Assembly (NCBI RefSeq): GCF_003967015.1
Contig: NZ_AP017560.1
Span: forward strand, 3,532,048 to 3,596,047
Source of the DNA: Pseudanabaena sp. ABRG5-3
GTDB lineage: Bacteria; Cyanobacteriota; Cyanobacteriia; Pseudanabaenales; Pseudanabaenaceae
Length of the DNA: 64,000 bases
Reading direction: 5' to 3'
Positions 1 to 64,000 of the stretch are shown in pieces. A program made the translations under genes and the position numbers. The first letter of the stretch is position 1, and each line of letters opens with the position of its first letter. Under the pieces are notes generated by a model. The model was not told the DNA's origin, made no database searches, and saw nothing but the letters and a program-made list of their open reading frames with translations.

Positions 1-93
1 GGTTGGTTGGCAGAGCCATCTTGCAGTTTGGTGTCATCGACTCTTTCCATTCCTAATGGAAAAGATCTTGCTCATGGCTGCACCTAAAGTGAT

Positions 94-136
94 CTAAGCA
101 AAATGGATATCGCAACGCGATATCCATTTTGCTTAG
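94..136. repeat. Perfect 20-bp hairpin, triloop
   Basis: Positions 94-113 pair perfectly with 117-136, leaving the three-base loop AAC. It lies beyond the 3' end of the minus-strand acetyltransferase gene and has no long T tract, so a terminator role is possible but not shown. Confidence 0.8.
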
Positions 137-145
137 GAAAAGAAT

Positions 146-200
146 CACAAGAAGCCTTTTGAAATCATTGCAAAGCAACGATTTCAAAAGGCTTCTTGTG
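146..200 (-). terminator. 21-bp hairpin after the GNAT gene
   Basis: Positions 146-166 pair perfectly with 180-200; the inner bases pair further with one A-C mismatch. It begins 25 bases after the stop of the minus-strand acetyltransferase and is its probable terminator. Confidence 0.55.
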
Positions 201-224
201 GATTTGAGCGCAAAGCGCTCTACT

Positions 225-785
225 CTAGAGAATAAAATCAAGCGATCGCGTAATTGCATACATCTTTACATCCCAAGGACGATTTTTTGTGAATACATAA
301 TTATGCAGAATCCCTTCAAACTGCATTCCAGATTTTTCTAAAACTCTTGCTGAGCCAATATTATCAACGGCACAATATGCCTGAATCCTGAGCAAATGCA
401 TCACATGAAACCCGAAAGCGATCGCTGCTTGTGCTGCTTCTGTCATTAATCCCTGTCCCCAATATTCCCTTGCTAGCACGTAACCCAATTCGGCACGGCG
501 ATGGATTGACTCGGTGTGCAAACTACAAGTTCCGATTAGTTTGCCACTTTCTTTCTCAATGATTCCCCACTTCATGCCTCTGCCAGAACGATACATTTTA
601 AAAGCTATGTTATTGAGATACTCGTAAGTATCCTGAATGGATTGATGATGATCCCATAGTGTGTACCTTGTCACTTGTGGATCGCTGGCATAGGCAAAAA
701 TATCTTCGGCATCTTCAATGGTGATTTTCCGAAGCATCAGTCTTGGGGTTTGCAAAGTTAGCATTTGATCTGGCAGATCTAGCAT
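225..785 (-). CDS. GNAT family N-acetyltransferase (RimJ/RimL type)
   Basis: The 186-residue protein resembles the RimJ/RimL branch of the GNAT superfamily, which moves an acetyl group from acetyl-CoA to an amine such as a protein N-terminus or a small molecule. It opens with the typical strand 'LQTPRLMLRKIT', has the acetyl-CoA binding stretch 'ELGYVLAREYWGQGLMTEA' near residues 110-130, and the late motif 'NIGSARVLEKSGM', where N and the E/G of the final helix are characteristic of the family. No signal peptide is seen, so it should be cytoplasmic. The ATG at 785 is the first start in frame. It stands alone on its strand, divergent from hemF. The substrate cannot be told from the sequence. 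Confidence 0.88.
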   Translation of the reverse strand: MLDLPDQMLTLQTPRLMLRKITIEDAEDIFAYASDPQVTRYTLWDHHQSIQDTYEYLNNIAFKMYRSGRGMKWGIIEKESGKLIGTCSLHTESIHRRAELGYVLAREYWGQGLMTEAAQAAIAFGFHVMHLLRIQAYCAVDNIGSARVLEKSGMQFEGILHNYVFTKNRPWDVKMYAITRSLDFIL

Positions 786-932
786 GGTGATAGCTCTATA
801 AATTTTCTACACAATGCTTTACATTTCACCTAGCATTACAGACTAAATGTAAAGTATTTATTTAGTGATAAACGCTTATAACAAATCCTCAGTCCAATTT
901 CTGAAATATTTAGTAATTACAAAGAAACGATT

Positions 933-1955
933 ATGACTATCGCTCCTGTTGCTCCTAGTAAGGTTTTACCAAAAGTTCCTGTTGATTCTAAGACTCGTGT
1001 GAAACAATTCATGCAGAACTTACAAGACAGCATTTGCCAAGGCTTAGAGGAATTAGACGGCAAAGCTAAATTTAAACAAGATCAGTGGGAAAGACCTGAA
1101 GGCGGCGGCGGCAGATCTCGTGTAATTACTGATGGTGACTATTTCGATAAGGGTGGCGTAAATTTTTCTGAGGTGTTTGGCTCTCAATTGCCCCCCACCA
1201 TTTTGCGCCATCACCCAGAAGTTGCAGGCGAAACCTTCTACGCAACGGGTACTTCGATGGTGCTGCATCCCAAGAATCCCTATGCACCAACAGTCCATTT
1301 AAACTATCGTTATTTTGAAGCAGGTCCAATCTGGTGGTTTGGTGGTGGACTTGACCTCACCCCCTATTACGGTTTTGGCGAAGATGCTAAGCATTTGCAC
1401 ACTACACTCAAGGCTGCTTGCGATCGCCATAATCCTCATTACTATCCTGTGTTCAAGCAATGGTGTGATGATTACTTTTTCCTCAAGCACCGTGGTGAGA
1501 CTCGTGGAGTCGGTGGTATTTTCTTTGACTACCAAAATGGTGAAGAGGGACTTTATAAAAACAGTAATGACTCGACCACTGCTCAGGTCATGAGTGACGA
1601 GATCGGTGATGTGCCTCGTACTTGGGAAGAAATTTTTGCCTTTGTTCAAGACTGTGGTCATGCTTTCTTGCCTGCCTATACCCCGATCGCTAACCGTCGC
1701 CGCAATATGGAATTTGGCGATCGCGAGAAGCAATGGCAACTCTACCGTCGGGGACGCTATGTCGAATTTAACCTTGTCTACGATCGCGGTACTATCTTTG
1801 GTCTACAAACCAATGGACGTACTGAGTCAATTTTGATGTCACTTCCTCCTCTTGTACGTTGGGATTATGACTATCATCCTGAACCTAATACCCCTGAAGC
1901 TGAATTACACACAACCTTCTTAAAACCCCAAGACTGGGTTAACTGGCAAGCTTAA
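933..1955 (+). CDS. hemF: Oxygen-dependent coproporphyrinogen III oxidase
   Basis: HemF uses molecular oxygen to decarboxylate two propionate side chains of coproporphyrinogen III, giving protoporphyrinogen IX for haem and chlorophyll. The 340-residue product is full length and carries the family hallmarks: 'EGGGGRSRV' near residue 55, '[13 protein letters not shown]' near 133, '[10 protein letters not shown]' near 192 and '[16 protein letters not shown]' near 273. It is a soluble enzyme with no signal peptide. The gene is monocistronic, preceded by about 150 bases of AT-rich leader and followed by a clear hairpin terminator. Many cyanobacteria also have an oxygen-independent HemN; none is in this window. 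Confidence 0.97.
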
Positions 1956-1974
1956 TTTAATCGTTGGCTGATAT

Positions 1975-2002
1975 AAAAAAGCACCCTAACGGGTGCTTTT
2001 TT
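1975..2002 (+). terminator. Terminator of hemF
   Basis: A 12-bp stem (1975-1986 with 1991-2002) has a TAAC loop, a GC-rich core and a run of T on the 3' arm, the classical intrinsic terminator shape. It lies 20 bases after the hemF stop codon. Confidence 0.85.
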
Positions 2003-2036
2003 ATACTTAAATATCCTATAGAAATATCTTGAGCTA

Positions 2037-3452
2037 ATGAATTCAACTACAAAAATCGATCGCTCTTCTATCAATTCAATTTTTATAATTGTAGTTGTCA
2101 GTACCTTAGTTTTATTCTTTTTTAGCAGTCTTCGACATTCTTTATTTCAATCTGGTGCATGGGATTTGGGCATTTTTGATCAAGGAGTTTACTTGATCAG
2201 TCAGGGATTGTTGCCGCTCTCTTCTTTTACAGACTTTCATATATTGGCAGATCATGCTGCATTTATACTTTATCCATTAAGTATTTTTTATAAAATTTAT
2301 CCAGATATTCATTGGTTACTTTTAATTCAGGCTGTTGCACTCGCAAGTGGAGCAATTCCAGTTTATAAATTAGCTCTTCAGCAGGGAGTATCTAATAACC
2401 AGGGATATTTACTATCCTTAATTTATGTTTTGTCTCCATTAATATTTAATGCCAATTTATTTGATTTTCATCCTGATGTAATCTCAGTACCATTTTTTCT
2501 CTGGGCTGTTTTATTCGCAAGAGCAGGTAAAACATTACATTTTTGTCTGGCTTTAGTAATGATACTTAGTTGTAAAGCAGTTTTTGCAATTACTGTCATA
2601 GCTATGGGGATATGGCTAGTTTTATTTGAGAAGAGAAAATTAATGGGGCTAATTGCAATATTAGTTGGAATAGTATGGCTAATTGTTGCGACTCAGTTTG
2701 TAATTCCTTTAATTGGTGGAGCATCAGCTAGTACAGTTCGCCATATTGGTAGATATGCCTCTTTAGGCAATTCTTACTCAGAAATCTTGATAAATTTGTT
2801 TCTGAAGCCAAACCTGTTTATCAATAAGATATTTTCTATAGATGGTTTTGTGTATTTACTACTTCTATTTACCCCATTTATTTGGCTTCTAAAAAATGCA
2901 AATCTATCTCCTTTATTAGTTACAATGCCAACTATAGCCATGAGCATATTATCCGACGATCCTGCTCAACGCTATCTAGCAAATCAATATCCTTTGCCAG
3001 TATTGCCATTTTTAATGCTCATTGCAATTTCTAAACTTAGCTCAATGGAGTTTCAAAAAAATTGGTATTTTCGATTTATAGTTTTCTGGGCAGTATTAGC
3101 TTTTGTTGTAATGTCAAGATTAAATTTATTTACAGGTCAGTATTTAACCTTTACAGACACTTGGAACGCTAATAACGAAGCAATTGCAATGATCAAAACT
3201 AAAGGTAGTATTCTCACAACCCATGAGATTTCTCCCCATGTGACTCAACGTCCAGTTGTTAATCTTTCTTTTTCTAGCAAGAATTATAACCTAGAAAATT
3301 TCGACTATATTTTACTAAATACAAGACATCCTGGAGACTTTAGCGATCGCAATTATGCTCTTAGTTTAGTTGAACAATCCAAAAAAATACCTAGCTTCAA
3401 ACTTGAGTATCAGAAAGATGATGTTTATTTGTTTACGAAGTATAGTTTGTGA
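2037..3452 (+). CDS. DUF2079 multi-pass membrane protein
   Basis: This 471-residue protein belongs to DUF2079. The recognisable part is the N-terminal block 'SGAWDLGIFDQGVYLISQG' (residues about 39-57), followed by the first loop with 'DHAAFILYPLSIFYKIYP'. Long hydrophobic segments follow to about residue 370, so it spans the inner membrane many times; the C-terminal 90 residues are polar. Family members are thought to resemble GT-C type glycosyltransferase folds, but no reaction has been established and none is claimed here. The gene is distinctly AT-rich compared with hemF. It stands alone and runs convergently into the Uma2 gene with only 3 bases between stop codons. Confidence 0.85.
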   Translation: MNSTTKIDRSSINSIFIIVVVSTLVLFFFSSLRHSLFQSGAWDLGIFDQGVYLISQGLLPLSSFTDFHILADHAAFILYPLSIFYKIYPDIHWLLLIQAVALASGAIPVYKLALQQGVSNNQGYLLSLIYVLSPLIFNANLFDFHPDVISVPFFLWAVLFARAGKTLHFCLALVMILSCKAVFAITVIAMGIWLVLFEKRKLMGLIAILVGIVWLIVATQFVIPLIGGASASTVRHIGRYASLGNSYSEILINLFLKPNLFINKIFSIDGFVYLLLLFTPFIWLLKNANLSPLLVTMPTIAMSILSDDPAQRYLANQYPLPVLPFLMLIAISKLSSMEFQKNWYFRFIVFWAVLAFVVMSRLNLFTGQYLTFTDTWNANNEAIAMIKTKGSILTTHEISPHVTQRPVVNLSFSSKNYNLENFDYILLNTRHPGDFSDRNYALSLVEQSKKIPSFKLEYQKDDVYLFTKYSL

Positions 3453-3455
3453 TTT

Positions 3456-4184
3456 TTAGGTTAGCAATTGGTCAGGATCAATACCTTGCGATCGCAAGAT
3501 TGCCTCTAGTCTTTCAGCCCTTTGGATTGCTTGTTCCTTAGCTAAGCGTTCCTGCTCCTCTGGTAGTGGCACAATTTCACCATTTGCCTTAAACCAACGT
3601 AACTGATTAGCGTGGATGCCTAGATACAGTTCAATTTGATCACTCCATAGCCAGCCTGACTCATTAGGCTGGATTGGCTCATATTTACCATCAACTAAAT
3701 GAAATCCTGCAAATTCTAGACTGTGAGGATCAAACCAAAAATAGTTAGGTAAGCGCCACACATCTTGATATAGCTGCTTCTTCTCACCCCGATCCACCTT
3801 TGCTGTGGAATCAGATAGCAATTCAATCACCAGATTCGGGTATCTACCACCTTCGCTCCACAAAACCCAACTTTTGCGATCTCGCTTCTCTGCATCCAGT
3901 ACCACAAATACATCGGGCCCTCGAAAATCCTTTGTTTTTAATTGTTGTTCGTTGTAATAAACGGTGAGATTCCCAGTGACATAGACATCTTGGCGATCGC
4001 GCCAGTAATATTTTAAAAGGCGAATTAATAAATCAATCTGTTCGCGGTGTAAATCACTTTCCAATTCTGGTTCGTCACTATATAGATCAGTAGGTGGACA
4101 TTTGATTTCATCAATTAGCTCTTCATCAATCTCACTGACCAGATTTTCGCTAACCGATGGTGGGTTGACATTCAAAAGAACCAT
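3456..4184 (-). CDS. Uma2 family (DUF820) putative endonuclease
   Basis: Uma2 proteins have a PD-(D/E)XK nuclease-like fold, are expanded in cyanobacteria and have no settled function. The core is visible: 'GPDVFVVLDAEKRDRKSWVLW' supplies the first acidic residue and 'PNLVIELLSDSTAKVDRGEKK' supplies the E and the family's D-S/T-K region. The C-terminus is charged and probably helical ('EEQERLAKEQAIQRAERLEAIL'). I chose the ATG at 4184 because GGGAG lies 8 bases upstream; the longer reading frame to 4250 would run through a perfect hairpin. The product is then 242 residues, soluble. It is convergent with the DUF2079 gene. Confidence 0.82.
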   Translation of the reverse strand: MVLLNVNPPSVSENLVSEIDEELIDEIKCPPTDLYSDEPELESDLHREQIDLLIRLLKYYWRDRQDVYVTGNLTVYYNEQQLKTKDFRGPDVFVVLDAEKRDRKSWVLWSEGGRYPNLVIELLSDSTAKVDRGEKKQLYQDVWRLPNYFWFDPHSLEFAGFHLVDGKYEPIQPNESGWLWSDQIELYLGIHANQLRWFKANGEIVPLPEEQERLAKEQAIQRAERLEAILRSQGIDPDQLLT

Positions 4185-4211
4185 TGCAAGGCTCCCTAGC
4201 AATATAGAGTA

Positions 4212-4250
4212 ATGATCTATGGGCGTTGCTTCATGCCGCCCATAGATCAT
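4212..4250. repeat. 14-bp hairpin upstream of the Uma2 gene
   Basis: Positions 4212-4225 pair with 4237-4250 around an 11-base loop. It sits between the Uma2 start and the hairpin at 4270, in the divergent spacer. Confidence 0.7.
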
Positions 4251-4269
4251 TTAGTATAACTAAAACACA

Positions 4270-4300
4270 GTGATAGGCGGCGCAATGCGCCGCCTATCAC
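4270..4300. repeat. 14-bp GC-rich hairpin with AAT triloop
   Basis: Positions 4270-4283 pair perfectly with 4287-4300; the apex is GCGC-AAT-GCGC. It lies 26 bases before the livF start, in the divergent promoter region, so it is not a simple terminator for either neighbour. Confidence 0.75.
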
Positions 4301-4326
4301 TTAAAGAACTTGGGAGATGAGGATCG

Positions 4327-5028
4327 GTGTTAGAAATCAACAACCTTAGTGTTAACTATGGCGGGATTCAGGCTTTACAAGATGTGAGCTTGACTGTCAA
4401 TGAAGGCGAAGTTGTCACTTTAATCGGGGCAAATGGTGCGGGTAAAACGACAACTTTACGCACTATTTCGCGTTTGGTATCACCGCGATCAGGACAGATC
4501 CTCTACAACGGCAAAAATATTACGAGCTTAAGACCCGATCAAGTGGTGCAGGTTGGCATTGCCCATAGTCCAGAAGGGCGCAGAGTATTAGCTCGACAAA
4601 CGGTATTAGATAATTTGGAACTCGGTGCTTTTTTGCGGAGCGATCGCTGGGGAATTAAGGCCGATATCGAAAAGCAATTTCAGATATTTCCACGCCTCGG
4701 TGAGCGCCGCGATCAACTCGCTGGAACCCTAAGTGGTGGTGAACAACAAATGTTAGCGATCGCCCGTGCGGTGATGAGTCGTCCAAAATTATTATTGCTC
4801 GATGAACCGAGCTTAGGCTTAGCACCGCAAATTGTGCGGGAAATTTTTAAAACGATTGTGGAACTGAATAAGTCTGGTGTAACGATTTTATTGGTAGAAC
4901 AAAATGCTAACTTAGCCTTACAAAATGCGAATCGTGGCTATGTGATGGAGTCAGGAATAATTACAATTGAGGGGCAAGCATCAGACTTATTGATTGATGA
5001 AAGAGTGCGTCAGGCTTATTTGGGTTAA
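4327..5028 (+). CDS. livF: LivF-type branched-chain/neutral amino acid ABC transporter ATPase
   Basis: This 233-residue ATPase belongs to the LivF group that powers uptake of branched-chain or neutral amino acids (NatE in cyanobacteria) or, in a close relative, urea. Walker A is 'GANGAGKTT' near residue 36, the signature is 'LSGGEQQMLAIARA' near 137, and Walker B is 'LLLLDEPSLGLAP' near 157; the 'HSPEGRRV' block near 78 is typical of LivF. It starts with GTG at 4327, supported by GGGAG/GAGG just upstream. The partner permeases and binding protein are not nearby, which is common for nat genes in cyanobacteria. UrtE is the main alternative. Confidence 0.85.
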   Translation: MLEINNLSVNYGGIQALQDVSLTVNEGEVVTLIGANGAGKTTTLRTISRLVSPRSGQILYNGKNITSLRPDQVVQVGIAHSPEGRRVLARQTVLDNLELGAFLRSDRWGIKADIEKQFQIFPRLGERRDQLAGTLSGGEQQMLAIARAVMSRPKLLLLDEPSLGLAPQIVREIFKTIVELNKSGVTILLVEQNANLALQNANRGYVMESGIITIEGQASDLLIDERVRQAYLG

Positions 5029-5154
5029 TTGCCAATGTTCGGAGACCCAGCAAAACAAAAACTCTCTTATTTATTGGCTACCATGGAAAAAGTGAAAAGT
5101 TGTGTTTTAACTTACACTTTATACATAGATATCTAGCGCGTCGCATTGTTTCGT

Positions 5155-6252
5155 ATGATTGAGACCCTCAATAAGTTGCCTCGTTGGTTTTCACTGGGCT
5201 TAACCTTTCCGTTAATTTTCCTGAACGGGTGGCTATTGCTATTGCTTGGTAGAGAATTGCAACCATTAGTTAGTATTCTCATTACGGCAACAGTGATTTC
5301 GTTTTTGCTAGATTATCCCATTCGCTTTCTAATTAAATTGAGAGTGAAGCGAGGTATCGCCGCAGGATTAGTGATCCTCATATTTTTCATGCTGCTTAGC
5401 ACTCTAGCCATTTTTCTCGTGCCGCTAATTTTGGCACAGGCAAATGAATTACTTGTGCGTCTGCCTGATTGGATTAAGTCAGGTCAGCAGCAGTTGCAAA
5501 CTCTTGAAACTTGGGCGATCGCTCAGCAATTACCAATCGATATCAGCAGCACTTTTAATCAATTAATTGAAAAACTAACTGGTGTATTGAGATCTTTAAC
5601 CAGTCAGCTTTTTGGACTTGTTTTTGGTGCGATCGGTAGTATCGTCAACATCTTTCTAACTTTAGTCTTTTCCATTTTTCTAGTTCTGCGTGGGCAGGAT
5701 CTTTGGAATGGGTTGCTAAGCTGGCTGCCTCAAAAATGGAATGATCAGGTACGTAATTTACTCCCTCGCAATTTTGAGCGCTTTATCGTCGGACAGGTGA
5801 CTTTAGCTACGATTCTTGGTATATGTCAAACTACTGCCCTGCTCATTTTAGGTGTCCCCTTAGCCCAACTGTTTGGATTTGGCATTGGGATTGCGAGCTT
5901 AATTCCCCTTGGTGGATCAACATCAATTATCACGATTAGCCTCTTGCTTGCCTTACAAAATTTTTGGTTAGGAGTAAAGGTTCTATTGGTAGCTGTAGCT
6001 GTTATTCAGGTTGTGGAGAATGTATTAGGTCCCCGCATTGTTGGTGAGTTAACGGGGCTAAATCCAGTCTGGATGTTAATTTCTCTCGATATTGGGTTTA
6101 AGTTGAATGGTGTTTTAGGTTTGCTGGTAGCAGTACCGATCGCTGGCTTTATCAAAGGAACCTTTGATACGATCCGTGGTGTCAAGATTCCACCAACGAA
6201 AGAGGAAATCAAGGCGATCGCTGAGGGACATACAGAAGTTGTAATTAAGTGA
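5155..6252 (+). CDS. AI-2E/PerM family transporter
   Basis: The 365-residue protein is a multi-spanning inner-membrane permease of the AI-2E (TqsA/PerM) family. There are hydrophobic segments at about residues 13-60, 67-95, 155-180, 215-275 and 300-335, with the polar loop 'LPDWIKSGQQQLQTLE' between the third and fourth, as in the family. Conserved glycine/proline motifs 'GPRIVGELTGLNPVW' and 'GLLVAVPIAGFIKG' are near the C-terminus. The substrate is not predictable: family members carry autoinducer-2, sodium/protons or other solutes. I use the ATG at 5155; a TTG at 5146 would add three residues. A long hairpin follows. Confidence 0.85.
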   Translation: MIETLNKLPRWFSLGLTFPLIFLNGWLLLLLGRELQPLVSILITATVISFLLDYPIRFLIKLRVKRGIAAGLVILIFFMLLSTLAIFLVPLILAQANELLVRLPDWIKSGQQQLQTLETWAIAQQLPIDISSTFNQLIEKLTGVLRSLTSQLFGLVFGAIGSIVNIFLTLVFSIFLVLRGQDLWNGLLSWLPQKWNDQVRNLLPRNFERFIVGQVTLATILGICQTTALLILGVPLAQLFGFGIGIASLIPLGGSTSIITISLLLALQNFWLGVKVLLVAVAVIQVVENVLGPRIVGELTGLNPVWMLISLDIGFKLNGVLGLLVAVPIAGFIKGTFDTIRGVKIPPTKEEIKAIAEGHTEVVIK

Positions 6253-6260
6253 CAAAGAGA

Positions 6261-6303
6261 TTCAAGGGAAAGCTCTATCTGATGGATAGAGCTTTCCCTT
6301 GAA
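6261..6303 (+). terminator. 19-bp perfect hairpin after the AI-2E gene
   Basis: Positions 6261-6279 pair with 6285-6303 around a TGATG loop, starting 8 bases after the stop codon. There is no strong T tract, but position and stability suggest a 3'-end structure. Confidence 0.7.
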
Positions 6304-6418
6304 TAACTCAAAAAGTTTATATAAATTCCGTTAATATAGGCATTTGCCATTGAAATAAAGTTAATATTATTTTTTAGAGGGGAATATCTATTATTTAGCT
6401 CATGATATTCTAAAAAAC

Positions 6419-6733
6419 ATGTTTGATTTATTTCTAAGTACAGCAATCTCTACTACCCACACACAAATTGTTGCTCAGGCTCAAATTGTTGCTCAGGCTC
6501 AAGCACCAACAGTCTATCTCCCTATCTCAACTAAACAATCCCCCAGACAGAATTGTGTCACTTATACAGCCACGAATACTACTGGGAGAACGGTGAGAAA
6601 TGTATCTGTCAATCTTCGCGATAGCAAAGGTGAGATCCGGAAATCCTTCTTGACTTCATCTTTAGCTGCTGGGGAAACTGAAACTTTTGATCTTTGTGAC
6701 AACTCATTTGTAAATGTCGAAGCAAAGCAATAA
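6419..6733 (+). CDS. Small hypothetical protein, possibly exported
   Basis: The 104-residue product is not recognised. The first 20 residues are moderately hydrophobic and end in a duplicated 'IVAQAQ' hexapeptide (encoded by an 18-bp tandem repeat at about 6467-6502), which could form a signal sequence cleaved after an AQA motif. The rest, with 'NCVTYTATNTTGRTVRNVSVNLRD' style strands and two cysteines about 50 residues apart, reads like a small beta-sandwich (an FxLYD-like extracellular domain is a guess). The ribosome binding site is weak, so the start is uncertain. Confidence 0.5.
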   Translation: MFDLFLSTAISTTHTQIVAQAQIVAQAQAPTVYLPISTKQSPRQNCVTYTATNTTGRTVRNVSVNLRDSKGEIRKSFLTSSLAAGETETFDLCDNSFVNVEAKQ

Positions 6734-6891
6734 AAATACAAGTATTATTACTTATTGTTGAATAGATAATTTAGACAAAACTTAGAGTAAGCAAGGAATC
6801 TGTGGGGAAAAATCTTTGCTTACTTTAAGTTTTTGTAACTTATAACCCAATCAATAGATATCCTGTTAATCTAAATAAAATAAACATGAGC

Positions 6892-6912
6892 AGCGCAAAT
6901 GCTACTCATGTT
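6892..6912 (+). terminator. Small hairpin 160 bases after the previous gene
   Basis: AAACATGAG at 6892-6900 pairs with CTCATGTTT at 6904-6912, and additional bases can pair inside. TCTCTTTT follows, giving a weak terminator-like shape upstream of the next gene. Confidence 0.4.
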
Positions 6913-6946
6913 TCTCTTTTTATAGCCCCACTGACAACTTGTGCAT

Positions 6947-7267
6947 ATGAAGCGTTTTCGGGATGAATGGATTGACGAATGGTGTCAAGAAAATGGTTGG
7001 ACTGACCTATTTGTAGAGCGCTGCTGTAATTATTGGGCATTTCCCCCAAGCTCTGTCATGCCCTTACCAATCCCTAACGATACCCTTCGAGAGATCAAAG
7101 CTGCTAAAGGCATGAGTGATGATGAAAAATTCTGGACATTCGCTGCGATCGCGATTTCCTGTATTGCCTCAATATTTAGTTTTATCTTTAAAAATCCCCT
7201 ACCCATTACCTGTGCATTTGGCTGTGTTGCCTTTATCGTCGGACAACTAGAAATCGAAGAGTTTTAA
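6947..7267 (+). CDS. Small hypothetical membrane protein
   Basis: The 106-residue protein is not recognised. Its N-terminal half is soluble and tryptophan-rich ('RDEWIDEWCQENGWTDLF', two Cys), followed by a cationic/polar stretch and two hydrophobic segments at about residues 66-85 and 88-100, so a hairpin membrane anchor is likely. The ATG at 6947 is preferred to a GTG two codons earlier. The last 16 codons together with the downstream hairpin are duplicated immediately after the gene (7306-7389), leaving a second, untranslated copy of the 3' end. Confidence 0.6.
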   Translation: MKRFRDEWIDEWCQENGWTDLFVERCCNYWAFPPSSVMPLPIPNDTLREIKAAKGMSDDEKFWTFAAIAISCIASIFSFIFKNPLPITCAFGCVAFIVGQLEIEEF

Positions 7268-7389
7268 TCAAAAGGGGATGTGCTGCATCCCCTTTTGATT
7301 TAGATTTTGGCTGCGTTGCCTTTATCGTCGGACAACTAGAAATCGAAGAGTTTTAATCAAAAGGGGATGTGCTGCATCCCCTTTTGATT
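7217..7389 (+). repeat. Tandem duplication of a gene 3' end plus its hairpin
   Basis: Bases 7217-7300 are repeated at 7306-7389 (offset 89) with one visible difference (T at 7224, C at 7313). Each copy contains the last codons, the stop codon and a 15-bp hairpin (7266-7300 and 7355-7389) with the loop TGCTG. The unit is not a multiple of three, and the first stop codon prevents the second copy from being read. Confidence 0.9.
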
Positions 7390-7394
7390 AAAAC

Positions 7395-7423
7395 AAGAAA
7401 GGCTCGCTTAGCGAGCCTTTCTT
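7395..7423 (-). terminator. Hairpin terminator at the end of opcA
   Basis: A 13-bp stem (7395-7407 with 7411-7423) with loop TTA; the minus strand reads into a T-rich arm directly after the opcA stop. With the hairpins at 7266 and 7355 it separates two convergent genes. Confidence 0.7.
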
Positions 7424-8544
7424 TATAGAGATAGTATTTTGGCTACGAGTGCCAGACTTTCCTCAAAAAGAACTTCTCGCCCCCAACGCTGAAGTTGTTG
7501 ACCCAGCAGGGTATCAGCACTTTGATCAGATAAAGGCGACACCTGATGCACACGATAGTTTTGTGCGCCACCACCAGCTTCCATCCGCATACAGCCTGTG
7601 GACTCCGAGCAGAACACATTACAAGCATCAGTATTTTGATTAGAAGCCGTTAAGCGCAAGCCTATCAAATCACCAATAACTTCTCCAGGATCGCCAACGG
7701 GGATCGCGGCAAGTTCAGCTTTAATTCTGAGGTTGTTTCGTCCCTCAAAAATAATATGCTGAATGTCATAATCACCACCTTCACTACTGCGTTCGAGTGG
7801 TTCCCATTCCAAACGACTAGCAATCCAGCCTAAAAACATTAGGGCTTGGGTGCTATTACCGCGCTCATAGTCAATGGTAATGCCATCGATTTCCCAAACG
7901 GCAGCACGGCGATCGGGTTGGTCAAAGGCTTGAGCCGTGAGTTCTTGCCAAGGAGCTAGCCTTTGCCAGTTGAGATCGGCAATTTGAGTACTCGCTTGGA
8001 TCATTGCTTTGACTTTGAGCAGGTCTGCTTCCGAATTGCTAAAAGTTGCTGAGTCCATAATTAAGCGATCGCTTAAGTTGACCAGCTTCTCAAACATTCT
8101 TGTATTGGGGGCAGGGCTATCCTTCCACCAGAGAAATACAGGCAAATCGGGGATCAGTAATTCTGGAAGAATACTATGTACCCGCTCAAAGGCAGGTTTT
8201 GCCCCAGAGAGTGTAATGTATTCTCCACAAATTAAGGAACTGCGGCTTTTTTGAATTGGGCAGTAAGCAGCTACCTGTGCCGAGATACCTTGATCCTCAC
8301 CCTCAACTGTTACGAGATCGATGACTCGACAGGGGCTTTGAGAGGCGATAGATTCTACTGAAGCAATCCGCGATGCTGCACCAATGGTTTCAGGCTCATA
8401 TACCAGTAGGTTAAAGGTAGTGGCACGGGCAGCAGAGTTCTCACCATAGGACTGCCAGATTTTGCTTAGCTCTGCTTCGACTTGGGATACCGAGACATCT
8501 TTGGGAGCTTGCAAAGATACGACGGGAGTTGTTTGCGTACTCAT
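7423..8544 (-). CDS. opcA: Glucose-6-phosphate dehydrogenase assembly protein OpcA
   Basis: OpcA binds glucose-6-phosphate dehydrogenase, promotes its oligomerisation and sets its redox activation in cyanobacteria, so it is needed for the oxidative pentose phosphate pathway in the dark. The 373-residue product has the expected length and the family pattern: 'ARATTFNLLVYEP' near residue 39, 'PVFLWWKDSPAP' near 135 and 'LRIKAELAAIP' in the C-terminal half. It is soluble. It lies 93 bases downstream of zwf on the same strand, the normal cyanobacterial zwf-opcA arrangement, with a repeat-rich spacer between. Confidence 0.95.
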   Translation of the reverse strand: MSTQTTPVVSLQAPKDVSVSQVEAELSKIWQSYGENSAARATTFNLLVYEPETIGAASRIASVESIASQSPCRVIDLVTVEGEDQGISAQVAAYCPIQKSRSSLICGEYITLSGAKPAFERVHSILPELLIPDLPVFLWWKDSPAPNTRMFEKLVNLSDRLIMDSATFSNSEADLLKVKAMIQASTQIADLNWQRLAPWQELTAQAFDQPDRRAAVWEIDGITIDYERGNSTQALMFLGWIASRLEWEPLERSSEGGDYDIQHIIFEGRNNLRIKAELAAIPVGDPGEVIGDLIGLRLTASNQNTDACNVFCSESTGCMRMEAGGGAQNYRVHQVSPLSDQSADTLLGQQLQRWGREVLFEESLALVAKILSL

Positions 8545-8580
8545 AGGAATTAGGTATTAAGTATTAGGAAGTTCAAATTG

Positions 8581-8630
8581 CGAATTACGAATTACGAATT
8601 ACAAATTAATCATTCGTAATTCGTAATTCG
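8581..8630. repeat. Seven-base repeats forming a 19-bp hairpin between zwf and opcA
   Basis: CGAATTA units on one side (8581-8599) are the exact reverse complement of ATTCGTA units on the other (8612-8630), with a 12-base AT-rich loop. Heptanucleotide repeats of this kind are known from cyanobacterial intergenic regions. In zwf-opcA mRNA it would form a hairpin between the two coding regions. Confidence 0.85.
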
Positions 8631-8637
8631 TAATTGA

Positions 8638-10167
8638 TCAAAGCCGTCGCCACTGTCGCCCATCACGCTCGATTAGCTGTTCTGCTTCCGTTGGTCCCCA
8701 AGTACCTGCCTCATATTGGGGAACAACGCTGGGATCATTAGGCTGCTCCCAAGCTGTAAGCGCAGGTGTTACTACTTTCCAAGCAGCTTCTACTTCGTCA
8801 CCGCGTGTAAATAGGGTTTGATCGCCTAACATACAGTCTAATAGCAAGCGATCATAGGCATCGGAGCCTTCGATACCAAAGGTTTTGCCATAGCCGAAGT
8901 CCATTTCTACGGAACGCGATCGCAGATCAGCCCCAGGCATCTTCGCCTCAAATTTTAAGGCGATCCCCTCATTAGGTTGAATCCTTAGTGTTAGCACATT
9001 AGGAGAAACCTGCTTAGCGGCGGACTGAAATAGTAAATAGGGGACATCACGGAACTGAATCGCAATTTCGCTAACCTTTTTCGGCATCCGCTTGCCAGTT
9101 CGCAAATAGAAAGGCACACCTTGCCAGCGCCAATTATTGACTTCAAATTTCATCGCCACATAAGTGGGGACAAGGGATTCGGGATTAACATTGGGTTCAT
9201 GGCGATAACCCTGTACCTGCTTACCTTTCATCCAACCTTCACTATATTGAGCGCGTACACACGATCGCTCTAATTTGCGAGTATCGGCGAGACGAGTTGC
9301 TTGAATCACCTTCACCTTTTCATTTCGCAATGAATCGGCATCCATCGAGTTAGGTGGCTCCATTGCCGTTAAACAGAAAAGCTGCATCAAATGGTTTTGC
9401 AGCATATCCCTGAGCGCCCCAGAGTTTTCGTAATAGCCTGCCCGATCCTCCACACCAACAGTCTCGGCAACTGTAATTTGCACATGATCGATAAATTGTC
9501 GATTCCACAATGGCTCAAAAATGGCATTGGCAAAGCGCAAAACCAAAAGATTTTGAACCGTTTCTTTGCCTAGATAATGGTCAATCCGATAGATCTGTTT
9601 TTCATCACAAGCTTTCTGCACAACGCGGTTGAGATCTTGACAGGAAGATAAATCTCTACCAAAGGGTTTCTCAATGACCACGCGAGTTTTCTGGGCATTT
9701 TTAATCATTCCCGCTTGCCCTAGCTTCTCGATCGCATCGGTGAAGTAATTAGGTGAAACTGCTAAATAAAAGACTCGATTACCGCGAGTGCCTCTTTCTT
9801 TATCAATCTCTCCCAACAATTCATCGAGCTTACGATAATCATCAAGATTGCTCATATCCAGCGATTGATAGTACAAGCCTTCAGCAAAATCTTGCCAAAT
9901 CGCTTCTGCCCCAACGCCTACTGAGAACTTTTCGATACCCTCGCGCATTTGTTCACGAAAATAATCGTGGCTCCAAGGTCGTCGTGCTACGCCAACGATG
10001 GTCAATTCAGGGGGAAGACGACGCTGCTGTTTGAGATGGTAGATTGCGGGAACAAGCTTTCGGATGGTTAAATCGCCTGACGCGCCGAAGATCACAAGGA
10101 TCAATGGTTCAGGGGTTCTTTCTTGCTGTAAACCAACCCGTAAGGGATTTTCGAGTATTTGTACCAC
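8638..10167 (-). CDS. zwf: Glucose-6-phosphate 1-dehydrogenase
   Basis: Zwf oxidises glucose-6-phosphate to 6-phosphogluconolactone with reduction of NADP, the entry step of the oxidative pentose phosphate pathway that supplies NADPH at night. The 509-residue enzyme has the nucleotide motif '[12 protein letters not shown]' near residue 28, the substrate and catalytic motif 'RIDHYLGKE' near 198 and the '[12 protein letters not shown]' block near 344. It starts with GTG at 10167. opcA follows on the same strand. In the cyanobacterial enzyme regulation is through thioredoxin and OpcA. Confidence 0.97.
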
Positions 10168-10255
10168 AGGCTCGGTTGTTGAACGCTAGCTAGATTCTAG
10201 CCAATACATCTAGTGTTCGAGGGATATCGTATGTTTTCCTTTAGGATCGCTGCTA

Positions 10256-10284
10256 AAAAAAGCCCCGCAATGCGGGGCTTTTTT
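10256..10284 (-). terminator. GC-rich hairpin flanked by A and T runs
   Basis: A 13-bp stem (10256-10268 with 10272-10284) and AAT triloop, with A on the 5' side and T on the 3' side, so it can work in both directions. It lies about 150 bases beyond the mscS-type gene stop and ahead of zwf. Confidence 0.7.
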
Positions 10285-10320
10285 AGTTAACGTCAGTTTT
10301 TAAGCCGACAAATTTTAACA

Positions 10321-10406
10321 GACCAAAAGTAAAAGCCTTGCTACGCAAGGCTTTTACTTTTGGTCTTTGAGAGAGGGTTTGCGTAGCAAACCCTCTCTCA
10401 AAGACC
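10321..10406 (-). repeat. Two abutting 21-bp perfect hairpins that share four bases
   Basis: Hairpin one pairs 10321-10341 with 10345-10365 (loop TAC); hairpin two pairs 10362-10382 with 10386-10406 (loop GTA). They share bases 10362-10365 (GGTC), so the two full stems cannot form at the same time. They follow the stop of the MscS-type gene and are probably part of its 3' end. Confidence 0.85.
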
Positions 10407-10435
10407 GTTTCAAATTATTCCGAACTCGCGTTTAG

Positions 10436-11254
10436 TTAGCTAGATTGGCGGATTTGGAAATGTTGCTTAGGAGTGGGGAAGCCTGACTCACTAAAGCTTT
10501 CGCGGATGATGCGATTGGTGTCAAAGTAAACTTGCCAATAGTGAGTGTTGTTGCAGAATGGCCGTACTGCTAATTCAGGACCCATCGGAGTGAAGTCGAT
10601 GATCTCGATTACAGGAGCAGGATTGCTAAGTACGTTAGGAATATTGACAATTCTTTCTTGGATAACACGTATCGCTTCACTAGGATTAACTGAATGATCT
10701 AGCTGTACCTTAATATCGACACGGCGGTAGTCATTAGCCGAGAAGTTTTGAATATTTTCCGAGAAGAGCTTGTTGTTGCCGATAATCGTGCGGACATTAT
10801 CGGGGGTGTTGATGGTAGTGACAAATAGACCAATTTCGACAACTGTGCCTGTGACACCTGCGGCGGAAATGAAATCGCCAACTTGGAAGGGGCGAAGGAT
10901 GATCAGGAATGCACCTGCGGCAAAATTGGCAAGCAATCCACTCCATGCGGCTCCGATCGCTACACCAGCCGCCGCTAACAGTGCGGCAAAGGAGGTGGTT
11001 TCAACGCCGAAGTAACCAAGAATGGCAACTACTAAAATGATATTTAACAGCACCGCAAGGCTAGAGTTGAGGTAGCTGATTAATGTGGGATCAATTCGCT
11101 GAGTTTTAAGGGTGCGTGAGGTGATGTTGATCGCGATATCAATAAGTTTGCGCCCAATAAACCAGAGGATGATCGCCGCAATTACCTTAAATGCTGCACC
11201 AGCCAGCAGGTTTAAATTTGTGGAGAGAACATTTTGAAGTGTCGTTGGATCCAT
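10436..11254 (-). CDS. Small-conductance mechanosensitive channel, MscS family
   Basis: MscS channels open on membrane tension and release solutes during hypo-osmotic shock. The 272-residue protein has three membrane segments (about residues 15-35, 58-80 and 85-110); the third is the pore helix with the alternating Ala/Gly pattern 'AAAGVAIGAAWSGLLANFAAG', followed by the beta-domain sequence 'RPFQVGDFISAAGVTGTVVEIG' and the typical 'NTPDNVRTIIGNNKL'. The length matches the compact MscS (YggB) type. The ATG at 11254 is used. It is monocistronic, with strong 3' hairpins. Confidence 0.93.
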   Translation of the reverse strand: MDPTTLQNVLSTNLNLLAGAAFKVIAAIILWFIGRKLIDIAINITSRTLKTQRIDPTLISYLNSSLAVLLNIILVVAILGYFGVETTSFAALLAAAGVAIGAAWSGLLANFAAGAFLIILRPFQVGDFISAAGVTGTVVEIGLFVTTINTPDNVRTIIGNNKLFSENIQNFSANDYRRVDIKVQLDHSVNPSEAIRVIQERIVNIPNVLSNPAPVIEIIDFTPMGPELAVRPFCNNTHYWQVYFDTNRIIRESFSESGFPTPKQHFQIRQSS

Positions 11255-11659
11255 TACTGTAAAGAAATACTCCTGTTGATTGAGAAATTTAGTAGTGCTA
11301 ACGGTGGCGAGGGTTTAAGGTTAGGCTGAACATTGCTTTGTACTGCTCAGCCTAACCTTAAACTCAAATTCAGACTGCCAAAGTAGCTTAATAAAACTAA
11401 TGAAAAATATAGATGCCAATATTCACTGACATCAACATCTATAAGATTTTGAACGATGCTGGGAAAAATGCTACAGAGTTTATGAGTTTATTAATATTTA
11501 TAAGGAGCTAGGCGCAACTAAAAACTATGGCACACGCTGCGCGTGTGCCATAGTTTTTCTCCTTAAAATAAGCCCCAGAGAGATCTTAGGAACGCACAGT
11601 AAAATAAGTTTGTAAAGTGGCTTTGCCGCTCTACAAAAAATCTGAGTAAGGGTACATCT
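11255..11659. other. Intergenic region with two hairpins
   Basis: No gene is seen in these 405 bases. A 17-bp hairpin pairs 11313-11329 with 11347-11363 around a 17-base loop. At 11502-11520 there is a sequence like the left end of the palindromic element at 12121 (GAGCTAGGCGCAA), followed by a 17-bp hairpin (11521-11537 with 11541-11557, loop TGC). The promoter of the downstream gene is presumably between 11580 and 11650. Confidence 0.6.
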
Positions 11660-12076
11660 ATGAGTCGTTATCCTAAGCGCGATCGCCAAATTGAAACTCC
11701 AGAGCAAATATCGCGAGATTCTACGAAAGAAAGAATTGAGATGTTTTTTTGCTTGATGCCTGTATTTGGGCTGATCCCCTCGGCGATCGCTTTGGTGCGG
11801 CAAAGGACTAATCGCAAGGTGCGCGATGTCAGCCAAGTAGCGATCGCTTTGATGGTGATGTGGGCGATCGCCTATGGTGCAATGGGAGGTGTACCTAGTG
11901 ATGGGCAGTCAATTCAAGTAACCACGGAATTACTCAAAGCAACTTTAAGCTCAGGATATTTTGCGGCTTGTATGTATTTGATGTATCGGCTATATCGACA
12001 TCAGGCGATCGCTTTACCTTGGATAAAAAGTAATGAAGCGCGATCGGCAAAACGCGATCAAAAGCATGATAATTAA
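11660..12076 (+). CDS. Conserved hypothetical membrane protein
   Basis: The 138-residue protein is not assigned. It has a basic N-terminus ('MSRYPKRDRQIETPEQISRD'), then a hydrophobic segment at about residues 29-45, a polar basic loop 'RQRTNRKVRD', a second hydrophobic segment at 52-72 and a third at 96-115, and a basic C-terminal tail. Basic cytosolic ends around three membrane segments suggest an inner-membrane (or thylakoid) protein. It looks like the small conserved cyanobacterial membrane proteins of unknown role. The ATG at 11660 has GGGTA upstream, a weak binding site. Confidence 0.6.
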   Translation: MSRYPKRDRQIETPEQISRDSTKERIEMFFCLMPVFGLIPSAIALVRQRTNRKVRDVSQVAIALMVMWAIAYGAMGGVPSDGQSIQVTTELLKATLSSGYFAACMYLMYRLYRHQAIALPWIKSNEARSAKRDQKHDN

Positions 12077-12120
12077 AACCTGTTTTCATCGTCCTTAAAG
12101 TAATCTCCAAAGTTAGCTTT

Positions 12121-12222
12121 AAGTAGCTAGGCATAATTAAAAAATAGAACCAAAAGCTGTGACGCACGCGCAGCGTGCGCCACAGCTTTTGGGGTTTTAT
12201 ATTTAATTGCGCCCAGATACTT
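12121..12222. repeat. Palindromic element of family A (about 102 bp)
   Basis: The left end AAGTAGCTAGGC...AATTAAA and the right end TTTAATTGCGCCCAG...ACTT are inverted repeats (about 17 of 21 bases). Inside is a long hairpin (12150-12169 with 12173-12192, one mismatch, loop GCA). The same ends occur at 61786-61880 and a similar right end at 63895-63912. No coding capacity, so at most a non-autonomous MITE-like element. Confidence 0.7.
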
Positions 12223-12269
12223 ACAAACTTTGGAGCTTGCCCATCAAATTAAATTTAGGAGAAATATCT

Positions 12270-12695
12270 ATGGCTTTGCAAAATGGGAAACGGGCTGCTG
12301 GCGGGTTTATTAAAGACTTTCAAGCATTTATTTTGAAAGGTAATGTGATTGACTTGGCAGTTGCGGTGATTATTGGTGGTGCTTTTGGCAAAATTGTTAC
12401 CTCTTTAATTGAGGACATCATCACTCCTTTGCTTTTAAATCCTGCACTCAAAGCCGCTAATGTTGAAGATTTAGCCAAGTTGCAAATTAATGGCATCAAA
12501 TATGGTGTATTTCTTGCAGCAGTGATTAATTTTCTCGTAATTGCCTTTGTGATCTTCTTAATCATTCGCAGCTTTGAAGCTGCAAAGCGTAAAGAACAAA
12601 GAGAAGAAGCTGTTGCCCCTGAAGTTAAGCCTGATCCCCAAGAACGTTTGACTTTAGCCGTCGAACGCTTAGCGGAAGTGATGGAATCCAAATAG
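12270..12695 (+). CDS. mscL: Large-conductance mechanosensitive channel MscL
   Basis: MscL forms a pentameric pore that opens at near-lytic membrane tension as a last-resort osmotic valve. The 141-residue product has the diagnostic N-terminus 'FQAFILKGNVIDLAVAVIIGGAFGKIVTSL' region (quoted in part: 'GNVIDLAVAVIIGGAFGK') in membrane segment 1, the periplasmic loop, the second membrane segment 'AAVINFLVIAFVIFLIIRS' and the acidic/basic C-terminal helical bundle. The ATG at 12270 is chosen because TTAGGAG precedes it; a frame open to 12207 would extend into the family A repeat. A terminator overlaps the end of the gene. Confidence 0.95.
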   Translation: MALQNGKRAAGGFIKDFQAFILKGNVIDLAVAVIIGGAFGKIVTSLIEDIITPLLLNPALKAANVEDLAKLQINGIKYGVFLAAVINFLVIAFVIFLIIRSFEAAKRKEQREEAVAPEVKPDPQERLTLAVERLAEVMESK

Positions 12696-12740
12696 AATGT
12701 TAGGTGGTTGCTCAGCAATCACCTACATTCTATTTGGAAA
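12689..12740 (+). terminator. Hairpin overlapping the mscL stop
   Basis: A 14-bp outer stem (12689-12702 with 12727-12740) encloses a second stem (AGGTGGTTGC with GCAATCACCT). It overlaps the last mscL codons and precedes the lipoprotein gene. Confidence 0.65.
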
Positions 12741-12765
12741 TATCTTTCTAGACCGATCGCCCATT

Positions 12766-13782
12766 ATGCCATTTAGACAATTCACGTATAAATTTCGCCA
12801 TGCGGCCCTTGGATCTCTGATTACTTTAGGAATTGCGATTGGTATTAATGCTTGCGTGAGTCCGAATAACGACAAAAAGCCTGAAGAAACTAAGTCCCCT
12901 GTACCGATGTTTTTGTTCATTCAGGCTTCTCCTGATGGCAAAACGATTGAGGGAATTGTGCCGTCGGATCTCGTAGAGCAGTTAGGCAGTTTAGATCGGG
13001 TAATTCAATCGATCCCCGTCGGTAGCAAGTTTTCTTTGGTGCAGTTCGGTAAGCCTCTAGGGATGTTTCAAGTTAGTGCGGTGCGTGGTTCCGATGCCTT
13101 TGGCGCGATCGCGAGTTTTAAAGTGCAGGAGCCAAATCCTAATGACAAAAATCAACCAGCCAAGGGCTTTGATCCCACGGTATTGCGTCAGTCAAATTTA
13201 ACGATTGTGGCAAGCGATCGCCTCGTTAATAAGGAAGATCGCACTTATTTCTTTAACTGCCCCAGTAAAATTCAACCCCTTGTATTAGATAAGTCTCGCA
13301 ATTTATTTTTAAAACTGGGGACAAATCAAGCGGCAACTTCGCAGGTGGCGATCGCCTCCCTTGTATGTGTGGATATTGATGGAGATAATCAGCCTGAAAT
13401 CATTGCAGGTTTGCGACTCGATAATTCACAGCGTCCGACAGGCTTTGATCCCCAAGTTTGGAAAGATTTTTTATCCCGCCCAGCCCTTGAGCGCCAAGAG
13501 TACAGCATGTTAGTCATGCTCCGCAAATCGGGCAATGATTGGAATGCAGAACCAATTTTGACCCATACGCGGGCGCTCTCCTATATTAATGACAGCGTAA
13601 GTAGTTATGCGCTCTATGGAATTCAGGAGGTTAATGGCGATCGCTATCCTGAACTGATTGTCAAAGAAATCGGCTTAAATTCCCTTGATGTGCGTGTACT
13701 CACACCCAATATTGATGCACAGGGTAAATGGCAATGGCGCAGTTATTACCAAAATCAAAAATCACTCAATATTGTGCAATAA
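12766..13782 (+). CDS. Hypothetical lipoprotein
   Basis: The 338-residue product has a basic N-terminus, a hydrophobic segment 'ALGSLITLGIAIGINAC' and a lipobox-like 'GINAC' that places the lipidated Cys near residue 30, so it is probably anchored at the outer face of the plasma membrane. The body repeats the 'DIDGDNQPEIIAGLRLD' and 'VNGDRYPELIVKEIG' pattern, reminiscent of calcium-binding FG-GAP/VCBS-like blades, which is only a suggestion. The ATG at 12766 is preferred, since the frame open to 12697 runs through the mscL terminator. It is followed by a strong hairpin. Confidence 0.65.
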   Translation: MPFRQFTYKFRHAALGSLITLGIAIGINACVSPNNDKKPEETKSPVPMFLFIQASPDGKTIEGIVPSDLVEQLGSLDRVIQSIPVGSKFSLVQFGKPLGMFQVSAVRGSDAFGAIASFKVQEPNPNDKNQPAKGFDPTVLRQSNLTIVASDRLVNKEDRTYFFNCPSKIQPLVLDKSRNLFLKLGTNQAATSQVAIASLVCVDIDGDNQPEIIAGLRLDNSQRPTGFDPQVWKDFLSRPALERQEYSMLVMLRKSGNDWNAEPILTHTRALSYINDSVSSYALYGIQEVNGDRYPELIVKEIGLNSLDVRVLTPNIDAQGKWQWRSYYQNQKSLNIVQ

Positions 13783-13816
13783 GAAAAACAGCACTTTGTG
13801 CTGTTTTTCTTATTGC
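13776..13816 (+). terminator. 19-bp hairpin overlapping the lipoprotein stop codon
   Basis: Positions 13776-13794 pair perfectly with 13798-13816 (loop TTT) and the 3' arm is T-rich. The stop codon TAA lies inside the left arm. Confidence 0.8.
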
Positions 13817-13860
13817 GTTAAGCCCATCGCGCTATACAGTAAAAAGAAAATCGTTTTGTT

Positions 13861-15096
13861 ATGCCTTTAGAAAATTCCCTTGCGTACCCCACCCTCTTCA
13901 AACAGGTACGCATTCTTGATGCAGATGCTCCTGATAAATTTGCAGATATATTCATAGATCGCGATCGCCAAATTCATCTGGATGTTGAGGCTAACCAAAT
14001 TCCTGAAAATACCAATGTAGATGAGCGATCGGGATTGATTTTAGGAACTGGGGCGATCGATCTGTACAGTACTAGTGGTGAACCGGGACATGAATCGCGA
14101 GAAACCATTGCCGAATTAGTGCAAGCCACAAAAAATGGTGGTTTTAGCGCTGTAGGGATTTTGCCCAATACTCAACCTGCGATCGATGATATTGCAGCCC
14201 TAGAATTTTGGCGCAATGTCCAGCAAAAATATGGCGATCGCCTGCAACCTTGGGGGGCAATTACCAAAGGTTTAGAAGGCAAACAACTAACGGACATGGC
14301 AGAACTTGCCGAATCCGTGATTGGCTTTACCGATAGCAAACCGATCGCTAATCTCCTGTTAGTGCGCCGAGCGATGGAATATATCAAACCCTTGGGCAAG
14401 CCGATCGCCTTATTTCCGCAAAATCCTGATCTTGCTGGTAGTGGTGTCATTCGCGAGGGCAAATGGTCTTTGCAATATGGGATGACAGGCTATCCCGCCG
14501 CCGCCGAAACCTCAGCCCTTGCCGCACTGATCGAATTAGTCCGCCTCACTAAAGCCCCTACCCATTTCATGCGAATTTCCACAGCGCAAAGTGTGGAGTT
14601 GATTGCTCAAGCTAAAAACGATGGCTTACCCGTAACCACCAGTACAACTTGGCTCCATCTCTGCCATTGCGATCGCGATTTAGCCAGTTACGATCCTAAT
14701 CTACACCTCATGCCTCCCCTTGGTAGCGAAGGCGATCGCCTTGCGCTCATTGCAGGTATTCGTTCTGGAGCCATTGATGCGATCGCGATCGACCATACGC
14801 CCTGCGCCTATGAGGAAAAAGTGGTTCCCTTTGAGGTTGCTCCCGTTGGTGCGATCGGCTTGGAATTTGCGATTCCTGTACTTTGGCAAAGCTTAGTTAC
14901 TACTGGCTTATTAACTGCCAGCGAATTATGGCAAGCGCTAAGTATTAATCCTGCCAAAATCCTTGGACTCGCTCAACCACAGCTTGCCACTCTCTTCGAT
15001 CCAAACTTAGAATGGCTAGTGGAAGCAAAAGCGATCGCCTCGCAATCAAAAAATAGTAGTTACATCGGGCGATCGCTCATCGGTAAAGTACTTTAA
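13861..15096 (+). CDS. pyrC: Dihydroorotase family protein, probably non-catalytic
   Basis: The 411-residue protein aligns in pattern with long-form (type I/III) dihydroorotases, which close carbamoyl aspartate to dihydroorotate in pyrimidine synthesis. It has 'DLYSTSGEPGHESRET' (residues about 67-82), 'GILPNTQPAI', 'TSALAALIELVRLTKAP' and 'AIDHTPCAYEEK' near residue 309. However, the usual metal-binding H-x-H after 'IDLH' is replaced by Y-S-T ('DLYST'), and the later 'H-I-S-T' histidine is R ('MRISTA'). Such metal-free homologues (PyrC') act as structural partners of aspartate carbamoyltransferase in some bacteria. The gene stands alone and is full length. Confidence 0.8.
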   Translation: MPLENSLAYPTLFKQVRILDADAPDKFADIFIDRDRQIHLDVEANQIPENTNVDERSGLILGTGAIDLYSTSGEPGHESRETIAELVQATKNGGFSAVGILPNTQPAIDDIAALEFWRNVQQKYGDRLQPWGAITKGLEGKQLTDMAELAESVIGFTDSKPIANLLLVRRAMEYIKPLGKPIALFPQNPDLAGSGVIREGKWSLQYGMTGYPAAAETSALAALIELVRLTKAPTHFMRISTAQSVELIAQAKNDGLPVTTSTTWLHLCHCDRDLASYDPNLHLMPPLGSEGDRLALIAGIRSGAIDAIAIDHTPCAYEEKVVPFEVAPVGAIGLEFAIPVLWQSLVTTGLLTASELWQALSINPAKILGLAQPQLATLFDPNLEWLVEAKAIASQSKNSSYIGRSLIGKVL

Positions 15097-15123
15097 CCCC
15101 AACAGTGAGAGGCTTTTGTTTTA

Positions 15124-15156
15124 AAACCACAAAATAGCTTAGCTATTTTGTGGTTT
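15124..15156. terminator. Bidirectional hairpin between pyrC and higA
   Basis: A 15-bp perfect stem (15124-15138 with 15142-15156, loop TTA) lies between convergent genes and carries A-rich and T-rich flanks suited to both directions. Confidence 0.75.
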
Positions 15157-15160
15157 GGTA

Positions 15161-15466
15161 TTAGTTATTGCTGGTCGCAAGTTGAGGAATATGCTTATAG
15201 ATATCAGCATTCTTTTCTTGTGCTTGTCGCAAATCGTAGGCTGTCTGTAAATTTAACCAGAACTGAGCGCTATTACCAAAATAACGTGCTAAACGTAAAG
15301 CAGTATCTGCGGTAATGCTACGTTTTTCAGCCAATATCTCACTAATGCGTGTTTGAGCAACTCCAATATCTTTACTTAATCGATAGGGAGTAATTTCTAG
15401 AGGTTCGAGGAATTCTAATAGAAGAATCTCTCCGGGGTGAATGTTCGGTAGACGCTGATTTTCCAT
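15161..15466 (-). CDS. higA: HigA family antitoxin
   Basis: This 101-residue protein is a HigA-type antidote: an XRE helix-turn-helix DNA-binding protein that neutralises HigB and represses its own operon. The family opening 'HPGEILLLEFLEPLEITPY' (about residues 10-28) is followed by the helix-turn-helix 'LSKDIGVAQTRISEILAEKR' and 'ALRLARYFGNSAQFWLNLQ', which is characteristic. It lies 17 bases after the toxin gene on the same strand, with the toxin first, the usual order for higBA. It is at the edge of the restriction-modification island. Confidence 0.93.
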   Translation of the reverse strand: MENQRLPNIHPGEILLLEFLEPLEITPYRLSKDIGVAQTRISEILAEKRSITADTALRLARYFGNSAQFWLNLQTAYDLRQAQEKNADIYKHIPQLATSNN

Positions 15467-15483
15467 AATATTTTCGACTCCTT

Positions 15484-15768
15484 CTAGTGGTAATCCACGA
15501 TTTCAACTTGATCCGCATTATTTTGCTCTGTCCAAACAAAGCAAATCCGCCATTGATTGTTGATACGGATACTATATTGACCTTGGCGATCGCCAATCAA
15601 TTTTTCTAGTCGATTTGCTGGTGGAATTCGTAAATCATTGATTGATGTAGCTGCATCTAAAACCAAAAGCTTTCTCAAGGCAGTTTTTTGAATATCAGTT
15701 GGGTATTGGCGAGATATAAAGCCATCAAAGATCAGCTTTGTCTCTCTAGACTTAAAACGTATGATCAC
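15484..15768 (-). CDS. higB: HigB family mRNA interferase toxin
   Basis: HigB toxins are RelE-fold endoribonucleases that cut mRNA on the ribosome. The 94-residue product has 'RRLLVLDAATSINDLRIP'-like core (here 'LRKLLVLDAATSINDLR'), the 'PPANRLEKLIGDRQGQYSIRINNQWRICF' region (key residues P-x-x-R-L-E-x-L and the basic S-I-R-I-N-x-x-W-R-I-C-F strand) that marks this family, and the C-terminal 'VEIVDYH'. It is the first gene of the pair with higA. About 145 bases separate it from the divergent hsdR, a space that should hold both promoters. Confidence 0.93.
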   Translation of the reverse strand: MIIRFKSRETKLIFDGFISRQYPTDIQKTALRKLLVLDAATSINDLRIPPANRLEKLIGDRQGQYSIRINNQWRICFVWTEQNNADQVEIVDYH

Positions 15769-15914
15769 AAATAAATACTTTAGATACTATTGTATAACGT
15801 TACTATTGCTAAACAGTAATAATATATGCTGATGTGAAAAGTTAGATCATGGTACTGCCATTTTTGGAATTGAGGTAAAAGCTATAATTTAGATACTTTT
15901 TACCTAAAAATGCG

Positions 15915-18710
15915 ATGGTAAACCAAAATCCTGAACAAATTGCCAGAGATAAAATCGACGCTATGTTGATTGCGGCGGGATGGGGCGTGCAATCAAAAAG
16001 CAAGATTAATCTGGCGGCTAGTAGAGGCGTGGCGGTTCGGGAATATCAGACCGATGCGGGGATTGCTGACTATGTTTTGTTTGTCGATAAGAAACCTGTG
16101 GGAATTATCGAAGCCAAGCGCGAAGAGGAGGGGGAGAAACTGAGCGCCCATGAAGAGCAGTCGAAATATTATGCCGTTAGCAAGCTGAAATATCTCAAAA
16201 ACGATCCTTTGCCCTTTGTTTATGAAAGCACAGGTACGTTAACTAGATTTACGGACTATCGCGATCCCAAACCGAGAGCTAGAGCCGTTTTTCATTTCCA
16301 TCGTCCTGAAACCTTAGCAGAATGGATGTCGGAAGCGGAAACTTTACGGGCTAGGCTGCATAAAATTCCTGAGTTAAAACCTGATGGGTTGCGACCAGCC
16401 CAGATTAAGGCGATCGCTAATTTGGAGGCATCATTTAAAGCCAATCGTCCCAAGGCGCTGATTCAAATGGCGACGGGGGCAGGCAAGACTTTTACGGCTT
16501 GTACCTTTGTCTATCGGTTGTTGAAATTTGCCAGAGCCAAGCGAATTTTATTTTTAGTGGATACCAAGAATTTAGGAGAACAGGCGGAACAGGAGTTTCT
16601 CAAATATCAGCCGACGGATGACAATCGCAAATTTACGGAACTGTATAATGTTCAACGGCTGAGTTCTAGCTATATTGCCTCCGATAGTCAGGTGTGCATT
16701 TCCACAATTCAGCGACTCTATTCGATTTTGCAGGGTAAGGAATTAGATGAATCGGCGGAGCAGGAAAATCCGCATGAGTCGGTGTTGAATTTGCTGAAAA
16801 AAGAACCTTTGCCCGTGAGCTATTCCTTAAAAAATGCGATCGAACAGTTCGATTTCATCATCATTGATGAGTGCCATCGCTCGATTTATAACATTTGGAA
16901 GCAGGTGCTGGAATATTATGATGCTTTTTTGATTGGGCTGACGGCTACGCCCGATAAGCGCACCTTTGGCTTTTTTAATCAGAATGTGGTCAGTGAGTAT
17001 ACCTATGAGGAGTCGATCGCGGATGGGGTGAATGTGCCGTACAACGTCTATACGATTGAGACGGAAATTACTAAAAATGGCGCGAAACTGAAAGCGAAGG
17101 AATATATCGACAAGCGCGAAAAGCTGTCTCGTAAAAAGCGCTGGGAACAGTTAGATGAGGATGTGGAATATAAGGCGAATAAGTTAGATCGCGATGTGGT
17201 GAATCCTAATCAAATTCGCGAAATTATTCGTGAGTTCAAACGATCGCTGAAGGAGGAGATTTTTCGCGATCGCATTATGCCTAATGGTGAGTATGAAGTA
17301 CCGAAAACATTGATTTTTGCGAAGACGGATAGCCATGCTGAGGACATTATTGCGATCGCGCGGGAGGAATTTGGTGAGGGGAATGAGTTTTGTAAAAAGG
17401 TGACTTATCAGAGTAAGGAAGATCCCAAATCGGTGCTAAATCGTTTCCGCAATGATTTCCATCCGCGCATCGCTGTAACTGTGGACATGATCGCTACGGG
17501 AACCGATGTGAAGCCCTTGGAAGTGTTGCTATTTATGCGCGATGTCAAGAGTATCAATTACTTTGAGCAGATGAAGGGGCGCGGCACAAGAACGATCGCC
17601 TTTGATGATTTGCAAAGGGTGCCTAGCACGGCGAAATATACGAAAACCCATTTTGTGATTGTCGATGCGGTGGGCGCGATGAAGTCAAAGAAAACCGATA
17701 GTCGTCCGCTAGAGCGCAAGCCCAATGTTCCGCTCAAGGATTTATTGGGAGCCGTGACGATGGGAGCGCAGGATGAGGATTTATTCTTGACCTTGGCAAA
17801 TCGGTTAATGCGATTAGATAAACAACTGACGGAACCTGAGCAGGTGAAATTTACGGAGCTTACGGGCGGTAAGAATATTCATACTGTGGTTAAGGATCTG
17901 TTGACGGCTTACGATCCTGATGCGATCGCTGAAAGATCTGAGGCTTTGATAAATAAGATAGCTGTAAGCGATCGCACTCCTGCCTTAGAAGAGTCGGCGC
18001 TTAAACAAGCACAGTCGGAGTTAGCGGATCTTGCCTCAGCAAATTTTAATGGTGAGTTGAATACTTACCTTGAGAATGTGCGGAAGGTGCATGAGCAGAT
18101 TATCGATACGATCAATCAGGACAAGATTTTGAAGTCAGAGTTTGATGCGTTTTCGGTCGATAAGGCAAGCGCGATGATTCAAGACTTTACGGATTACATT
18201 GCCGCAAATCGCGATGAAATTGTGGCTTTGAGCCTATTTTACGATCAGCCCTATCGCCGACGGGAGTTAACCTATCGGATGGTGCAGGATTTGTTAGAGA
18301 AGTTAAAGGTGGATCGTCCGATGTTAGCGCCGACCTATGTTTGGGATGCCTACAAGCAGTTAGAAAATGTGCGGGTTGATAGTCCCAAAAATGAGTTGGT
18401 GGCTCTAGTTGCACTGATTCGACGGGTGACGGGAATTGATAGTGCGTTGACTCCCTATGACAAGACAATCGATCGCAATTTTCAGAATTGGGTATTTGGT
18501 AAGCAGGCGGGTGCATTGAAGTTTACGGAGGAGCAGATGCGCTGGTTACGGATGATGAAGGAACATATCATGTCAAGTTTTCATATTGATGTGGATGATT
18601 TGGAATATACGCCTTTTGATGCGGAGGGTGGTGTCGGTAAGATGTATCAACTTTTTGGCGATCGCATGGGTGAGATTATCGAGGAGTTAAATGAGGCGCT
18701 GGCGGCGTAA
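15915..18710 (+). CDS. hsdR: Type I restriction enzyme, motor/endonuclease subunit HsdR
   Basis: HsdR translocates DNA with ATP and cuts it when the complex meets unmethylated sites. The 931-residue protein has a nuclease domain at the N-terminus (PD-(D/E)XK core with D at 'TDAGIADYVLF' and 'GIIEAKREEEG', residues about 46-72), a superfamily 2 helicase with Walker A 'MATGAGKTFTA' near 184, 'IIDECHRSIYN' near 316 and 'GLTATPDKRTFG', a second RecA domain with 'TGTDVKPLEVLLFMR' and 'QMKGRGTRT', then an EcoEI-type C-terminal domain. It is full length with no visible break. The partner subunits are downstream but interrupted by other genes. Confidence 0.96.
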   Translation: MVNQNPEQIARDKIDAMLIAAGWGVQSKSKINLAASRGVAVREYQTDAGIADYVLFVDKKPVGIIEAKREEEGEKLSAHEEQSKYYAVSKLKYLKNDPLPFVYESTGTLTRFTDYRDPKPRARAVFHFHRPETLAEWMSEAETLRARLHKIPELKPDGLRPAQIKAIANLEASFKANRPKALIQMATGAGKTFTACTFVYRLLKFARAKRILFLVDTKNLGEQAEQEFLKYQPTDDNRKFTELYNVQRLSSSYIASDSQVCISTIQRLYSILQGKELDESAEQENPHESVLNLLKKEPLPVSYSLKNAIEQFDFIIIDECHRSIYNIWKQVLEYYDAFLIGLTATPDKRTFGFFNQNVVSEYTYEESIADGVNVPYNVYTIETEITKNGAKLKAKEYIDKREKLSRKKRWEQLDEDVEYKANKLDRDVVNPNQIREIIREFKRSLKEEIFRDRIMPNGEYEVPKTLIFAKTDSHAEDIIAIAREEFGEGNEFCKKVTYQSKEDPKSVLNRFRNDFHPRIAVTVDMIATGTDVKPLEVLLFMRDVKSINYFEQMKGRGTRTIAFDDLQRVPSTAKYTKTHFVIVDAVGAMKSKKTDSRPLERKPNVPLKDLLGAVTMGAQDEDLFLTLANRLMRLDKQLTEPEQVKFTELTGGKNIHTVVKDLLTAYDPDAIAERSEALINKIAVSDRTPALEESALKQAQSELADLASANFNGELNTYLENVRKVHEQIIDTINQDKILKSEFDAFSVDKASAMIQDFTDYIAANRDEIVALSLFYDQPYRRRELTYRMVQDLLEKLKVDRPMLAPTYVWDAYKQLENVRVDSPKNELVALVALIRRVTGIDSALTPYDKTIDRNFQNWVFGKQAGALKFTEEQMRWLRMMKEHIMSSFHIDVDDLEYTPFDAEGGVGKMYQLFGDRMGEIIEELNEALAA

Positions 18711-18763
18711 ATCATCTCTGGACTATGATTTATAGGATTAACGGGATTAACTGTGATTTTTTT

Positions 18764-18866
18764 ACATGATTAGTGTGATTAATGTGATGGACTATGATTA
18801 AAGACTTGCAAAATTGGCAAAGCCAATTAAAAATCATGGTAATCATGTTAATCACACTAATCATGT
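18764..18866. repeat. AATCAT-rich inverted repeat before the GxxExxY gene
   Basis: ACATGATTAGTGTGATTAA at 18764-18782 is exactly matched in inverse at 18848-18866. The same vocabulary (AATCATG, TTAATCAC) continues through 18711-18874 and recurs downstream of the gene. The second arm ends 9 bases before the GxxExxY start codon. Confidence 0.85.
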
Positions 18867-18874
18867 CCTAACAA

Positions 18875-19309
18875 ATGGTTGATGGCGACTATAAGCATTC
18901 TGATCTGACTGGCAAGATTATTGGGGCGGCGATGGCTGTCCATTCTGGGCTGGGGAATGGTTTTCAGGAGGTGATCTATCAGAGGGCTTTGGCGATTGAG
19001 CTAGGCGATCGCAATATTGCTTTTTGTCGTGAGTTTGAGATGCCGATCTATTATAAAAATCAACATATTGGGACACGGCGGGTTGATTTTTTGGTGGAGG
19101 GTTATATTTCGGTGGAGTTAAAGGCGGTGATGGAGATTCTGGATGTGCATTTGGCGCAGGCAATCAATTATCTGGAGGCGTATGATTTGGAGGTGGGGTT
19201 GTTGATTAATTTTGGGGCGAAGAGTTTACAGTTTAAGCGGCTGTCGAATAAGAAGTTTAAGCAGAAGGCTCAGGGTAATCCTCATATTAAGCATGATTTT
19301 CGTGATTAA
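18875..19309 (+). CDS. GxxExxY family protein
   Basis: This 144-residue protein has the naming motif in 'GNGFQEVIYQRALAIEL' (G-x-x-E-x-x-Y, about residues 27-33) and the later 'RRVDFLVEGYISVELKAV', which supplies the D and E-x-K of a PD-(D/E)XK nuclease-like fold. Family members are common in cyanobacteria, often next to or inside other defence genes, and have no proven function. It ends in a basic tail. It sits between hsdR and hsdS and is flanked on both sides by AATCAT-rich repeats, as if inserted as a cassette. The ATG at 18875 has no clear binding site. Confidence 0.85.
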   Translation: MVDGDYKHSDLTGKIIGAAMAVHSGLGNGFQEVIYQRALAIELGDRNIAFCREFEMPIYYKNQHIGTRRVDFLVEGYISVELKAVMEILDVHLAQAINYLEAYDLEVGLLINFGAKSLQFKRLSNKKFKQKAQGNPHIKHDFRD

Positions 19310-19468
19310 CTTGATGGGCTATGATTCTTTGGGCAGGATTTATGGGATTAACTTGATGGGCTATGATTTTTTGACTAACTGCGTTAGTTGGGATTATTTT
19401 TTAATCATGGTCATCACACAATCACGCAAATCATGTAATCATAGCCCATCATATTAATCAGGTTAATC
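19304..19468. repeat. Direct and inverted repeats after the GxxExxY gene
   Basis: A 23-base sequence GATTAACTTGATGG...ATGATT is present at 19304-19326 (overlapping the stop codon) and 19346-19368, and in inverted, slightly changed form at 19437-19459. The right end runs directly into the ATG of hsdS at 19469. Confidence 0.85.
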
Positions 19469-20836
19469 ATGTTAAAAGATTGGATTGAGGTTGAATTGGG
19501 GGATGTTTGCTTTACTACTTCAGGAGGAACGCCAAGCAGAAGTAAATCGGAATATTACAAAGGAACAATTCCTTGGGTTAAATCAGGTGAATTAAACTAT
19601 GGCTTAATCTTAGATACTGAAGAACATATTTCTGATGAAGCAATAACCAATTCAAGTGCAAAGATTTTTCCAGAAGGAACTTTATTAATAGCTCTCTATG
19701 GTGCAACTATTGGAAAACTTTCTATTTTAGGTGTCCCTGCAACTACAAATCAAGCAATATGTGGCATTTATAAAAATGAATTATTTGAAACCAAATTTTT
19801 ATTTAATTATCTATTTCATAAAAGACAAAAATTAATTGAGCAAGGTACTGGAGGCGCTCAACCAAATATCAGTCAAGCAATACTTAAAAAGCTTTCATTA
19901 CCTCTTGCACCACTGCCTGAACAAAGAGCGATCACAGCCAAAATCGAGCAACTATTCAGCGAACTAGACAACGGCATAGCCAATCTCAAAGCCGCCAAAT
20001 CTAAACTAGAAATCTATCGCCAAGCCATCCTAAAACAAGCATTTGAAGGCGAACTAACAAAAGAATGGCGAGAAAAACAAACAAAAAATCATGGCAATCA
20101 TGTAAATCAAAAAAATCACAGTACAGACAGCTTACCTGAAACTTGGAAGTGGGTAAAATTAGAGAATTTAGCTGTAGTAGGCACAGGAGCAACACCAAAA
20201 CGAGGTGAATCTAATTATTGGCAAAATGGCTCAATAGCATGGATTACAAGTGGTGCTTTAAACGATTTGTATGTAAAAGAAGCAAGTGAATTTATTACTG
20301 AAGCTGCAATAAAAGAAACAAACTGTAAAATATTTCCTAAAGGCTCACTACTTATTGCAATGTATGGAGAAGGGAAAACTAGGGGTAAATGTTCAGAATT
20401 AATGATCTCTGCTGCTACAAATCAAGCGATTGCAAGTATTGAAATAAATGATGAATTTAAAGAATACAAAAAGTATGTCAAGTGGTTTTTATTGAAAAAT
20501 TATGATGATATTCGTATGCTATCGAGTGGTGGAGTACAACCAAATTTAAACCTTACTATTGTTAAAAACACAAAATTACCGCTTTGTCCAATAGAAGAAC
20601 AAAACCAAATAGTCCAAGAAATTGAAACCCGTTTATCAGTTTGCGACAAACTTAACGAAAGCATCGATCAAAGCCTAGAAAAAGCCCAAGCATTGCGACA
20701 AAGCATCCTCAAAAAAGCCTTTGAAGGTAAACTCCTCAGCCAAGACGAACTCCAAAACTGTCGCCAACAACCCGACTGGGAACCTGCTGCTAAACTATTG
20801 GAAAGAGTTAAAAAAGATAGCAAAACTAAGAGGTAA
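19469..20836 (+). CDS. hsdS: Type I restriction-modification specificity subunit HsdS
   Basis: HsdS carries two target-recognition domains that read the two halves of a split DNA site. Here domain 1 covers residues about 1-150 ('GDVCFTTSGGTPSRSKSEYY'), the first conserved helix is at about 150-205 ('LPLAPLPEQRAITAKIEQLF'), domain 2 begins near 222 ('LPETWKWVKLENLAVVGTG') and the second helix closes the protein ('CPIEEQNQIVQEIETRLSVC'). Between the first helix and domain 2 is an Asn/His-rich linker ('NHGNHVNQKNH', about 207-217) encoded by the same AATCAT repeat that flanks the upstream gene. Full length, 455 residues. The start codon is itself inside the repeat. Confidence 0.95.
   Translation: MLKDWIEVELGDVCFTTSGGTPSRSKSEYYKGTIPWVKSGELNYGLILDTEEHISDEAITNSSAKIFPEGTLLIALYGATIGKLSILGVPATTNQAICGIYKNELFETKFLFNYLFHKRQKLIEQGTGGAQPNISQAILKKLSLPLAPLPEQRAITAKIEQLFSELDNGIANLKAAKSKLEIYRQAILKQAFEGELTKEWREKQTKNHGNHVNQKNHSTDSLPETWKWVKLENLAVVGTGATPKRGESNYWQNGSIAWITSGALNDLYVKEASEFITEAAIKETNCKIFPKGSLLIAMYGEGKTRGKCSELMISAATNQAIASIEINDEFKEYKKYVKWFLLKNYDDIRMLSSGGVQPNLNLTIVKNTKLPLCPIEEQNQIVQEIETRLSVCDKLNESIDQSLEKAQALRQSILKKAFEGKLLSQDELQNCRQQPDWEPAAKLLERVKKDSKTKR
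20083..20120 (+). repeat. AATCAT-type repeat inside hsdS
   Basis: The bases from 20085 (AAAAATCATGGCAATCATG...) match the intergenic sequence at 18829-18855 in about 24 of 27 positions. Within hsdS they encode the Asn/His linker between the two recognition halves. Confidence 0.8.
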
Positions 20837-20840
20837 CTAT

Positions 20841-21131
20841 ATGCTAATCAACCAATTAAGAGAAAAGCGAGAAAATATCTTAGCGATCGCAGCCAAACAT
20901 GGAGCATTTAATGTACGAGTTTTTGGATCGGTTGCCCGTGGTGAAGCCGATACAAAAAGTGATATTGACCTATTAATTGACTACGACATAGAAAAAATCA
21001 CACCTTGGTTTCCTGTTGGTTTAATTCGTGATTTAGAAAAATTTTTAAACACTAAAGTTGATGTAGTCACCACCGAAGGACTCAAAACCAGAATACGCGA
21101 ACAAGTCTTGCAGGAGTCAATTAAACTATGA
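20841..21131 (+). CDS. mntA: MNT-type nucleotidyltransferase antitoxin
   Basis: The 96-residue protein is a minimal nucleotidyltransferase of the MNT/MntA group. The motif 'VRVFGSVARGEADTKSDIDLLI' (quoted in part: 'FGSVARGEADTKSDIDLL', residues about 28-45) has the G-S and D-x-D needed for catalysis. MntA enzymes AMPylate the HEPN toxin encoded next door and silence it. The start at 20841 has AGAGG five bases upstream and lies 4 bases after hsdS; the longer frame from 20721 overlaps hsdS. Its stop overlaps the start of the HEPN gene (ATGA), a sign of translational coupling. Confidence 0.92.
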   Translation: MLINQLREKRENILAIAAKHGAFNVRVFGSVARGEADTKSDIDLLIDYDIEKITPWFPVGLIRDLEKFLNTKVDVVTTEGLKTRIREQVLQESIKL

Positions 21132-21454
21132 GAAATGATTCAGAAAAACTTCACGACATCCAAGAAGCAATTATCAAAATAGACAAATACTCAGTCCAAG
21201 GAAAAGAGGAATTCTTTAGTAACGAATTGATTCAAAGTTGGATTTTAATGCAGTTACAGATTATTGGCGAAGCTGCGCGATCGATGTCAAAAGAAATTCA
21301 TCAAAAATATCCTCAAATTCCTTGGCAAGATATTATTGATTTTCGCAACCTACTTGTACATGAATATTTTAGAGTAGACTTAAAATTGGTCTGGAGAATT
21401 GTTGAGAAGGAATTACCAGAACTCAAAGAGCAAATTTCATTGATTATTGAATAG
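21128..21454 (+). CDS. hepT: HEPN-domain RNase toxin (HepT, DUF86)
   Basis: HepT toxins are small helical RNases paired with MNT antitoxins. The 108-residue product has the catalytic-type motif R-x4-6-H: 'RNLLVHEYFRVD' (residues about 76-87), preceded by 'IIDF', and the family pattern 'IGEAARSMSKEI' near residue 46. The ATG at 21128 overlaps the stop of the antitoxin by four bases. The Tyr after the His (in 'VHEYF') is the residue position AMPylated in studied pairs. The pair sits between hsdS and hsdM. Confidence 0.92.
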   Translation: MRNDSEKLHDIQEAIIKIDKYSVQGKEEFFSNELIQSWILMQLQIIGEAARSMSKEIHQKYPQIPWQDIIDFRNLLVHEYFRVDLKLVWRIVEKELPELKEQISLIIE

Positions 21455-21481
21455 CAAATAAATCCCTGAACAACAAAAATT

Positions 21482-21694
21482 ATGAATAACGCCACAAAAC
21501 CATTAGAAGAAATGATTCAAGAATTGCCGCCCAACCTCAAAATTGAGGTAAAAGCATTTGTAGAATCACTCTTAAACAAGTCTCAACAGCGCCCCAAGCG
21601 AAAACTCCGCCAAGACTGGGCAGGAAAACTCAAAGCAGAAACCTATACATCCGTTGACTTACAGCATCTAGCTAACGATTGGAGATCTAGCTAA
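21482..21694 (+). CDS. DUF2281-like antitoxin
   Basis: The 70-residue protein has the short N-terminal 'LEEMIQELPPNLKIEVKAFVESLL' style helix (key residues L-P-P-x-L and E-V) seen in DUF2281 proteins, followed by a basic stretch and a C-terminal 'DLQHLANDWR' toxin-binding-like segment. It is placed as antitoxin of the PIN-domain protein because the two genes overlap by one base (TAATG). It starts 27 bases after the HEPN gene. Confidence 0.75.
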   Translation: MNNATKPLEEMIQELPPNLKIEVKAFVESLLNKSQQRPKRKLRQDWAGKLKAETYTSVDLQHLANDWRSS

Positions 21695-22107
21695 TGTTTC
21701 TTCTAGATACTAATATCTGGCTAGAAGAGCTATTAGGGCAGCGACAAGCTAAAAGCGTAGCAAAAATGCTAAATATGCTTGACTTATCAGAAATATGTAT
21801 AACTGATTTCAGTTTGCACTCCATAGGTGTTATCTGCGATCGCTTACAACAAAGAGATGTTTTTGTTCAATTTGTCCAAGATGTCCTCATAGACGGTGAA
21901 GTACTAATAGTTAGTGTCCCACCTACCCACATGGAAAGACTAGTGGAAGTCATGGACAACTTTAATCTAGATTTTGATGACGCATATCAATATGTCGCTG
22001 CTGAGCTTGAGAAAGCTATAATTGTCAGTTTTGATAAAGATTTAGATAGAACTGATCGGGGACGATGGAAACCAAGTCAAGTAATTGCCAGTAAAAATAA
22101 TCAGTAA
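21694..22107 (+). CDS. PIN-domain toxin (VapC-like)
   Basis: PIN proteins are magnesium-dependent RNases, usually toxins that cut tRNA or rRNA. The 137-residue product has the first acidic residue in 'MFLLDTNIWLEELLG' (D5 with N7), a middle acidic position in 'DDAYQYVAAEL' (residues about 90-100) and a late 'VSFDKDLDRTDRG' (about 111-123). The T-N after D5 is typical. It is translated from an ATG overlapping the stop of the DUF2281 gene and is followed after 2 bases by hsdM, so the whole hsdS to hsdM stretch may be one transcript. Confidence 0.88.
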   Translation: MFLLDTNIWLEELLGQRQAKSVAKMLNMLDLSEICITDFSLHSIGVICDRLQQRDVFVQFVQDVLIDGEVLIVSVPPTHMERLVEVMDNFNLDFDDAYQYVAAELEKAIIVSFDKDLDRTDRGRWKPSQVIASKNNQ

Positions 22108-22109
22108 AA

Positions 22110-23639
22110 ATGAGTAACGAATCAAGCCTAATCTCTAAAGTTTGGAACTTCGCCAACGTCCTGCGTGACGACGGTGTGAGCTATGGCGACTACCTCGAAC
22201 AAATTACATACCTGCTATTCCTAAAAATGGCAGACGAAATGTCCAAACCTCCCTACAGCAAAATCATCAAATTTCCCCACATCAAAGACGCAGAAGGCAA
22301 CGAAATCACCAACGGCGAAAAGTGCGACTGGGCAACCCTCACCAACAACAAACGCGGCGCAGAACTCGAAAATTATTACAACCAAATGTTGCGATCGCTT
22401 GCCACCGAAAAAGGCACTTTAGGGCAAATCTTCACCAAATCGCAAAACAAAATCCAAGACCCATCGAAACTGCTCAAAATCATCGACATGATCGCCAAAG
22501 AGCAATGGACAATGGTGGGAACCGATGTCAAAGGCAACATTTACGAAGGACTGCTAGAGAAAAACGCCGAAGACACCAAAAGCGGCGCAGGGCAATACTT
22601 CACCCCCAGAGCCTTAATCAAAGCAATGGTCGCCTGTGTCAATCCGCAACCCAGCAAAACCATTCACGATCCTGCCTGTGGTACAGGTGGATTCTTTCTC
22701 GCTGCCTATGACCACATCATCAAACATCACCGCCTCGACAAAGATCAAAAAATCTTTCTCAAAAATCGCACCTTCTCAGGCAATGAAATCGTCGCCAGTA
22801 CCCGCCGCCTCTGCCTGATGAATATGTTTTTGCATAACATCGGCGAAATCGATGGCGATAGTTTTATCTCTACCAACGACGCACTCATTTCCGATGAAGG
22901 TATTCGCGTTGATTATGTCCTCGCCAATCCCCCCTTCGGCAAAAAAAGCAGCATCACCATCACCAACCAAGAAGGCGAACAGGAACGCCAAGACCTCAGC
23001 TATAACCGTCAAGACTTTTGGGCAACCACTTCCAACAAACAACTCAACTTTTTGCAGCATATCCGCACCCTGCTCAAGGTCAACGGACAAGCCGCCGTCG
23101 TCCTTCCTGACAACGTTCTCTTTGAGGGTGGCGCAGGCGAAACCGTCCGCAAAGAGTTAATGAAAACCACCGATTTACATACGATTTTGCGACTGCCCAC
23201 AGGCATCTTTTATGCCCAAGGAGTCAAGGCAAATGTCCTCTTTTTTGACAACAAACCCGCCGCCAAAGAGCCTTGGACTAAGGAAGTCTGGATCTATGAC
23301 TACCGCACCAATGTCCAACATACCCTCAAGAAAAATCCCCTCAAACTGGAAGATCTCCAGCCTTTTATCGATTGTTACAAAACAGGCGATCGCTACCACC
23401 GCACTGAAACATGGACAGAAGTAACGCCTGAAGGACGCTGGCGCAAGTTTAGCTATGACGAAATCATGGCGCGAGACAAAACCAACCTCGATATATTCTG
23501 GCTCAAGGACAAAAGCCTCGCCGATCTCGATAATCTCCCCGATCCCGATATTCTTGCCAACGAAATCATCGAAAACATCGAAGCAGGTTTAGACAGCTTC
23601 CGCGAAATTATGGAAAACCTCAATGCGATCGCAATATAA
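22110..23639 (+). CDS. hsdM: Type I restriction-modification methyltransferase HsdM
   Basis: HsdM is the N6-adenine methyltransferase subunit that protects the host sites chosen by HsdS. The 509-residue protein has the N-terminal helical HsdM_N domain ('YGDYLEQITYLLFLKMADEM' near residue 27), the AdoMet motif 'DPACGTGGFFLAAYDHI' near 188 and the catalytic 'NPPFGKK' near 273. It is full length. It is the last gene of the island and ends at a strong bidirectional hairpin. Codon use looks GC-richer than hsdS, with which it need not share history. Confidence 0.96.
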   Translation: MSNESSLISKVWNFANVLRDDGVSYGDYLEQITYLLFLKMADEMSKPPYSKIIKFPHIKDAEGNEITNGEKCDWATLTNNKRGAELENYYNQMLRSLATEKGTLGQIFTKSQNKIQDPSKLLKIIDMIAKEQWTMVGTDVKGNIYEGLLEKNAEDTKSGAGQYFTPRALIKAMVACVNPQPSKTIHDPACGTGGFFLAAYDHIIKHHRLDKDQKIFLKNRTFSGNEIVASTRRLCLMNMFLHNIGEIDGDSFISTNDALISDEGIRVDYVLANPPFGKKSSITITNQEGEQERQDLSYNRQDFWATTSNKQLNFLQHIRTLLKVNGQAAVVLPDNVLFEGGAGETVRKELMKTTDLHTILRLPTGIFYAQGVKANVLFFDNKPAAKEPWTKEVWIYDYRTNVQHTLKKNPLKLEDLQPFIDCYKTGDRYHRTETWTEVTPEGRWRKFSYDEIMARDKTNLDIFWLKDKSLADLDNLPDPDILANEIIENIEAGLDSFREIMENLNAIAI

Positions 23640-23650
23640 AAGCTCAAAAT

Positions 23651-23683
23651 AAAAGAGAAAGGCACTTCGTGCCTTTCTCTTTT
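23651..23683. terminator. Bidirectional terminator after hsdM
   Basis: A perfect 15-bp stem (23651-23665 with 23669-23683), loop TTC, with A-rich and T-rich arms. It lies between convergent hsdM and the next minus-strand gene and touches the stop region of the latter. Confidence 0.85.
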
Positions 23684-24401
23684 AATAAAAAGGTCTTAAC
23701 GCCTGTAGAATCACGGCTGAAGCACGTTTTGCATCTTCTACATGATCAAGAGTTTGACTAACTTGAGTTAGTTGTTGTTCTAACGCATCAAAGGTCTCAT
23801 AGGTTTGAAAAATAAGCTGCATCAAATCATCGAGGTCATAGGTATAGAGTGCAGACCAATCCCGTTCCTGTGGACTAAAACGATAATGAAGACTCGAAAA
23901 TAATAGAATCTTGGCATGGAGTGGACTGATATTTCGCGAAATGTCCGCCCGTAAATCAAATAAATTCGTTAAATATTTAAGATTATGACGATGGGGAATC
24001 GTTGACTGACTATCAGGATCAACAATGATTTCAGCTTCGTTGCGAGATGCGATCGCCACAGCTTCATCAGGATATAAAAAGCTATTCGGGAGTTTACCTT
24101 CATCTCGTAGAGTATAGAGAAAACCGATGCTATCGATAATATTATCGGCAGCAAGGAGATAATCTGATTGCTTGCTAAGCTGCTTGACATGACTATTTAA
24201 CTTTTGCTTGAGCGTATTGAGATTGGGAAATAAAATCATCAATTCACGCACAAGCTGACGGATATGCAACGTTTTGACTTCGTTGACATCATTTGACCAA
24301 GTGTCATTACAAGTGAAGAGGATGAGTCGTTTGATGCGAAGTACATTGCTGTCTTGCTCCAAGCTATCTATAACTTCCTCTAGAAGATTTAAATCTTCCA
24401 T
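23682..24401 (-). CDS. Hypothetical protein, helical
   Basis: No family is recognised for this 239-residue protein. It is soluble, with no signal peptide or membrane segment, and is rich in Leu, Asp and Glu. The first 100 residues and the last 45 ('TYETFDALEQQLTQVSQTLD') look alpha-helical, the latter with coiled-coil character. It lies on the opposite strand to the island next door, about 200 bases from the pentapeptide gene. Its long open frame and ordinary composition support it as a real gene. Confidence 0.6.
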   Translation of the reverse strand: MEDLNLLEEVIDSLEQDSNVLRIKRLILFTCNDTWSNDVNEVKTLHIRQLVRELMILFPNLNTLKQKLNSHVKQLSKQSDYLLAADNIIDSIGFLYTLRDEGKLPNSFLYPDEAVAIASRNEAEIIVDPDSQSTIPHRHNLKYLTNLFDLRADISRNISPLHAKILLFSSLHYRFSPQERDWSALYTYDLDDLMQLIFQTYETFDALEQQLTQVSQTLDHVEDAKRASAVILQALRPFY

Positions 24402-24583
24402 AGACTTTTTTGTGATGTTGCTAAAGATAGCAGGATATTAGGATGAGAATGCCTGACAAAAGCGCTGTCCATTCTAACCTCTAAATCACTACTTTTTGTT
24501 AGGCAATGTTGCACTAATGATATTTGTTTATGCAGCGATTGCCATAATTTATGTTGCCATCTTGGTAGATGGTGGTTAGGCAA
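24389..24583 (-). CDS. Possible small protein, doubtful
   Basis: A 64-codon frame lies in the gap between the pentapeptide gene and the helical hypothetical protein, overlapping the latter by 13 bases. It is rich in His, Ser and Gln, has no recognised motif and no clear binding site. It may be chance; it is listed because the gap otherwise holds nothing. Confidence 0.2.
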   Translation of the reverse strand: MPNHHLPRWQHKLWQSLHKQISLVQHCLTKSSDLEVRMDSAFVRHSHPNILLSLATSQKSLWKI

Positions 24584-24603
24584 GTCAAGGGAAATGCCTA
24601 AAT

Positions 24604-25596
24604 TTAGGGATGGTTTTTGCCATCGGGCATGGTTGCGCCACTAAAGATTGTACCAATGGTACTGGCTCCGCTTAGCTCGGCTCTGGTGAGAACGGCATAG
24701 CTAAGGTCAGCACCATCGAGATTAGCTCTGACTAAATAGGCATCCACTAAACTCGCTTGACTGAGATTAGCTTTATCAAGTAGCGATCGCGATAGATCTG
24801 TACCTGTGAGGACAGCCTGAATTAAGCCTGCATTGCTTAAAGTCGCCATACTAACATTTGCCTTGCTCAAATTAGCGCCAAATAAGTTTGCTAAACGGAG
24901 ATTTGCGTTTTTAAGATCCGCCTTGGTGAAATTGGCATTCTTCAAGTTAGCTTCCGTAAGATTGACATTATTCAGATTGGCTTCCGTAAAAATTGTCCCG
25001 ATCGCGATCGCACCACTGAGATTCGCACCCTGTAAATTAACCCTCGCAAGGGTCGCTTCACTGAGATTGGCTTCCGAAAGATCCACTCCAGACAGATCAG
25101 CTCCACTGAGGTTTGCCCCCCGTAAGTCAGCTTTGCGTAGATTCGCACCATTCATGGTTGTGGGTGGATAGCCTCGCTCTTCGCGCATCAGAGCCGCACT
25201 TAAGATCGCACAACGTAAATTTGCCCCCCGCAAATTTGCACTGCGTAAGTCCGCTTCCCCCAGATTAGCATCCATTAAGTTAGCTAGAGAAAGATTTGCG
25301 CCAAATAAATTTACCCTTTGTAACATTGCTCCATGCAGATCAGCCTCGGAGAGGTTGGCATTCATCATGATCGCTTGGTTGAGGGTCGCCCCACCTAATT
25401 TTGCGCCTACTAAATTGGCATGATTAAAAGTGACTTTGTTTAGATAAGCAAAGACTAAATTTGTGCGTCTAAGATCGGCTTTGGTTAAGTTAACACCAAT
25501 TAAATCGCTGTTAAATAGATTGGCATTGGCTAAATTAATACTGGCAAAGTCACGCCGACCCGTAGCATATTCCTTCAAAAGTTTGTCTGCACTCAT
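24604..25596 (-). CDS. Pentapeptide repeat protein
   Basis: About 290 of 330 residues are made of A(N/D)L-x-x units ('ANLFNSDLIGVNLTKADLRR' and so on), which wind into a right-handed four-sided beta-helix. A short helical N-terminus ('SADKLLKEYATGRRDFASIN') precedes them, the usual cyanobacterial start. One interruption near residue 133 ('EERGYPPTTMNGAN') forms a loop. No enzyme domain or signal is seen, so it is a cytosolic scaffold or binding protein of unknown partner. It lies 3 bases after the sensor kinase gene and is almost certainly co-transcribed with it. Confidence 0.9.
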   Translation of the reverse strand: MSADKLLKEYATGRRDFASINLANANLFNSDLIGVNLTKADLRRTNLVFAYLNKVTFNHANLVGAKLGGATLNQAIMMNANLSEADLHGAMLQRVNLFGANLSLANLMDANLGEADLRSANLRGANLRCAILSAALMREERGYPPTTMNGANLRKADLRGANLSGADLSGVDLSEANLSEATLARVNLQGANLSGAIAIGTIFTEANLNNVNLTEANLKNANFTKADLKNANLRLANLFGANLSKANVSMATLSNAGLIQAVLTGTDLSRSLLDKANLSQASLVDAYLVRANLDGADLSYAVLTRAELSGASTIGTIFSGATMPDGKNHP

Positions 25597-25599
25597 GAT

Positions 25600-26952
25600 T
25601 TACGCTGTAAGGTTTGCAAGTTTTCCATTGTTTGCAGGGTGTTGATATGGTAGCGCGATTGTAATCCATGCTCCCCCAGTCTCAGGATGATTTTTAGCAG
25701 TGATCGTCCCCTTGTGTAATAAAACGATCTGCTGGGCGATCGCCAAGCCCAAACCACTACCCCCATAATCGAGTCCTGAGCGAGTACGTGATGAATCAAT
25801 CCGATAAAAGCGATCGAACAAATAGGGTAAGGCATCTTCAGGAAAACCTTCCCCAGCATCAATAGTCTCAATTTCGATGTTGGTATCAACAACACTAGCC
25901 CTAATGGTAATACTCTGGAGGGCAGGACTATGCTTGATGCTGTTATCTAATAAGTTGAGCAGTAGTCGATAAATGCGCGACTCATCAACCAGCAAAGATG
26001 TTGTCTCATCACCAAGATATTTGAGGATAACCTGCTTGCGATTCGCCAATGGTTCTAACGTTGTCCATACCGATCGCACTAGGGATGCTAAATTTACCTC
26101 TCGGAGATGCAAAGGTGGCTCAATCCCCACATCCATCTGTCCTAAATCGAGCAGGTCTTTCACCAGATTGGTAATGCGATCAATTTCACTAAGGAGACGT
26201 TCTACCCAAATTCTGGCGGCAGGATCGACTCTTGGCTCGATGGTCTCAGCCACTAATCGAATCGAAGTGAGGGGCGTTTTTAACTCATGGGCAACATCTG
26301 ATGTCCAGCGATCGCGCTGTTGAGCAATGGCGATCGCCTCTTGACGATCTTCTAAAAAAATTCCTACCTGTCCCTGCTCAAGATAGATACTATAAGCCCG
26401 AATAGGTCTACCCTGCTGAGGTACTGGATCAACAGGATCAGGAATAGCGGGATGAAATACCCAATCAACTTGAGAACCCATACTTTGCGATCGGGTTTGT
26501 TCAATTAGATGATCGAGTTCATAGGAGCGAATTACCTGTAATAAAAATGGCTTGCGGAGTAGCCCCTGCTGATGGTTATTAATTCCCATCATGGTTGCCG
26601 CCCTTTGATTACAGACATTTAAGTGATTATCTTGATCAACTTGGATATAGCCTATTGGGGCAGCCTCAACGATTTTTTCCCACAATAGGCGATCAGATTC
26701 ATATTCGAGAAATTGATTATTCCCAAATTGATCGCGATATTTTTGCTGTAAATCTTGCTGAATATTTTGTTGAATATTTTGCGCCCAAGATTTAAGGCTA
26801 TGGAGTGATTTGACCTTAAACACCTGTCGCGATCGCTTCCGAAATTTCCGATTACGTCTCTTTTGGGCATAGTGCCAGCTAAACCAGCAAGCACTAGTGG
26901 CGATCGCCCCAATGACAATTCCTACAAGCAGCCAGAGCAATTCCAGTTTCAT
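25600..26952 (-). CDS. sphS: PAS-domain sensor histidine kinase, SphS/PhoR-like
   Basis: The 450-residue protein has one N-terminal membrane segment ('LLWLLVGIVIGAIATSACW', residues about 5-23), a basic linker, a PAS domain (about 90-200), a HisKA dimer helix with the phospho-acceptor in 'VAHELKTPLTSIRL' (H222) and a complete ATPase domain: N box 'LLLNLLDNSIKHS', then 'DAGEGFPEDALPYLFDRFY' and 'GGSGLGLAIAQQIV'. This layout fits SphS, the cyanobacterial phosphate-limitation sensor; that identity is inferred and no sphR is adjacent. The start at 26952 is chosen because the longer frame to 27054 runs through the petH terminator. Confidence 0.8.
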   Translation of the reverse strand: MKLELLWLLVGIVIGAIATSACWFSWHYAQKRRNRKFRKRSRQVFKVKSLHSLKSWAQNIQQNIQQDLQQKYRDQFGNNQFLEYESDRLLWEKIVEAAPIGYIQVDQDNHLNVCNQRAATMMGINNHQQGLLRKPFLLQVIRSYELDHLIEQTRSQSMGSQVDWVFHPAIPDPVDPVPQQGRPIRAYSIYLEQGQVGIFLEDRQEAIAIAQQRDRWTSDVAHELKTPLTSIRLVAETIEPRVDPAARIWVERLLSEIDRITNLVKDLLDLGQMDVGIEPPLHLREVNLASLVRSVWTTLEPLANRKQVILKYLGDETTSLLVDESRIYRLLLNLLDNSIKHSPALQSITIRASVVDTNIEIETIDAGEGFPEDALPYLFDRFYRIDSSRTRSGLDYGGSGLGLAIAQQIVLLHKGTITAKNHPETGGAWITIALPYQHPANNGKLANLTA

Positions 26953-27025
26953 GGCAACAGGTATATTTGTTTGATTATATACAAAAAGAAAGGGTTGCAC
27001 AGCAGCCCTCCCTTTGAAATATGTA

Positions 27026-27062
27026 AAGAATAAATGCGGCGCTTTGCGCCGCATTTATTCTT
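27026..27062 (-). terminator. Terminator of petH
   Basis: A perfect 17-bp stem (27026-27042 with 27046-27062, loop TTT), apex GGCGC/GCGCC, 29 bases after the petH stop. It also lies upstream of the sensor kinase gene and so insulates it. Confidence 0.75.
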
Positions 27063-27090
27063 CTGGGTTTAGGTTGTAATTACTAAAAGT

Positions 27091-28421
<1,331 letters not shown>

Positions 28422-29408
28422 ATGCAAATGAGCATCATGTTACGAAAGGCGATCGCTAATGGCACTCTCGGTTTGGGACTCACTCTGGTAGTACCTGCTG
28501 CGAGCTATGCCTTTACATTCCAGTTTGACTACACCTACGACACCAATAGTTTTTTCTCCAATCAAACAAGAAGAGATCGACTTGCTGAAGCGGCTTCTTA
28601 TTACACCAGTTTCACAGATAACTTAGCTTCTATATGTGTTCCTAATTGTGGAGGGACAAATACTTGGACTCCTAGTTTTTTAAATCCTGCAACAGGACTA
28701 GAAATTGATGGCACAACGAATCAAGCCATTAGTGCAAATACTTTACTAATTTATGTTGGTGCAAGAGATATAGGCTCAGGAACTCTCGGAGTGGGTGGCT
28801 TTGGCGGTATTTCCTCTGGTAGCGGAACACAGGCGTTTGTCAATGCTTTACAATCCCGAGGGCAAAGTGGTGCGATTGCTCCTACTCCAACAGACTATGC
28901 TCCTTGGGGCGGCTCGATCTCTTTTACGACTAATTCATCTGTTGTTTGGAATTTTGGTAATGTTTCTTCACCCCCATCAACTGGACAAAGTGACTTTCTC
29001 TCAGTTGCCATTCATGAACTTGGTCACATTATGGGGATTATCTCAGGCAATCCGTCTTGGGACAGTAAAGTTTCTAGTGGATCGTTTACAGGTTCCAACT
29101 CAGTTGCACTATATGGCGGCAATATTCCTCTATCAAGTGGTAATTCGCACTGGGCTGAAGGGACGATGAGTACTCTACCAGTGACTAATACAGCCCAAGA
29201 AGCCGCAATGGATCCAACGCTCACTACGGGAACAAGAAAACTATTAACTAGGCTTGATTATGCAGGTTTTAAAGATGTTGGCTGGGAAGTACCCGATAGT
29301 TTGACCTCAATTCCCTTTGAGTTTAAACCTGATATGGCGATCGCGATGTTAGCGACCTGTATGTTTGGAAACAAAATTTGGCGACATGTGCGTAAGACCC
29401 GCAAATAA
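28422..29408 (+). CDS. Exported zinc metalloprotease-like protein with C-terminal sorting signal
   Basis: The 328-residue product has a signal peptide ('GTLGLGLTLVVPAASYAF', cleavage likely after SYA) and a zinc site 'HELGHIMGI' near residue 196 (H-E-x-x-H, followed by a G and later residues typical of metzincin-like proteases). The C-terminus reads 'SIPFEFKPDMAIAMLATCMF' plus a basic tail: a PFE motif, a hydrophobic segment and Arg/Lys, the three-part form of cyanobacterial PEP-CTERM-like (PFE-type) sorting tags. It is likely an extracellular or surface protease. The ATG at 28422 is chosen from the GGAGGGG ten bases upstream; an earlier TTG would overlap that site. Confidence 0.78.
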   Translation: MQMSIMLRKAIANGTLGLGLTLVVPAASYAFTFQFDYTYDTNSFFSNQTRRDRLAEAASYYTSFTDNLASICVPNCGGTNTWTPSFLNPATGLEIDGTTNQAISANTLLIYVGARDIGSGTLGVGGFGGISSGSGTQAFVNALQSRGQSGAIAPTPTDYAPWGGSISFTTNSSVVWNFGNVSSPPSTGQSDFLSVAIHELGHIMGIISGNPSWDSKVSSGSFTGSNSVALYGGNIPLSSGNSHWAEGTMSTLPVTNTAQEAAMDPTLTTGTRKLLTRLDYAGFKDVGWEVPDSLTSIPFEFKPDMAIAMLATCMFGNKIWRHVRKTRK

Positions 29409-29736
29409 TTATTGGGTAAATCTAGCCTTTTTGCTTTGTTGCTTAGCAGCTTTGTGTCAGCTTGTCTATGTTATTATCGATACAATTGCTACAAATTATC
29501 AACTTAAGGTACTTGCTACAAGCTACTAGTTCGTAGTAAAGGGCGAAAAAAGTATCTGCAAAGGCTTCAGCAAAATTGCATTTCTCACTGTGACTAAGAT
29601 TTTTAAGCTTACAGAATTGTCAACTCTGGAAACTTAAAGATCCGTTTTGATAGCTTGATAAAAAATTAGCAATTCACTAGTTTTTATATCAGCGTCAATT
29701 TTTATAATGGGACTTGACATCAGCAGTAGGTTTTGA
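29409..29736. other. Intergenic region upstream of the acetolactate synthase gene
   Basis: No gene, hairpin or RNA is recognised in these 328 bases apart from a TATAAT box near the right end. The length leaves room for a leader, but no attenuator with runs of branched-chain codons could be made out. Confidence 0.4.
29703..29708 (+). promoter_or_regulatory. Candidate -10 box of the ilvB promoter
   Basis: TATAAT lies about 28 bases before the TTG start of ilvB. The -35 region at the standard spacing (GTTTTT, 29680-29685) is poor, so an activator may be needed. If transcription begins near 29715 the leader is very short. Confidence 0.45.
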
Positions 29737-31545
29737 TTGGATCGCGAACAATTAAGAGTTAAGAGTCTAGAGGAGGCTACTTTGCGAACAACGGGTGCAT
29801 TTGCTCTCATCGACAGTGTGAGACGACAGGGTGTAAAACATATTTTTGGCTACCCTGGTGGAGCGATTCTGCCAGTGTATGACGAAATTTATCAGGCAGA
29901 GTCAAGAGGCGAGATTAAGCATTACCTCGTGCGTCATGAGCAGGGAGCCGTCCATGCTGCCGATGGATATGCCCGCGCAACTGGTCAGGTGGGAGTATGT
30001 GTGGCAACTTCAGGTCCTGGGGCAACTAATCTGGTGACAGGCATTGCCACAGCCCAAATGGATTCTATTCCGATGGTAGTGATTACGGGACAAGTGCCTT
30101 CCTATGCGATCGGTACTGATGCTTTCCAAGAGACAGATATTTGGGGCATTACTTTACCGATCGTCAAACATTCCTATGTGATTCGCAAGCCTGAAGATAT
30201 TGCTCGAATTGTTGCAGAGGCTTTCCATATTGCGGGTACTGGGCGACCAGGTCCTGTATTGATTGATATTCCTAAGGATATTGCCCAGCAAGCCTTTGAT
30301 TACAATCCTGAAGTAGAGATTGATCTGCCTGGTTATCAAGCGAAAGTTAAGGGGCATTTACATCAAATTGCTGCCGCGATCGCTTTAATCCGTGAATCTA
30401 AACGCCCATTGCTCTATGCAGGTGGTGGTGCGGTTCTTGCCGATGCCCATGCCGAAATCGCCGAACTTGCGAAACGCTTCCAGTTACCTGTGACCACAAC
30501 CCTCATGGGTAAAGGCACTTACGATGAAAATAATTACCTTTCCCTTGGTATGTTGGGAATGCACGGTACTGCCTATGCTAACTTTGCGGTACAGGGTTGT
30601 GATTTGTTAATTGCGGTTGGCGCAAGATTTGACGATCGCGTTACAGGTCGTCTGGATAAATTTGCTCCTGACGCAAAAGTCATTCACATTGACATCGATC
30701 CTGCGGAAGTTGGCAAAAATCGCAAGCCTGATGTCCCCATTGTTGGCGATGTTAAGGAAGTATTACAAGCACTTCTCGATGCGACTAGTTACGAAGAAAC
30801 CATTCAAACCAAGGATTGGTTTAAACAGCTTGATGAGTGGCGCGAAGATTATCCCCTTGAAGTACCAACCTATGAGGGAATTCTCTCCCCACAGCAGGTA
30901 ATTTATGAGTTTGGCAAGCAGTCTCCCAATGCTTGTTTCACCACTGATGTTGGTCAGCACCAAATGTGGGCAGCTCAGTTGATTAAAACTGGTCCCCGCA
31001 AATGGATTTCTAGTGCGGGACTTGGCACGATGGGCTATGGTATGCCTGCGGCTATGGGTGCAAAGGTTGCCCTGCCTGATGAGCAAGTAATCTGTATTAG
31101 TGGTGATGCCAGTATTCAGATGAACATTCAGGAGTTGGGGACATTGGCGCAGTATGGCATCAATGTCAAAGTGATCATTGTCAACAATGGTTGGCAAGGC
31201 ATGGTACGTCAGTGGCAAGAGAGCTTCTATGATGAGCGTTACTCTTCTTCCAATATGGAAGCGGGTATGCCTGATTTTATTAAGCTTGCTGAAGCCTATG
31301 GTATTAAGGGTGTCAAGGTAATTGAGCCAAGTGACTTACAATCCGCAGTTGCTGAAATTTTGGCCTACGACGGTCCTGTATTTGCTGACTTCCGTGTTAA
31401 ACGTGATGAGAACTGTTATCCCATGGTTCCCCCCGGAGCAAGCAATGATCAGATGGTTGGCTTACAAACTCCAAAGCGATCGCAGTTAAGTAAAGAAGCA
31501 CAAGAGATAGCTTCTGAGCTAGAACGTACCGCTCAACTTGTTTAA
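29737..31545 (+). CDS. ilvB: Acetolactate synthase, catalytic (large) subunit
   Basis: This thiamine-diphosphate enzyme joins two pyruvates, or pyruvate and 2-ketobutyrate, at the first common step of valine, leucine and isoleucine synthesis. The 602-residue protein has the N-terminal '[19 protein letters not shown]' block, the '[18 protein letters not shown]' catalytic Glu (in 'HEQ'), '[15 protein letters not shown]', and the diphosphate-binding motif '[20 protein letters not shown]' near residue 455. The frame opens with TTG at 29737, with weak AGG upstream; the next possible start is a TTG 15 codons later in 'ATLRTTG', so the N-terminus is uncertain. No ilvN regulatory gene is adjacent. 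Confidence 0.95.
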
Positions 31546-31584
31546 AAAAACTGTGGCGCATGCTGCGCGTGCGTCACAGTTTTT
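31546..31584 (+). terminator. Terminator of ilvB
   Basis: An 18-bp stem (31546-31563 with 31567-31584, two G-T pairs, loop TGC) directly after the ilvB stop, with A-rich and T-rich flanks. Confidence 0.75.
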
Positions 31585-31629
31585 AGCTCAATTGAGGGTG
31601 TTGTTTTAAAATACTCTTAACAAGATATT

Positions 31630-31663
31630 AAAGAATGCTGTACGTTATGCGTGCAGCATTCTT
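31630..31663 (+). terminator. Second hairpin between ilvB and rppH
   Basis: A 15-bp stem (31630-31644 with 31649-31663, one wobble) followed by a T run. It may be a second terminator for ilvB read-through. Confidence 0.6.
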
Positions 31664-31717
31664 TTTTGATGATAATTAGCGACGGTGCTATGCTTTGGAT
31701 TTGTTAAATTAAAAAGT

Positions 31718-32203
31718 ATGAAACCTGAAAAATCTTACCGCCCAAATGTCGGGCTGATCGTTTTTAATCGCAAGGGAGAAGTGCTAGTTGGTGAGCGTCT
31801 GGGCGTGCCTGATTCATGGCAATTCCCACAGGGTGGCATTGATGAGGGAGAAGATCCACAGGTGGCAGCTCTACGCGAGCTTTATGAAGAAGTTGGCATA
31901 GATAATGCTGAGCTTGCCTATGTCCATCCTGAATGGCTGTACTATGACTTTCCACCTTCGCTGAAGTTGACAGGCAAATGGGCAAATTATTGCGGACAAA
32001 GACAGCGTTGGTATGCTTTTTATTGGGATCATCCTGCATCTGATTGCAAGCTAGATATCCACGATCGCGAATTTCGGGTAGTGCAGTTTATGGCGATCGA
32101 GCAGACTCTTGACTCCATTGTCAGGTTTAAAAGAGAAGTTTATCAACAGGTAGTCAAGATTTTTACACCCGTTATTCGTGATTATATTGGTAAATTACGG
32201 TGA
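31718..32203 (+). CDS. rppH: RNA pyrophosphohydrolase (Nudix)
   Basis: RppH removes pyrophosphate from the triphosphate 5' end of RNA and so triggers decay; relatives also hydrolyse dinucleoside polyphosphates. The 161-residue product has the full Nudix box in 'GGIDEGEDPQVAALRELYEE' followed by VG (residues about 39-61; G-x5-E-x7-R-E-L-x-E-E-x-G), and the RppH-type 'YYDFPPSLK' and 'GQRQRWYAF' regions. The ATG at 31718 matches the family start 'MKPEKSYRPNVGLIVFN'; an upstream GTG at 31685 would add eleven residues without a good site. Soluble, single gene. Confidence 0.92.
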   Translation: MKPEKSYRPNVGLIVFNRKGEVLVGERLGVPDSWQFPQGGIDEGEDPQVAALRELYEEVGIDNAELAYVHPEWLYYDFPPSLKLTGKWANYCGQRQRWYAFYWDHPASDCKLDIHDREFRVVQFMAIEQTLDSIVRFKREVYQQVVKIFTPVIRDYIGKLR

Positions 32204-32405
32204 AATTCACGTTAAATCAGGCTTATATAAAACATAAGTTATTTTCTGTAATTCTGTTTGACCCTATGTACAAATTTGCTTAGTTATTGGCTTAAGAATT
32301 AAGAAATTTAAAGCTCCCAGATTAACTAGCTCGACATTCCTATAGGCTTACGATATCGCTAAAAGCATCGCGTCCTATCTTGAAAATGTCTTAGGAGTGT
32401 TATCA

Positions 32406-33002
32406 GTGAATTTGTCGAAATATTTACCCTTGCAATATCTGCGTGTAACTTGGCGTAGAGTTGCTCTATTTTTGATTACTTTATTGGCAGTTGTGAGTTT
32501 ACAGCATCTCATAGCTGCTCCTAGCCCTGCGGCGAGTTCGCTACCTAACAACTCCACATCTAGTGCGATCGCTGTAGCTTCTGTTCAAAATGGCGATCAA
32601 CTTATTGCCCAAAGTTCTGATCCCACAACAGTTAATTATGATTCGCTAACCGAAGAGCAAAAAGCCCTTGCTGATAAAATCTTGCTTTTTGCGGGAACAT
32701 TCGGTCTTGTCGCTTATCTTTTCACTAGCTTCTGTTTGATGAAAATAGCCGACAAACTTGATATTCCTAATAGTTGGCTATCATGGGTTCCCATCGCTCA
32801 AATTTGGGTCATGGTACGTGCTGCGGGTAAACCCGGTTGGTGGCTAATTTTATTCTTTATTCCGCTTGTTAACTTTGTGATTGGCTTAATTGTCTTCTTT
32901 TCGATACCAACGAGCCTGAATAAATCATCTCTCTATGGTCTATTAATCTTTGTGCCGATATTAGGTGTATTTCTCTACTTTGGTTTGTTAGCCTTTACCT
33001 AA
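32406..33002 (+). CDS. DUF5684-like membrane protein
   Basis: The 198-residue protein has an N-terminal hydrophobic segment ('ALFLITLLAVVSLQHLIAA'), likely a signal peptide or anchor, then a Ser/Ala-rich polar part and three further hydrophobic segments from about residue 95. The pattern 'IPNSWLSWVPIAQIWVMVRAAGKPGWWLILF' (key residues W-L-x-W-V-P and G-K-P-G-W-W) is that of DUF5684 membrane proteins, whose role is unknown. GTG at 32406 is chosen from AGGAG at 32393-32397; a GTG at 32397 would overlap that site. Confidence 0.65.
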   Translation: MNLSKYLPLQYLRVTWRRVALFLITLLAVVSLQHLIAAPSPAASSLPNNSTSSAIAVASVQNGDQLIAQSSDPTTVNYDSLTEEQKALADKILLFAGTFGLVAYLFTSFCLMKIADKLDIPNSWLSWVPIAQIWVMVRAAGKPGWWLILFFIPLVNFVIGLIVFFSIPTSLNKSSLYGLLIFVPILGVFLYFGLLAFT

Positions 33003-33035
33003 AAGAAAGGGACGCGATGCGTCCCTTTCTTTTTT
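33001..33035. terminator. Bidirectional terminator
   Basis: A 15-bp perfect stem (33001-33015 with 33019-33033, loop GAT) with a T run, between convergent DUF5684 and DJ-1 genes. Confidence 0.85.
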
Positions 33036-33574
33036 TAGACAATCATGTCTTTGGCTAATTTATTGGCGATCGCTTCACCTTGCAAAATCTCTACTAATTT
33101 GAGGGCAAATGCCATAGCTGTTCCTGCACCACGACTAGTGACCACATTGCCATCAACTACCACAGGTACTTCCAGATATTCGCCCACTTCTAGTTGTTCT
33201 TTGACTGCGGGGAAGGATGTGGCTTGTTTACCTCGCAGTAATCCTGCATTAGAGAGGACAGTGGGAGCTGCACAGATTGCCGCAACGATTTTATTTGCTG
33301 CTGCTTGTGCTTTGATTATTGATGCGATGCGATGGTCTTCACGCAAGCGGAAAGTACCTGCACCACCAGCAAGGACGATCGCATCAAATTTACTCGTATC
33401 AACTTCATCGAGAAGTTTGTCGGCAATAATAGCGATCGCATGAGCGCCCATCACCGTTGTCGTTACCAAGCCAGCCGTAACTACCTCAATCCCTCCACGG
33501 CGCAATACATCGATAATCGTAACCGCTTCGATTTCTTCAAAGCCTTCAAAAAGGGGAATAAGTACTCTGGTCAT
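33035..33574 (-). CDS. DJ-1/PfpI family protein (YajL-like)
   Basis: The 179-residue protein has the DJ-1 fold signature: 'LIPLFEGFEEIEAVTIIDVL' with the conserved Glu (E18 in the FEEIE stretch) and the nucleophile elbow 'VAAICAAPTVLSNAGLL' with Cys near residue 98, followed by 'SRGAGTAMAFALKLVE', which has the third characteristic region. Relatives are described as glyoxalase/deglycase-like or chaperone proteins protecting against reactive aldehydes and oxidation. Cytosolic. The ATG at 33574 is the family start. Confidence 0.9.
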   Translation of the reverse strand: MTRVLIPLFEGFEEIEAVTIIDVLRRGGIEVVTAGLVTTTVMGAHAIAIIADKLLDEVDTSKFDAIVLAGGAGTFRLREDHRIASIIKAQAAANKIVAAICAAPTVLSNAGLLRGKQATSFPAVKEQLEVGEYLEVPVVVDGNVVTSRGAGTAMAFALKLVEILQGEAIANKLAKDMIV

Positions 33575-33608
33575 GATGTTTATTGGTTTTGCGATTTGGA
33601 TGGAGATG

Positions 33609-34400
33609 CTATTGTTTTGAGTCTAATGCGATCGCACATTGATTGCGACCATTATGCTTAGCTTTATACAATCCTCGATCTGCGTTGGATATTAAGTTCA
33701 TGCACCTTAGATCTGGCGGTGTAAAAAGGCTAATGCCTACACTAATCGTGACACTAATCATTGCTCCATCAGTTGATTTAATAGTCGCCCCAGCTACATT
33801 CTCGCGAATACGCTCAGCAACATCACAGGCTTCTAGCAAGGTTGTGTTCGGCAGCAGCACCACAAATTCCTCCCCACCGAAACGGGCAATTACATCGTAA
33901 GGGCGCAGAGTAGATTCACAAGTGTGAGCAATCTTTTGGAGAACGAGATCGCCAGTTGCATGTCCATAGCTATCATTAATCGATTTAAAATTATCAGCAT
34001 CAATCATTAGCAATGACATTGGCTCATTTGAGCGCAACGATCTATTTGATTCAATTTCAAGACAATCCATAATATAGCGACGACTATGTACCTTCGTTAA
34101 GGGATCTCGATTAACCATTTCTAAAAGTTGAGCCTGTAGCTCCTCAAGCTCAAATAACAGTTGAACAACAAAGCTGCTTGCTAAGGGCGCAACAACTGCG
34201 GGGACAATGACAGCAACCAGCAATGATTTGAGAAGTACATCCAGTCCTTCCCACCACAACAGTGTCATGATTCCGAAAGTGATCACTGCCGACAACAGAA
34301 TGGAAAACAAAGTGATGGCTAACACTGAGCGAAAATGTCCCAGCCCTAATAGGACTTTTCGCCAAGTATTTTCACTTTGAATGTTTTTTGGGTGAGACAT
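33609..34400 (-). CDS. Diguanylate cyclase (GGDEF domain), membrane-anchored
   Basis: The protein makes the second messenger cyclic di-GMP from two GTP. Two membrane segments lie at about residues 20-45 and 55-80, followed by a short coiled coil ('LFELEELQAQLLEMVNRD') and a GGDEF domain with the active site 'FGGEEF' near residue 190, so catalysis is expected. No sensory domain is visible besides the membrane part. The ATG at 34400, 5 bases after the fur stop, gives 263 residues; an ATG at 34427 would overlap fur by 22 bases. It is probably co-transcribed with the Fur-family gene. Confidence 0.88.
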   Translation of the reverse strand: MSHPKNIQSENTWRKVLLGLGHFRSVLAITLFSILLSAVITFGIMTLLWWEGLDVLLKSLLVAVIVPAVVAPLASSFVVQLLFELEELQAQLLEMVNRDPLTKVHSRRYIMDCLEIESNRSLRSNEPMSLLMIDADNFKSINDSYGHATGDLVLQKIAHTCESTLRPYDVIARFGGEEFVVLLPNTTLLEACDVAERIRENVAGATIKSTDGAMISVTISVGISLFTPPDLRCMNLISNADRGLYKAKHNGRNQCAIALDSKQ

Positions 34401-34405
34401 AACAT

Positions 34406-34795
34406 CTAGTCTGTTGCCTGTTGACATTGACTACATAGCCCAAAGAATTCAAGAGTGTGATAGTAGATTTGGAAAGTATGTTTTTTTGCTAGTTGATTAC
34501 CCAGATCATGAATGGGGCAGCTATCAATCGGTAGGGATTTGCCGCAGTTCAGGCAATTAAGATGATGGCGATCGGCACGGGTGACGCTATAAACCGTTTC
34601 GCCATTGGGTAGGGTGAGAGCCTTGATTAAGCCTTGCAATTTGAGCGTTTCTAGCGATCGATATACCGTCGCCAACCCCACACTTTTTTCACTATTGCGT
34701 AATTCCGAATGAATATCTTGCGCGGATACCGCGTGATCGTGATGTTGGAGGAGATGTAGCACTCGTTCTTGACTGCGAGTGAGTTTTTCTTTCAT
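34406..34795 (-). CDS. zur: Fur family metal-responsive repressor, probably Zur
   Basis: This 129-residue Fur-family regulator has a winged helix ('LTRSQERVLHLLQHHDHAVS', 'GLATVYRSLETLKLQGLI') and a metal-binding dimer domain with 'RHHLNCLNCGKS' and 'CSQCQQ', the two Cys pairs of the structural zinc site. The 'LATVYRSLETLK' helix and the 'PIDSCPIHDLG' stretch fit cyanobacterial FurB/Zur (zinc control) better than FurA or PerR; this is judged from memory of the family. The ATG at 34795 is preferred because the upstream DNA contains a TATAAA-like box; an ATG at 34843 adds 16 residues. Confidence 0.78.
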   Translation of the reverse strand: MKEKLTRSQERVLHLLQHHDHAVSAQDIHSELRNSEKSVGLATVYRSLETLKLQGLIKALTLPNGETVYSVTRADRHHLNCLNCGKSLPIDSCPIHDLGNQLAKKHTFQIYYHTLEFFGLCSQCQQATD

Positions 34796-34849
34796 GCTTT
34801 TATAATGTGTTGCAGCAACCAAGTTTGCGGTTCGGTACTGCAACGAGGT

Positions 34850-36088
34850 TCAGAACTTAAAAGGATTATAAATCACGCATGGGGTAAAGGCGTTTTCTAA
34901 TAATTTGGAAGTAACTGGATTGAGATTAGTAATCCATTGGTTATGCACGAGTTCGCCGATCGCACAAGTGCCATAGATCAGAGCTGAGATACCTGCAATG
35001 GTGGCGTGAAAGTCGATCGCTATATTTTGCACATCACCGTTATAGCGTTTGACTGTAAGACTACCGCGATCGCCATCTACTCTAAAAATACTCTCATTCC
35101 AACTACATTGCGGATCGCTAAGGGCAAAGGTAAATGGCTCACAGGTGATCGGCAAGCCATTCAAAGCCTCAACAACATCTACAATCCTTACCATCCAAGG
35201 CTCTGTGATTGATGATTGCAACTTTCCTGCATCGCTGAGCCATGAATGTACATTTGCATTTAGTGGGATGGGCATTTTCAGACTATGGATTTGATCGCGA
35301 TGGCTAGCAAAAAAGGCGAATAGGCGATCGCGTGATTCTACATCCGTCCAAAATATTGATGAAATTTCAATTTGGCGATCGCTCATGGGTAAATTGCCAC
35401 TGCTATCAATTCCATAAATTGCTAGGGCAGCAGTTTGGCGATCTCGCTTTACCACCACACAGAGTTTTTGCCGATGTAAATGCCACCATTGGTCATAGGT
35501 AAAATTTGTCACCGCTAAACCGTGACTATGGGGTAATAGGGATTGCGATCGCAGATTTTCGTAGAGGAAATTGGACAAAATATCTCTAACTTCAGTCGCG
35601 GGAAAGCGATCGCATGACCAGTTATTTTGATTTGGCAGTTTTAAGTAATTCGTTTTTAAGTAATTAATTAAAGACGCGATCGGAATCGTGATTTCATTTG
35701 TGGCATTAGCGATTGCATAACCCAGTGATTCATAAAAACTTTCTTTAAAGGGCGTGAGCATACTTACACAAATTCCCTGCATCCGCATTTCTAAAAAAGC
35801 ACTTTTCATTAATGCTTTCACACAGCCACGATTGCGATATTCAGGATATGTCCAGACTCCACCGATGCCCCCCATTGATTTGATAACGCCCCGTATCGAC
35901 TGCTGAAAGCGAAAACATTGCAGCGCCGCCACAATTTTGCCGTCGATTTCTGCTGCCAATACATCATCAGGATTGATCGCCGTCAGGTGCGATCGCGGTA
36001 AATCCTGATTAGTCCAGCGCGAATAGGCATACAAATCTCCCTTGAGTATTTCAATACGTTCATTCTTATCAATCTTGCGAATTTTCAT
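34850..36088 (-). CDS. Eis-like GNAT acetyltransferase
   Basis: The 412-residue protein has the architecture of Eis-type enzymes: an N-terminal GNAT domain with the acetyl-CoA loop 'IGGVWTYPEYRNRGCVKALM' (residues about 73-92), a second GNAT-like region and a C-terminal sterol-carrier-like domain. The 'MGGIGGVWTYPEYRNRG' segment and the terminal carboxylate at Phe ('YNPFKF') are typical. Known relatives acetylate amines on antibiotics or proteins; the native substrate here is unknown. It lies 2 bases before xisI on the same strand, with which it may be co-transcribed. Confidence 0.88.
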   Translation of the reverse strand: MKIRKIDKNERIEILKGDLYAYSRWTNQDLPRSHLTAINPDDVLAAEIDGKIVAALQCFRFQQSIRGVIKSMGGIGGVWTYPEYRNRGCVKALMKSAFLEMRMQGICVSMLTPFKESFYESLGYAIANATNEITIPIASLINYLKTNYLKLPNQNNWSCDRFPATEVRDILSNFLYENLRSQSLLPHSHGLAVTNFTYDQWWHLHRQKLCVVVKRDRQTAALAIYGIDSSGNLPMSDRQIEISSIFWTDVESRDRLFAFFASHRDQIHSLKMPIPLNANVHSWLSDAGKLQSSITEPWMVRIVDVVEALNGLPITCEPFTFALSDPQCSWNESIFRVDGDRGSLTVKRYNGDVQNIAIDFHATIAGISALIYGTCAIGELVHNQWITNLNPVTSKLLENAFTPCVIYNPFKF

Positions 36089-36090
36089 GA

Positions 36091-36426
36091 TCAGCTTACG
36101 GCATACTCCGTAAATTTACGCATGAAAGGAGAGTGAAAACCGATGACGATATCTTGCTTTGGTACACCCTGTTTCACTAACTCTTCCGCAAAATCGATTT
36201 CTGTACCGTTGTATTGCAACCAGATTTTACCTTGTTTAATATCGAAGTGCAGGATGCAACCATAAATACGATGATCGTTCTCCCAGCCAACATTAATAAT
36301 TTGGTAATGATCATGCTCTACATCAAAAACTAGGTCGCGATCTACACCATTTCTTCTATAGTCATTATGGGCATATTCTTTGATTAATCTTTTAACAATT
36401 TCTCGATATTGGTTTAATTTATCCAT
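36091..36426 (-). CDS. xisI: XisI protein
   Basis: XisI was first described as needed for excision of the fdxN DNA element during Anabaena heterocyst development, with XisH and the recombinase XisF. The 111-residue product shows the family pattern 'MDKLNQYREIVKRLIKEYA', 'VFDVEHDHYQIINVGWENDH' and 'YNGTEIDFAEELVKQGVPK'. The gene overlaps xisH by 13 bases. Families of xisH/xisI pairs are common in cyanobacteria that lack the element, so excision need not be their role. No recombinase is in the window. Confidence 0.95.
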   Translation of the reverse strand: MDKLNQYREIVKRLIKEYAHNDYRRNGVDRDLVFDVEHDHYQIINVGWENDHRIYGCILHFDIKQGKIWLQYNGTEIDFAEELVKQGVPKQDIVIGFHSPFMRKFTEYAVS

Positions 36427-36830
36427 TGTGCTATCTCCTCTCTGTTTGGGTTGTAAACAATCAATTTTATGTTTTGGGTTTTAATGATTAGTTGGATTAA
36501 TTCCAGTTTAAAAAATGTTTCATAAATAGTATTGGGAACTGCTAAATACATTATGCGATCTGGCTCTTTTTGGCTCAGTGCTGTGCGATAGTTAATAAAT
36601 TGTCCTAGTGCTTTGTGAAATTCAGAAATTGCTGAGCCACTAATAAAGCTCTTAACCTCAACTGCAATTTTTTCCCCTTTTCTTTCTGCTGCAATTAGTT
36701 TTTCTGCCCCTAAGTCAATATATATTTCAACTCCACCAAAGTCTAAATACATTGGATCGTGGGTAATTTCCCATCCTTCTTTCTCTAACCCTATTTTGAC
36801 CGTATCATGAAAAATATCTTTGGCTGGCAT
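36414..36830 (-). CDS. xisH: XisH protein
   Basis: The 138-residue XisH opens with 'MPAKDIFHDTVKIGLEKEGW' and has a nuclease-like core: 'EIYIDLGAEKLIAAERKGEK' (D and E) and 'IAVEVKSFISGSAISEF' (E-x-K), consistent with a PD-(D/E)XK fold. The motif 'ALGQFINYRTAL' is a family hallmark. It is the first gene of the xisH-xisI pair and diverges from psbE, with 192 bases between the start codons. Confidence 0.95.
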   Translation of the reverse strand: MPAKDIFHDTVKIGLEKEGWEITHDPMYLDFGGVEIYIDLGAEKLIAAERKGEKIAVEVKSFISGSAISEFHKALGQFINYRTALSQKEPDRIMYLAVPNTIYETFFKLELIQLIIKTQNIKLIVYNPNREEIAQWIN

Positions 36831-37022
36831 ATAGCTAGAGAAACAATAATTTTTTCTGGAAATGGCTAGAGGTTTTCTTGCAGTCTAACGACTAATACTG
36901 AATTATTTATGATTTCAGCCTATGGGCAGGGTATTGTTTTAGCTCTGCGATCGCAACTTGGTACAATAGTAAATTATTATTTAAAATAAAGATTTTAGAC
37001 ATTACACATTTAGAGGACTGTT

Positions 37023-37268
37023 ATGGCAGGTACTACTGGAGAGCGCCCATTTTCCGACATTATTACCAGCGTTCGTTATTGGCTAATCCATAGCCTCACC
37101 ATTCCTGCACTGTTTTTGGCAGGTTGGTTGTTTGTAAGCACAGGCTTAGCCTATGACGTATTTGGCACACCACGCCCTAACGAGTACTACTCTCAAGATC
37201 GCCAAACTGCGCCCATTGTAATCGAGCGCTACAATGTTGACGCTGAGATTTCCGCAACTGGGAAATAA
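37023..37268 (+). CDS. psbE: Cytochrome b559 alpha subunit
   Basis: PsbE and PsbF together bind the haem of cytochrome b559, needed for assembly and photoprotection of photosystem II. The 81-residue product has one membrane helix with the haem ligand H23 in '[19 protein letters not shown]', preceded by the conserved '[11 protein letters not shown]', and ends with the lumenal '[11 protein letters not shown]'. GAGG is 6-7 bases upstream of the ATG. First gene of the psbEFLJ operon. Confidence 0.98.
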
Positions 37269-37355
37269 CTCCGAACTATTTCTCTGCTAAATATTGCAAG
37301 ACTCAGTTCATTCTGTTTATCGCGTTAAACCACTGCAAAAATTTACTCATTCACT

Positions 37356-37490
37356 ATGGCAAGCAACAATCCTAACCAACCCGTTCAATATCCTGTATTC
37401 ACCTTCCGTTGGCTAGCAGTTCACGGTTTAGGCGTTCCTACCGTGTTTTTTATTGGCGCGATCGCAGCAATGCAATTCATTAGCCGCTAG
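37356..37490 (+). CDS. psbF: Cytochrome b559 beta subunit
   Basis: The 44-residue PsbF has a single helix with the second haem ligand H23 in '[18 protein letters not shown]', preceded by the polar '[14 protein letters not shown]'. It is complete and ends '...MQFISR'. It follows psbE by 87 bases; the pair forms cytochrome b559. Confidence 0.98.
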
Positions 37491-37545
37491 TTCTTATTCA
37501 TTCCAGACGTAATCTAGAAACAAAATACAAGAAAACTATTTACTT

Positions 37546-37662
37546 ATGGCTCCTAAAAATCCAAATAGCCAACCTGTAGAGTTGAATCGTACTTCTCTCT
37601 TCTTGGGACTATTGCTCATTTTCGTAACTGTTTTGCTATTTTCCAGCTACTTCTTCAACTAA
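37546..37662 (+). CDS. psbL: Photosystem II protein L
   Basis: PsbL is a 38-residue single-helix subunit near the QA site of photosystem II. The sequence '[20 protein letters not shown]' followed by 'LLFSSYFFN' is fully typical; 'VELNRTSL' and the end 'SSYFFN' are nearly invariant. Confidence 0.98.
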
Positions 37663-37770
37663 GTACTAAATTTTTGTAGATGGAGAAAGCTTTTGCTTAG
37701 ACAGATGCTCAGCATCCACACAATTTTTTAATTCTTTTCATAAAATTATTTTCTTTGGAGGTCTCAATTC

Positions 37771-37890
37771 ATGTTTAAAGATGGACGTATTCCACTTTGG
37801 TTAGTAGCCACCGTTGCTGGTACTGGTGTACTAGTTGTTGTTGGTCTATTCTTTTATGGTTCCTACGTTGGTCTAGGTTCTGCAACCTAA
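37771..37890 (+). CDS. psbJ: Photosystem II protein J
   Basis: The 39-residue PsbJ, a single-helix subunit involved in photosystem II assembly and plastoquinone exchange, reads '[20 protein letters not shown]', then '[14 protein letters not shown]'. GGAG lies 10 bases upstream of the ATG. It is the last operon gene and is followed by a strong terminator. Confidence 0.98.
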
Positions 37891-37942
37891 GTTTCCATAA
37901 AAAAGAGGGGGCGCAATGCGCCCCCTCTTTTTTTATGGAAAC
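37891..37942 (+). terminator. Terminator of psbEFLJ
   Basis: A stem of about 24 bp (37891-37914 with 37918-37942, one extra T) with GC core, AAT triloop and an A/T-rich base with a T run. A second hairpin (GGAGATAGCGC... around 37966-37991) follows and may serve the convergent sds gene. Confidence 0.9.
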
Positions 37943-37995
37943 CAGCTTTATTTTTGTTGCAATAAGGAGATTAGCGCTTTGCGCTATCTCCGTTT

Positions 37996-38979
37996 TTAAT
38001 ACAACCGATCTAAAACGTAGTTAGTTAAGCCAATGAGGGACTGTTTGGGAGCAGAGGATGGGAGCCATTCGATCGCAGTTAAGGCGGACTTCACATGACT
38101 CTTAGCTAATTCACGCGATCGCGAAATACCTTCACTGCTATAGACAAGCTCTAAAGCTTTATCAAGATCGCCCACTTCACTAAACTCGCGCTCGATCAAG
38201 CCACGCAATTGCGGATGCTCCTCTAGGGCAAATAGGACTGGTGCGGTCAAATTCCCCTGCTTGAGGTCGGAGCCTGCGGGTTTGCCCAAAGTCTCAGTGG
38301 AACTAGTGAAATCGAGAATGTCATCGACTACTTGGAAGGCAATGCCAAAATGCTTACCAAAGTTAAATAATTGCTCAGCCTGTACTTGACTAACACCACT
38401 TAAGACACCTGCCGCCTTCGCACTACCTGCCATCAGTGACGCAGTCTTATAAAAGCTCTTTTCTAAATAATCCTCAAGGGTCAAGCTGCTATCAAAAGCT
38501 GTGAGGCTCTGACGAATTTCACCTTCGGCAAAATCAGTGATCACCTTAGACAAGAGCTTAACGACTTCGAGGTGATCTAAATTTGCTAAGTACCAAGATG
38601 CTTGGGCAAAGAGAAAATCCCCTGCGAGTACGGCAATGCGATTTCCGAAGCTATTATTTACCGTTGGCATACCGCGTCTGAGTTCGGCGGAGTCGATCAC
38701 ATCGTCATGCACCAAACTCGCTGTATGGATCATTTCCGTGATTTCGGCGAGGCGGCGATGGCGTGAGGTAATATCGCGATCACTCATCGTTGCCCGTGAA
38801 GCTAACAGTACAAGGGCAGGGCGCATACTCTTGCCCTTAGCTTCAAAGAGGTGTTCCGCCGCAGCATAGAGAATAGGATGTCTTGCGCCTACCAACTGCT
38901 TCAGGTTATCCGTGAGAGTACGCAAGTCATCCTTGACTGGTGCAAAAAGTTCGGTGACAGAAGTAGTTGGAAGGCTCAT
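37996..38979 (-). CDS. sds: Solanesyl diphosphate synthase
   Basis: This trans-prenyltransferase builds the C45 side chain of plastoquinone from isopentenyl diphosphate. The 327-residue protein has the first Asp-rich motif 'HDDVIDSAELRRG' near residue 93 and the second 'QVVDDILDFTSS' near 216, with 'GKSMRPALVLLASR' near residue 49. Length and the 'LVHDDVIDSAELRRGMPTVN' type match the long-chain (solanesyl) group of cyanobacteria. A geranylgeranyl-type role is less likely. The nearby psb operon fits a photosynthesis context. Confidence 0.9.
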   Translation of the reverse strand: MSLPTTSVTELFAPVKDDLRTLTDNLKQLVGARHPILYAAAEHLFEAKGKSMRPALVLLASRATMSDRDITSRHRRLAEITEMIHTASLVHDDVIDSAELRRGMPTVNNSFGNRIAVLAGDFLFAQASWYLANLDHLEVVKLLSKVITDFAEGEIRQSLTAFDSSLTLEDYLEKSFYKTASLMAGSAKAAGVLSGVSQVQAEQLFNFGKHFGIAFQVVDDILDFTSSTETLGKPAGSDLKQGNLTAPVLFALEEHPQLRGLIEREFSEVGDLDKALELVYSSEGISRSRELAKSHVKSALTAIEWLPSSAPKQSLIGLTNYVLDRLY

Positions 38980-39296
38980 GCGAATAAACCAGTTTTATAT
39001 CAATTTTTACATATCTTCATATATTGTATGAGTAATGTTGTAAGAGTTGAAGACAGACTCTGTTTGTTTTCTTTATCACTATGGTAAAGATGCCTGTAAA
39101 TAGCTGATAATCTGTACCTACTACTCCTTTAGCCAGAAATTTTTTTAGAGACTGCCATAACCTCAAAATATGAATGATCGTGCTTAACTTTGCGACTGAT
39201 ATCTGGGTTTTAGGGGCTAACTTTACTGAAAATCGCTATAGGATATATTATTTAACAAATCGTATTAATCCAATCGTATAGATGGAACTTTGACTA
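38980..39296. other. Divergent promoter region of sds and rpaA
   Basis: These 317 AT-rich bases have no gene and no strong hairpin. They must hold the promoters of both neighbours; the leader of rpaA could be about 50-100 bases, but I could not fix a -10 box. Confidence 0.4.
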
Positions 39297-40055
39297 ATGA
39301 TGCCTAGGCTGCTCTTGATCGATGATGATCCCATAATCTCTGAAATGGTCACGCTCAACCTCGAAAATGCTGGATATCAAGTCACTCAAGCTAGTGATGG
39401 CATTAAAGGGCAAGCACTTGCCATTCAGTTGATGCCAGACATGATCATCCTTGACTTGATGTTGCCAAGGGTTGATGGTTTTACAGTTTGCCAAAGATTG
39501 CGGCGTGACGAACGTACTAGAGAAATTCCTGTGATGATGCTCACAGCAATGGGGCAAACCCAAGATAAGGTAGAGGGTTTTAATGCGGGGGCTGACGACT
39601 ATCTCACCAAACCCTTTGAACTTGAGGAAATGTTGGCAAGAGTACGTGCTCTATTGCGACGTACTAATCGAATTATTGACACGGCAAAACATGGTGAGAT
39701 CCTAATCTTTGGTTCTTTAACCCTTGTACCTGAGCGGTTTGAAGCGATTTGGTTTAACAAAACTGTTAAGCTGACGCACTTGGAGTTTGAGCTATTGCAT
39801 TGTTTGTTACAGCGTCATGGACAGACAGTCTCGCCTAGTGAGATCCTCAAAGAGGTGTGGGGCTATGAGCCTGATGATGACATTGAGACGATCCGTGTGC
39901 ATATTCGCCATTTGCGTACCAAACTCGAACCCGATCCTCGTCATCCTAAATATATTAAAACTGTCTATGGTGCAGGGTATTGCTTAGAGCTGCCCCACGA
40001 CAATGACAACGAAACCGATAACAATCCATCTGAACCCGCAGCGATCGCTGAATAA
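39297..40055 (+). CDS. rpaA: Two-component response regulator RpaA
   Basis: RpaA is the OmpR-family regulator that carries the output of the KaiABC clock through SasA and controls day/night gene expression. The 252-residue protein has a receiver domain with the phospho-Asp in '[20 protein letters not shown]' (D53), '[20 protein letters not shown]' and K103 in 'DDYLTKPFE', and a winged-helix DNA-binding domain ending '[20 protein letters not shown]'. The sequence '[13 protein letters not shown]' and '[20 protein letters not shown]' are close to RpaA as remembered, more so than RpaB or NblR. Translation could also start at the ATG one codon later. Confidence 0.88.
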
Positions 40056-40056
40056 T

Positions 40057-40089
40057 AAAAAAGAAACCCGCAAAGTGGGTTTCTTTTTT
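40057..40089 (+). terminator. Terminator of rpaA
   Basis: A 15-bp stem (40057-40071 with 40075-40089, one wobble, loop AAA) with flanking A and T runs, immediately after the rpaA stop. Confidence 0.85.
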
Positions 40090-40199
40090 TTAGTGGCAAA
40101 AGTACAAACTCGCTAAGTGAATTTCTTTTTTGCACACAAGCGATCGCGCTATGCCTGAAAATAATTTAGATAGCCTGAAATACGAGTAATGATCAACGA

Positions 40200-41576
40200 A
40201 TGAAAATTTTATTTGCGGCGGCTGAAGTTGCTCCTCTCGCCAAAGTTGGCGGCATGGCAGATGTGGTGGGCGCACTCCCCCCAATTCTCAAAAAGATGGG
40301 ACATGATGTGCGGATTATCATGCCCTACTACGGCGTGATTCCAGACAAGCTCAAGGAAAATCCTGAATGGATCTGGAAAGGCTATGCCATGTTTCAGGAA
40401 TTTGATATTTTTCAGACAGTTTTACCAGGGACTGATGTTCCCCTTTACTTAGTGGGGCATGGCTCCTTTATTCCCGCCCGCATTTATGGTGGTGAAGATG
40501 AAGATTGGCGGTTCACCATGTTTGCCAATGCCGTCGCTGAGTTTTCATGGAACTATTGGAAACCCAACCTCATTCACTGCCATGATTGGCACACAGGCAT
40601 GATTCCTGTATGGATGCACCAAATCTCGGATATCGGTACGGTCTTCACAATTCATAACTTGGCTTATCAAGGTCCTTGGCGTTGGTTCTTAGATCGGATT
40701 ACATGGACTCCTTGGTATATGGATGCCCATAACACCATGGCTGCTGGCATTAAATATGCCGATCGCGTGAATACTGTTTCCCCAACCTATGCCCAGCAAA
40801 TTTGTACACCAACTTATGGGGAAGGACTCGAAGGAATACTCTCATTCCTCAAACCTTGGGGCATTTTAAATGGCGTTGATACTGAGCTAGAAAATCCTGC
40901 TACCGATCCCGCCTTAGCTCAAAACTATTCCGTAGATACCCTTGATGATCGCCTTGCTAACAAAATTGCTTTGCAAAAGGAATTAGGACTAGTCGTTAAT
41001 CCTAGTACTTTTTTAATCGGGATGGTCGGGCGTTTGGTGGAGCAGAAAGGTATTGATTTACTGTTGCAAATTCTTGAGCGGTTTATGGCTTACACCGACG
41101 CGCAGTTTGTCGTCTTAGGTACAGGCGATCGCTATTACGAATCGCAACTCTGGCAAATTGCTGCTCGCTACCCCGGTCGTATGTCCGCGCAAATTTTATT
41201 TAACTCGGCGCTATCCCATCGCGTTTATGCAGGTTCTGATGCTTTCTTGATGCCGAGCCGTTTTGAACCCTGTGGCATTAGTCAACTAGTAGCACTGCGT
41301 TATGGTTCTGTGCCAATTGTCCGCCGTACAGGTGGTTTAGTCGATACCGTATCTTTCCATGATCCTATTGGCCAAACAGGTACTGGTTTTAGCTTCGATC
41401 GCTATGAGCCACTCGATATGTATACCTGCATGGTACGTGCGTGGGAAAGCTATCGCTATACTGATGCTTGGCGCTTATTACAACAGCGTGGCATGAGCTG
41501 TAACTTTAGTTGGGAAACCTCAGCCGAAAAGTATGTCCAGCTTTATCGCTCAATCCCTGGTTTAGAAAACGTTTAA
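40200..41576 (+). CDS. glgA: Glycogen synthase
   Basis: GlgA extends alpha-1,4-glucan with ADP-glucose to build the carbon store used at night. The 458-residue GT5 enzyme has the N-terminal 'EVAPLAKVGGMADVVGALP' with the ADP-glucose binding K-x-G-G, 'HCHDWHTGMIPVW' near residue 122, and the C-terminal 'PSRFEPCGISQLVALRYGSV' near residue 351 with the conserved E. It is full length for the cyanobacterial type; cyanobacteria often have two isoforms and I did not decide which one this is. Confidence 0.95.
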   Translation: MKILFAAAEVAPLAKVGGMADVVGALPPILKKMGHDVRIIMPYYGVIPDKLKENPEWIWKGYAMFQEFDIFQTVLPGTDVPLYLVGHGSFIPARIYGGEDEDWRFTMFANAVAEFSWNYWKPNLIHCHDWHTGMIPVWMHQISDIGTVFTIHNLAYQGPWRWFLDRITWTPWYMDAHNTMAAGIKYADRVNTVSPTYAQQICTPTYGEGLEGILSFLKPWGILNGVDTELENPATDPALAQNYSVDTLDDRLANKIALQKELGLVVNPSTFLIGMVGRLVEQKGIDLLLQILERFMAYTDAQFVVLGTGDRYYESQLWQIAARYPGRMSAQILFNSALSHRVYAGSDAFLMPSRFEPCGISQLVALRYGSVPIVRRTGGLVDTVSFHDPIGQTGTGFSFDRYEPLDMYTCMVRAWESYRYTDAWRLLQQRGMSCNFSWETSAEKYVQLYRSIPGLENV

Positions 41577-41587
41577 AATCCAACTTT

Positions 41588-41616
41588 ACAGAAGGAGCGC
41601 TTTGCACTCCTTCTGT
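41588..41616 (+). terminator. Terminator of glgA
   Basis: A 13-bp stem (41588-41600 with 41604-41616, one wobble, loop TTT) that starts 12 bases after the glgA stop. Confidence 0.7.
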
Positions 41617-41637
41617 TTGAGAGATTGCTAAATAATA

Positions 41638-41676
41638 GGTAAGGATGGGCGGCGCGAAGCGCCGCCCATCCTTACC
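41638..41676. repeat. Dispersed GATGGGCGGCGC hairpin, copy 1
   Basis: A perfect 18-bp stem (41638-41655 with 41659-41676), loop GAA. Nearly the same hairpin occurs at 43190-43238 and 58425-58463. Confidence 0.85.
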
Positions 41677-41709
41677 ATATAAACCCTTAGGACTATCCAG
41701 TAACTATTG

Positions 41710-42618
41710 ATGATGCGTCAGTTCCCGATTATCCTTATTCCTCCAGAAGTACAGCGAATCGCTCAATCTAAGCCCGATGCGCCTAAGTTTGATGTTGAGC
41801 TTCCCAGTGTGCCTGCTTTTCGTCAACCTCGACCAATTCACATTCAAGAGGCTTTGGGGCTAACTTGCGGCTTGGTCATAGTAGTTGCTTTAGTTACAGC
41901 GATCGCCAAGGAATTAGGAATCATCTTGCTACTCGTGGGGACGGTCGCAATTATTGTGCGAGTTAAGTATCAATTTCAAACTTACAAAAAACGCGAAAAA
42001 AGACATCAGGATACGCTTCAGCGATATTTAGCAAAATTTGAAGCCTATTCCCATCAAGAAATTCGCTATCAGCGCGAGCTAGCGATCGCCCATGCACCAG
42101 ATCGCATCCTTGAGTTTCGCCATCGGCAATACCGTGATTTTTTTGCAAAGATGCCTGATTATGATGGGGCGCAATCATTAAAAACAGGTAGCAATCCCTT
42201 AGGAAAAATTGAGCCAACTGATGCACAGGAAACCGAAGGTGTCATCTACTATTTTGGCGTTACTCTTCAGCAATATTTAAGGGGGACACTCTATCAAGGC
42301 ATAAAGTTATTGATTCCAAGTATTGATTATGATTGGTCACCTGCCTTGGTTTATATCGATCCTGAGATTAATCTCCACATTGCGATCGAAATTACTGTGC
42401 CTTCAGATAATGCAGCAATTATGATGCGAGATGATCTTGCCGAAAGATTTTTAGTAGATTCAGGTTGGTTGATTATCAAGTTTTCCCAAGAGCAAATTTT
42501 TCAAAGTTCTATGCAATGCTGTAAAGAATTTGCGAAGCTGCTAGATCGCCTCAGTTTTGATCACAATGTACTGCCCCAATTTGCCGATATATCTGATCTA
42601 GTGCCAGCAAAGCGCTAA
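41710..42618 (+). CDS. Membrane-anchored hypothetical protein with a possible nuclease-like C-terminal domain
   Basis: The 302-residue protein is not recognised. It has a proline-rich N-terminus, two hydrophobic segments at about residues 50-80 ('GLTCGLVIVVALVTAI', 'GIILLLVGTVAIIV'), a long basic helical linker to about 125 and a C-terminal domain. That domain contains 'YIDPEINLHIAIEITVP' and later 'GWLIIKFSQEQIFQS', a spacing that resembles D...(E/D)-x-(E/K) and W-x-I-x-F elements of PD-(D/E)XK proteins; without a search this remains a hint. ATG at 41710 is used. It is a single gene after the glgA region. Confidence 0.6.
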   Translation: MMRQFPIILIPPEVQRIAQSKPDAPKFDVELPSVPAFRQPRPIHIQEALGLTCGLVIVVALVTAIAKELGIILLLVGTVAIIVRVKYQFQTYKKREKRHQDTLQRYLAKFEAYSHQEIRYQRELAIAHAPDRILEFRHRQYRDFFAKMPDYDGAQSLKTGSNPLGKIEPTDAQETEGVIYYFGVTLQQYLRGTLYQGIKLLIPSIDYDWSPALVYIDPEINLHIAIEITVPSDNAAIMMRDDLAERFLVDSGWLIIKFSQEQIFQSSMQCCKEFAKLLDRLSFDHNVLPQFADISDLVPAKR

Positions 42619-42765
42619 ATTTACAGATTCGTCTATTTTTTTGTTGAATGATAACAATCGCTACAGCGATCGCTGAGTAGTCGATTTATTGTTTGCAAAT
42701 GCTAAAATCAGCTACCAAAGGCTGATAAAGCTTTGTTTTGTAGGTTTTATGTGAGGTTCTTGCCC

Positions 42766-43188
42766 GTGAATGCTGCCGAACAAGCTAGGAATGTTGAAGT
42801 AGCGACCAAAATCGCCACCGTTGTTAATTTGTTTAAAACCATTTACCCTGCTGCCCGTTCTGATCTGAAACCTTGGCTAAACAATTCGGATACACGCAGG
42901 TTACTTGACCCTGACTCGATTGATGTAGGGTTTCATTTTCCAGGGGTAAGTTGGCGGCTCAGGGTTCGGAGCATTCTCTTCCAAATTCGTCTCTATGAAG
43001 ATCCTGTAGATGGTGACTTGCGGGCGATCGGCATTGAAGCAAGTGGGCATGACTATAAAGGAGAACGTTGGCGCTTTTCCACGGTAGACAATTGGCAATT
43101 TTTTGGGGATACCTTACCCAAGGATGATGGTGCGGAAAATCTACGCGAGTTTAGCCGCCAGACCTTAGAGGTTTTTAATCGCAAATAA
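42766..43188 (+). CDS. Conserved hypothetical protein
   Basis: The 140-residue protein is soluble and not assigned to a named family, though it reads like a cyanobacterial conserved protein: 'DVGFHFPGVSWRLRVRSILF', 'EASGHDYKGERWRFSTV' and a helical C-terminus 'NLREFSRQTLEVFNRK'. GTG at 42766 is preferred since GAGG lies a proper distance upstream; the frame is open to a TTG at 42733. It is convergent with the first TPR-CHAT gene and separated from it by a 23-bp hairpin. Confidence 0.6.
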   Translation: MNAAEQARNVEVATKIATVVNLFKTIYPAARSDLKPWLNNSDTRRLLDPDSIDVGFHFPGVSWRLRVRSILFQIRLYEDPVDGDLRAIGIEASGHDYKGERWRFSTVDNWQFFGDTLPKDDGAENLREFSRQTLEVFNRK

Positions 43189-43189
43189 T

Positions 43190-43238
43190 CAAAAAGGAAA
43201 GGATGGGCGGCGCTTCGCGCCGCCCATCCTTTCCTTTT
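43190..43238. terminator. 23-bp perfect bidirectional hairpin, GATGGGCGGCGC copy 2
   Basis: Positions 43190-43212 pair without error to 43216-43238, loop TTC, between convergent genes. The core is shared with the hairpins at 41638 and 58425. Confidence 0.85.
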
Positions 43239-43246
43239 TAGCACTA

Positions 43247-45775
43247 CTACAAGCCATTGCCGATCGCAAAGAAGGCAGACCAATAATTAGGATGATTGTA
43301 ATTTTGAGATTTAATCAGGGATATTTGGGCGCGTTGTAATGCTTCAGTGGAGGTGATGTTACCTTTCTTAAGTTCTTGGTAAAATGCTTCCATAAGGGCC
43401 TGTGTGCCTGCATCATCAACTTTCCAAAGCGAGGCGATCGCCTGTTTTGCACCTGCCTTTTGGACTTGATAACCAAATCCTAAAACTTCTACTCCATCAC
43501 CGAGTTTCCCAACACCAGTCTGGCAAGCGCTGAGTATAACCAAATCTATATTGGGAATTTGCCAATCGCTGATCTCATTTAGACGGATTTTATCGCCATT
43601 GCCAAAGATAATGAACGAATTGTCTGGTACGCCAGTATTAAATTCAGCATGGGAGGCGAGATGGAGAATGTTGTGGTCTTTGAATTTAGACTCGAGCGCT
43701 TGGCGACTAAACTGGTCTTCAGTTAAAGTAACAGAGTTTTGGAATGAATTGGCGATCACTTGGACTTCTTTGAGGGTAGCAGGTAATCCCAATTGTCCAA
43801 ATCTTTTCTCCCCTGCTTTCCCACCAAACGCTCCTGCTAGGATATTAGGCTGAGTTTTAGGCTTTGGGGAAAAGTCCGATAGGCTATAGGCGATCAGGTT
43901 ACTGATTTGATATTTTTCAATCAGCCATTTTTTGCCGTCATATAGCGCCGCAAGGGGAACATATCGCATTTGTCCATCAGGTGCGTAGAGAATCGTTTGG
44001 GCTTTGGTTTGGATGAGTTCTGCTTCGATGGGTTTGATTAGTAGATTGTAAAGGGCAACAGCCGCAGCTTTATAATCTTCAGAAGTTGTATCGAGCAGTC
44101 CCGTTCTGTAATTATTAATTAAGTCTTCTAATTCTTTTTGGGAGATTTTGACAGTGTGGTTGAGGGGAGGGGAATTAGGAGAGAAGAGGATTAGCTCGAG
44201 GCGATCGCTTAAAATTAATGGATAAAGTAACACTGTACCTTGAGGAATTTGTTGCAGATAGTCAGGAATTTTGTTTAGCTCCGATGTAGGGATTTGGCGG
44301 ATCTGATTAGCAAGTTGCAGATTGATTTCTGGGCTATTCTCCAACTTTAAAATGGGCAACTGACGACCAATCACTTTCTCTGGTTCTAAGAGCTTTACCC
44401 CCTGAGCCGTTCTATCGTTCCCTTTCACATTTTTGAGATAGTCTTCTAGCTCCTGCACTTTTAGGAGATCGAGGACTTGTAGGGCTTCTATTATCCTTCC
44501 TTGCGTTAGCAGTAGACTTGCCAGATGGCGATAGGTGCGGGCAACTGTATCCAAAAAAGACTTCTGTTCTTCTTTACTTAGTCCGCGCAGATCTTTACGG
44601 ATCGATTCTTGGATATTAACTGATTTCTTGTAAGCAAGGATGGATAATGTCGTTTGGTTGAGGTCAGCAAAGATTACTCCCAAGTTATTGAATACTCTTC
44701 CTTCCCCTCGCCGATCGCCAAGTTCGATCGTGATCGCTAAGTCTCGCTGATAAAAGGGGAGCGCTTTGTCGTACTGTCTGAGTTTGTTGTAAATGATGCC
44801 AAGTCCACCAACGGCTCGCCCTTCAGTGACGCGATCTTTAATTTCATAGGCGATCGCTAGTTGTTGGTGGTGGAAGGTAAGGGCTTTTTGATACTGACCT
44901 AATTCGCGGTAAGCAATACTAAGATTGCCGAGAGTACTTGCTTCCTCCTTGCGATTTTCGCTATCGCGGAATATTTCTAAAGCTTGTTGGTAAAAGGTAA
45001 CGGCTTCTTTATATTTCAGTAAATTACTATAAGCGATACCAAGATTGTTGAAAGCCCTGCCTTGACCATTAAGGTCTTTGAATCCGCGAGCGATCGCCAA
45101 ATCCTGTTCGTAAAAGGTAATTGCTTTTTGGTACTGACCTAATTCCCGATAAACAATGCCCAGACCACCGAGCGCTCTTCCCTCTCCCGCACGGTCTTTG
45201 ATTTCGCGAGTAATGGCTAACTGTTGTTGATGAAAATTAATTGCTTGCTGATATTTCCCTAGCTCGCGGTGAGCAATCCCAAGATTCCCGACGGCATTTC
45301 CTTCATTCTGGCGATCCTTAAGTTCTTGGAATATCTCCACAGCCTGTTGGTAGAAGGCGATCGCTTTTTCGTACTGTCCTAGGAGGATGTAGCTAAGTCC
45401 AAGACTATCAAGGGCATTGGCTTCACTTTTACGATCATTGAGTTCACGGGCGATCGCTAAACGCTGTTGAAAAAAATTAACTGATTTGTCGTACTGTCCC
45501 AGCATGTAGTAGGCAATGCCGAAATTGTTCAGTACTTTTCCTTCGCCTGCACGATCTTTGATTTCTCGATAAATTTGCAGGGTCTTCTGCCATGTTTGAA
45601 AGGCAGCTTGAGTCTGGTTATTGCGATATTGCTGCAATCCTTGGTTTAGCAATCTACCTGCCTCTGCTCTGCGGTCAGATGCTTCTTGCGCCCATAGGCG
45701 ATCGCTACCCAATATTGGTACGGACAAGCAAGACAAAAGAGTGACCAATGCGATCGCGCCCAAACCTTTATTCAT
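43247..45775 (-). CDS. TPR-CHAT protein 1, exported
   Basis: CHAT (caspase HetF associated with TPRs) domains are caspase-like cysteine protease domains. The 842-residue protein has a signal peptide ('LGAIALVTLLSCLSVPILG'), eight 40-residue TPR units with consensus 'LGQYxKAIxFYQQxLxIxxE' plus a degenerate ninth (residues about 38-400), a helical linker ('EALQVLDLLKVQELEDYLKN'), and a C-terminal CHAT domain with His in 'HLASHAEFN' (about 709) and Cys in 'LSACQTGVG' (about 751). It ends with the family's 'NYWSAFFAIGNGL'. The signal points to the periplasm or outside. It is the last of five tandem paralogues in the direction of transcription. Confidence 0.92.
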   Translation of the reverse strand: MNKGLGAIALVTLLSCLSVPILGSDRLWAQEASDRRAEAGRLLNQGLQQYRNNQTQAAFQTWQKTLQIYREIKDRAGEGKVLNNFGIAYYMLGQYDKSVNFFQQRLAIARELNDRKSEANALDSLGLSYILLGQYEKAIAFYQQAVEIFQELKDRQNEGNAVGNLGIAHRELGKYQQAINFHQQQLAITREIKDRAGEGRALGGLGIVYRELGQYQKAITFYEQDLAIARGFKDLNGQGRAFNNLGIAYSNLLKYKEAVTFYQQALEIFRDSENRKEEASTLGNLSIAYRELGQYQKALTFHHQQLAIAYEIKDRVTEGRAVGGLGIIYNKLRQYDKALPFYQRDLAITIELGDRRGEGRVFNNLGVIFADLNQTTLSILAYKKSVNIQESIRKDLRGLSKEEQKSFLDTVARTYRHLASLLLTQGRIIEALQVLDLLKVQELEDYLKNVKGNDRTAQGVKLLEPEKVIGRQLPILKLENSPEINLQLANQIRQIPTSELNKIPDYLQQIPQGTVLLYPLILSDRLELILFSPNSPPLNHTVKISQKELEDLINNYRTGLLDTTSEDYKAAAVALYNLLIKPIEAELIQTKAQTILYAPDGQMRYVPLAALYDGKKWLIEKYQISNLIAYSLSDFSPKPKTQPNILAGAFGGKAGEKRFGQLGLPATLKEVQVIANSFQNSVTLTEDQFSRQALESKFKDHNILHLASHAEFNTGVPDNSFIIFGNGDKIRLNEISDWQIPNIDLVILSACQTGVGKLGDGVEVLGFGYQVQKAGAKQAIASLWKVDDAGTQALMEAFYQELKKGNITSTEALQRAQISLIKSQNYNHPNYWSAFFAIGNGL

Positions 45776-45839
45776 GGCAAAAATTCTTCTCCTAAATCAC
45801 AAAATTTGATCGCGCCTCACAACAGTCCATCTAAACTTT

Positions 45840-45892
45840 AAACCCAAATTGCTGTTTCGCTAGCGTAGCTAGCGGAACAGCAATTTGGGTTT
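45840..45892. repeat. 25-bp hairpin upstream of TPR-CHAT 1
   Basis: AAACCCAAATTGCTG... at 45840-45864 pairs with 45868-45892 (loop GTA). A hairpin with the same outer arm AAACCCA(A/G)ATT occurs at 61602-61654. It lies between TPR-CHAT genes 1 and 2, as do the two following hairpins. Confidence 0.8.
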
Positions 45893-45922
45893 ATTTTATA
45901 ACTATGCTGAGATACTTAATAC

Positions 45923-46017
45923 CAAAACTCAAAATGGCTATGCCATTTTGTAGTTTTAAAACCCCTCAATGGGTTTGGTTTTTAATTCACGAAAGTGTGA
46001 CAACACTTTCGTGAATT
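45923..46017 (-). terminator. Two hairpins after TPR-CHAT 2
   Basis: The first pairs bases around 45923-45938 with 45942-45958 (one bulge, loop TAT); the second is a perfect 15-bp stem (45984-45998 with 46003-46017). They follow the stop of TPR-CHAT 2 and may end the transcript or reduce read-through into TPR-CHAT 1. Confidence 0.6.
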
Positions 46018-46031
46018 GGGATAACAAATGA

Positions 46032-48677
46032 CTACAATCCATTGCCGATCGCAAAAAATGCTGACCAATAATTTGGATGATTATATTTTGGTGATTTGAT
46101 CAAAGTAACTTGCGCTCTATTTAATGCTTCAGTAGGTGTGACATCACCTTTTTTGAGTTCACCATAAAAAGCTTCCATTAATGCTTGAGTACCTTCATCG
46201 TTGACAGACCAAAGTGAAGCGATCGCGTTTTTTGCTCCTGCTTTCTGGACTTGATAACCAAAGCCTAAGATTTCTACACCATCGCCCAACTTACCAACTC
46301 CAGTCTGACAAGCACTTAGCACGATCAAATCGATATTCGGAATTTGCCAATCGGTGATTTCATTGAGACGAACTTTGTCACCGTTGCCGAAAATAATGAA
46401 GGAGTTATCTGGAACGCCTATGTTAAATTCGGCATGGGTGGCAAGATGCAGAATATTATGATTTTTGAATTTTGCTTCGATCGCTTGGCGACTAAAATTC
46501 TCTTCGGTTAACGTGACTGAGTTTTGAAATAAATTGGCGATCGCTTGAACTTCTGTAAGCGTCGCTGGCAAAGCATTTTGTCCAAATTTTTTCTCTCCTG
46601 CTTTACCGCCAAATGCTCCTGCGAGGATGTTGGGTTGAGTTTTTAGATTTGGCGCAAAGTCGAAGAGGCTGTAGGCAATCAGATTATTAATGCGGTATTT
46701 CTCTGCTAGCCATTGTTTGCCGTCATAGAGTGCGGCTAGGGGAATATAGCGCAAGATGCCATCGGGTGCGTAGAGGATTGTGGTGACTTTGGCTTGGGTG
46801 AGATCGGCTTCGATGGGTTTAATCAGTAATTTGTATAGTTTTGCCGCAGGTTCTTTGACATCTTCAGAGCCAGAATCAAGGAGACCAGATCTAAAATCAA
46901 TCACTAGGGTTTCTAGCTCTTTTTGCGAGATGTTGACGGTGCGGCTGATGGGAGTGGTATTGGGTGTGAAGAGGATGATTTCGAGTCTGTCGCCTAAAAT
47001 CAAGGGATAAAGTAAAGCTGTTCCTTGAGGGATTTTTTGGAGATAGTCGGGTACTTTGTTGATTTCTGATTTGGGAAGTTGTTGGATTTTGTTGGCAAGC
47101 TGGCTGTTAATTTCCTTGCTATTCTCAAAGCTAACCGCTAACAGCTCATCGTTAATCGCTTTCTCTGGTTCTAAAAGTCGGACTCCTTGCGCCGATCTGT
47201 CACTGCCTTTGATATTTTTAAAGTAGTCTTCGAGTTCTTGGACTTTGAGGAGATCAAGTACTTGTAGGGCTTCCATGATACGTCCTTGTTTAAGAAGGAG
47301 ATCCGCAAGGTTGCGATAGCTACTTGCAATGGTATTGGTAAAAGATTGCTGTTCTTCTTCTCTAAGTCCTTTGAGACTTTGGCGAATAGACTCAAATACA
47401 TTAACAGATTGCTTATAAAAGAGAATCGAGATTTCAGTCTGATCAAGTTGATTAAAGTCAACACCCAAATTATTGAGTGATGTTGCTTCACCTTGACGAT
47501 CGCCAATTTGCTTTTTGATTGCCAAGGACTGCTGATGCAAATCAATTGCTCTTGGATACTGTCTAATATTTTTGTAGGCAACACCCAAATTATTGAGTGA
47601 TCTTGCCTCACCTTGGCGATCGCCGATTTTCTCCTGCATTTCTAAAGCTTGTCGATAGAAGTCAATTGCCTTTTGATATTGTCTAAGCCTGTCATATGCT
47701 GCACCCAAATTATTGAGTGATCTTGCTTCAATACTGCTCTCTCCGATTTGCTTAGCGATCGCTAATGCTTGCTGATAAAAATCAATCGCCTTCTGGTACT
47801 GTCCCAGATAGTCATATACAAGCCCCAAGTTATTGAGTGACGTTGCTTCACCATCGCGATTACCAATTTGCTTTTTGATCGCTAAGGCTTGCTGATAGAA
47901 GTCTATTGCTTTCTGGTACTGCCCCAGATTTTTGTATATAGCACCCAAATTATTGAGTGATCTTGCCTCACCATTGCGATCGCCAATTTGCTTTTTGATT
48001 GCTAAGGCTTGCTGATAAAAAACAATAGCTTTCTGATACTGACCAAGATTATCGGAAGCAAGCCCTAAATTATTGAGGGATATTGATTCCCCTTCGCGAT
48101 CGTCAATTTTCTTTTGAGTTGCTAAGGCTTGCTGATAGAGTTCTATTGCTTTCTGGTACTGTCCAATATTGTTATAAGCTAACCCCAAATTATTGAGTGA
48201 CGTTGCTTCTCCATAGCGATGACCGATTTGCTTTTGGATTGCTAAGGATTGCTGATAGAGTTCTATTGCTTTCTGGTAATGTCCGAGACTATCGTATGCG
48301 CCACCTAAATTACTGAGTGCCATTGCCTCCCCTTTGCGATCGCTGATTTGGGTTGTGATCGCTAGAGATTGTTGATAGAAGTCAATGGCTTTCTGATATT
48401 GTCCAAAGTTTTCGTAGGCAGTACCTAAATTATTAAGTATGGTTGCTTCGCCTTGACGATCTTTGATTGTGCGATAGATTTCTAAAGCTAGTTGCCATGT
48501 TTGAATGGCTTCTCGATAACGACTAGCTTGATATAACTGATTTCCTTGCCTTAATAGTCGAGTTGCTTCTGTCTTGGAGTCTTGTGTTGTTTGAGCTTGG
48601 ATACTTTCAATGATTGTGATTGACATCGGCAAACAAGACAAACAAGCCAACATTACAATACCGATCGCCTTATTCAT
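46032..48677 (-). CDS. TPR-CHAT protein 2, exported
   Basis: This paralogue has a signal peptide ('AIGIVMLACLSCLPMSITII'), nine TPR units (consensus 'SLNNLGxAYxxLGQYQKAID', the most regular of the five) and a tenth degenerate one, then the linker and CHAT domain with the His of 'HLATHAEFN' (about 748) and Cys of 'LSACQTGVG' (about 790). The protein is 881 residues from the ATG at 48677, chosen because its start 'MNKAIGIVML' matches that of paralogue 1 ('MNKGLGAIAL'); the frame is open to 48863. Its CHAT end is nearly identical to that of paralogue 3. Confidence 0.9.
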   Translation of the reverse strand: MNKAIGIVMLACLSCLPMSITIIESIQAQTTQDSKTEATRLLRQGNQLYQASRYREAIQTWQLALEIYRTIKDRQGEATILNNLGTAYENFGQYQKAIDFYQQSLAITTQISDRKGEAMALSNLGGAYDSLGHYQKAIELYQQSLAIQKQIGHRYGEATSLNNLGLAYNNIGQYQKAIELYQQALATQKKIDDREGESISLNNLGLASDNLGQYQKAIVFYQQALAIKKQIGDRNGEARSLNNLGAIYKNLGQYQKAIDFYQQALAIKKQIGNRDGEATSLNNLGLVYDYLGQYQKAIDFYQQALAIAKQIGESSIEARSLNNLGAAYDRLRQYQKAIDFYRQALEMQEKIGDRQGEARSLNNLGVAYKNIRQYPRAIDLHQQSLAIKKQIGDRQGEATSLNNLGVDFNQLDQTEISILFYKQSVNVFESIRQSLKGLREEEQQSFTNTIASSYRNLADLLLKQGRIMEALQVLDLLKVQELEDYFKNIKGSDRSAQGVRLLEPEKAINDELLAVSFENSKEINSQLANKIQQLPKSEINKVPDYLQKIPQGTALLYPLILGDRLEIILFTPNTTPISRTVNISQKELETLVIDFRSGLLDSGSEDVKEPAAKLYKLLIKPIEADLTQAKVTTILYAPDGILRYIPLAALYDGKQWLAEKYRINNLIAYSLFDFAPNLKTQPNILAGAFGGKAGEKKFGQNALPATLTEVQAIANLFQNSVTLTEENFSRQAIEAKFKNHNILHLATHAEFNIGVPDNSFIIFGNGDKVRLNEITDWQIPNIDLIVLSACQTGVGKLGDGVEILGFGYQVQKAGAKNAIASLWSVNDEGTQALMEAFYGELKKGDVTPTEALNRAQVTLIKSPKYNHPNYWSAFFAIGNGL

Positions 48678-48800
48678 CGTCAACATACTCACATTTACAT
48701 CAAAACCCGCAGTAGCACAACAGCCAGCATAAAGCGATATTGCCAAAAACAGGCGATCGTTACAAAAAACATAACCAATCCAAATATGCTGATTTCTAAC

Positions 48801-48938
48801 ATGTCTGTAGATGTTGTGGCACAACTGACTGGACTGACTGCTAAGCAAGTGCAGAAACTGCAAAAGCTATCAAATAAAAATTCCCAAATCACCTTTGCTC
48901 TTTTGCAAAGGAACCAGTTTTTTGTGATCGTTTTGTAA
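48801..48938 (+). pseudogene. Remnant of an Rpn/transposase-associated nuclease gene (tentative)
   Basis: A 45-codon frame on the opposite strand between TPR-CHAT genes 2 and 3 reads 'SVDVVAQLTGLTAKQVQKLQ', which resembles the C-terminal 'I-x-x-I-A-Q-x-T-G-L-S-x-x-x-I' tail of Rpn-family (recombination-promoting nuclease) proteins. The rest of the gene is missing upstream, so it would be the 3' scar of an inserted gene. Resemblance is from memory, and the frame is short. Confidence 0.4.
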
Positions 48939-48945
48939 ATACTGC

Positions 48946-51900
48946 CTACAGCCCATTTCCAATCGCAAAAAATGCCGACCAATAATTTGGATGATTGTAT
49001 TTTGGTGATTTGATCAAAGTAACTTGCGCTCTATTTAATGCTTCAGTGGGGGTGATATCGCCTTTTTTGAGTTCCCGATAAAAAGCTTCCATTAATGCTT
49101 GAGTACCTTCATCGTTGACAGACCAGAGAGAAGCGATCGCATTTTTAGCGCCTGCTTTCTGGACTTGATAGCCAAATCCTAAAATTTCTACACCATCGCC
49201 AAGCTTACCAACTCCAGTCTGACAGGCACTCAGCACGATCAAATCTATATTGGGAATCTGCCAGTCGGTAATTTCATTGAGACGGATTTTGTCGCCATTA
49301 CCAAAAATGATGAAGGAGTTATCAGGTGTACCCGTATTAAACTCAGCATGGGTAGCAAGATGGAGAATATTATGATTTTTGAATTTCGATTCGATCGCTT
49401 GGCGGCTAAAGTTCTCTTCGGTTAACGTGACTGAGTTTTGAAATGAATTGGCGATCGCTTGAATTTCTTTAACCGTAGCAGGTAAAGCGGTTTGTCCAAA
49501 TTTTCGCTCACCTGATTTACCGCCAAAGGCTCCTGCGAGGATGTTGGGTGAGTTTTTGGGTTGTGTAGAAAAGTCGAAGAGACTATAGGCAATCAAGTTA
49601 CTAATGCGGTACTTCTCTGCTAGCCATTGTTTGCCATCATAGAGTGCAGCTATGGGAATATAGCGTAGTTGTCCATCTGGTGCATAGAGGATCGTTGTAG
49701 CTTTGGCTTGGACAAGTTCGGTTTCTATGGGTTTAATCAGCAATTTGTAGAGTTGTGCCGCAGGTTTTTTGACATCTTCGTTGCTAGCGTCAAGGAGTGC
49801 AGCCCTAAAATCAATCACTAGGTTTTCTAGTTCTTTTTGCGATATTTTGACGGTGCGGCTGATGGGCGTGGTGTTGGGTGAGAAGAGGATGATTTCGATG
49901 CGATCGCCTAAAATTAAGGGATAAAGTAAAGCTGTTCCTTGAGGGATTTTTTGGAGATAGTCGGGTACTTTGTTGATTTCTGATTTGGGAAGTTGTTGGA
50001 TTTTGTTAGCAAGTTGTCTGTTAATTTCCTTGCTATTCTCAAAGCTAACAGCTAACAGCTTATCGCTAATCGCTTTCTCTGGTTCTAACAATCGAACACC
50101 TTGCGCCGATCTATCACTGCCTTTTATATTTTTGAGATAGTCTTCGAGTTCTTGAAATTTGAGCAAATCGATGACCTGTAGAGCCTCCATAACTCGCCCT
50201 TGTTTAATTAGCAAATCAGCAAGACGCTTATAACCATCAGCAACTGTTTCTAAATAGGATTGCTGAGCGGTTTTGGGGAGTCCCCGAATATCTTTGCGAA
50301 TAGATTCACTAATATTGATCGATCTTTTATAAAAGAGAATCGCCAGTTCGGGTTGTTGTTGGGCAGTAAATAAATAGCCCAAATTTTTGAGTGTAGCGCT
50401 TTCACCATAGCGATCACCTATTTGTTGAACGGTGGCTAGAGCTTGATAGTAATAATTCAATGCTTTGGGGTACTGCCTTGAAATTGTGTAGGCACTACCC
50501 AGATTTGTGAGAACACTACCTAGTCCCTCGCGATCACCGATTTCCTGATAGATATTTAAAGACTGCTGGTAAAACTCAATTGCTTTTAAATATTGTTTTT
50601 GGTAGTGATAGGCAACTCCTAAATTGTTTAGCCATGCTCCTTCATTTTGGCGATCGCCTATTTGTTTGGCACTCGCGAGGGACTGTTGATAAAACTGAAT
50701 TGCCTTTGGATATTGTTGGAGATAGTAGTAAGCATTGCCTAAATTGCCTAGCAATTTCCCTTCCCCCTTGAGATCGCCTATTTGCTTAGTGATCTCAAGG
50801 GACTTCTGATAAAAATCAAGCGCTTTTTGGTATTGTCCTAGAGAATTATGGACATTGCCCAGATTATTGAGCCAAATTGCGGTGCTATGACGATTATTAG
50901 TTTGCTGAGCGATCGCTAAAGACTGTTGATAAAATTCAATCGCCTTTTGGTACTGTCCCAAATAATAGTAAGCGTTACCTAAATTGCCTAAAGTGATTCC
51001 TTCGCCTTGACGATCGCCAAGCTTTTGGTCAATGACCAAAGACTGTTGAAAAAATTCAATTGCTTTTTGATACTGTCCCAAAGAGTTGTAAGTACTTCCC
51101 AAATTACCAAGCGCACTTCCTACACTTTTTTGATCGCGAAGTTGCTTAGCAATGACTAAAGATTGTTGATAAAAATTAATTGCTTCTTGGTACTTTCCAA
51201 GGGAATTATAAGCGTTGCCCAAACTCAAAAGTATGGTTCCTTCCCCATCGCGATCGCTAATTTGCCTAGCAATTGCTAAGGATTGATGGAAAAGTTCGAT
51301 GGCTTTTTGATGTTGACCGATGGAGTCGTAGGTATTGCCTAAATTACCAAGTGCAAGACTTTCCCATTGGCGCTTGCCCATTTGTTTAGCAATTGCTAAA
51401 GACTGTTGATAAAAATCAATTGCTTTTTGATATTGTCCGAGGGAATTATGCACATTCCCTAAACCATTAAGAGAATTTCTCTGTATATCACGAATCACAA
51501 TGCAGCTTTTATCTTTTGGCAAGTTAGCACAAACACTTTCGCTAGTTTGCTCAGCGATTGCTAGAGATTGCTGATAAAATTCAATGGCTTTTTGCTTTTG
51601 TCCTAGAAAGTTATACACATTGCCTAAACTATTTAATACATTGCTTTGCGATTGGAGATCGGCAATTTGAATAGCAATTTCCAATGCTTGCTGGTAATAT
51701 GCGATCGCTTTTGCAGAATCTTTTAAACTGCGATAGACTTGTCCCAAGTTAATCAGAATTTTGGCTTCATTGCTGCGATCTTTGAGACTACGATAAATTT
51801 GTAAAGCTTGTTCCAAAGATTTTAATGCTTCTGGATATTGTTTTGCCTGATATAAGGTTCGGGCTTGTTCTCGCAACCGCTCTGCTTGTATTTTTGAGTT

Positions 51901-52053
51901 TAGGATTGTTTGGTCTTGAGGAGTTGTGATTGAACCTTTTTCTTGCGCCAATAAACGATCATCTTGACTTATGGGGATGGAAGTACAGGCTAAACAGGTT
52001 GTTATAATAATTGGGGGTAAGATTTTTCTGAATGTGATTCTATGCTTACTCAT
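48946..52053 (-). CDS. TPR-CHAT protein 3, exported
   Basis: The largest copy, 1035 residues. It has an N-terminal hydrophobic segment ('ILPPIIITTCLACTSIPIS') that serves as a signal peptide, possibly lipid-modified at the Cys, then twelve TPR units and a degenerate thirteenth; unit 3 has an insertion with two Cys ('SVCANLPKDKSCIVIRDIQR'). The linker and CHAT domain are intact, His about 902 and Cys about 944. With paralogue 4 upstream by only 46 bases it is likely in one operon. The 3' half is very similar to that of paralogue 2 at DNA level. Confidence 0.92.
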   Translation of the reverse strand: MSKHRITFRKILPPIIITTCLACTSIPISQDDRLLAQEKGSITTPQDQTILNSKIQAERLREQARTLYQAKQYPEALKSLEQALQIYRSLKDRSNEAKILINLGQVYRSLKDSAKAIAYYQQALEIAIQIADLQSQSNVLNSLGNVYNFLGQKQKAIEFYQQSLAIAEQTSESVCANLPKDKSCIVIRDIQRNSLNGLGNVHNSLGQYQKAIDFYQQSLAIAKQMGKRQWESLALGNLGNTYDSIGQHQKAIELFHQSLAIARQISDRDGEGTILLSLGNAYNSLGKYQEAINFYQQSLVIAKQLRDQKSVGSALGNLGSTYNSLGQYQKAIEFFQQSLVIDQKLGDRQGEGITLGNLGNAYYYLGQYQKAIEFYQQSLAIAQQTNNRHSTAIWLNNLGNVHNSLGQYQKALDFYQKSLEITKQIGDLKGEGKLLGNLGNAYYYLQQYPKAIQFYQQSLASAKQIGDRQNEGAWLNNLGVAYHYQKQYLKAIEFYQQSLNIYQEIGDREGLGSVLTNLGSAYTISRQYPKALNYYYQALATVQQIGDRYGESATLKNLGYLFTAQQQPELAILFYKRSINISESIRKDIRGLPKTAQQSYLETVADGYKRLADLLIKQGRVMEALQVIDLLKFQELEDYLKNIKGSDRSAQGVRLLEPEKAISDKLLAVSFENSKEINRQLANKIQQLPKSEINKVPDYLQKIPQGTALLYPLILGDRIEIILFSPNTTPISRTVKISQKELENLVIDFRAALLDASNEDVKKPAAQLYKLLIKPIETELVQAKATTILYAPDGQLRYIPIAALYDGKQWLAEKYRISNLIAYSLFDFSTQPKNSPNILAGAFGGKSGERKFGQTALPATVKEIQAIANSFQNSVTLTEENFSRQAIESKFKNHNILHLATHAEFNTGTPDNSFIIFGNGDKIRLNEITDWQIPNIDLIVLSACQTGVGKLGDGVEILGFGYQVQKAGAKNAIASLWSVNDEGTQALMEAFYRELKKGDITPTEALNRAQVTLIKSPKYNHPNYWSAFFAIGNGL

Positions 52054-52099
52054 AGTAGAAGTTTGCCTCCTATATAATCTAGAAATTCATACCTAATCT

Positions 52100-54634
52100 C
52101 TACAAGCCATTACCAATCACAAAAAATGCTGACCAGTATTTAGGATGATTGAACTGCGACGACTTAATTAGTGAAATTTGAGCTCTGTGCAATGCTTCAG
52201 CAGTAGTAACATTACCTGTTTTGAGTTCCTTATAAAATGCTTCCATGAGAGCTTGTGTGCCTACATCATCAACCGACCAGAAGGATGCGATCGCCTGTTT
52301 TGCACCAGCTTTCTGAATCTGATAGCCAAAGCCCAAAATCTCGACCCCACTACCGAGTTTGCCAACCCCAGTCTGACAGGCACTGAGAACAATTAATTCC
52401 ACATTGGGAATTTGCCAAGTAGTCAGTTCATTCAAGCGGACTTTATCCCCATTGCCAAAGATGATGAACGAATTTTCAGGCACACCATCATTAAACTCAG
52501 CATGGGTCGCAAAATGGAGAATATTGTAGCTATTGAATTTTGCTTCAGTATTAGCTCGGCTAAAGTCATCCTCTATTAAAGTAAAGGAGTCCTGAAATGA
52601 ATTGGCGATCGCGATTACTTCCTTGAGCGTAGCAGGTAAACCCTGTTGTCCAAATTTTTTGGCTCCCGCCTTGCCACCAAAGGCTCCTGCGAGAATCCGT
52701 GGCTGCGTTTTAGGCTTAGGAGAGAAGTCGGAAAGGGTATAGGCAATGAGGTTGCTAATGCGATATTTTTCGCCGAGCCACTGCTTGCCATCATTGAGAG
52801 CGCTTAGGGGGATATAGCGCAAAATGTCATCAGGGGCATAGAGAATTGTCTGAGCTTGAATTAGCTCTGTCTCAATAGGTTTAATTAATAGTTTATAGAG
52901 CGCAATTGCAGGTTCTTTATAGTCTTCAGAGCCAGCATCGATCAACCCAGATTTGAATTCGGCAACTAACGCTTCTAATTTATCTTTAGTGATATTGACG
53001 GTGCGCTGGATGGGAAGATTCTGCTGCGAAAAGAGGATAATTTCTAAGCGATCGTCTAAAATGAATGGATAGAGTAATACAGTTCCTTTTGGGATTAGAT
53101 TGAGATAGTCAGGGACTTTGTTAATTTCGGTTTTAGGAAGTTGTTGAATTTGATTGGCAAGTTGATTGTTGATGTCTTTGCTATTGTCAAAGCTAACGGC
53201 TAATAGCTTATCGCTAAGAGCTTTTTCTGGTTCTAAAAACCTGACACCTTTTGCCGTGCGATCACTACCTTTGATATTTTTAAAATAGTCCTCAAGTTCT
53301 TGCACCTTCAGTAAATCAAGGACTTGTAATGCCTCCATGACCCGTCCTTGTTTGAGCAAGAGATCTGCGAGATGGCGATAGCGATCAGCGACGGTGGCTA
53401 AATAGGATTGACGATCTGCTTGGGCGAGAGCACGAATATCCTTACGGATAGATTCGGTGATATTGATCGAAGACTTATAGAAAGCGATCGCTAAATGGTT
53501 TTGAGCGAGATTAACTAAAGTCGCAGCAATCTCAGCATTTGCCTGCGCTTCTCCCCTGCGTTCACCAATTTCCCGCACAATTGTGAGATGCTGCTGATAC
53601 AAATCTAATGCTTTTTCATATTGTTTGAGGGCATAATAAGCATTGCCCAAATTACCCAAGGTTGCACCTTCCCCTTGACGGTCTTTGATATTGCGGACAA
53701 GCTCTAAGTTTTGCTGTAAATACTCAATAGCTTTTTGATGTTGTCCAAGGGCATTCAAGGTATTGCCTAGATTACCCAAAGTCGTGGCTTCACCATTGCG
53801 ATCGCCAATTTGCTGATAGATGACTAGTGCCTGTTGATAGACCTCAGTGGCTTGCTGGTATTTGTTCAAGTATCCATAGGCATTACCTAAATTTTCGAGT
53901 GCTTTCGCTTCGCCACGTCGATCCGCGATCGCTCGAACAAGCTGTAAACTCTGCTGGAGCCATTCCAAGGCTTTTTGATATTGACCTAAATAAGCATAAG
54001 TATTGCCAATATTTCCCGTAGCATAGGCTTCTCCTTGGCGATCGCCGATGGTTTTGGTGGCGGCTAAATATTGCTGATAGAAGTCTAAGGCTTTTTGATA
54101 TTGTCCTAGAGCCACATAGTTATTGCCTAAGAGACCAAGACTGAGACTTTCACCTTGGCGATCGCTCAGGTTTTGAGAAATTTTCAGGGCTTGCTGATGA
54201 TGCTCAATTGCCTTTGGATATTGTCCCAAGGCAAAGTAAGTAGCTCCTAAATTATTAAGTACTTTCACTTCCAAATTGGAAATTTGCAATTGTCTGGCAA
54301 TTTCGAGACTTTGGTTAAAAGCACTAATGGCGCGATCGTATTGGCTGAAAATAACGTAGATATTGCCGATCAATAAGCGCACATTGGCTTGATTGGGATA
54401 ATCGTTGATTTCTTGATAAATCTGCAATGCTTGCTCAGCAGATGCCAAAGATTCACGAAACTGGCTCAATTGCGCCTGCTGAAGGCTTTGATTGAATAGG
54501 CGATCGGCTTCCATTTTGCGCGATTGCATCGGTTGAGCTTGGACAGTCATAGATGACATTGCCAGCGATAAACCAAAACCGCAACTATAAATTCCAGTTA
54601 AAACGAACGTGAGCCAATACGATTGAGAAGCCAT
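52100..54634 (-). CDS. TPR-CHAT protein 4, exported
   Basis: This 844-residue protein has a hydrophobic N-terminus ('SYWLTFVLTGIYSCGFGLSL', 'AMSSMTVQAQ' cleavage region), eight TPR units and a degenerate ninth, and the CHAT domain with His about 711 ('HFATHAEFN', F replacing L) and Cys about 753 ('LSACQTGVG'). Its TPR units are the most varied of the set. It follows paralogue 5 by only 25 bases and precedes paralogue 3 by 46, so 5-4-3 form a likely transcription unit. Confidence 0.92.
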   Translation of the reverse strand: MASQSYWLTFVLTGIYSCGFGLSLAMSSMTVQAQPMQSRKMEADRLFNQSLQQAQLSQFRESLASAEQALQIYQEINDYPNQANVRLLIGNIYVIFSQYDRAISAFNQSLEIARQLQISNLEVKVLNNLGATYFALGQYPKAIEHHQQALKISQNLSDRQGESLSLGLLGNNYVALGQYQKALDFYQQYLAATKTIGDRQGEAYATGNIGNTYAYLGQYQKALEWLQQSLQLVRAIADRRGEAKALENLGNAYGYLNKYQQATEVYQQALVIYQQIGDRNGEATTLGNLGNTLNALGQHQKAIEYLQQNLELVRNIKDRQGEGATLGNLGNAYYALKQYEKALDLYQQHLTIVREIGERRGEAQANAEIAATLVNLAQNHLAIAFYKSSINITESIRKDIRALAQADRQSYLATVADRYRHLADLLLKQGRVMEALQVLDLLKVQELEDYFKNIKGSDRTAKGVRFLEPEKALSDKLLAVSFDNSKDINNQLANQIQQLPKTEINKVPDYLNLIPKGTVLLYPFILDDRLEIILFSQQNLPIQRTVNITKDKLEALVAEFKSGLIDAGSEDYKEPAIALYKLLIKPIETELIQAQTILYAPDDILRYIPLSALNDGKQWLGEKYRISNLIAYTLSDFSPKPKTQPRILAGAFGGKAGAKKFGQQGLPATLKEVIAIANSFQDSFTLIEDDFSRANTEAKFNSYNILHFATHAEFNDGVPENSFIIFGNGDKVRLNELTTWQIPNVELIVLSACQTGVGKLGSGVEILGFGYQIQKAGAKQAIASFWSVDDVGTQALMEAFYKELKTGNVTTAEALHRAQISLIKSSQFNHPKYWSAFFVIGNGL

Positions 54635-54659
54635 AGCAGCACCTTAATTATTTAATTGC

Positions 54660-57326
54660 TTACAACCCATTGCCGATCGCAAAAAATGCTGACCAAAAAT
54701 AGGGATGATTGTAATTTGAAGACTTAATCAAAGAAATTTGCGATCGCCTTAATGCCTCAGCAATGGGGATATCGCCCTTTTGTAACTCCTTATAAAAAGC
54801 ATCCATGAGTAACTGTGTCCCCGTATCATCAACTTTCCACAGAGAGGCGATCGCCGATTTTGCCCCTGCCTTCTGGACTTGATAGCCAAATCCCAAAATT
54901 TCGATCCCTTCCCCCAAGGCCCCGATCCCAGTCTGACAAGCACTGAGAATGATCAGATCTACATTGGGGATATCCCAATCGCTAATTTCATTTAATCTAA
55001 TTTTGTCGCCATTCCCAAAAATGATAAATGAGGTGTCAGGTGTACCAGTATTAAACTCAGCATGGGTAGCTAAATGCAAAATATTATGGTTTTTAAGTCG
55101 TGATTCAAATTCTTTGCGGCTGAACTGTTCTTCTTTGAGTGTGATGGAATTTTGAAAAGAATTCGCGATCGCCTGTACTTCTTGAATCGTGGCTGGCAAT
55201 CCCGTTTGTCCAAACTTCTTCTCGTTACCCTTACCACCAAAGGCTCCTGCAAGAATACTCGGCTGCATTTTTGCTTTGGATGTAAAGTCGCTCAGGCTAT
55301 AGGCAATCAGATTACTAATGCGATATTTCTCAATTAACCAATGTTTGCCATCGCTAGGTTTTGCTTCATATAGAGCCGAGAGGGGAATGTAGCGCAATAG
55401 GCTATCAGGAGCATAGAGAATTGTCTCCGTATTTGCCTGCTTGAGTTCTGTCTCAATCGGCTTAATTAAGATCTGATAGAGTTGGATCGCTGGTTCTTTA
55501 AAATCTTCAGAACCTGTATCTAATAAACTAGATTTGAAATTTTCGATTAAAGTTTTCAAATCATCCTGTTTAATATTGACAGTACGGCTAATCGGCGGCT
55601 GGTTTTGAGAGAATAGAATTAGCTCTAACCGATCATCAAGAATTAGTGGATAGAAGAGAACAGTTCTCTGAGGAATCTGTTTGAGGTAATCAGGAACCTT
55701 GTTGATTTCAGCTTTAGGGATTTGTTGGATTTGACTAGCAAGTTGGCGATTAAGTTCAGCGATTTGGGCAAACTTAACTGTGGAAACATCACGGATAAAA
55801 GCCTGCTCCACATCTAATAGTTGAATTCCCCGTAATGTTCTATCGGTTCCCTTAATATTTTTGAGATAGTCTTCCAGTTCTTGCACCTTGAGTAAGTCAA
55901 TCACCTGCAAAGCTTCCATAACGCGACCCTGTTTCAGTAAAAGGTCAGCAAGACGGCGATAGGAACTCTCAATAGTAGATAAGTAAGACTTTTGATCTTC
56001 CTTGCTCAAACCACGGATATCTTTGCGAATTGCTTCACGAACATTTATTGATCGCTTATAAAACAGAATTGCTAACTCAGGTTGTCCCTGTTGGGAGAAT
56101 AAATATCCAAGCTGACTCAGGGCGCTTCCTTCGCCAGCGCGATTGCCCATTTGAATAGCCGTAGCTAATGCTTGTTGATGATAGTCAAAGGCTTGATCAA
56201 CTTGCCCCAGTGCATTGTAGGCAGTGCCTAAACTGCTGAGGGCAGTTCTGATGCCATCGCGATCGCCAATTTGTTTAGCAATTTCTAGACTTTGCTGGTA
56301 GTAGGCAACGGCTCTCTGGCTATCACCGAGGGCACGATAGGAAATTCCGAGATTGTTTAGTGTCCGTCCCTCTGTATAGCGATTACCAATTTCACGGGCA
56401 ATCACTAGGGCTTGCTGGAAATAGCCGATCGCTTTGGGATATTGTCGAAGACTGTTATGGACAATTCCCAGATTATTTAAAGTATCAGCCTCACCGCTAC
56501 GAGCGCCAACTTGCTTTTTGAGAGTTAAGGATTGCTGGTAATAATCAATGGCTTTCTGGTACTGCCCCAAAGAATCGTATGCCCCACCAAGGGTATTTAA
56601 GGCATCGGCTTCACCATTGCGATCATTAATTTGCTTTTTGATAACAAGAGATTTTTGATATTGCTCAATCGCTGTTTGATACTTACCAAGACCATCGTAG
56701 GCAATGCCAAGGGCGATATACAAATCTGACTCACCATCGCGATCGCCAATTTGCTTCAAGATGGGTAAACATTTTTGATAATAATCAATTGCCTTAGGAT
56801 ATTGTCCGAGCAGATTGTAGGCATTGCCGAGATTGCCTAACGAGCGACCTTCCCCATAGCGATCGCCAGTTTGTTTTTTAATTGCCAGAGCTTGCTCATG
56901 ATATTCGATGGCTTTGGTGTACTGACCCAAGAAATAATAAGTGACCCCTAAATTAGCGAGGGAATTACCCTGATTATTGCGATCGCCAATTTCTTGAGCA
57001 ATGGCTAAGGATTGCTGGTGATATTCAAGGGATTTTTGATACTTACCTAGAGAACTATAGGCATTACCAATATTATTGAGGGCATTGCTTTCCCCCTTAC
57101 GATTTTTAATTTCTCGATAAATTTGTAGCGATCGCTCAAATATGGGTAACGCCTCGCGAAATTTGCTCACTCGATTTAGCTGATTACCTTGTTCTAGCAG
57201 TCGATCTGCTTCAGCTTTACGATTTGTCTCTGTCTCAGATTGAGCCTGTACTTCCACACAATTGAGCATTTGTATAGGTAAGCCAGTCAACATCAACAAA
57301 ACCGCAATACCAAAACCCTTACGCAT
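54660..57326 (-). CDS. TPR-CHAT protein 5, exported
   Basis: First of the array in the direction of transcription, 888 residues from the ATG at 57326. That start begins the signal peptide 'MRKGFGIAVLLMLTGLPI'; the frame is open to 57425, but those 33 codons would include a perfect hairpin. Nine TPR units and a degenerate tenth are followed by the linker and CHAT domain, His about 755 and Cys about 797. The CHAT part has a small insertion ('YEAKPSDGKHW') relative to the others. Confidence 0.9.
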   Translation of the reverse strand: MRKGFGIAVLLMLTGLPIQMLNCVEVQAQSETETNRKAEADRLLEQGNQLNRVSKFREALPIFERSLQIYREIKNRKGESNALNNIGNAYSSLGKYQKSLEYHQQSLAIAQEIGDRNNQGNSLANLGVTYYFLGQYTKAIEYHEQALAIKKQTGDRYGEGRSLGNLGNAYNLLGQYPKAIDYYQKCLPILKQIGDRDGESDLYIALGIAYDGLGKYQTAIEQYQKSLVIKKQINDRNGEADALNTLGGAYDSLGQYQKAIDYYQQSLTLKKQVGARSGEADTLNNLGIVHNSLRQYPKAIGYFQQALVIAREIGNRYTEGRTLNNLGISYRALGDSQRAVAYYQQSLEIAKQIGDRDGIRTALSSLGTAYNALGQVDQAFDYHQQALATAIQMGNRAGEGSALSQLGYLFSQQGQPELAILFYKRSINVREAIRKDIRGLSKEDQKSYLSTIESSYRRLADLLLKQGRVMEALQVIDLLKVQELEDYLKNIKGTDRTLRGIQLLDVEQAFIRDVSTVKFAQIAELNRQLASQIQQIPKAEINKVPDYLKQIPQRTVLFYPLILDDRLELILFSQNQPPISRTVNIKQDDLKTLIENFKSSLLDTGSEDFKEPAIQLYQILIKPIETELKQANTETILYAPDSLLRYIPLSALYEAKPSDGKHWLIEKYRISNLIAYSLSDFTSKAKMQPSILAGAFGGKGNEKKFGQTGLPATIQEVQAIANSFQNSITLKEEQFSRKEFESRLKNHNILHLATHAEFNTGTPDTSFIIFGNGDKIRLNEISDWDIPNVDLIILSACQTGIGALGEGIEILGFGYQVQKAGAKSAIASLWKVDDTGTQLLMDAFYKELQKGDIPIAEALRRSQISLIKSSNYNHPYFWSAFFAIGNGL

Positions 57327-57393
57327 AGGATTAAGCCTTTCTGAAAACTGTTGCCACTGAATATTACAAGATTTCCTCGAATCTGCAAAACAA

Positions 57394-57420
57394 AAGAAGC
57401 GACGCAATGCGTCGCTTCTT
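57394..57420. terminator. Hairpin between the FKBP gene and the TPR-CHAT array
   Basis: A 12-bp perfect stem (57394-57405 with 57409-57420), loop AAT, in the spacer where the FKBP gene ends and the TPR-CHAT 5 gene starts. The FKBP gene lies upstream on the same strand; the hairpin begins beyond its stop (57451), so it can serve as its terminator. Confidence 0.65.
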
Positions 57421-57450
57421 GGCATAGGCTTATGTCAGCCATACTGCAAT

Positions 57451-57993
57451 TTACGAAATACGTAATAGTTCCACATCAAAAATTAAGGTGGCATTAGGAG
57501 GAATGACTCCACCTGCTCCACGAGCGCCATAGCCTAGGTCTGGAGGAATAATCAAGGTGCGGCGATCGCCAACGCGCATATCTGCTAATCCTTCATCCCA
57601 TCCTTTAATTACCTGACCAACGCCAAGCTTGAAAGAAAAAGGACTATTGCGATCGCGAGAACTATCAAATTTAGTTCCATCTTCGAGAGTGCCTGTGTAA
57701 TGTACAACTACGGTATCGCCCTTCTTAGGTGTTGCACCTGTACCAGCAGTGATTACTTTGTATTTAAGCCCAGTGCCAGTTTCTTTGATTTCGGAATCAC
57801 TCATATTAATTAAAGGTGCTTCTGCTATTTTTACTTCTGTTTGATTTGGTACGCCTGTAGAGGGTACACCTGTAGACACGCTAGCAACTGCGGTCTGTCC
57901 ACCCGTAATTTGGGCAAACACAATGACCAATACAGCGACTGCCATAATGCCAAAGCTAATCAAAATTCCTTTCAAGGCTATATCTCCAATCAA
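57451..57993 (-). CDS. FKBP-type peptidyl-prolyl cis-trans isomerase
   Basis: The 180-residue protein has an N-terminal hydrophobic segment ('[20 protein letters not shown]', about residues 9-28), a Ser/Thr/Pro-rich linker and a single FKBP domain with '[18 protein letters not shown]' (Y and F/D of the active pocket), '[20 protein letters not shown]', '[14 protein letters not shown]' and '[14 protein letters not shown]'. It should be exported or membrane-anchored and help fold lumenal or periplasmic proteins. It lies just upstream of the exported TPR-CHAT array on the same strand. Confidence 0.94.
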
Positions 57994-58028
57994 TTACGTG
58001 ATGACTTCGCTTTTGGCATCTTATACCA

Positions 58029-58060
58029 ATTAAGTGAAGTGTGACTATACTTCACTTAAT
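58029..58060. repeat. 12-bp hairpin
   Basis: ATTAAGTGAAGT at 58029-58040 pairs with 58049-58060. The flanking TATACCAAT...AGTGAAGTG resembles the sequence at 61698, so this may be a dispersed repeat. Confidence 0.6.
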
Positions 58061-58184
58061 CAAACGTGAGTCCGAGATCACCATTTACGCCCTGCAAAGC
58101 ATGGTGCAAATGGCACAAAATGGTAAGAATCGCTTTGCAATTGTTACCATTTTGCACTTTCGTCGAACTAACTAGTCCAAAACA

Positions 58185-58213
58185 AAAAAGAGTTCGCTAA
58201 GCGAACTCTTTTT
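58185..58213 (-). terminator. Terminator of tRNA-Phe
   Basis: A 13-bp perfect stem (58185-58197 with 58201-58213, loop TAA) with A and T runs, 5 bases beyond the 3' end of the tRNA gene. Confidence 0.85.
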
Positions 58214-58218
58214 AATGA

Positions 58219-58291
58219 TGCCAGGAACGAGATTTGAACTCGTGACACGTGGATTTTCAGTCCACTGCTCTACCAACTGAGCTATCCCGGC
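58219..58291 (-). tRNA. trnF-GAA: tRNA-Phe (anticodon GAA)
   Basis: On the minus strand the 73 bases start GCCGGGATAGCTCAG and end with TCCTGGCA. The acceptor stem GCCGGGA/TTCCTGGC pairs, the D arm GCTCAGTTGGTAGAGC, anticodon loop CTGAAAA (anticodon GAA) and T arm ACGAGTTCAAATCTCGT all fold. CCA is not encoded. Confidence 0.97.
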
Positions 58292-58424
58292 TGGGCGCTT
58301 TTTTTAGCGCTTGATTAAGATAACACTATTTAGGATTTTCAAGCAATAGTTTTTCAAAATTTTTTCAAAATTTAGATCTTGCCCCTAAACAACAAGTGCA
58401 GACATGAGTTCTGCACGTTAAATA

Positions 58425-58463
58425 GGTAAGGATGGGCGGCGCGAAGCGCCGCTCATCCTTACC
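58425..58463. repeat. Dispersed GATGGGCGGCGC hairpin, copy 3
   Basis: An 18-bp stem with one wobble (58425-58442 with 58446-58463), loop GAA, matching the hairpins at 41638 and 43190. It lies after the YdcF-like gene stop, on whose strand it could terminate. Confidence 0.85.
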
Positions 58464-58496
58464 ACAATATAGGGGAGGGGCTATCTGAACTTGTTC

Positions 58497-59015
58497 CTAT
58501 GAACCTGTAACTAGCCAAAATACTGATCGCAATCCATCACGCAAAGATTTAGTAGGACTTTCAGACTTGATGCTTGAAGGAATAGTAACGGGATACATCT
58601 CAATACCACGACTACCTAACACAATCTTGCCAATTACCAGCGCACGGGGCATATGAAAATCTGACGTAATCACATAGACATCTGTAATATTACGTTTCTG
58701 AAGCTCTTTAACCATGATTGTAAAGTTAGAAACAGTATCCACAGCCCGATAGTCTAAATGGATGCGACTTCGATCTACACCTGCGCGATCAAATACATAT
58801 TTGGCATATTCCTCTGGACTGCCTGATGAAACAAAGATGGGTAATTGCGGATGCTGTAGTGCAAATTGAGCAGCAAATTTTTCGCGGCTGGGAGAACCGC
58901 CTAACACCAAGATTGCCTGTGGCTCTCTTGTAGATGGACTGGCAATGATTGGGGGCAAGCATGGCAAACCAAAGATCATGCACCCAGAACCAATTAACCC
59001 AGATAAAGCTGTCAT
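58497..59015 (-). CDS. YdcF-like (DUF218) protein
   Basis: The 172-residue protein has the DUF218 pattern: an N-terminal hydrophobic segment ('LSGLIGSGCMIFGLPCLPPI'), then 'AILVLGGSPSREKFAAQFAL', 'IFVSSGSPEEY', 'DYRAVDTVSNFTIM' and 'VYVITSDFHMPRAL', where S-D-F-H-M-P-R-A is characteristic. Related proteins (YdcF, SanA, ElyC) act in envelope physiology; the reaction is unknown. The ATG at 59015 is chosen because GAGGGAG is 6-7 bases upstream; the frame stays open to 59096. Confidence 0.8.
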   Translation of the reverse strand: MTALSGLIGSGCMIFGLPCLPPIIASPSTREPQAILVLGGSPSREKFAAQFALQHPQLPIFVSSGSPEEYAKYVFDRAGVDRSRIHLDYRAVDTVSNFTIMVKELQKRNITDVYVITSDFHMPRALVIGKIVLGSRGIEMYPVTIPSSIKSESPTKSLRDGLRSVFWLVTGS

Positions 59016-59115
59016 GGAACTCCCTCTAGGGAAAGGGTTAATCATCATCATTTTTGTGTTGCGAACCAGCAAAATATTATCTGCATGATGGAACAATATG
59101 CAACAAGATTTTTCT

Positions 59116-59160
59116 AGATTTTTAAGAGCTACACCCTAAGGGTGTAGCTCTTAAAAATCT
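59116..59160 (-). terminator. 21-bp perfect hairpin at the 3' end of recR
   Basis: Positions 59116-59136 pair with 59140-59160 (loop TAA). The recR stop codon lies inside the arm. Confidence 0.8.
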
Positions 59161-59747
59161 AGTTCACGTCTGCCCTCGATCGCTTTAGCGAGTGTTACCT
59201 CATCTGCATATTCTAAATCACCACCCATAGGAATACCAAAGGCAATCCGCGTAACTTTTGTAAAGGGTTTTAATAATCCGCCAACATAGAGTGTAGTGGT
59301 TTCCCCTTCAACACTGGGGGCGATCGCCATAATTACCTCAGCCACTTTATTACCACTGACGCGACGGACAAGGCTTTGAATATTTAATTGATCGGGACTA
59401 ATGCCATCCATTGGTGAAATGAGACCACCAAGCACATGATATTTACCGCGATATTCGCGAGTTTTTTCTAGGGCAATGAGGTCGCGAGAGTCAGCAACTA
59501 CACAAATAATCGAATTATCGCGACTAGGATGGGCGCAAATCTCGCAGATGGGTTCCGCCGATAAATGCCCACATACGGTGCAACTACCTACCTGTTGCTT
59601 GGCTTGAATTAATGCTTGGGCGAGGGCTTCGATCTCTTCGGTGGGACGCTTGATGATGTGAAGGGATAAGCGTTGAGCAGTTTTTGCACCTACTCCGGGG
59701 AGACGCTGCAATTGTTCGATGAGATTGGCAAGAGGTCGAGTATACAA
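59151..59747 (-). CDS. recR: Recombination mediator RecR
   Basis: RecR works with RecF/RecO to load RecA at gapped DNA. The 198-residue protein opens '[20 protein letters not shown]' with the helix-hairpin-helix '[12 protein letters not shown]', carries a C4 zinc finger ('[16 protein letters not shown]', residues about 54-69), a Toprim domain ('[17 protein letters not shown]', 'YHVLGG') and the C-terminal '[20 protein letters not shown]'. The family start aligns to a TTG at 59747; a GTG at 59801 would add 18 residues and reach into a palindromic repeat, so I take the shorter form with moderate certainty. Confidence 0.92.
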
Positions 59748-59785
59748 AACAGCGAAGAGATAATGTAACGTTACTAATTTTAACG

Positions 59786-59855
59786 TTACAGCGCTTTGCA
59801 CCGCCTTAAAACAGAGAGAGATTTTTGAAAGCGCGGCTTCTCCACGCTTTCAAAA
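59786..59855. repeat. Degenerate element of family B
   Basis: GTTACAGCGCTTTGC at 59786-59800 is the inverse of the right end of the elements at 60585 and 61888, and it is followed by a related AGAGAGATTTTTGAAAGCG. A hairpin pairs 59822-59832 with 59845-59855. The copy lies between recR and the next gene. Confidence 0.6.
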
Positions 59856-59859
59856 CACT

Positions 59860-60444
59860 TTATTGGTTGGTTTTGGCAAAGCGATTTTGTAAATCGTAGG
59901 CTTCTCGCTCCATGAGATTATTTTCGTACTTTTGTTTGGCGCGTTTATATTCCACAAAATATTGATAGCCAAACTGATCTAATCCTCCATTTTGGGCGCA
60001 TTGGCGTACATGCACCATTTCATGAGCTAGAACTGCCAACTGCTTAGGATCTTCAGATTGGTATGGATCGCGGAGATAGATGCGATCGCAATAGGTTTGG
60101 GCGATTGTCTCTACTTTGCCAAAATGAACAGCGACATTGCCCAAGATCCAGCGATCCATCATTTGAGCATCGTAAATCACTGTGACACGGTCAATATAAT
60201 CGATAAAATATCGCCTTAGATAACGTTTCTGGACATTATCGAGAGGTCTGCCTTCGCCATTTTTAGAGCGCATCGTTCTTGCCGCCGCTTGATAGGCGAT
60301 CGATCCCGCCTGTCCCCAAGCTTCTTCCGCTAGGCTAGATTTTGCCTCCGAATTCGCAAAAAAACTTAGATCTGACACCCCAATTGCGGTTACTAATGCT
60401 AGGGTCAACAAAATTAAAAAGCTGATTCTCCGAATGCTATTCAT
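59860..60444 (-). CDS. Exported putative zinc metallopeptidase (HExxH)
   Basis: The 194-residue protein begins with a signal peptide ('RISFLILLTLALVTAIGVS') and has 'VLAHEMVHVRQC' near residue 140, a zinc-binding H-E-x-x-H, followed by a C-terminal 'MEREAYDLQNRFA' whose Glu could be the third ligand (gluzincin-like; similar to DUF4157 proteins). The central 'LRRYFIDYIDRVTVIYDAQM' is helical. Function unknown; periplasmic location expected. Confidence 0.7.
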   Translation of the reverse strand: MNSIRRISFLILLTLALVTAIGVSDLSFFANSEAKSSLAEEAWGQAGSIAYQAAARTMRSKNGEGRPLDNVQKRYLRRYFIDYIDRVTVIYDAQMMDRWILGNVAVHFGKVETIAQTYCDRIYLRDPYQSEDPKQLAVLAHEMVHVRQCAQNGGLDQFGYQYFVEYKRAKQKYENNLMEREAYDLQNRFAKTNQ

Positions 60445-60472
60445 TAGGAATTACTGAGCTTTACGCTTCTAG

Positions 60473-60506
60473 TATAGATAGAGGTTGTTAGTTGGCTCTA
60501 TCTATA
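60473..60506. repeat. 11-bp inverted repeat
   Basis: TATAGATAGAG at 60473-60483 pairs with CTCTATCTATA at 60496-60506, just upstream of the metallopeptidase gene, so it could be an operator or a hairpin. Confidence 0.5.
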
Positions 60507-60538
60507 CAGACAATCTCAACTATTAATTAACTATTCCT

Positions 60539-60568
60539 CCCCCAAGAGAGTTGCAACTCTCTTGGGGG
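60539..60568. repeat. 30-bp perfect palindrome without loop
   Basis: CCCCCAAGAGAGTTG is directly followed by its reverse complement (60539-60568). It lies between PP2C and the exported peptidase. Confidence 0.85.
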
Positions 60569-60584
60569 GTATGTATTAACCTAC

Positions 60585-60692
60585 TTACAGCCTTGTTGAG
60601 GCTGAAAATACTACAGAGAAATTTTTGAAAGCGGGGCAAAGCCCCGCTTTCAAAAATTTCTCTGGGTTTCAAGACAGCGCAAAGCGCTGTAA
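60585..60692. repeat. Element of family B, copy 1 (108 bp)
   Basis: It starts TTACAGCCTTGTTGAGGC and ends AGCGCAAAGCGCTGTAA; inside is a long stem (60615-60637 region with 60641-60665) with the apex GGGGC-AAA-GCCCC. A second copy with the same ends and a different stem is at 61888-61994. Each ends 1-6 bases from the stop codon of a minus-strand gene. Confidence 0.8.
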
Positions 60693-61499
60693 CTAACTAT
60701 TTGGATTTAATTCGTTAGATACAATTACTACAGTGATATTGTCTCGACCACCACGCAACTTTGCCGCTTCGACTAGGGCTTCGGCAGCTTGTTGGCAGTT
60801 ACGAGTATTCTTGAGTTGGTGAGTGATGCGATCATCGCTTAGTTCCTCAGTTAATCCATCACTACAGATCAAGAAGCGATCGCCAGGTTGCCACTCGATA
60901 TCTTGTGCTGTAATTGATTTTAAGTCTTCACGACCCAAGCATTGTAGGAGCATATGTCGCCAAGGATGGCTTTTGGCATCGTCGGCATTAACTACCCCCG
61001 TTTGAATTGCGCGGGCAATCCATGTATGGTCATCACTGATTTGTTCTAATTTTGCTCCCCGCAAGCGATATAGTCGTGAATCCCCGATGTGGCAAAACCA
61101 AGGCTGTTCATCACGAAATAGTAGTAAGACTACGGTTGTTCCCATATCCGATCGCACAGGATTAGCCATTTGATCATTAATAATGGCTTGGTTTGCCTTG
61201 TCAATCGCATCCTGCATCAGCTTTTGAGGTGTTGTCTCGACATCCCAAAGTGCGTCTAAACATTCACGGATGGAATCGACAGCAATCTTACTTGCTACCT
61301 CACCCCCTGCGTGTCCTCCCATACCATCAGCAACTACAAAAAATCGTCCATCAGGATCGATATAGTAAGAATCTTGATTGGCTGATCTGACACAGCCCGT
61401 ATCGGTTGCTCCCGCAAATAGACGCTTCATGTTAGGTGGTTCGACTCGACGTATTGAATTAACCAGTTCTGCTACCGCAATCTTTAGTTTAACCTTCAT
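60693..61499 (-). CDS. PP2C-type serine/threonine protein phosphatase
   Basis: This metal-dependent phosphatase (268 residues from the ATG at 61499) has the PP2C motifs: 'SANQDSYYIDPDGRFFVVADGMGGHAGGE' region (D in 'NQDS' and 'ADGMGGH'), 'SDMGTTVVLLLF', 'CHIGDSRLYRLR', 'LICSDGLTEELSDD' and 'GGRDNITVVIV', so all metal ligands are present. It is of the small bacterial Stp1/PrpC type and soluble. In cyanobacteria such enzymes dephosphorylate PII and other proteins; the target here is not known. A second ATG at 61430 gives the core domain alone. Confidence 0.92.
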   Translation of the reverse strand: MKVKLKIAVAELVNSIRRVEPPNMKRLFAGATDTGCVRSANQDSYYIDPDGRFFVVADGMGGHAGGEVASKIAVDSIRECLDALWDVETTPQKLMQDAIDKANQAIINDQMANPVRSDMGTTVVLLLFRDEQPWFCHIGDSRLYRLRGAKLEQISDDHTWIARAIQTGVVNADDAKSHPWRHMLLQCLGREDLKSITAQDIEWQPGDRFLICSDGLTEELSDDRITHQLKNTRNCQQAAEALVEAAKLRGGRDNITVVIVSNELNPNS

Positions 61500-61601
61500 A
61501 GGCAAAAACTACAGTAATATTCATAAACTATCATTAAAACCCAAGATTAGCATCTGCAATGCCTTAGGCGATATTTAAGTAGCCCAACATCGTTATAAAC
61601 T

Positions 61602-61654
61602 AAACCCAGATTCTTGTGCTGCCCACGTAGCCAGCAGCACAAGAATCTGGGTTT
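61602..61654. repeat. 20-bp hairpin
   Basis: AAACCCAGATTCTTGTGCTG at 61602-61621 is the exact inverse of 61635-61654. The outer arm resembles the hairpin at 45840. Confidence 0.8.
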
Positions 61655-61785
61655 TAAGTTGACTTACGCTTGACTACTGAAATACTGATCTTATAGCGTA
61701 TACCAATCTAGTGAAGTGGAGGATTGTGTCCCCACCGAAGGCGGGGACACAATCCTCTCTACCTCGCTTGCTTGAGAAGCGGTAT

Positions 61786-61880
61786 AAGTAGCTAGCTGGG
61801 TACAATTAAAGAAGCCCGTAGCGCACGTACAGCTTGCAGACTAGCTTTGGTTTTTTATATTTAATTACGCTCAGCTACTT
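61786..61880. repeat. Element of family A, copy 2 (95 bp)
   Basis: Left AAGTAGCTAGCTGGG...AATTAAA and right TTTAATTACGCTCAGCTACTT are inverted repeats that match the ends of the element at 12121. The interior differs. Confidence 0.75.
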
Positions 61881-61887
61881 AGTTCTA

Positions 61888-61994
61888 TTACAGCCTATTG
61901 AGGCTTTGAGTAGTACAGAAATATTTTTAAAAGCGGCGCTCCGCGCCGCTTTTAAAAATATTTCTGGGTTTGTACTAAGCACAAAGCGCTGTAA
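61888..61994. repeat. Element of family B, copy 2 (107 bp)
   Basis: It shares both ends with the copy at 60585 (TTACAGCCT...TTGAGGC and ...AAAGCGCTGTAA) but the central stem is AAAAGCGGCGC-TCC-GCGCCGCTTTT. It ends 6 bases before the stop of the ABC1 gene. Confidence 0.8.
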
Positions 61995-61999
61995 ATGAA

Positions 62000-63691
62000 T
62001 CATCGTTCAGGACGATCAATTCGCGATAACAATCGTAATAAAACTAATACAAAAACTACGGCAAACAGTGTTGCCACGATCGCAGGAACAAACCAGCCAT
62101 TAACTAATAAAAGGGTGGCGCATAATAGGCAAGTTGCTCCTAGCAGAGCATAGATTGCGCCGATGCCCACATTACTGAGGCGACGTAATAGGCGATCAGT
62201 TTCTTGGGATTTGATTCTGACCCGAATATCACCACGTTCGAGTTTGGCGAGGGTGTCATCAATTCTGCGTGGTAAGGCGATCGCGGTATTACTTACCTGC
62301 GCGGCCTGTCTACCTAGTTCACCGAGAAAAGCGGTAGATAAATTACCTGACTCCTTATTACTGCCATTTTCCATAAGATTGGTTGCGTAGGGTTTTGCGA
62401 CTTCCATAAAGTTAAAACTAGGATCAAGTCCTTTGCCCAGACCTTCAAGGGTTGAGAGCGCCCGCATGACAAAGGTAAAGGTGGCGGGAAATCGAAATGG
62501 TTGGTCATAGGCAATATCGTACAAATCATCACTGATCGCTGCAACTGATTGCTTATCCATAGGTTGCCCCATGAAGTTGTCGAGCATATACTGCACCGAT
62601 CGCCTAATTGGTCCAATGTCACCTTTGACTTCTAAAGCGCCTAATTCGATTAAGGAATTAACCACTGCCTCCGCATCTTTTTTAGCAATTCCAAAGAAAG
62701 TGCGTAGTAATTTATCACGGGTGATGGTTTGGATCTGTCCCATCATTCCAAAATCATAGAAAATCAGTTCACCTTTGCCAGTGACGGCTAAATTGCCGGG
62801 GTGGGGATCGGCATGGAAAAAGCCATGATTAAGTAATTGTTCGAGATATGACTCTGCACCGATGCGAGCAATGATTTTGCGATCAATCCCTGCGGCTTCG
62901 AGAGCATCGTAGTTACTCACCTTGATCCCCGGCATATATTCCAGAGTTAGCACTCGCCGAGAGGCATAGCGCCAATAAACGCGAGGAACCATAATGCGGC
63001 GATCGCCTCGAAAGTTACGACGAAAGGTATCAGCATTACGACCTTCATTGAGATAATCTGCTTCCTCGTAGAGAATTTTGCGACATTCTTCATAGATGCC
63101 AACCCAGTCTCGCCCCCGACCATATTTAGGATGATTTTGGAAATATTCCGCAATTCTTTTGAGAATTCCTAAATCGATCGCAAATAATTTCAATAACCCC
63201 GGACGTTGTACCTTAACCACGATTTCTTCGCCCGTATGTAGTTGCGCCTTATGCACCTGTCCTAGGCTTGCTGCGGCAAGGGGTACAGGATCAAAGTAAC
63301 CAAACATTTGATCAACGGACTTGCCTAAATCTGCCTCGATAATTTGCTTCGCTTTTTCCGCAGTAAATGCAGGAACCTTGTCCTGTAACTTAGATAGCTC
63401 CTCAACGGACTCCGTTGGCAAAATATCGGCACGGGTGGAAAGCAATTGCCCAACTTTAATAAATGTGGGACCCAGTTGTAGCATCGATTCCCTTAGCCAA
63501 ATTGCCCGTTTTCGGGTGCGTTGTTTGACTTTGGATTCAGTTTTGCCCCCGATATAGCTCCATTTTTTGCCATCGAGCCAGATCATCCAAGAAAAGGTGA
63601 GAACAGTGCGCCAGATGTCTATGGTGCGGGCGAGTTCAGAGTAGTTGTCACGACTCCAGCGATAATTGGGTTCAGAAGATAAAGCTGACAC
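62000..63691 (-). CDS. ABC1/UbiB/AarF family protein kinase-like
   Basis: The 563-residue protein belongs to the UbiB (ABC1, AarF) family of atypical kinase-like ATPases linked to quinone synthesis and to membrane lipid handling; in cyanobacteria several paralogues occur. 'LGPTFIKVGQLLSTRADILP' (the K-x-G-Q motif, about residue 76), 'PLAAASLGQVHKAQL' (Ala-rich loop), 'VKVQRP', 'GFFHADPHPGNLAV' and 'IFYDFGMMGQI' are all present. The C-terminus has two membrane segments ('IYALLGATCLLCATLLLVN', 'VPAIVATLFAVVFVLVLL'). It is monocistronic. Confidence 0.93.
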   Translation of the reverse strand: MSALSSEPNYRWSRDNYSELARTIDIWRTVLTFSWMIWLDGKKWSYIGGKTESKVKQRTRKRAIWLRESMLQLGPTFIKVGQLLSTRADILPTESVEELSKLQDKVPAFTAEKAKQIIEADLGKSVDQMFGYFDPVPLAAASLGQVHKAQLHTGEEIVVKVQRPGLLKLFAIDLGILKRIAEYFQNHPKYGRGRDWVGIYEECRKILYEEADYLNEGRNADTFRRNFRGDRRIMVPRVYWRYASRRVLTLEYMPGIKVSNYDALEAAGIDRKIIARIGAESYLEQLLNHGFFHADPHPGNLAVTGKGELIFYDFGMMGQIQTITRDKLLRTFFGIAKKDAEAVVNSLIELGALEVKGDIGPIRRSVQYMLDNFMGQPMDKQSVAAISDDLYDIAYDQPFRFPATFTFVMRALSTLEGLGKGLDPSFNFMEVAKPYATNLMENGSNKESGNLSTAFLGELGRQAAQVSNTAIALPRRIDDTLAKLERGDIRVRIKSQETDRLLRRLSNVGIGAIYALLGATCLLCATLLLVNGWFVPAIVATLFAVVFVLVLLRLLSRIDRPER

Positions 63692-63841
63692 GGCTCACTA
63701 ACGATGGAAGGACTGCTAAAACTTGTAACAAACCTTTACATCTTAACCTGAATATTTACACTTTTTAATATTAGGAAACAAGTGTATATCCATTGAGAGA
63801 GTACGCCCATTAGGGGCGTACTCTCTCAATACTTTCAAATA

Positions 63842-63912
63842 GAGCTAAAACCTGTAGCGAACGCGCAGCGTTCGCTACAGGTTTTGGGATTTTATATTTA
63901 ATTGCGCCCAGC
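63842..63912. repeat. Partial element of family A
   Basis: A 17-bp-plus stem (AAAACCTGTAGCGAACGC with GCGTTCGCTACAGGTTTT, loop GCA, about 63847-63885) is followed by a right end TTTTATATTTAATTGCGCCCAGC as in the element at 12121. The left end is not conserved. Confidence 0.6.
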
Positions 63913-63919
63913 CCATTAA

Positions 63920-64000
63920 CTAAACTTGATCGTATCCCACAGCGCGATCGCGACCTAGTTCTTTAGCTTTATAGAGTGCGCGATCGGCTCGAATCAGTAA
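63920..64000 (-). CDS. Diguanylate cyclase, C-terminal end only
   Basis: The last 26 codons of a gene continuing past the right edge. They read 'IRADRALYKAKELGRDRAVG', the usual end of a GGDEF domain (A-D-x-A-L-Y-x-A-K-x-x-G-R-x). Together with 33609-34400 it is the second GGDEF protein here. Confidence 0.85.
   Translation of the reverse strand, partial: LLIRADRALYKAKELGRDRAVGYDQV

What the first reader, a model, noticed from the sequence alone, without database searches (positions are those of the whole stretch)
59786..61994. Family B: a second palindromic element family with copies at three sites in 2.2 kb
Copies at 60585-60692 and 61888-61994 start TTACAGCCT..TTGAGGC and end ..AAAGCGCTGTAA with different inner stems; an inverted, degraded copy is at 59786. 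Both full copies end within a few bases of a stop codon, so they may be 3'-end elements that also terminate transcription.
Basis: seen in the sequence. Interest (0 to 1): 0.5.

Follow-up and report, generated by a model that had tools for sequence, protein, structure and literature searches.

The report
IS630-derived palindromic mini-transposons in a cyanobacterium
The repeats are about 105-letter mini-transposons, apparently moved by a common transposase type, scattered mostly between genes of the cyanobacterium Pseudanabaena; their hairpin arms seem to be recopied from each other and the hairpin tip flips, so their perfect pairing need not mean an RNA function.

Summary
Confirmed, and larger than three copies. 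Full copies: 60586-60691 and 61889-61993; a left-truncated inverted copy starts at 59787. An automated scan of fetched loci gives 74 sites in this genome, 0 wholly inside my predicted genes. Matches occur in 26 of 26 genomes searched in the genus and 0 of 12 from other genera; named records with the left end are all Pseudanabaena. Three clean empty sites in a relative have one TA where the element has two: TA-duplicating MITEs. Left ends match terminal repeats of IS630-type insertion sequences (B1 24-25 of 30 bases, B2 23-25); B1's right end matches none tested. Between orthologous copies the core hairpin changes in compensated pairs, and the 3-base loop is exactly reverse-complemented at 6 of 13 loci (same 3, other 4). 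Arm homogenisation with spacer inversion is the published signature of replication template switching. Mid-stem mispairs are rare (18 of 1944 cells). Copies are enriched just behind stop codons (26 against 12.1 expected), in both orientations, but lack a convincing U-tract; a terminator role is unproven. Verdict: new member of a known kind, with an unusually clear template-switching record.

The parts
60586..60691 (+). Full copy 1 of the MITE (subfamily B1), TA to TA
   Evidence: orthologous occupied copy in relative G029, whose left part is replaced by another palindrome
60586..60615 (+). Left end of copy 1: a variant (one extra T) of the B1 left end that resembles an IS630-type terminal repeat
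   Evidence: B1 representative left end matches IS ends 24/30 and 25/30; copy 1's own left end was not scored
60614..60664 (.). Core hairpin of copy 1: 24-bp perfect arms, loop AAA
   Evidence: RNA fold of the whole element z = -10.6
60675..60689 (.). Right-end hairpin CAGCGC-AAA-GCGCTG; subfamilies share this right end (they were found by it)
61889..61993 (+). Full copy 2 of the MITE (B1; its left end matches the IS left end 25/30), TA to TA; not seen at this place in the relatives
61916..61966 (.). Core hairpin of copy 2: 24-bp perfect arms, loop TCC
59787..59862 (-). Copy 3, inverted and truncated (far bound approximate): right end and imperfect core kept, left end lost; also present in G029, G032, G013 and G014
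60693..61505 (-). Context: Stp1/IreP-type PP2C phosphatase gene, stop codon 1 nt from copy 1
62000..63691 (-). Context: ABC1/UbiB-like gene (TIGR01982 below its cut-off), stop codon 6 nt from copy 2
59860..60444 (-). Context: small gene whose stop codon lies at the base of truncated copy 3
59151..59801 (-). Context: recR ORF (true start probably inside, near 59750); copy 3 lies upstream of it

Best explanation
Family B is a set of short non-autonomous transposons (MITEs) of the IS630/Tc1-mariner kind that insert at TA and duplicate it. Shown: TA at both ends with variable neighbouring bases, single TA at three clean empty sites, left ends resembling IS630-type terminal repeats, spread through one genus. 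Inferred: IS630-type transposases move them in trans; copies persist where they do little harm, between genes and often just behind stop codons. After insertion the long palindrome is a template-switching hot spot: during replication the nascent strand copies one arm from the other (so a mutation is erased or written into both arms), and a switch to the other strand flips the 3-nt loop. This explains why inner stems differ between copies yet stay paired. Any effect on transcript ends would be a side effect, not the reason for the pairing.
For: TA ends and variable neighbours. Clean empty sites at L013, L055 and the B2 copy of L011 against G029. End similarity: B1 left 24-25/30 to an IS with 12 copies in this genome (100000 shuffles reach 20 at most); B2 left 23-25/30 and B2 right 21/30 (p = 0.0005) to the IS in L261. 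One copy's 260-aa transposase frame matches NF033545 IS630 and DDE_3. 26 of 26 genus genomes against 0 of 12 others. Pairing in 162 copies (criterion: at least 16 of 22 pairs): 3687 of 3888 cells Watson-Crick; pairs 8-19 only 18 of 1944 not, with three or four pair types at each of these positions. Orthologues at 13 loci, 20 pairs each: loop inverted 6, same 3, other 4; pairs 8-19 compensated changes 12, other changes 4, all 4 in damaged copy L078. Template switching between inverted-repeat arms is reported to homogenise arms and invert spacers (PMC8604942, abstract and section 6) and to maintain hairpins (PMC8794818, abstract and one section).
Against: B1's right end matches no IS end tested (13-15/30, all p > 0.05), so its recognition is unexplained; B3's right end is marginal (16/30, p 0.011-0.039). 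G031 (76% complete) has no transposase match and several genomes only distant ones, although all 26 carry the element. Over all 20 pairs the orthologues show 18 compensated but 24 uncompensated changes, 18 of them in tip pairs 1-7. 5 of the 18 (4 of the 12 in pairs 8-19) come from the rearranged locus L044/L231. Ortholog pairs come from fetched stretches only. Equal G.T (53) and A.C (49) and balanced loops are weak tests, because the transcribed strand of each copy is unknown. Transposition was not observed.
Confidence: 0.76

Rival explanations
1. The elements are functional 3'-end RNA structures (bidirectional terminators or mRNA 3' stabilisers) kept by selection, which would explain the compensated stem changes.
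For: Strong fold, z = -10.6. Enriched within 20 nt of stops, 26 against 12.1. One strand of copy 1 scores as terminator-like.
Against: No real U-tract; the other strand of copy 1 and both strands of copy 2 are not flagged. Both ends face stops (21 and 19). The loop flips in place at 6 of 13 orthologous loci, whereas stable rRNA loop families are 8- to 66-fold commoner than their reverse complements (PMC8794818). Sites differ between close relatives. No Rfam family reaches its gathering score at the elements.
Confidence: 0.17
2. Derivatives of an IS200/IS605-type element, suggested by hairpins near both ends and by TTAC at the start of copy 1.
For: Hairpins near both ends; TTAC at copy 1.
Against: The base before TA varies (T, A, C, G); TA duplication at three clean empty sites; left ends resemble IS630-type repeats.
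Confidence: 0.03
3. REP/REPIN-type palindromes moved by a RAYT transposase.
For: Short extragenic palindromes in many copies.
Against: Ends are TACAGC/GCTGTA, not GTAG or CGTC tags (tags recalled; named in the title of PMC3733652, seen in search listings only); TA duplication. RAYT genes were not searched.
Confidence: 0.02
4. Compensated stem changes arise by gene conversion or re-insertion between dispersed copies rather than by template switching within one copy.
For: Many similar copies exist in this genome; site 1 differs from its G029 orthologue at 3 adjacent pairs with 97-98% identical flanks.
Against: Some orthologue pairs differ by one paired change or little more than the loop (L002/L211, L003/L192, L030/L221). 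Unrelated palindromes in the genus also flip: 3 of 6 matched pairs (site 1 not counted).
Confidence: 0.12

Closest known systems
RUP (repeat unit of pneumococcus)
   Same: About 107 bp, many copies, predicted to fold, ends similar to an IS630-type element, IS630-Spn1 (PMC3049150, passages); TA target recalled.
   Different: Different host; sequences not compared here. Here several subfamilies with different left ends share one right end, and the core loop flips.
ERIC (enterobacterial repetitive intergenic consensus)
   Same: Intergenic MITE; insertion at gene 3' ends reported to affect transcript levels (PMC10969869, passages); TA duplication recalled.
   Different: Different host; sequences not compared here.
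Cyanobacterial MITEs such as Nezha and the Anabaena/Microcystis MITEs
   Same: MITEs in cyanobacteria (PMC10969869, passages and reference entries).
   Different: The Nezha paper itself was not read; no sequence comparison was made.
Template-switch evolution of inverted repeats (yeast genes; rRNA hairpins)
   Same: Arm homogenisation, compensatory changes and spacer inversion (PMC8604942, abstract and section 6; PMC8794818, abstract and one section).
   Different: Here on dispersed copies of a bacterial MITE and on unrelated palindromes of the same genus.

Membership tests
MITE of the IS630/Tc1-mariner kind | TA target-site duplication | tested here: met
   Single TA at 3 clean empty sites (L013, L055, L011-B2) of 7 distinct loci flagged empty; the other 4 were rearranged or readable at one junction only. 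Further loci flagged empty (against G032, or the reverse) were not clean
MITE of the IS630/Tc1-mariner kind | Terminal inverted repeats related to an IS630 element | tested here: inconclusive
   B2 both ends (23-25/30 and 21/30) and B1 left end (24-25/30) match; B1 right end 13-15/30, not above chance
MITE of the IS630/Tc1-mariner kind | Short, non-coding, dispersed in many copies | tested here: met
   About 105 nt; 74 sites by an automated criterion, a few of which may not belong
MITE of the IS630/Tc1-mariner kind | Mobilised in trans by the transposase | not testable with these tools
   Needs an experiment; presence/absence between relatives is consistent
IS200/IS605-derived element | No target duplication, insertion next to a fixed tetra/pentanucleotide (recalled) | tested here: not met
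   TA duplicated, neighbouring base variable
REP/REPIN | GTAG/CGTC-type tag (recalled) | tested here: not met
   Ends are TACAGC/GCTGTA
REP/REPIN | Associated RAYT gene | not tested
   No search made
Intrinsic terminator | GC-rich stem followed directly by a U-tract | tested here: inconclusive
   One of four strand/copy combinations flagged, weak tail
Known Rfam RNA family | Match over the family's gathering score | tested here: not met
   None at the elements in 57000-64000; sub-threshold hits only

The most novel reading that the evidence does not exclude
In Pseudanabaena, arm-to-arm copying and loop flipping at palindromes is so frequent that loop orientation is nearly randomised between species whose flanks are still about 86-98% identical, for these MITEs and for unrelated palindromes. 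The genus would then be a natural high-rate template-switching system in which strong stem covariation arises without any RNA function, possibly because of a particular replication or repair state.
Probability: 0.4. Interest if true: 0.7.

Novelty: new member of a known kind. Interest (0 to 1): 0.42.

Why it matters
The element itself is an ordinary kind of bacterial MITE; no description of it showed among the papers listed by four searches (only the top listings were seen). Its value is as a test bed: dozens of copies in this genome, matches in 26 genomes and shared insertion sites would let arm correction and loop inversion be rated in nature. It also warns that covariation, the usual proof of a functional RNA stem, can come from a DNA-level copying process.

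Tried and rejected
Rejected: an IS200/IS605 origin (TA duplication, variable neighbouring base); REP-type tags. Weakened on re-check: the equal numbers of G.T (53) and A.C (49) mispairs and the balanced loops do not by themselves exclude RNA selection, since copies may be transcribed from either strand; the in-place loop flips carry the argument. Left open: a terminator role; what binds B1's right end.

mis-paired or mis-centred some ortholog cores (L030, L104, L054, L078), with tip strings entered by hand, replaces them. Rfam gave nothing over threshold at the elements.

Rows dropped before counts: one search's totals leave out site 3 (two comparisons, truncated copy) and L038/L190 (arms out of register), all printed there. 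Not used at all: L200/L213 (different junctions), L044 against G032, and G029/G032 comparisons at L146/L147 where the target holds other palindromes. L044/L231 was kept although rearranged; L054/L232 shares only the left junction. The 74 sites were found by right end plus a core of at least 16 of 22 pairs, near-duplicates and sites close to a locus end removed; elements with other right ends would be missed, and a few (such as those at L094, L102, L013 plus strand) may not belong. Left bounds of truncated copies are approximate. One search uses 72 of the 74 and its null leaves out TA inside stop codons. Genes come from my own simple codon-usage caller. One search's 162 entries pool several genomes, include orthologues, and can count a symmetric copy twice.

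Full report
What is there. With both TA dinucleotides the full copies span 60586-60691 and 61889-61993. Each has a left end (TACAGCC..TTGAGGC..), a 24-bp perfectly paired core with a 3-nt loop, and a right end containing CAAAGCGCTGTA, which in copy 1 forms its own small hairpin. The third copy starts at 59787 on the minus strand and has lost its left end; the stop codon of the neighbouring gene lies at the base of its hairpin. The full copies lie 1 nt behind the stop of a PP2C phosphatase gene and 6 nt behind the stop of an ABC1/UbiB-like gene.

How many. The right-end 13-mer with up to one mismatch occurs 90 times in the genome, against 9 for the reversed control. A scan of fetched loci for the right end plus a core with at least 16 of 22 pairs gives 74 sites; a few may not belong. 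Subfamilies differ in their left ends but share the right end by which they were found: B1 (TACAGCCTGTTGAGG..), B2 (TACAGCAGTT...GATCAAA..), B3 (TACAGCCTATTTAGGG..). With a typed B1 consensus, 26 of 26 genomes held for the genus and 0 of 12 from seven other genera of the family match (hits per genome are capped and count both strands of the palindrome, so no copy numbers follow). An exact left-end pattern in the named collection hits 14 stretches from four Pseudanabaena records and nothing else. I infer that the window is Pseudanabaena.

What kind. Ends are TA and the neighbouring base varies. In relative G029 three sites occupied here are cleanly empty with a single TA: L013, L055 and the B2 copy of L011 (the last with one more T beside it). 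Four more loci flagged empty in that call, and those flagged, are rearranged or readable on one side only. So TA is duplicated on insertion. The genome has 12 copies of a 1032-1034-bp insertion sequence. One copy's 260-aa frame matches NF033545, IS630 family, E = 3e-43, and DDE_3. Its ends match a representative B1 left end at 24 and 25 of 30 bases; 100000 shuffles against the left end reach 20 at most. B2's left end matches another IS, in L261 of relative G022, whose transposase is 35% identical, at 23-25 of 30, and B2's right end matches it at 21 of 30 (p = 0.0005). B1's right end matches none of the IS ends tested above chance (13-15 of 30). B1 may be a chimera with a B2-type right end; this is inference.

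Occupancy. Read by eye (relatives readable: 21 at site 3, 24 at site 1, 25 at site 2): copy 3 is shared with G029, G032, G013 and G014; copy 1 at the same junction with G029; copy 2 is seen only here. Some other genomes have B elements or fragments of their own, and other palindromes, in the same gaps.

Placement. None of the 74 sites lies wholly inside my predicted genes. Elements lie within 20 nt of a stop 26 times against 12.1 for random intergenic TA sites, and within 60 nt 40 times against 24.0 (0 of 5000 draws as high in either). Starts are not enriched: 4 against 7.5 within 20 nt, 19 against 22.0 within 60 nt. Left and right ends face stops about equally, 21 and 19. The terminator scan flags the core on one strand of copy 1, tail TGTAGTATTT, and neither strand of copy 2. 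The bias may reflect selection against insertion upstream of genes.

The palindrome. In 162 copies, 3687 of 3888 pair cells are Watson-Crick; in pairs 8-19 counted from the loop only 18 of 1944 are not, although three or four pair types occur at each of these positions. The selection criterion (16 of 22 pairs) favours paired copies. G.T (53) and A.C (49) mispairs are equally rare; loops occur in both orientations, TTC 37 and GAA 34, TTT 34 and AAA 28 (summed over subfamilies; less even within them). Because the transcribed strand of each copy is unknown, these two balances are weak evidence against RNA selection. The stronger evidence is in place: at 13 orthologous loci (20 pairs each) the loop is the exact reverse complement in 6, the same in 3, otherwise different in 4. 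There are 18 compensated pair changes and 24 others; in pairs 8-19, 12 compensated and 4 others, the 4 all in the damaged copy L078 and 4 of the 12 from the rearranged locus L044. At window site 1 the flanks are 97-98% identical to G029 while three adjacent core pairs differ, all compensated, with loops AAA and GAA. Other palindromes at the same gene gaps: over nine genome comparisons 7 palindromes could be matched, one being site 1 (other); of the 6 unrelated ones 3 loops are inverted and 3 the same.

Mechanism. Template switching between the arms of inverted repeats is reported to homogenise arms and invert spacers (PMC8604942: abstract and section 6 read) and to create and maintain hairpins with multi-base compensatory changes (PMC8794818: abstract and one section read). 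I therefore take the pairing mainly as a DNA-copying outcome and the element as a MITE, with any transcript effect secondary.

Comparison. The nearest known kinds are RUP of the pneumococcus, about 107 bp with ends like IS630-Spn1 (PMC3049150, passages), and ERIC (PMC10969869, passages). No description of this element showed in the listings of four paper searches, which show only the top 12-20 papers each; most subscription papers are not held.

Noticed in passing
window 41634-41676, 43196-43240, 58419-58463: Copies of another palindrome family (about GGATGGGCGGCGC-GAA/TTC-GCGCCGCCCATCC) with the loop in opposite orientations in different copies.
   Followed up: no
window 11520-11558, 12143-12190, 31546-31593: A further palindrome family with a variable inner stem.
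   Followed up: no
window 43200-57100: Five related stretches 2.6-3.2 kb apart and long arrays of 120-bp (40-codon) repeats, possibly TPR-type genes (not tested).
   Followed up: no
L162/L163 and L160/L165, gaps around the PP2C gene: Orthologous unrelated palindromes differ by exact loop inversion and paired arm changes between close species.
   Followed up: partly
L193 (G029) against L011 (G000): A different insertion holding two palindromes with ends ACGTCAGTT..CTCGCGT next to TTAATTA, absent from this genome at that site.
   Followed up: no
L127, L142 (this genome); L162 (G025): Other elements with DDE_3 transposases have TATAGCA ends; palindromic stretches in L162 start TATAGCAATCCTAAAT or TATAGCAAAGCAAG, suggesting more IS/MITE pairs.
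   Followed up: no
L105 (this genome): A copy with right-type ends on both sides that is one palindrome of about 100 nt.
   Followed up: no
L042 (this genome): A predicted gene ends 18 nt inside the right end; read inward that end gives TAC AGC GCT TTG CGC TGA, so an insertion at a stop codon's TA could supply a new stop (not verified).
   Followed up: no
IS copies L128-L139: In 11 of 12 copies the transposase lies in 123- and 205-codon frames, as in many G029 copies, which may mean frameshifting in translation.
   Followed up: no
window 58219-58291: tRNA gene on the minus strand.
   Followed up: no
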